Virus record (IMG/VR): IMGVR_UViG_3300032011_001973
Location: 1 to 20,017 of that record
Strand: one strand, 5' to 3'
DNA: 20,017 nt
From: a virus
Each line of letters opens with the position of its first letter. The first letter of the stretch is position 1. The position numbers and the translations under genes are program-made. The notes below the pieces were generated by a model. The model was not told the origin of the DNA and made no database searches. It saw only the letters and a program-made list of their open reading frames with translations. Positions 1-20,017 of the stretch are shown piece by piece.

Positions 1-1
1 T

Positions 2-223
2 GAGCAGGATGCACAGTTAAGTCTGTTGGAAGCAGCAATAGCACCAACAGAGAGTTTCACACAAAATATAATGCTTCAATCACTACGAAATGTTAATAGA
101 GGTGCAGCATTAGGAGGGGAAGTAACTTACTCTCTATTTACTGCACAATATGATGTACCATATTTAGCTTATGCATATAGTGAAACTATACAGCAATCTG
201 TAAGCGGTCAAGTTGCTATATAG
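2..223 (+). CDS. C-terminal end of an unidentified phage structural protein (partial)
   Basis: The frame is open from the left edge of the window to a TAG stop at 221-223, so this is the last 73 residues of a longer gene. The first available start-like codon, a TTG at 26, has no ribosome-binding site and is probably internal. The visible part contains SLLEAAIAPTESF, a Gly/Ala-rich patch (RGAALGGEVTYSLF) and a Tyr-rich stretch (YDVPYLAYAYSET). I do not recognise the family. Its place upstream of two probable internal virion proteins and the virion RNA polymerase, on the same strand and with only a short gap, suggests a late structural or ejection gene. No membrane segment or catalytic motif is visible. 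Confidence 0.7.
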   Translation, partial: EQDAQLSLLEAAIAPTESFTQNIMLQSLRNVNRGAALGGEVTYSLFTAQYDVPYLAYAYSETIQQSVSGQVAI

Positions 224-285
224 TAATCTGTAATAGACATCTTTATTAAATCATAGTAATATTGACAAAGAATTAAGTGAAGACT

Positions 286-291
286 AAGGAG
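286..291 (+). promoter_or_regulatory. Ribosome-binding site fixing the start of the 211-residue gene
   Basis: AAGGAG lies 6 bases before the ATG at 298. This favours 298 over the in-frame GTG at 277, which lies upstream of the site and has no comparable sequence before it. Confidence 0.8.
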
Positions 292-297
292 ACAGTT

Positions 298-933
298 ATG
301 GGCCAATACGGTTATGCAGACGGTAAATCAGTTTGGGAGCAAAAAGGGGTAAGAAGATCAAATAAACCTCGATGGGATTCTGGAAGTTTTATTGGAGGCG
401 GAATACTTAGCCGTCCTGGTCCTAATGCTCTTAATTACACCCAAAAATTATCTAATAGTAAATATAACGAATGGGAAGAAAACCGTAAGAAACTTGCAGG
501 AATAACATCAGCTCAAAAAGAAAAATCTAATGTAGATCAAATGATGGAATATAATTTTAATCCAGACCCGATAGCAAATGCACATTCTAACGCCCCTTCA
601 TATGGTCCCGGAAATGAACCGGATCCTGGTGATGGTACAAATTGGTGGGATAAAGTAGGTAGTATGTTAGGTAGTGATGGAGCTCTAGGTGGAATTAAAG
701 GATGGTTAGATCTTGGAGTAAAAGGATTGAATGCTTGGTCTGGATATAAGCAAGTTGGTCTTGCTGAAGAACAGAATCAATTAGGTAGAGAAGCTTTTGG
801 TTTTCAGAAAGCTGCATGGAACAAAGATTATAATGCTAGAAAGATTGCTTATAATACTAATGCCAGAGATGTTAACGCATGGAAAGCTGCTCAAACTCCA
901 GGTGGTTATACAATGTCTGAACTAGTAGTTTAA
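298..933 (+). CDS. Probable internal virion (ejection) protein, 211 residues
   Basis: The start is set at the ATG at 298 because AAGGAG precedes it by 6 bases. The N-terminal half is polar and rich in Gly, Pro and Asn, with a flexible GPGNEPDPGDGTNWW segment near residue 110. It is followed by an amphipathic Gly-rich stretch (LGGIKGWLDLGVKGL) and a C-terminal helix rich in Gln, Asn and aromatics (LAEEQNQLGREAFGFQKAAW, then a YNARKIAYNTNARD stretch). That last pattern resembles small internal core or ejection proteins of T7-like and N4-like phages, which leave the capsid with the DNA. The family call is from recalled pattern resemblance, not a match I can verify. It is 12 bases upstream of the next gene, on the same strand, and is probably co-transcribed with it and the giant gene. 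Confidence 0.6.
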   Translation: MGQYGYADGKSVWEQKGVRRSNKPRWDSGSFIGGGILSRPGPNALNYTQKLSNSKYNEWEENRKKLAGITSAQKEKSNVDQMMEYNFNPDPIANAHSNAPSYGPGNEPDPGDGTNWWDKVGSMLGSDGALGGIKGWLDLGVKGLNAWSGYKQVGLAEEQNQLGREAFGFQKAAWNKDYNARKIAYNTNARDVNAWKAAQTPGGYTMSELVV

Positions 934-945
934 AGGAGAATAGAT

Positions 946-2895
946 ATGGCAGTCCCAACATGGAGAAGCCAAGCAGCCCCTAGTTTTGAGGCAGCTTTAG
1001 GAACTATTGCAGATTCTAATAAACAACGTGTCTTAGGCTTAGATAAAATTTCTAAAAGCATAGACGAAGGTTCTGATGCTTACGGCGATATTGTAAAGAA
1101 TGAAGCTTACAATACTCTTTCTAATATTACACCTGAACAAGGTGAATCAAGAGCTGCAGCTCGTCAAAGAACTATATCTGAGAACCCAGGTTCATTTGAT
1201 TCAAGTTTTCTAGGCGCTAAAGAGATGAATAATTTAGAAAAAACTCTTGGTGCTTTAGATGCAGGAAAGAAAGCAGTAGATGACAAATCAGCAATTATGA
1301 ATCACATACGAGATTTATCTACGCTTGAAAGCCCTGACAAGAAAATAGCAATGAATGAGTTTGCCACATTTACTCGTAATAATAATATTAAAGATACAGA
1401 CAATCTTCTTGCACCGATTGCTGATGAATTATTACAACAAACACAAGTACAAATAACTCCTGAGTTAATTAAAAAACATGGAGGAGACCCAAATAATGAA
1501 CGATCTCTTACACCTGATGTTTTAAAAAATATTCAACAAGATATTGAAACTCAAGTAACTAAAAACAATAGATGGGCAAGTCCGAAAGCGCTTAAATCAG
1601 CTTTTAAAGATATTGCTGCTAGATCTGGGTACAAGGCCATGTTTGACAGAATGGTTAAAACGGAAAGCCGTAAATCTACTGTAGATGTAGAATTAGATAA
1701 ACACGCTGGTTTAATAGCTGACTCATTATTTAAAGGTACTAATGAAGATTTAATAAATGCTCTTCAAAATGGTGCTTATTATTTATATACCAATCGAAAT
1801 GAGTTAACAGCAGAACAAGCTGAAATTATAGAACAACCTCTTATTCAAGCAATGGAAGGATTGAAGATAAATGCTTTTGATGTATATACGAGTGAAAAGG
1901 TAGGAGGAATAAAAGGTAAACAAGCTACTGTCTCATTACAAAAAAAGTTTAGAAAGGAGATGCAAAGACAGTATAAAGAAAAATTTAAATGGTTAAGCGA
2001 TGCTGTTATAGATAAAAAAATAGTTGCAGATATTGGAAATGATGATGAGTTAGGAGCTATATTTCAAACAGGAGATATGATTGCTCAGTTTAAAACTAAA
2101 GCTGAGCGAGAAGAACTGGAAGATGCTCTTAAACACAAAAAAGATGATCGTAAATTTTTATACGATATAGCAAGAACCGGTAATACATGGTCTCTTGTAG
2201 CTAAAAAACTTGAAACTAAAATAAATAAAACTCTTGAAGGATTGCCAGAAGCTAAAGATTCAAAACTAAGAGGAGACAATTTAGAAAAGCTGTATAATCA
2301 AGTAAGACTTTCTGTTCAAAAACTTAGTAAATTATTTAAAAAATCGGATGGGTCTTCTACTTTAACAGGAGATCAGAAAAATACATTTGATTTAGCTCTT
2401 TTGAAAATGTTTACTTCGCAAGGAGGAATGGATATAAATGGCAATAATTATAATCCTTTTGATAAGAGTACGTTTGGGCTAATGGGGCTAGAACCAGGTG
2501 AAGATATGTCTAAACTTACTGCAGATCAGTTATTAGAAGGCTTAAAAGAATTTCTCCCTCAACGAAGTCAAAGAACTACTGATAATAGAACACGGGATAA
2601 AGACGGAAAACTTTCAGGAGAACTTCTTGAAACTAAAATTAATGCTCTTTTGGGTAACAATAAAAAAGTAATAGAACCGACTAATGAAAAAACAGGAACG
2701 CTAGTTGGTTATATGAATAAAATATTCCCAACTCCAGAGAAAAGAAGAAAAATACAAGAGACTTTTGTAAAAGAACACGGTAGATCAATGATATGGTATG
2801 ACCCCGTAACTTATGGACCTTGGCTATTAAATAAATACAAAGGCAGCGCAGAAGAAAAAGTAATACGCAGTCTGATGCCGTGGCTAGATAAATGA
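946..2895 (+). CDS. Probable internal virion protein, 649 residues, helical
   Basis: The ATG at 946 is preceded by AAGGAG at 933-938 with a 7-base gap, so the start is well supported. The product is hydrophilic, rich in Lys, Glu, Asp and Leu, and predicted mostly helical, with no signal peptide, membrane span or enzyme motif that I can see. Position and size fit an ejection protein equivalent to the internal virion proteins upstream of the largest ejected protein in T7-like and N4-like phages. It would form part of a trans-envelope conduit or a capsid core. The function is inferred from context alone. Its TGA stop ends one base before the ATG of the giant gene, so translation of the two is probably coupled. 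A structural protein of another kind, such as a scaffold, cannot be excluded. Confidence 0.6.
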   Translation: MAVPTWRSQAAPSFEAALGTIADSNKQRVLGLDKISKSIDEGSDAYGDIVKNEAYNTLSNITPEQGESRAAARQRTISENPGSFDSSFLGAKEMNNLEKTLGALDAGKKAVDDKSAIMNHIRDLSTLESPDKKIAMNEFATFTRNNNIKDTDNLLAPIADELLQQTQVQITPELIKKHGGDPNNERSLTPDVLKNIQQDIETQVTKNNRWASPKALKSAFKDIAARSGYKAMFDRMVKTESRKSTVDVELDKHAGLIADSLFKGTNEDLINALQNGAYYLYTNRNELTAEQAEIIEQPLIQAMEGLKINAFDVYTSEKVGGIKGKQATVSLQKKFRKEMQRQYKEKFKWLSDAVIDKKIVADIGNDDELGAIFQTGDMIAQFKTKAEREELEDALKHKKDDRKFLYDIARTGNTWSLVAKKLETKINKTLEGLPEAKDSKLRGDNLEKLYNQVRLSVQKLSKLFKKSDGSSTLTGDQKNTFDLALLKMFTSQGGMDINGNNYNPFDKSTFGLMGLEPGEDMSKLTADQLLEGLKEFLPQRSQRTTDNRTRDKDGKLSGELLETKINALLGNNKKVIEPTNEKTGTLVGYMNKIFPTPEKRRKIQETFVKEHGRSMIWYDPVTYGPWLLNKYKGSAEEKVIRSLMPWLDK

Positions 2896-2896
2896 T

Positions 2897-5800
2897 ATGG
2901 GAAAGTTCGATAGTATTAAACAGGATTTACGTGGAGATACTGCCACAGTAAATCCTAATTCAACTTCCTTAACTAATCGTTTACTAGAAAGCAAAGCTAG
3001 AATTCGAGATGAGAAAGTAGCTCGAGCTCAGGAAGTATTTGGCCATAAAAACACTGCTCCAATAGCTGAACAAAAAGCCTACATAAAATCTCCAAATAAT
3101 ATTGCTCCAGCTACTGCACCAATAAATATTTCTGAAGATTTTATAGGACAAACAGATACCCGCCGTCAATTAGAAATTCCGCAGAATCAAGAAGATCTAC
3201 CTATAGAAGCACCTATCCTCGATAAACCAGAAGAAGACCTAGCCCCAGCTGATCTACAAATAGATTTAGATAATGCCGCGATTAAACATGGACTTCCTAA
3301 AGGATTATTTACAGCATTAGCTAAACAGGAATCTAATTTTGATAATACAGCTATTTCACAAACAGGAGTTCAGGGTGTACTACAAGTAACTAAAAAAACT
3401 GGTAAAGAGATGTTTGAAGGTACTGGCGTTGAATTTGATGTTACTAATCAAGACCATCAAATAGAAGCTGGGGCTAAATATTTAGCTAAACATATTAAAG
3501 GTTGGAAAGCCAAAGGATTTAGTGAACAGCAGTCTCAGCATTTAGCTACCGCTTCATATAATACTGGATTTGGCCGTGTATCTAACGCTATAGCTGCAAC
3601 GGGGAAAAAACATCCTAATATGCAGGAAATAGAAGATGCTGGTATTGAGTTATTTAAGCAACGTTGGGATACAAGAGATGCTAGTTCAGATAAAGAAAAA
3701 CCTTCTGGAAAAAGAAGAACTACTAAAAAACAATCAGCTCTTAATAGTTTTAAAGAAGGAATGGGGCATTGGAAGAAGATACATTATCAAGATGGAGAAC
3801 TTAAAGACTATACTACTACTGACGTTCCTACCGCTGGAGTTCCTCCTATAGAGATTCCTCCTGCTAAACCAACAGAGGTTGTTACCGCCGGAGGTAAACC
3901 TCCTGTTATGCCTATAAAAGAGGCGAGGCAAGATTTAGATCAACTACAGCAGGAATTTAAAGATTTGGAAGAGGATAAGGCACGACAAGAATCCGAAGCC
4001 AAAGTATTAGCTCAACGAGCAGAGTATCAAAAAGCAGCAGAAGAAAGGAGCAAACCATCTTTATCTCCATCTGATATTACTACGCCAGGAGGTATTGCTA
4101 AAGCAATACAACAAGGAGACACAGAAGTTCTTAAAGATAAAGTCCAAAAGAAAGTACCTATTGATAGTCTTAGTGGTAAAGGAGACTTTGCACCTGGCAG
4201 TACTGCCACAGTAGGTAGACAATATTTAGATGCTAATCTTGATAGTGTAATGGATAACGTTCCAAGACCTGCACCTATATATGAATCTACAGAGGAACCA
4301 GTCAAAGAAACGGAATCTATACCTGAACTTGTCGAAGAATCTCCTAAAGTAGAAGCAGAAAAACCTGAAGTTAAACAATTTAGAGAAGACCCTATTGTAG
4401 ATAAAATTGAGCCCTCTCCTCCAGCTCCTGTTAAAAGTGGTGACTATGACAATGATGAAACACCGCCTAAACTTGTTGAAAAACCTTCCAAACTTGAGCC
4501 TATACCTAAAGATGTTATTCCATCTGGTACAGGAGCATTAGGTTTACTTGATACTGACCCGGCTATAAAAAAAGCAGCTAAAGAATTAACTGCATTAACT
4601 CCGTTAGAAAATACTAGCCCAGTTGTAGAACGTTATGGCACTGCAAGTAAACATGAAGATGGAACATGGTCAGTTTTAACTCGTGAGGGAGTTCCAATCA
4701 GTGGGTTGAGTGAAATATACGCTAAAGCATTTCATGATTACAATTTAGCTAATTGGGAAGCAAATCCAGATGCCCCTCAAGATGGTTCTGCTAAAGAGTA
4801 TTTTAATAGAACTATGGCAGGTTTGGCGTTTCCTGCTAAATTACTTGCTAGTGCTTTTGCCAGGAATGAAAAAGATTTAGCCAATATTTCAGAAATGGCT
4901 GAAAGTTACGAAAAATATTTTCCAGTAAATAGAAAACATGCAGCTGGGGCTGTTACTGCTCTTAAACTTATTGCCGAAAAAGAAGGTACTACAAATGCTT
5001 TAAAATACGCATTCGATAATATGGGTATTTTTATGGAGCAAGGATTTGACAGTATTGGATTTACTATAGCGTTAGCTGTAGGAAACGTACCTGTACAAAT
5101 AGGTATGTTGACTAGTTTATCTTTAGGTAAATCCAGAACAATGAAACAAGAGTGGATAAAAGCCAACCCAGGTCTAGAGTTAACTCCAGAAATAGAAAGA
5201 AGAATCGAGATATCTTCAGCTTTTAGTATGTTAGCTGAAAAAGTCAGTGTTTCTTACATGAAAGGAGTATTAACTGGAAAACCGTTAATTAATAATCCAA
5301 TTGAATGGATGAATAAAGTTGGGGCTTCAATTAATAAAAGCCTAAATGCAAATCTTGGTGCTAAAGCAGCTAATCTTTTGTTAGTTAAACCTGTTACAAA
5401 ATTTGTTCTTCCTGCAGCAGGTGAAGGCGTACAAGAAACTATGAGTAGGTTCGCCGAGAAATATGGCGAGACTGGAGAGAAATTAGGTAAAGGTGAAGTT
5501 GTTGAATCTTTTGTTGGAGGAGCTCTTGCAGGACCTACAATACAAGCTACAGTAGCTGCAACTTTATTAAGCAAGGCTGTAATAGATAAAGCTTTAGAAC
5601 CGTCTAAAGCAACTAAGAATAAAGAATTTCTAGAAGATAGTTTAACTGCCCACAATTTAAAATTAAATCAAATTTCTGCAGAGGAACGTATAAGTGATCT
5701 TGACAGACAAATAGCAGATCTGTCTGTAGAAGTTGTTGATGTTCCTGGTGGCGTTGATAGCGCTAATAAACGTTTTGAGGAAATCTATAATGATCTTAGA

Positions 5801-8800
5801 TCTAGAGAAGATGGGATTAGATCTAAAGATGCAATAGCAGAAGCCAAAGTAATTTTAGCTAACGAGCTTAATCACTTAAAAGGAGAACGAGAACAATTAG
5901 CTAAAGACACAATGTCTTTAAAAATTAAAGACGACCCTTCATTGAGTCAGGATACTAACAATAAATTAGTTGTAGTAAACAAACAAATAGCAGATTTAAA
6001 AAAATCTGAGACTAAAGATCCTGAAGCATTAGCTAAACTTGAACAAACTAAAAAAACTTTAGAAGAAAAATTAGAAACTAAACTGAATAAACAACAACTA
6101 GAATATGTTAGAAAACAGCTAGTAGAACAAAAAGCTAGAATTGAAAGAGCTTTAGGAGGAGATCTTAAAGATACAAAGACAGCTGCTAGTACTATGACTG
6201 AAGGAAAAGGTACTAAATTAGCTGCTGGTGAGGAGGCTGTTTTATTAAAAGAGATAGAAGTAATAGCAAAAGCTGAAGATCCTGGAATGGCTCCTATAGA
6301 AACTGGAGAAGATCTTAGTTTAGATGTAGAAAACGATTATGTTCCTGAAGAAGACAGTGGTTTAGAACGTGTTCAAGAAACTAAAGACGGAAAAGTAATT
6401 AGTAATATTATTCAATTAAAAAAAGAACCTAAAGAATGGTTAGATAAAGAAGGCAGAAGATTAACAGAAAAAGATTTTAAAGATCCTGTTGCATATCAAA
6501 AATTTCTTAACGAAACTAAACAATTCGATGCTAATAAGAAAAAAGGCTTAAATAAACTTGCTGAATTACGCCAAGCTCAATTTGCTGAACTAACTCCTGA
6601 AGATGTAAATCCTTTTAGGCAGCAATTACTAGTAAAGAAATTAGCTGATATCTCTAAACGAGATTTAAATGAAGAACAAAAAACGGTCTTTCGTAATAAA
6701 GTAGCAGATCTTAAAACTGAAGGAATCCTGCCATCTGATGGCGCTAAGAAAGATTCTCAAGCGGATAAATTATTCTCAGGGCCCGATGCATTTGTTGATG
6801 CCCAAAACGCAACTACAGAGCAGATTAAAGCAGTACTTAATGATCCTGATACAGATGCTGATACTAAAGAACATTTTAGAGAAATAGCAAAAGCTAACAG
6901 AGATAAAAAAACATTAGAAAAAGAACTTGAGCGTAAAGAATTTGCAGATGTACATGAAGAAATTGTTAGTGGAGAAAGTAAGAGATTTAAAGGTCTACAT
7001 GCATACCGTGATGAAATTCTAGAAATACTTAAAAATCCAAAAAAGAGAGCAGAGAGATTAGTACAACAACAGTTTGATACTGCATTCGCTGCAATGCAAA
7101 CTCATGCAACTAATCTTAATAATAAGCTTACTGCATTTAAACTAGCATATGACAATGCCTTAACTAAAGACCTTGAAGCAGGTAAGTTATGGGCTGTATC
7201 TGGAGTTATAGATCCTGAAGCTAAGAAGACTAATCCTAATACGCGAAAAATGCAGTACACCGTTTCTAAGATGACTAGAACGGATTTTAATAAAGAAGTG
7301 GAAGAAAGACGAGGAGCTGGAGGGATTAGTTTTCTTACTGAAATTAGTTCAACTAAACAAACCGATACAGACTTAAATTCTCAGAATTTAATTAATGTAC
7401 TTCAACAAGAAGTTAATTTAGGTAGCAGTGCATTAAAATCTATTGAAACATATGATAAAAGTTCTATTGCTAAAAATGAACAAAGAAAAGCACAGAAAGG
7501 TGTATTAGATTCTCAGTTTCTTAGTGCACTTGATGAAATAGAAACAGAAATTGGTGCACCACCAGTTACGCCAATATCTGATGAAACAATAGATAGCCTT
7601 AAGGATCCTCAAAAGAAAGATAAAGAACCTACTGTTACGCCAACTGCTGAACAAAAAGCTAGTACTGATAACATAGCAGAAATTAAAGCAAAACTTGAAG
7701 AAGCAAAAGCTAAATTGGCTGCTGCAGAAGACGCCAAGAAAAATACATTAGGGAGTGCACCAGATGCTGAAATTAATAGGCTTGCAGAAGAAGTCAAGAA
7801 ACTTGAAAAACAACTTGCAGACGCAGAAGCCGCTAAGCAATCTGCAAAAGGTAAGGAATCTGAAGGAGCAGATCCATTATCTGGTGAAGCTTCTAAAGAT
7901 GCTAAATCATCTACTGACTCTGCTGAGCAAGGTGCTGACACGACAGGAGAGACCGGAGAAGGAGCTAAAACTAAAGCAGGTAAAGTACAAGATTTTATAA
8001 CAAGTGCTGTTAAAAAATACTGGCCTGTAATTACTTCAATTGCTAAAGGTAACAAAGAAAAAGTACTGGGAATGTTCGGCGCTTTCTTTACTGATTTAGT
8101 TCAAATTGGTGAGATAGATGACATACAAAATCTCCCTGGCTTACATACTCTTAAAGATACAGACTTTATATGGACTGATGAAGATATAGAAGCAGGAAGA
8201 ATAAGAAAACCTCAAAAATTAGTTGGTACATTTAGTTGGGAAAAACTTAAAGATGCTCTTATAGATTTAGGCGTAGATAAAACTACCGCTAAATATGTAG
8301 CTACAAAATATAAAGTATTTAGAGAAAGATACGAAAATATAGCATGGACAGGAAAAGACTTAAAAGTAGGGCAAGAAGTACGTATTCAAGGTGATGCAAA
8401 TACATACACAATAACATCCATCACTGAAGGAAAAGCTTCGCTCAAGGGCATGGCGGAGCCAATGCCCGTAGAGCGATTGTTTGACGCACGAAATTACGCT
8501 TTAAGAGAACCTTTATCTCTTCTATTACGTAACGATGAGAATGATAAAACTAATTCAGTAGGGAAACTACCAGATCAAATACTGTTAGGTATGTATCTTT
8601 CAGTACTGTCATTTAAAATTAGGAACCCAACTAATAATAGATTTACTTCTGAGTGGCAAAAGAAACAATTCTTATATAGTGGTAAAGAAGATCTTAAACC
8701 AGATGATGAAAGGGAATTAGTAGGTCTAGGCTATAGCTTTAATGACACAGCTGATAGTTTTGGAAAAGATACTGCAGCTATGCTAAGAATGTCAGCTAAA

Positions 8801-11800
8801 CAAATAGCTGAGGATCATCCTACGTTAACCCAAGCAAGTGCTGATCTATATTACTCAAGACTACTTCCTGCTCTAGGAATGATGGCTATAGATATAGCCG
8901 CAGGTACAGATTCTGGAGCTTGGTTTACTATAGAAAACAAAGAATGGAAATTTGACGAGTACAAATCCCAACGAAATTATAATAATACTGGTGACGGTAA
9001 AAATTATAGACATATTAAATTTCCAGAAACTACAGATCAAAACGGTAACATTAAAACTCCTTTAATGTCTACCGAAGGTAAATCTGCATTTGAAAATATA
9101 ATAGATCAACTCGGTATTGAAACAGAACAGTATGGAGAAGTTCTTAGAGAACCTATAGACGTTTCGACTCGTATTAAAAGATCTCTTAAGAAAGTACCTC
9201 GCAAAGTAATAAAAGCTCTTAAAAAGTTACACAATGCTAAATGGAATGTCTCAGAAACTTTGGAGTCAGTAGCTATATTAAATGAAGGCCATAGAGGTAT
9301 TTTAAACCGACTTATGGGCGTACTTCCTACGGAAGGAGCTAAAGTTAAAATTGTCTCTGAGACTCCAAATGCTAAAAAATACGCTAGAGATAATCCTAAT
9401 ACTGCAGTTTATGTAATGCGAGTTAAAGAAAAAGAAGATATCCCGCATGTAAAACCTGAAGAACATTTTGGCAATCCTTGGTCAGCTGAAGGATACACAG
9501 GTCTTGACTTTAAAACTAATAGTATACCAGAAGCTGTTAATAATTATAGAGAGTGGTTAGCAGGTAGAGCCCATCAAGGTGTAGAGCCTAAACGTAGAGA
9601 ATGGATTCGTAAAAAAATTAATGAAGGATTTCTTAATAATAAAGAATTAGTCTATTTTAAATCTGGGTATAAAAGTCATGCAGATGTACTAGCAGAATTT
9701 GTACCAGCAGATATGCATCAACGTCAGAGAGATAAAAATGAAGCTGCCAATAGAGATAAAAATAACGATCTAGACGCTATATTAGAAGCCGATAAAGAAG
9801 GTAAATTAAAAGATTTTTACTTTGGTTATGAACTACAAGGACACCACAGAGTTCTTCAGCAAGGAAAAATAAACCCTCAGCACAGTAAGGTTACTAGATT
9901 TTTATTACAGTCTTGGGGAGCACAAACTTATAACAAAGATAACTTGTGGAAATTTAAATTAGCTGTTGTTCAAAATTTTGGCTTAGACGTTGATAAAAAC
10001 AACATGGCCTATGCTGAAACTGAATTCGATCACATTATCAATAATGGCAATGTGCAAGAAGCTGTAAAAGCTATGCAAGTTCTTAAGGAAGATAAAAACA
10101 ATAAAGAGGCTGCTAATAAATTAGCAGAAGCACTATCAGAAATTAAGAGTACTAAAGAGTACAAGGATGTAAACATACAGCTAGTAACAGCTATTACTGC
10201 ATTAACTAATTACATGCCTTCTGGAAACCCTCTTAGTCTAAAGACCGAATTTAAATCTGACATAGTAATGGAGATTGATGGGATTACTAATGGGTTTGCT
10301 ATGAACCTTTTACAATTTCCAATGTTTAAAGATGAGCAATTAAAGAAACATTTAAACCAAGTAGGTAATTGGTTTGATGTTAGATCATTACATGATCCGT
10401 CTAAACCTGACGTGTATATGAATTTAATTGAACATATTAAAGTTGGAGCAACAAATGATACAGCACTTAGTTGGTATATAGAGAATTCGTGGAAAAATGA
10501 TTTTATTAAAGAAGCTGGAGAATATACAAAAGGAACTAAAAGAAAGCCATTAACTCCAAAACAACAAAAAGAAAATGACGCAACAATAAAAGCTTATGAA
10601 GCTTTGTATGGTAATAGGAGTAAAGCATTAGAAGATTTAGCTCCAGATATGCACCTTTACGATAAAGGTATGCGTAAAACTGTTAAATATCCTTTCATGA
10701 TTTACATGTATGGAGGAGGAACTAAGAGTATTGCTCAAGGAGTTGCATCGGATATCGTTGATAGTCTCTATGAACAAGCTACTGATTTGCATAATATGCA
10801 CCAAGATATGCAAAATAACCGGTTATCTCCAGAAGCAAGAAAACATTTACATGCATTGGGCATGAAAACTACTAAAGAATTTGCAGATAGTATAGATAAA
10901 TTTGTAGATAATTTAGATAAATTAGGCGCATTTGAAGGTAATAAATCTCCATCTAAAGAAGAATATAGACAGTTACTATTAGATGGCAAAGCATTAGATG
11001 TAGATAAGAGCGGAAAGGCATTATACAGCTTTAACGACTCAGAGCTAGTTAAAGTAATTGGTAGAACAGTAGAGCCTAGATTTGAGCATGGTTTAAATTC
11101 TATGCTAGGAGATACTAAAAATGCTAGAAGTAGTGTAATTAAGATGGGGCAAATGATGCATCGGATGTTTATGCTCCGTTATGAAAGAGCTTACAAAAAT
11201 AAATTAAAACAGGTAAACGAAGAATACAAAGCTAAGCTCAGTGATGAGGACAAACGTAATTTTGTTGAAGTAGATCGATTAACTGACCAACAAGTACAAC
11301 AAATGATATCTGGAGTTAATGCAGAATTATCAGAGGTTATTCCTCAAGCTGCAGGGCCTCTAGCTCAGATGCTTAAAAATAAAAAAGGAGAAGAATACAC
11401 AGATGGTGCTCTTGATTTAAGTTCTATAGAAACAGTCCGAACTGAAGATAAAACTCAAGATCCTAATGAGCCTTGGAATACTGAAAAATTAGAGATTAGA
11501 AGTGATAAAATTGAAAATAAAATAAAACAAGAAGATGGTACTCAGTTTAATAGAGACATCATGGCTAAACAATTACAATTTGTTGAGTCAGGAGTAAGTG
11601 TATTAATTCGCCAGATTCAGAATATGGATTCTGTAATCTTAACTCAGACATTTGGTGGAGGAAATGGTAAAGGAGATCCTAGAATTAATGTAGGATTCAC
11701 TAGTAATGCATGGCAAGGAGATGGCAATGTTCTACCACTACATGATGCATTTATGGCTAGTCCAGAACAACTATCTAGGATATCTGAGATCTACGGAAAA

Positions 11801-14800
11801 ACTTACATAGAATACAATAAGAAATACAGCATTATTGAAACTACTCTTAAACAAGTAAAAAAGATTAAAGATACATTAACTGAAGAACAAGTTAATGAAT
11901 TAAATAATTGGTACTACAAAGAAGAACAACAACAAGAAAAACAAAATCCTAAAGATGCAGATGATTTTATTAAAGAGTTTGAAAAAGAAACAGATCAAGT
12001 TATTAAAGCTCGTGAGAAACTTTTCGCAGAAATGAAAGCAAGAGGCATGGTTTCACATCAGCTATATATGCCTCAGCCTGGGACTTCACCAAGTACTCAA
12101 AGCCGTAATGATGCTGCTTTAAATGAAGTTGATTCTGCAATAAATGGTGACCTTCCTCAAGGTGAAAGACCTGTTCTACCATTTAATGATGAGAAAGGTA
12201 AACCTGTAAAAGTTAATGACGATCAGTGGAGAGCTATGGCTCAAATGGAAGCATGGTGGGGTACTGATATATCAGACATAAATAATAAAATATTTGTATT
12301 ACAAGGCAGAGGTGGCACAGGTAAAACTACTATTGTTGAAGCTGCTTTAACAAATCTTGGATTAAATATGGAACCGGATGAAAAAGGAAAATTAATTAAT
12401 AATCCTGAATTAGGGCAAGTTAAGTTTGCTCTACCTACACATAAAGCTAAGCAAGTAATTCAACAAGCTGCTGGTAAATATAAAGACGATGATTTTGATA
12501 CGATTGCCGGTTTATTAGGAGAAAAACCAGAATTTGTATCTTCTACTGATAAAGCAGGAAACGTAGTTTGGAAAGCAGTATTTAAAAAAGATCCTACAGC
12601 AGCTAATAAACAGAAAGACGCTTTAGAAGGAGTTAAAGTAATTGTTATTGATGAAGCTTCAATGGTAAACGAAAAGCAAACAAAACAGTTAATTGCAATA
12701 GCGGAAGAATTAGGAATACGCTTATTATTTATGGGTGATAATGTTCAATTACCTCCTATAGAAAAATTTGGTAAAGGAACTGTAGATGTAGCTATGGTAT
12801 TTGACACTGTAATGGAAATTAACCAAAAAGATAAAGTACCTATAAATATTAAAGCTCATTATGCCAAATTAGATGAACGTATGAGACAGGATGCAGGTAA
12901 TCCTATATTAGGCGTTACAGACATTCTTGCTAACGTTGCAGAATGGTTCCATAAACACCATACAATTTATAAAAAGGAATTCGGGAAAAATTCAGACGTA
13001 AATTTTCAACTTCCATTTATTAACAATGACAACGTTACATACAAAGAAACGCACCAGGTGAAGCTTCCAGGAGAAAAGTATAAGCAACATTTTCCAACTG
13101 ACTCAACAATTACAGAATTTGCTGAGGAATATAAAAAAGCCAAAGAAGCAAAAAATGAAAAAGGCGTTAAGTATATTCATTTCAATGCTGGAGATCACGT
13201 AAGATCTATGAAACTTCGTGCAAAGATTCGTAAGGCAATTTTTGGGGAAGCTGATCCAGGTTTAAATGAGAAAGGAAAATTCATTAAAGAATTTCTTAAA
13301 GGTGAACGACTAGTAATAGATGAATCTACATCTCTACTTAACGGACAGACGGTTGAAAGTTATACTAAAAAATTAAAGAATGGAGATGAAGTAACTGTAC
13401 ATAAAGAACTAGAGACTATTACGTATGCTTCGTATAAAGACGGAAAAGATAATGAGTACACAGGAGAGAAAGCTCCAGTTTACGAAAATATTACTGTAAA
13501 TGTTTTAGAAGTTAAGTTAGATGGTAATGACACACCATTTAAGCTAGTACTAAAACATGACAAGTCTGAAGCAGATATACAAAGAGAAATGATGAGGAAA
13601 CGTAGGTATGGTGAACTTATTAGTGTTGACGAGCTTACAAAGAAATTCTCCAAGTCTCAACCAGGGCGTACTATATTTACCAATCTCTCTGCCTCAGAAA
13701 TAGCCAGTGATCCTTCACTTCTAACTGGATACAAAGAGTACAAAGAGGGAAAAATAGCTAAAGAGATGTTTACAGAAGGTCTAGGCGCAGCTTATATAAT
13801 TAATTCCCATAAAGCACAAGGTAGTACATACGATACTGTATATGCTGATTATGAAAATATTCTACGTGGCTTTCATGGTTCTGATTTCTTAACTAGAGTA
13901 AAAGCATTATATGTTGCTACTTCCCGCCCACGAACTAGACTTGTATTAGTCGGATCTTCAGGTCAAGGGAAAAAATTATCATTTGGTACTGGTGTAAAAA
14001 ACACGGATAAAAAAAGTGAAAGATACAACGAAGATCTATTTGATGCTAACCAAAAAATAAAAGATGACATCGAAAAGGGTGTAACTCCTTTCTTAGATGA
14101 TGAGATTAGTAAAAAAGTGACAGATACCGTTGGATCAATAGATGACTTACCAAAAGTTCCAACGGCTAAGCCAGAGGATCTTGGAAGTATTACTGAAGGT
14201 AACTTTATGAAACTATTTAATAAGTTTAAAGCATTTTCAACTCAATATTATGCTGATGCTCAGGAAATGCTTGGACATACTGAAACCTTAGATACAGTTT
14301 TAGGCATTCTAAGTGAGGGAATTACTGAGATAGGAGGAATTAAATTAACCAAACAGGAGGTTGATGGAATTACCCAAGGTGAATACGACATAGCTAATAA
14401 AGCTATGACAATAAACCTGAGTAATGGTGCACCATTTAATGTTAATCAATCTCCGCAAGAAGTTTATGTTCATGAATTATTGCATGCCACTACAGCTCTC
14501 GCTATAAGAGAAAATCCTTTAATTGCTGATCGTGTACATAGAGTTTATCTCCAAACTAAAAGAGCTTTAGACTCAAAATATGGTAAAAATTTAGGTTATA
14601 AAGTATTTTTAGAGGGAATTGATAATCCTTCTAAAAATGATACAGCCATGGCTGAAAAACAATATAATTACGTATTTGCAGGTAAAGAGAAGAATAGGTT
14701 ACATGAGTTTTTAGCTTACTCTGCGACTAACCGACAAATAATTAATTTTCTTAAGACTCAGCCTAAACCGGTAAGAGAAGGGATTCTAGATAATATAATA

Positions 14801-17689
14801 GGTATCATTGCTTCTGTAATGAATTTCTTAAAATCTTCCTTCGGTAGCAGAACTTACGCAGCTAAGAGTGACAATGCATTTGCAGAAATACTTGCTGCTA
14901 CTGAACATCTAGTAGCTACTCAAGCTAAACATGAAAGCATGTTAGATAGGTTAAGTGCTTATACCTATAATAATTTAGATAAATCAGATAAATTTATTAA
15001 ACGAACTGGAGAGGACATACTTCTTAAGATTCAAGGTAAGGAGGGCGAAAACACAGGTATTCTTAGACAAACTGCTCTTACTGTTGGCGGTGGACTTTAT
15101 GGCATATTAAACACCGGTGAGAAAGATTCTAATTTTAACAGAGTATCTTTAGCTCTTAGAGAGAAAATAGATCAAGGATTGAATAAAACAATGAGAGGTA
15201 TTGCTAGTGAAATTGGAGACGGAGCTCTTACCAAAGAAATGATCGAACAATTACTCTATGTAAAAGTTAATATATCTAAAGCTCGTCAGCAAGCAGAGAC
15301 ATTTACAATGAGTTGGTTTAATGGAAATAAAGAAGAAGGAATAGAAGGTATCTGGAAATCAGTTAAAGAAGGTGACAAGCATGGAATAGATGCCAAAACG
15401 AAAGTAGCCCTAACTAGGGTGCTATTTCAAACGGATTTATCTGTTCTTTTAAACGAAGGTAATGAGTGGGAAATGAGTCCTTCTGAAATAATGGATCTTA
15501 TAGGTCATACTGGTAAAGCTAGGAGAGATACATTAAAAGCTAGAATAGCTACAGAACTTAAACTTTCCCATAAGTCAGACCCTCTTAGTTATGCAAAAGA
15601 ATTAGGATATTGGATTGCTACAGGAAATACTAGATTAGATGATTCTCATACTAATGTACGCACTATTGCGGCAAAGTATTTCACCAATCCTACAACTGCT
15701 GAGATAAATCTACTAGATATGTATTCTACGTTATCTGCTTTAGATTATACGGATACTACTCATAATAAAGCTGTTTTAAAGCTAGCTAAAGCTGAATTTG
15801 GGGCCAATTTTGAACGCAATGGCATAAGTGATCTTCTTAAGAGTCATCGTACATATAAACAGAATGTACGAGCGGAGAACTTTGAAGAGAATGAAATGCA
15901 GCTAGTTAAGGGTTATATCGTAGAACGTATAGATAACTTTACTCATATTAGAATGGGTAGAGCTGACCAGAAAAAAGAAATGAAACAATTAGGTTATTCT
16001 GAGAGCTACCCAGTAACAAAGATAGATGGTAGTCAAACGATTGATACAATGTATGTTACACGTACTACACCAGAAGTTACTGATGTATCTGGGGTAATGT
16101 CTACGACTAATCAACGTAATATGGGTACTACACTAACTGAAATCCTTGTCAGAGATCCGGCATATCACCATACAAAAGGACCTAATAAAGGCAAGCCAGA
16201 TTTCTATAAAATACAAGCTAAAGTGGAGAAGTTTATTAAAGCTAAGAGTAGATCTGCTAAAGCTAATACAAACAACGTATGGAATGATGACTTAACCATG
16301 CGTCCTCTTAGAGACCAAGCCGGGAATATTACTGATTATCGAGTAATGATGAATCATGCAGATGTGGAGCAGATTATTCGTCCAGATCTAGAAATTGACC
16401 ATGTTTTTGCTCATATGAGATCTTCAGCTGTGGATCGTAAAGAAACCATCGAGAGTGATAAGAAGACTGTAGAGCTTCTAGTATATGAACAAATGGATAT
16501 GATGAAAACTAATCCAGGCCTACATTGGATTGATATTATGGATCCAAACTCTCCATACATAGATCGTTATAGAAAACTTCCTAAAGCTGTCAGAGATCAT
16601 ATGAACGAGTATGCAATAGGTGGGCAGTTCTTTATTAGAGAAGATATTATTGATAAAGTATTTGGATACAAATCATTTGATCTATCTGAATTAAAAATGC
16701 TCCAGGATGAAGATACCAAATCTAAACGTATTATCAAAAGAGTTGCAGGAGTAACTCATCATGCAATTAAACAAACTGTCGGGTATGGTAAAAATAGAGT
16801 AGTTATTGCTATGCCTAAAGTAGTCATAGGCAATATGATGTCTAATATCTACCAGCTTATGATGAGGAAGATCCCATTAGATTATATCTTCCATAAAATC
16901 TATGAGGGTATACACGAATATAATAAGTATCGTAAAGATACGGAAAGACGTATAACGCTTAAACATGAAATTGAGTCACAAAACTTAGATACTGTTACAA
17001 GTCCAGAAGCTATCGAAATGAGCCAATTGGATGATCGTATTAAAGGTAATCTAATTCATAGAATGAGTAAAGCTGGGTTAAATTCTCTTATTGTTGAGGA
17101 TATTAATGATGCTCAAACGGATGGATGGTTGAATAAATTACAGAAGACTATCCCATATTCTTTCCCAAAAGCGCAGAAGTTTATAGATAAGATGCCTTCT
17201 GAATTAGGGGATGCAGCAAGGTTTGTATTTATGACTAAAGGCAGTAAGCCTTACCAATATGCTCGCCATGTAGTGCAGCTAACGGATTTCTTAGCTCGGT
17301 ATGTAATGATTGAGCATGGTACTAAGGTAAAAGGACGACCTTTTAATGATGTAATGCATGAATCTTTAGATGGATTTGTAGTATTTGATGAAGCTCTTGT
17401 CCCAGCATTAGAAGCACTAGAAGCTGTAGGAGCCACGTCATTCCTTTCTTACTATCTTCGTAATGCTAGATCATCTAGAAAATTAGCTGCATCTAGTCCT
17501 ACAGGTGTAGCACTTGCTGCTGCAGTTCAGCATACCACTGGTATATCTGCATTAGGAAACGTAAACAGTTCCTGGTTAGCAGGTAGATTCTCTCCAAATA
17601 TGCTTCAAACAGATGACCTATTTGATGAAGCTAATAACGTTACTCTATTTGATATAGTAAAGAATGAAGGTAGAGATCTATTTAATTAA
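2897..17689 (+). CDS. Giant ejected polyprotein with virion RNA polymerase: transglycosylase, RNAP, SF1 helicase, zincin; 4930 residues
   Basis: One uninterrupted frame of 4930 codons. Approximate domain order: 120-255 lytic transglycosylase (Glu145); 256-560 Pro/Glu/Lys-rich linker; 700-900 Ala/Gly-rich hydrophobic region; 915-1090 and 1590-1660 coiled coils; 1824-1862 SH3-like module; 1865-3060 T7/N4-type RNA polymerase; 3100-3700 SF1 helicase; 3740-3960 HExxH zincin; about 3970-4930 tail of unknown fold with repeated helical segments. N4 virion RNA polymerase (about 3500 residues) also has a central polymerase, is packaged and ejected, and transcribes early genes. By analogy this protein would enter the host with the DNA; that is inference. 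The start follows the previous stop by one base and has no visible ribosome-binding site, suggesting termination-reinitiation. Long multi-enzyme proteins of this style are known as polyvalent proteins. Polymerase and helicase calls are strong; tail function is unknown. Confidence 0.9.
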   Translation: MGKFDSIKQDLRGDTATVNPNSTSLTNRLLESKARIRDEKVARAQEVFGHKNTAPIAEQKAYIKSPNNIAPATAPINISEDFIGQTDTRRQLEIPQNQEDLPIEAPILDKPEEDLAPADLQIDLDNAAIKHGLPKGLFTALAKQESNFDNTAISQTGVQGVLQVTKKTGKEMFEGTGVEFDVTNQDHQIEAGAKYLAKHIKGWKAKGFSEQQSQHLATASYNTGFGRVSNAIAATGKKHPNMQEIEDAGIELFKQRWDTRDASSDKEKPSGKRRTTKKQSALNSFKEGMGHWKKIHYQDGELKDYTTTDVPTAGVPPIEIPPAKPTEVVTAGGKPPVMPIKEARQDLDQLQQEFKDLEEDKARQESEAKVLAQRAEYQKAAEERSKPSLSPSDITTPGGIAKAIQQGDTEVLKDKVQKKVPIDSLSGKGDFAPGSTATVGRQYLDANLDSVMDNVPRPAPIYESTEEPVKETESIPELVEESPKVEAEKPEVKQFREDPIVDKIEPSPPAPVKSGDYDNDETPPKLVEKPSKLEPIPKDVIPSGTGALGLLDTDPAIKKAAKELTALTPLENTSPVVERYGTASKHEDGTWSVLTREGVPISGLSEIYAKAFHDYNLANWEANPDAPQDGSAKEYFNRTMAGLAFPAKLLASAFARNEKDLANISEMAESYEKYFPVNRKHAAGAVTALKLIAEKEGTTNALKYAFDNMGIFMEQGFDSIGFTIALAVGNVPVQIGMLTSLSLGKSRTMKQEWIKANPGLELTPEIERRIEISSAFSMLAEKVSVSYMKGVLTGKPLINNPIEWMNKVGASINKSLNANLGAKAANLLLVKPVTKFVLPAAGEGVQETMSRFAEKYGETGEKLGKGEVVESFVGGALAGPTIQATVAATLLSKAVIDKALEPSKATKNKEFLEDSLTAHNLKLNQISAEERISDLDRQIADLSVEVVDVPGGVDSANKRFEEIYNDLRSREDGIRSKDAIAEAKVILANELNHLKGEREQLAKDTMSLKIKDDPSLSQDTNNKLVVVNKQIADLKKSETKDPEALAKLEQTKKTLEEKLETKLNKQQLEYVRKQLVEQKARIERALGGDLKDTKTAASTMTEGKGTKLAAGEEAVLLKEIEVIAKAEDPGMAPIETGEDLSLDVENDYVPEEDSGLERVQETKDGKVISNIIQLKKEPKEWLDKEGRRLTEKDFKDPVAYQKFLNETKQFDANKKKGLNKLAELRQAQFAELTPEDVNPFRQQLLVKKLADISKRDLNEEQKTVFRNKVADLKTEGILPSDGAKKDSQADKLFSGPDAFVDAQNATTEQIKAVLNDPDTDADTKEHFREIAKANRDKKTLEKELERKEFADVHEEIVSGESKRFKGLHAYRDEILEILKNPKKRAERLVQQQFDTAFAAMQTHATNLNNKLTAFKLAYDNALTKDLEAGKLWAVSGVIDPEAKKTNPNTRKMQYTVSKMTRTDFNKEVEERRGAGGISFLTEISSTKQTDTDLNSQNLINVLQQEVNLGSSALKSIETYDKSSIAKNEQRKAQKGVLDSQFLSALDEIETEIGAPPVTPISDETIDSLKDPQKKDKEPTVTPTAEQKASTDNIAEIKAKLEEAKAKLAAAEDAKKNTLGSAPDAEINRLAEEVKKLEKQLADAEAAKQSAKGKESEGADPLSGEASKDAKSSTDSAEQGADTTGETGEGAKTKAGKVQDFITSAVKKYWPVITSIAKGNKEKVLGMFGAFFTDLVQIGEIDDIQNLPGLHTLKDTDFIWTDEDIEAGRIRKPQKLVGTFSWEKLKDALIDLGVDKTTAKYVATKYKVFRERYENIAWTGKDLKVGQEVRIQGDANTYTITSITEGKASLKGMAEPMPVERLFDARNYALREPLSLLLRNDENDKTNSVGKLPDQILLGMYLSVLSFKIRNPTNNRFTSEWQKKQFLYSGKEDLKPDDERELVGLGYSFNDTADSFGKDTAAMLRMSAKQIAEDHPTLTQASADLYYSRLLPALGMMAIDIAAGTDSGAWFTIENKEWKFDEYKSQRNYNNTGDGKNYRHIKFPETTDQNGNIKTPLMSTEGKSAFENIIDQLGIETEQYGEVLREPIDVSTRIKRSLKKVPRKVIKALKKLHNAKWNVSETLESVAILNEGHRGILNRLMGVLPTEGAKVKIVSETPNAKKYARDNPNTAVYVMRVKEKEDIPHVKPEEHFGNPWSAEGYTGLDFKTNSIPEAVNNYREWLAGRAHQGVEPKRREWIRKKINEGFLNNKELVYFKSGYKSHADVLAEFVPADMHQRQRDKNEAANRDKNNDLDAILEADKEGKLKDFYFGYELQGHHRVLQQGKINPQHSKVTRFLLQSWGAQTYNKDNLWKFKLAVVQNFGLDVDKNNMAYAETEFDHIINNGNVQEAVKAMQVLKEDKNNKEAANKLAEALSEIKSTKEYKDVNIQLVTAITALTNYMPSGNPLSLKTEFKSDIVMEIDGITNGFAMNLLQFPMFKDEQLKKHLNQVGNWFDVRSLHDPSKPDVYMNLIEHIKVGATNDTALSWYIENSWKNDFIKEAGEYTKGTKRKPLTPKQQKENDATIKAYEALYGNRSKALEDLAPDMHLYDKGMRKTVKYPFMIYMYGGGTKSIAQGVASDIVDSLYEQATDLHNMHQDMQNNRLSPEARKHLHALGMKTTKEFADSIDKFVDNLDKLGAFEGNKSPSKEEYRQLLLDGKALDVDKSGKALYSFNDSELVKVIGRTVEPRFEHGLNSMLGDTKNARSSVIKMGQMMHRMFMLRYERAYKNKLKQVNEEYKAKLSDEDKRNFVEVDRLTDQQVQQMISGVNAELSEVIPQAAGPLAQMLKNKKGEEYTDGALDLSSIETVRTEDKTQDPNEPWNTEKLEIRSDKIENKIKQEDGTQFNRDIMAKQLQFVESGVSVLIRQIQNMDSVILTQTFGGGNGKGDPRINVGFTSNAWQGDGNVLPLHDAFMASPEQLSRISEIYGKTYIEYNKKYSIIETTLKQVKKIKDTLTEEQVNELNNWYYKEEQQQEKQNPKDADDFIKEFEKETDQVIKAREKLFAEMKARGMVSHQLYMPQPGTSPSTQSRNDAALNEVDSAINGDLPQGERPVLPFNDEKGKPVKVNDDQWRAMAQMEAWWGTDISDINNKIFVLQGRGGTGKTTIVEAALTNLGLNMEPDEKGKLINNPELGQVKFALPTHKAKQVIQQAAGKYKDDDFDTIAGLLGEKPEFVSSTDKAGNVVWKAVFKKDPTAANKQKDALEGVKVIVIDEASMVNEKQTKQLIAIAEELGIRLLFMGDNVQLPPIEKFGKGTVDVAMVFDTVMEINQKDKVPINIKAHYAKLDERMRQDAGNPILGVTDILANVAEWFHKHHTIYKKEFGKNSDVNFQLPFINNDNVTYKETHQVKLPGEKYKQHFPTDSTITEFAEEYKKAKEAKNEKGVKYIHFNAGDHVRSMKLRAKIRKAIFGEADPGLNEKGKFIKEFLKGERLVIDESTSLLNGQTVESYTKKLKNGDEVTVHKELETITYASYKDGKDNEYTGEKAPVYENITVNVLEVKLDGNDTPFKLVLKHDKSEADIQREMMRKRRYGELISVDELTKKFSKSQPGRTIFTNLSASEIASDPSLLTGYKEYKEGKIAKEMFTEGLGAAYIINSHKAQGSTYDTVYADYENILRGFHGSDFLTRVKALYVATSRPRTRLVLVGSSGQGKKLSFGTGVKNTDKKSERYNEDLFDANQKIKDDIEKGVTPFLDDEISKKVTDTVGSIDDLPKVPTAKPEDLGSITEGNFMKLFNKFKAFSTQYYADAQEMLGHTETLDTVLGILSEGITEIGGIKLTKQEVDGITQGEYDIANKAMTINLSNGAPFNVNQSPQEVYVHELLHATTALAIRENPLIADRVHRVYLQTKRALDSKYGKNLGYKVFLEGIDNPSKNDTAMAEKQYNYVFAGKEKNRLHEFLAYSATNRQIINFLKTQPKPVREGILDNIIGIIASVMNFLKSSFGSRTYAAKSDNAFAEILAATEHLVATQAKHESMLDRLSAYTYNNLDKSDKFIKRTGEDILLKIQGKEGENTGILRQTALTVGGGLYGILNTGEKDSNFNRVSLALREKIDQGLNKTMRGIASEIGDGALTKEMIEQLLYVKVNISKARQQAETFTMSWFNGNKEEGIEGIWKSVKEGDKHGIDAKTKVALTRVLFQTDLSVLLNEGNEWEMSPSEIMDLIGHTGKARRDTLKARIATELKLSHKSDPLSYAKELGYWIATGNTRLDDSHTNVRTIAAKYFTNPTTAEINLLDMYSTLSALDYTDTTHNKAVLKLAKAEFGANFERNGISDLLKSHRTYKQNVRAENFEENEMQLVKGYIVERIDNFTHIRMGRADQKKEMKQLGYSESYPVTKIDGSQTIDTMYVTRTTPEVTDVSGVMSTTNQRNMGTTLTEILVRDPAYHHTKGPNKGKPDFYKIQAKVEKFIKAKSRSAKANTNNVWNDDLTMRPLRDQAGNITDYRVMMNHADVEQIIRPDLEIDHVFAHMRSSAVDRKETIESDKKTVELLVYEQMDMMKTNPGLHWIDIMDPNSPYIDRYRKLPKAVRDHMNEYAIGGQFFIREDIIDKVFGYKSFDLSELKMLQDEDTKSKRIIKRVAGVTHHAIKQTVGYGKNRVVIAMPKVVIGNMMSNIYQLMMRKIPLDYIFHKIYEGIHEYNKYRKDTERRITLKHEIESQNLDTVTSPEAIEMSQLDDRIKGNLIHRMSKAGLNSLIVEDINDAQTDGWLNKLQKTIPYSFPKAQKFIDKMPSELGDAARFVFMTKGSKPYQYARHVVQLTDFLARYVMIEHGTKVKGRPFNDVMHESLDGFVVFDEALVPALEALEAVGATSFLSYYLRNARSSRKLAASSPTGVALAAAVQHTTGISALGNVNSSWLAGRFSPNMLQTDDLFDEANNVTLFDIVKNEGRDLFN
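3254..3661 (+). other. Lytic transglycosylase (SLT) domain of the giant protein
   Basis: Residues about 120-255. The SLT signature is visible: GLPKGLFTALAKQESNF with catalytic Glu145, then TGVQGVLQVTKKTGKEM (the usual G-x-x-G-x-x-Q-x-x-P-x-T block), then ASYNTGFGRV (the AYNxG-type block). The fold cleaves peptidoglycan between MurNAc and GlcNAc. In an ejected protein it would open the cell wall locally for genome entry. Its placement at the extreme N-terminus fits a first-out role, which is inference. Confidence 0.87.
4994..5596 (+). other. Hydrophobic, possibly membrane-active region of the giant protein
   Basis: Residues about 700-900. It includes a hydrophobic stretch near 717-745 (FTIALAVGNVPVQIGMLTSL), the motif GEGVQETMSRFAEKYG starting at residue 842, and a Gly/Ala-rich stretch (SFVGGALAGPTIQATVAATL). 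The EGxQE-plus-glycine-zipper pattern recurs, as I recall it, in very large phage ejection and polyvalent proteins, where it may insert into or cross the inner membrane. No clean transmembrane topology can be assigned by eye. Confidence 0.5.
5639..6166 (+). other. Coiled-coil region of the giant protein
   Basis: Residues about 915-1090 are rich in Leu, Lys and Glu with heptad-like spacing, for example KLEQTKKTLEEKLETKL and YVRKQLVEQKARIERAL. This is probably a structural spacer or oligomerisation segment between the membrane-active part and the polymerase. Confidence 0.6.
7664..7876 (+). other. Second Ala/Glu/Lys coiled coil of the giant protein
   Basis: Residues about 1590-1660 form a low-complexity helix (IKAKLEEAKAKLAAAEDAKK, then LAEEVKKLEKQLADAEAAK) followed by a Ser/Gly/Asp-rich flexible stretch to about 1695. 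It looks like a rigid-then-flexible linker leading to the polymerase half. Confidence 0.65.
8438..8476 (+). other. Strong GC-rich hairpin, 15 base pairs with GGA triloop, inside the giant gene
   Basis: 8438-8443 pairs with 8471-8476 (TCGCTC/GAGCGA), 8446-8451 with 8462-8467 (GGGCAT/ATGCCC) and 8452-8454 with 8458-8460 (GGC/GCC), around a GGA loop at 8455-8457. Unpaired bases are AA at 8444-8445, GTA at 8468-8470 and A at 8461. The tip reads GCGGAGC, an instance of the unusually stable d(GCGNAGC) mini-hairpin. The element spans exactly 13 codons, starts on a codon boundary and is about two thirds G+C in an AT-rich gene. Its role is unknown. Confidence 0.75.
8489..12076 (+). other. Single-subunit (T7/N4-type) RNA polymerase domain of the giant protein
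   Basis: Residues about 1865-3060. All catalytic motifs are in order. Motif A is EIDGITNGF with Asp2461. Motif B is R-x3-K-x7-YG with Arg2593, Lys2597 and Tyr2605, the spacing of T7 R627/K631/Y639 and N4 R666/K670/Y678. Motif C is LPLHDAF with His2949 and Asp2950. The TxxGR-type region reads GHHRVLQQGKINPQ, where Arg2318 aligns without gaps to T7 Arg425 (RVYAVSMFNPQ). Spacing from Arg2318 to A, B and C (143, 275 and 632 residues) is somewhat longer than in N4 (about 131, 238 and 523). The domain would make RNA from the phage genome. Promoter specificity cannot be read from the sequence. Confidence 0.88.
9449..9706 (+). other. DUF4326-like segment inside the polymerase domain
   Basis: Residues about 2185-2270 read EEHFGNPWS, then AVNNYREWLAG, then KELVYFKSGYKSHADVLAEF. 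This has the layout of DUF4326: an N-terminal GNP motif, a central Y-x-x-W-L helix and a C-terminal HADVLAE. The cysteines of the usual C-x-C...CH ending are absent here. It lies about 50 residues before the TxxGR-type motif. The match rests on recalled family pattern; its function is unknown. Confidence 0.5.
12194..13996 (+). other. Superfamily 1 (Dda/RecD-like) helicase domain of the giant protein
   Basis: Residues about 3100-3700. Visible motifs: Q-like DDQW at 3108-3111; Walker A GRGGTGKTT at 3137-3145 with Lys3143; Ia LPTHKAK near 3179; Walker B VIDEAS with Asp3252 and Glu3253; III MGDNVQLPP near 3279-3287; a LDERMRQ block (motif IV area); V SHKAQGST at 3637-3644; VI YVATSRPR at 3672-3679. 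A beta-rich insertion between IV and V fits the accessory SH3-like part of Dda. All ATPase residues are intact, so it should unwind DNA, probably 5' to 3' as in this family. Confidence 0.9.
14114..14776 (+). other. HExxH zinc metallopeptidase-like (zincin) domain of the giant protein
   Basis: Residues about 3740-3960 contain QEVYVHELLHATTALAI. His3859, Glu3860 and His3863 form HExxH, and a HEFLAYS motif at 3936-3942 is a candidate for the third ligand. It is preceded by a GEYDIANKAMTINLS strand-like block typical of zincins in phage polyvalent proteins. It could process the giant chain itself or act on a host protein. Neither is shown by sequence, and the third ligand is uncertain. Confidence 0.65.
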
Positions 17690-17953
17690 CGATCTAACCC
17701 ATAGAAATACACCATAACTTAACGCTGTAACTAGTACAAATGGTACTAATATTACAGATCCTAATAGTACAAATAAAGATAACCCAATAATTATACTTGC
17801 AACTAATATACTTTTTGCATTTATCCAAGACATACCTTCAGGTATTTGCTCATTGAGTTCGTCAAACTGACGTTGGCGTTTTTCATGCTCTTTTATTTCT
17901 TCAGCTATTTTTAAAGTTTTAAAATAGGTGTCTCTATTAAATGGTTTAGTCAT
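17678..17953 (-). CDS. Small membrane protein, two hydrophobic segments, 91 residues
   Basis: The N-terminal 45 residues are charged and helical (IAEEIKEHEKRQRQFDELNE) and lack a signal peptide. Residues about 49-64 and 67-86 are strongly hydrophobic, separated by a short Gly/Ser turn, with a positive C-terminus (RSLIK). This predicts a two-pass inner-membrane hairpin with the coiled tail in the cytoplasm. Its start overlaps the stop of the upstream 170-residue gene by 8 bases and no clear ribosome-binding site is visible, so it is probably translated by reinitiation. Its TAG stop lies inside the final codons of the giant gene on the other strand. A holin-like or superinfection-exclusion role is possible for a phage protein of this shape, but I recognise no family and assign none. 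Confidence 0.75.
   Translation of the reverse strand: MTKPFNRDTYFKTLKIAEEIKEHEKRQRQFDELNEQIPEGMSWINAKSILVASIIIGLSLFVLLGSVILVPFVLVTALSYGVFLWVRSLIK
17725..17757. other. Imperfect inverted repeat at the convergent junction
   Basis: CTGTAA (17725-17730) pairs with TTACAG (17752-17757), and TAGTAC (17732-17737) with GTACTA (17743-17748), around a 5-base loop. It begins 36 bases past the end of the giant gene, inside the membrane protein gene. No T-run follows on either strand, so it is not a canonical intrinsic terminator. It may still mark the end of the two converging transcripts. Confidence 0.4.
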
Positions 17954-18458
17954 TAGGTTTAGTGAATAAAGAAGGGTTAATCATAGGTAGATCGCCAGTT
18001 TTTGGAATTTCGGCCTCGTCAGATGCCGCTGAGTCCATTATCTTTTCTTCTTTGACCTCTACCTCCTTGGTATTTTGAGCTTCTTCAGCAAGTTCTTTAC
18101 TAGCTGCGGCCATACCTTCAGCAGCTATTTTATCTATCCGTGCTTTCTTAATAGCGTCTTCTTTAGCTTCATTTTCAGCCGAGTCATCCATGTGAAGTTT
18201 AGCTTTGATTTCTCCCTTTTCCTCAGGAGTAAGTCTACGTTCAAGTATTTTCTCCTGCTTATGTAACGCCATTTCTTCGGCATTACGGCGTGTTTTACCT
18301 TCACGTGGGAATTCGTACTCATATTTAGATTCCTCGGTTTGAAATACTGCGGGTTTACTATCTTTTTTATACGCGTTTACAGCATTACCAATGTTAAGTT
18401 TTTCTCTAATTAGATTACGTATTTCTTCCCGTACTATAGCTTCTATATCAATATTCAT
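17946..18458 (-). CDS. Hypothetical charged helical protein, 170 residues
   Basis: The ATG at 18458 has a strong ribosome-binding site (GGAGGGG, plus-strand 18461-18467) just upstream. The product is rich in Glu, Lys and Ala, with predicted long helices (IVREEIRNLIREKLN near the start; KLHMDDSAENEAKEDAIKKA centrally) and a flexible Pro-containing tail. There are no cysteines, membrane spans or motifs that I recognise. It lies between a 40-residue acidic peptide and the small membrane protein in the leftward operon that carries the probable SSB and the resolvase. A middle-phase accessory or scaffold-like role is only a guess from composition. Its stop overlaps the next start by 8 bases, which argues that this end is real. 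Confidence 0.75.
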   Translation of the reverse strand: MNIDIEAIVREEIRNLIREKLNIGNAVNAYKKDSKPAVFQTEESKYEYEFPREGKTRRNAEEMALHKQEKILERRLTPEEKGEIKAKLHMDDSAENEAKEDAIKKARIDKIAAEGMAAASKELAEEAQNTKEVEVKEEKIMDSAASDEAEIPKTGDLPMINPSLFTKPND

Positions 18459-18470
18459 TACCCCTCCATA

Positions 18471-18593
18471 TTATATGATTGGAAAACCTAAAAATAATAA
18501 TAGTTCTCCTAATTCTTCTAGGTCACTAGCATTTTCTATAAGATCAGGATCTATATCCGCAACTTCTGTATAAATTTCTTCGTTGTCTGTCAT
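18471..18593 (-). CDS. Acidic 40-residue peptide
   Basis: A short frame runs from the ATG at 18593 to the TAA ending at 18471. AAGGAG (plus-strand CTCCTT, 18601-18606) lies 7 bases upstream, inside the end of the resolvase gene, and one base separates the resolvase stop from this ATG. The peptide begins MTDNEEIYTEVADIDPDL, is strongly acidic, and ends in a hydrophobic stretch (LLLFLGFPII). It exactly fills the gap between the resolvase and the 170-residue gene, leaving 12 bases to the next start. Small acidic phage proteins often mimic DNA or bind host enzymes, but nothing specific supports that here. Without this gene the resolvase and the 170-residue gene would be separated by a 136-base gap, which is unusual for this operon. 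Confidence 0.72.
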   Translation of the reverse strand: MTDNEEIYTEVADIDPDLIENASDLEELGELLLFLGFPII

Positions 18594-18594
18594 A

Positions 18595-19059
18595 CTATTT
18601 CTCCTTATAGTTTAATCCGTAATGAGCAATCATTAATGCATCAGCTCTACCATCTAGTAAACCGCCTCTTTTACCTTGTAACTGTGCGTTTGGATATAAT
18701 CCTTGAGCTATTTTAGCTACCTCTTTTTTAATGCCTTTTCCTTTAACAGTAACACCTATGTATTTTTGCCATACCTTAGGAGTAACTTGTTGAACAGGCC
18801 CATCGGAAACTGCTAATTTGGCGATTGCAAATGCTATGCCAAAATTTCTACCAAATCCAAAATTAGATTTTGCGGACATTCCATATAATGAATGTACACT
18901 TTCTAAAAAAATAACATTTATTTTTTTATTGTGTAACCATTTAGTAGTTTCATAAATACTATATTTATTTAAATCTAACAGAGCAACGCTGTCTGGATTC
19001 TCTGAATCCAGAACAGCGATTGCTCCATTAGCCCCAGGATCAATGCCTGCGATAAACAT
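18595..19059 (-). CDS. RuvC-like Holliday junction resolvase, 154 residues
   Basis: The protein opens MFIAGIDPGANGAIAVLDSE, the first strand of the RuvC/RNase H fold with Asp7. A second acidic position is Glu53 in VIFLESVHS, and the C-terminal pair is Asp136 and Asp140 in GLLDGRADALMIAHYG. These match the four-carboxylate site of RuvC (Asp7, Glu66, Asp138 and Asp141 in E. coli). Such phage enzymes cut branched DNA made during replication and recombination, clearing concatemers for packaging. The central region (SNFGFGRNFGIAFAIAK, then VTPKVWQKYIGV) is typical of phage and bacterial RuvC relatives. The ATG overlaps the TAA of the upstream SSB gene as TAATG with no strong ribosome-binding site, which implies coupled translation. 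The length is close to that of other phage RuvC-like enzymes. The substrate preference is not readable from sequence. Confidence 0.88.
   Translation of the reverse strand: MFIAGIDPGANGAIAVLDSENPDSVALLDLNKYSIYETTKWLHNKKINVIFLESVHSLYGMSAKSNFGFGRNFGIAFAIAKLAVSDGPVQQVTPKVWQKYIGVTVKGKGIKKEVAKIAQGLYPNAQLQGKRGGLLDGRADALMIAHYGLNYKEK
18987..19018 (-). other. Long hairpin with triloop in the 5' part of the resolvase gene
   Basis: On the plus strand CTGGATTC (18993-19000) pairs perfectly with GAATCCAG (19004-19011) around TCT. An outer CGCTG (18987-18991) pairs with CAGCG (19014-19018), with T18992 pairing one of two As. That gives 14 pairs and one bulged base. On the transcribed (minus-sense) RNA the loop is AGA and the hairpin begins about 41 bases after the start codon. 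Confidence 0.65.
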
Positions 19060-19814
19060 TAAGCCGCTGGAGTTTTAGTATCAAATAAAGAACCTTGAGC
19101 AGGAGGAGAAGTATCTCCCATTATGTCTGCAGCAGAATCTTGTGCTTTAGAACCCTTAGTACTTTTATCTATAACCATACCGGTATTCTTAGTAGCCCAT
19201 TTATCCATTGCAACAGCATCTTTATTATTTTTAACTTCTTCAGCAGTTTTACCAGTATCTATATTACCAAAGAATTGACATTGGTTAATAGATTTGGTAT
19301 CGCCAGAAGCAACCCAGGTTCCTTTGGAGTTCTGAGTTCGTTTATCTTCAATTACTTGACGAACAGCGACTTTAACTTTCTTATTAATCAAATTAGTAAT
19401 TACTGGGTATTCAGAAGGCATTTCTTTTCCTTCTTTGAAATCCCAGACCTTGATTACTTTTTTCTCTACTTTGGTCATATTAGTATCAAAATCTTCTCCG
19501 GTTACAGCTAAACATAAAGATTTAGCAGTTTGATACCCGGGTAAAGGCTGTTTCTTACCATCTTTGCTTATATAGTAAGTTTTATTGCCTTTTTCATTGC
19601 CAGATTTGACACACCATTTGTCTCTAATACGTCCAAACTTTTCACCAGCTTTTTCAAGCTCTACATTTAAAAAGTAAGCACCACCAGCAGTTTGAGTTAA
19701 ATAAGCTAGTTTAACATTGGTATCATATACTCCTGATTCCCATAAAAAATTTCCTCCACCGGCTCCTTCAATAGAAGGTTCTACTACATCATCTGGAAGT
19801 TTCCATTCACTCAT
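19059..19814 (-). CDS. Probable phage single-stranded DNA-binding protein, 251 residues
   Basis: The start ATG at 19814 has an AAAGGA ribosome-binding site 8 bases upstream. The N-terminal two thirds are beta-rich and resemble OB-fold SSBs of N4-like and other podophages: VYDTNVKLAYLTQTAGGAYF and LNVELEKAG, then GRIRDKWCVKSG, GYQTAKSLCLAVTGEDF and KKVKVAVRQVIEDKR. The last 60 residues are a polar, probably disordered tail (KATNTG-like stretches ending SLFDTKTPAA) without the classical acidic Phe tip of bacterial SSB. N4 gp45, a comparable 265-residue SSB, also lies in the block facing the virion RNA polymerase gene and acts in replication and as a co-activator at N4 late promoters for the host polymerase. 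The resolvase directly downstream supports a replication and recombination role. A related single-strand annealing or recombination protein is the main alternative. Confidence 0.6.
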   Translation of the reverse strand: MSEWKLPDDVVEPSIEGAGGGNFLWESGVYDTNVKLAYLTQTAGGAYFLNVELEKAGEKFGRIRDKWCVKSGNEKGNKTYYISKDGKKQPLPGYQTAKSLCLAVTGEDFDTNMTKVEKKVIKVWDFKEGKEMPSEYPVITNLINKKVKVAVRQVIEDKRTQNSKGTWVASGDTKSINQCQFFGNIDTGKTAEEVKNNKDAVAMDKWATKNTGMVIDKSTKGSKAQDSAADIMGDTSPPAQGSLFDTKTPAA

Positions 19815-19849
19815 AAATTTTTCCTTTCATTTAAATTAATTAGCTAAAA
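19815..19849 (-). other. Short spacer before the SSB gene
   Basis: This 35-base AT-rich gap between the partial upstream gene and the SSB gene carries the AAAGGA ribosome-binding site. I see no convincing promoter or terminator in it. Confidence 0.5.
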
Positions 19850-20017
19850 CTATTCATTAGTATTAGCTTGGTCATTTCGTTGCTCTAGATACTGATCTAG
19901 AATTTTCATAAATTCTTTAATAGTGCATCCTGGTTTTCTTTTAAGAGTTTCCTCTGCAATTTCTTGGACTACTCCAATTCCCATTTTAGTAGCATGGTGT
20001 ACCATTTCATCAATTAG
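19850..20017 (-). CDS. C-terminal end of an unidentified protein (partial)
   Basis: On the minus strand the frame is open from the right window edge to a TAG stop at 19852-19850, giving 55 residues. It includes MVHHATKMGIGVVQEIAEET, then RKPGCTIKEFMKILDQYLEQ. It is hydrophilic and helical with a polar tail (RNDQANTNE). I do not recognise the family. It is upstream of the SSB gene on the same strand and probably belongs to the same replication-phase transcript. Reading on from 20017 would show the start and the rest of the domain. Confidence 0.65.
   Translation of the reverse strand, partial: LIDEMVHHATKMGIGVVQEIAEETLKRKPGCTIKEFMKILDQYLEQRNDQANTNE

Follow-up and report, generated by a model that had tools for sequence, protein, structure and literature searches.

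The window, the entire IMG/VR record of 20,017 bases analysed here, is complete as recorded but has no known end repeats, and therefore represents a fragment of a genome. Its plus strand contains one ATG-started ORF (2897..17689) of 4930 codons without an internal stop, encoding an N4-type virion RNA polymerase (vRNAP), or polyvalent ejection protein, with an inserted helicase. When a profile of nine relatives was compared, using hhalign, with one built from six vRNAPs of cultured Schitoviridae, residues 720-4905 of this protein aligned with residues 295-3483 of N4 gp50 (E 5e-104). Similarly, phmmer matched the ORF to the N4 vRNAP structures 11fw and 11gp, and PHROG assigned it to the virion RNA polymerases with an E value of 9e-162. 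The domains follow the order SLT transglycosylase, N4-type vRNAP, SF1 helicase, HExxH domain and C2 domain, a large chain of unrelated enzyme domains including a zincin, as is characteristic of polyvalent proteins, with the context of phage injection assigned by homology. An earlier note, made from the letters of the DNA, had described one uninterrupted chain of the N4 vRNAP type carrying transglycosylase, polymerase, helicase and zincin activities; the intact frame and the full-length match to gp50 bear this out, and the Pfam and PHROG matches support the four activities by homology. By analogy with N4, the protein would be packaged in the virion and ejected.

Upstream, on the same strand, are a 218 aa protein at the position of N4 gp52 (277..933), which has weak PHROG matches of unknown function, and a 649 aa protein (946..2895) assigned by position to the gp51 ejection protein, for which no family match was found in Pfam or PHROG. 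The vRNAP start codon lies one base past the preceding stop (2889-2899), and a clear Shine-Dalgarno sequence is absent; translation of the vRNAP is probably coupled to that of the gp51-like gene. Two convergent genes on the minus strand encode a RuvC-like Holliday junction resolvase (18595..19059; phrog_1770, 2.3e-23) and a Schitoviridae-type single-strand DNA binding protein (SSB) similar to N4 gp45 (19059..19814; phrog_743, 2e-49). This order, of gp52-like, gp51-like and vRNAP genes followed by convergent resolvase and SSB, is that of N4, LIT1, pVco-5 and SBP1.

Gene content beyond the 20 kb window was taken from a relative, G003, that is 92% identical in the C-terminal domains (CTD) of the vRNAP. 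It adds a stand-alone helicase, DNA polymerase, ligase, N4-type RNAPII and TerL, as well as Sak4, primase and exonuclease genes named by position and size only. Together, the gene orders of the window and G003 indicate a phage of the Schitoviridae type. The RNAPII of these relatives appears as one chain of approximately 595 residues (L078 7229-9013 on the minus strand, L185 from 4185, L191 from 4720, and L091), and for the copy in L078 there are matches to two families of N4-type RNAP; N4 itself, by contrast, assembles its RNAPII as a gp15-gp16 heterodimer. The end of the 53 kb G003 contig (L079 13359-19917), which may be chimeric, carries a second DNA polymerase, an exonuclease and a helicase-like ORF.

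Domains of the chain

The SLT lytic transglycosylase domain (residues 127-239; 3275..3613, plus strand) matches PF01464 with an E value of 1.2e-17 and 63.9 bits, above the cut-off of 21.3. The type of hydrolase varies among relatives: SLT is found in the window and L003, a phrog_4067 transglycosylase (1.8e-15) in L002, a stretch recognised as SLT-like by eye only in L007 and no assigned type in L008, while SLT is also present in the helicase-less relatives L019, L021 and L035. A helical, hydrophobic region (residues 720-960; 5054..5776, plus strand) is homologous to part of the N4 N-terminal domain, and is where the hhalign path to N4 begins. The predicted membrane helices of N4 lie at 224-278 (PMC12633501) and are themselves unaligned, as the path starts only at N4 residue 295; the region may nevertheless serve as an N4-type membrane or ejection region.

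The single-subunit RNAP domain occupies residues about 1694-3080 (7976..12136, plus strand), equivalent to N4 998-2103. Both MAFFT and profile alignments place the N4 catalytic residues R1421, D1556, K1667, Y1675 and D1948 opposite R2318, D2461, K2597, Y2605 and D2950, the codons of which begin at 9848, 10277, 10685, 10709 and 11744, respectively. The T7-fold residues R, D, K, Y and D are thus present in the N4 register along with the E-x-D-G-x-x-x-G motif, and Pfam N4_RNAP_helical is matched at 2583-2677 (E 4.6e-6). Ahead of the RNAP core, and unmentioned in the earlier note, is a 123 aa DUF4326-like insert (residues 2148-2270; 9338..9706, plus strand), evident as a gap relative to N4, with a phrog_464 match (7e-6) and a weak Pfam DUF4326 match below the cut-off (E 8.8e-4). 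It is missing from L003 and L008, and in L007 sits after the helicase.

Behind the polymerase, N4 has a flexible linker of 23 residues, invisible in the structure, at 2102-2123, followed in the cryo-EM structure by the HExxH domain C1 at 2124-2375; the N4 CTD lowers the activity of the RNAP (PMC12633501). The equivalent zincin-like C1 domain of the window (residues about 3755-4042; 14159..15022, plus strand) was delimited by phrog_2206 and a local hhalign alignment to N4 C1 (E 2.6e-5), in which HELLH at 3859-3863 (14471-14485) corresponds to the N4 HELVH at 2228, and E3937, the candidate third ligand, to a conserved N4 glutamate. This combination of HExxH and downstream glutamate, typical of zincins, is invariant in the aligned clade. 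C1 leads into the helical C2 domain (residues about 4043-4930; 15023..17686, plus strand), which is common to all N4-like vRNAPs and is the best conserved region of the protein; phrog_2206 extends over 3848-4903 and phmmer aligned 4577-4881 to 11gp. A C-terminal HExxH domain followed by C2 is the arrangement of N4-like vRNAPs, and the earlier note was wrong to regard the zincin as an addition behind the polymerase: such a domain comes first in the standard C-terminal region of every N4-like vRNAP, as is evident from the alignment to N4 C1, from PMC12633501 and from the main text of Iyer et al. (PMC5512222). Once inside the cell, the predicted zincin may cleave the chain.

Between these conserved regions lies an SF1B helicase of the Dda/RecD2/Pif1-like type (residues 3099-3690; 12191..13966, plus strand). 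Pfam AAA_30 and AAA_19 match at 3127-3293 (1.2e-17 and 4.4e-14, respectively), UvrD_C_2 at 3632-3685 (4.1e-6) with 27.0 bits, slightly below the 27.4 cut-off, and the PHROG Dda-like helicase at 3099-3687 (1.1e-40). All of the SF1 motifs I, Ia, II, III, V and VI are intact, including motif I, GRGGTGKTT (12305-12331), motif II, DEAS (12650-12661), and motif VI, YVATSR (13910-13927), and they are invariant in relatives with helicases 43-69% identical to that of the window. With the RNAP residues and HELLH also aligned, the earlier claim that the key catalytic residues are intact holds. A profile search of the PDB with the helicase had RecD, Pif1 and RecD2 among its matches, and Foldseek placed T4 Dda (3UPU) first (E 2e-12), from a low-confidence model (pLDDT 50) and with a low TM-score. 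A corresponding search with the zincin model (pLDDT 53) found no fold match; as both AlphaFold models, built from alignments of five to six rows, were poor, the folds of the two domains are assigned from sequence profiles.

The insertion site was located by local hhalign, since in the global path the helicase is forced into register with N4 C1. In the local register, RNAP residues up to about window 3080 fall on N4 about 2094-2113 and HELLH 3859 falls on N4 2228, such that a helicase of about 590 aa is inserted at the site of the N4 RNAP-CTD linker. As a predicted member of the SF1B class, it would be expected to unwind DNA 5' to 3' in an ATP-dependent manner. T4 Dda, N4 gp37, RecD2 and Pif1, with which it has all SF1 motifs in common and of which Dda is the top match to the low-confidence fold model, are free-standing; by contrast, the window's helicase is within a vRNAP, belongs to its own clade and has long inserts.

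The window's protein shares with N4 gp50 (3500 aa), and with Schitoviridae vRNAPs in general, the RNAP core with its five catalytic residues, C1 with its HExxH, C2, part of the N-terminal region and the position of the gene between the gp51-like gene and convergent replication genes. It differs in its length of 4930 aa, reference vRNAPs being 2842-3820 aa (PMC10654107), and in its SLT domain, DUF4326-like insert and linker helicase. Combinations of an N4-type RNAP, a zincin and a peptidoglycan hydrolase with swapped effector domains are described, under the name 'polyvalent proteins', in the main text of Iyer et al. 2017 (PMC5512222): a Moraxella prophage vRNAP is fused to a lysozyme/transglycosylase and a PBECR RNase, and a Roseovarius phage vRNAP to an ART. 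The RNAP partners in that main text are thus ART, lysozyme and PBECR rather than a helicase, and the helicases it mentions are of the SNF2-type SF2 class and, in Streptomyces plasmids, UvrD. No fusion of a vRNAP to a helicase was found in the open-licence literature, including the main text of PMC5512222. Consequently, of an architecture for which the earlier note could name no described precedent, the inserted SF1 helicase is the only part for which this stands in the literature searched, the transglycosylase-vRNAP fusion having been reported in 2017 and the zincin being standard.

Distribution and evolution of the inserted helicase

A search of viral contigs with the CTD yielded 27 loci, among which helicase motifs between RNAP and zincin were found only in the window, L002/L005, L003/L017, L007 and L008; L006 and L009 are cut off and are undecidable in this respect. 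The sister locus, L018, and all more distant loci lack the helicase. The carriers, together with L006, form one clade on the CTD tree (97/95), and hence one gain of the helicase suffices. In all members of the clade that can be resolved, the helicase follows the RNAP directly, at RNAP-core identities down to about 50%. Although G003 carries a stand-alone gp37-like helicase besides the fused one, the suggestion that the fused helicase arose by duplication of this resident gene was rejected, as the fused helicases form a 100/100 clade of their own that is distinct from the gp37-like genes standing alone in these phages.

Matches to the helicase at an E value of 1e-3 were present in 275 of 50,697 phage records, at one place each. 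In 60 of these, spread across the ranking, most annotated matches fell in genes labelled as helicase, exonuclease/RecD or hypothetical protein, with around a dozen records unannotated; in the handful of cultured schitoviruses among the 60 for which positions were compared (LIT1, DEV, DL64, TEMp-D2 and several more), the match was far from the vRNAP gene. Scanning viral contigs directly with the helicase alone gave no match, and no relative was found by scanning genome contigs.

The window is a single metagenome contig, and in its closest relative the chain is split over two contigs with the break exactly inside the helicase, as might be expected were separate vRNAP and helicase genes wrongly joined by assembly or annotation. 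Such an artefact, which the earlier note had raised along with a search for full-length homologues, is nevertheless vanishingly improbable and was rejected: the same domain order is kept in relatives of 4,700 to 5,959 aa from four other metagenomes (3300006921, 3300034352, 3300009104 and 3300032278, only the last of which has its copy split over two contigs), at helicase identities of 43-69%, which excludes a join made by assembly. Furthermore, purifying selection is evident in the helicase and on either side of it. Between the window and L003, dN/dS rose from 0.10 in C2, through 0.23 in the RNAP core and 0.27 in the helicase, to 0.64 in a disordered stretch, and over all pairs it ranged from 0.27 to 0.54 in the helicase and from 0.58 to 0.64 in the disordered stretch. 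The ratios were obtained by simple counting, at dS values close to 1 or higher, and indicate orders of size only.

The helicase is less conserved than the RNAP core and C2, and has been swapped between relatives. Identity between the window and L002/L005 falls from 92% in the CTD to 60% in the helicase, and the L002/L005 helicase is nearer that of L008 (64%), whereas in the N-terminal region L002 is nearest L003 (75%). This disagreement of identity matrices between regions, along with the changes in hydrolase type, indicates that the protein evolves through module exchange. The earlier note's reading of the domain order as a sequence of events during genome entry is overstated, with the same domains shuffled in relatives.

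Other sequences occupy the same linker. In the longest vRNAP, that of L007 (G005) at 5,959 aa, the helicase is followed by extra modules, noted in residues 2370-3260 of the L007 fragment: a DUF7831 (E 7.8e-30), a DUF4326-like domain, a NADAR-like stretch identified by eye only, without a firm match, and some unassigned domains; these modules could possibly have an NAD/ADP-ribose-related counter-defence role. A second HExxH (HERAH) was also observed in L007 between the RNAP and the helicase. Six helicase-less loci (L019, L020, L021, L022, L031 and L035) have a common linker insert before the HExxH, AIAKLGGI...GYGYL, and L018 has yet another. The cultured schitovirus Vibrio phage 1.169.O (L011 507-12788) has a vRNAP of 4,093 aa with an insert of approximately 400 aa between RNAP and zincin. 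The clade shows the RNAP-CTD linker of vRNAPs to be an insertion slot, and the chains of relatives are up to 5,959 residues long.

Candidate promoters and the role of the helicase

A search for repeated words in the relatives G003, L185, L191 and L091, that is, outside the window, identified a candidate for the vRNAP early promoter of the lineage, the mini-hairpin GGCTACGCC. It occurs six times in the early region of G003, only on the strand that encodes the early genes, the opposite strand having no copy, at 21-222 bases ahead of a start codon; one copy is 86 bases ahead of RNAPII. It is likewise repeated in L185 and L191, and in both, as in L091, it precedes the RNAPII gene. An extended form, GGCTACGCC[TG]ANTAG, was noted on one strand upstream of early genes and RNAPII in G003 (L078 9000-16478), L185, L191 and L091. 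Before RNAPII in G003, L185 and L191 there is a perfect 5 bp stem with a 3 base loop, TCGGC-TAC-GCCGA, of the same shape as the N4 promoter hairpin (PMC12633501). The repeated hairpin words of the helicase-less G014, and those of the examined parts of G015, did not include this word. A proposal that the helicase replaced hairpin promoters was unsupported: as candidate promoters of this type, with repeated GGC-TAC-GCC hairpin motifs, persist in a helicase-bearing relative, the promoter structure has not been replaced by the helicase.

The best explanation overall, to which we assign an even chance, is a polyvalent ejection vRNAP of the Schitoviridae type with an SF1B helicase tethered in its linker and acting in cis. 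Sequence comparison backs the identity of the domains, their intact catalytic motifs, the insertion site, purifying selection and the gain of the helicase on one occasion in one clade. SF1B helicases move 5' to 3', and on the non-template strand this would be the same direction as the polymerase. As in N4, several copies of the vRNAP would be packaged, leaving the virion together with the end of the genome, and the helicase would remain tethered to the RNAP. The vRNAP of N4 is inactive on double-stranded DNA, its hairpin promoters being exposed by host gyrase and SSB (PMC4496689). As the helicase lies in the hinge behind the polymerase, the latter may carry its own DNA-opening motor, which could open the template, aid formation of the small promoter hairpins and help draw DNA in. 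That the tethered helicase opens double-stranded DNA in cis, making early transcription, and possibly DNA entry, independent of host gyrase and SSB, is a more tentative proposal, which we regard as possible but doubtful.

The unrelated inserts at the same linker or nearby sites in L007, L018 and L019/L021/L022/L031/L035 mean that the linker may instead be a general cargo slot without coupling to transcription. The helicase would then be an independent early effector riding in the vRNAP, perhaps released by the zincin, with a role such as starting replication, stripping host proteins off the DNA or countering nuclease defence. The mosaic distribution of N-terminal hydrolase and helicase between relatives, and the lower conservation and swapping of the latter, are as replaceable cargo would be expected to behave, and such a role is in keeping with the view of polyvalent proteins published in the main text of PMC5512222. 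The same text has N4 vRNAP packaged uncut, however, and the constant fusion of the helicase right behind the RNAP across the resolvable clade also argues against a passenger, leaving this a tentative alternative. A further suggestion, that the helicase is mainly a translocase pulling the genome through the ejection channel, with promoter opening secondary, draws on the vRNAP, and middle transcription at a later stage, driving entry of the N4 genome (PMC4496689), on the association of the vRNAP with the membrane and on SF1B enzymes being directional motors. Yet these enzymes load on a single-stranded end or gap, whereas entering phage DNA is double-stranded, and N4 and the helicase-less relatives manage without a helicase; a primary role in import is thus unlikely.

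In N4-like phages, a polymerase that reads single strands on incoming double-stranded DNA needs host gyrase and SSB, and vRNAPs with a built-in helicase offer a direct comparison. Were the tethered helicase to act as proposed, these phages would be less dependent on both host factors.
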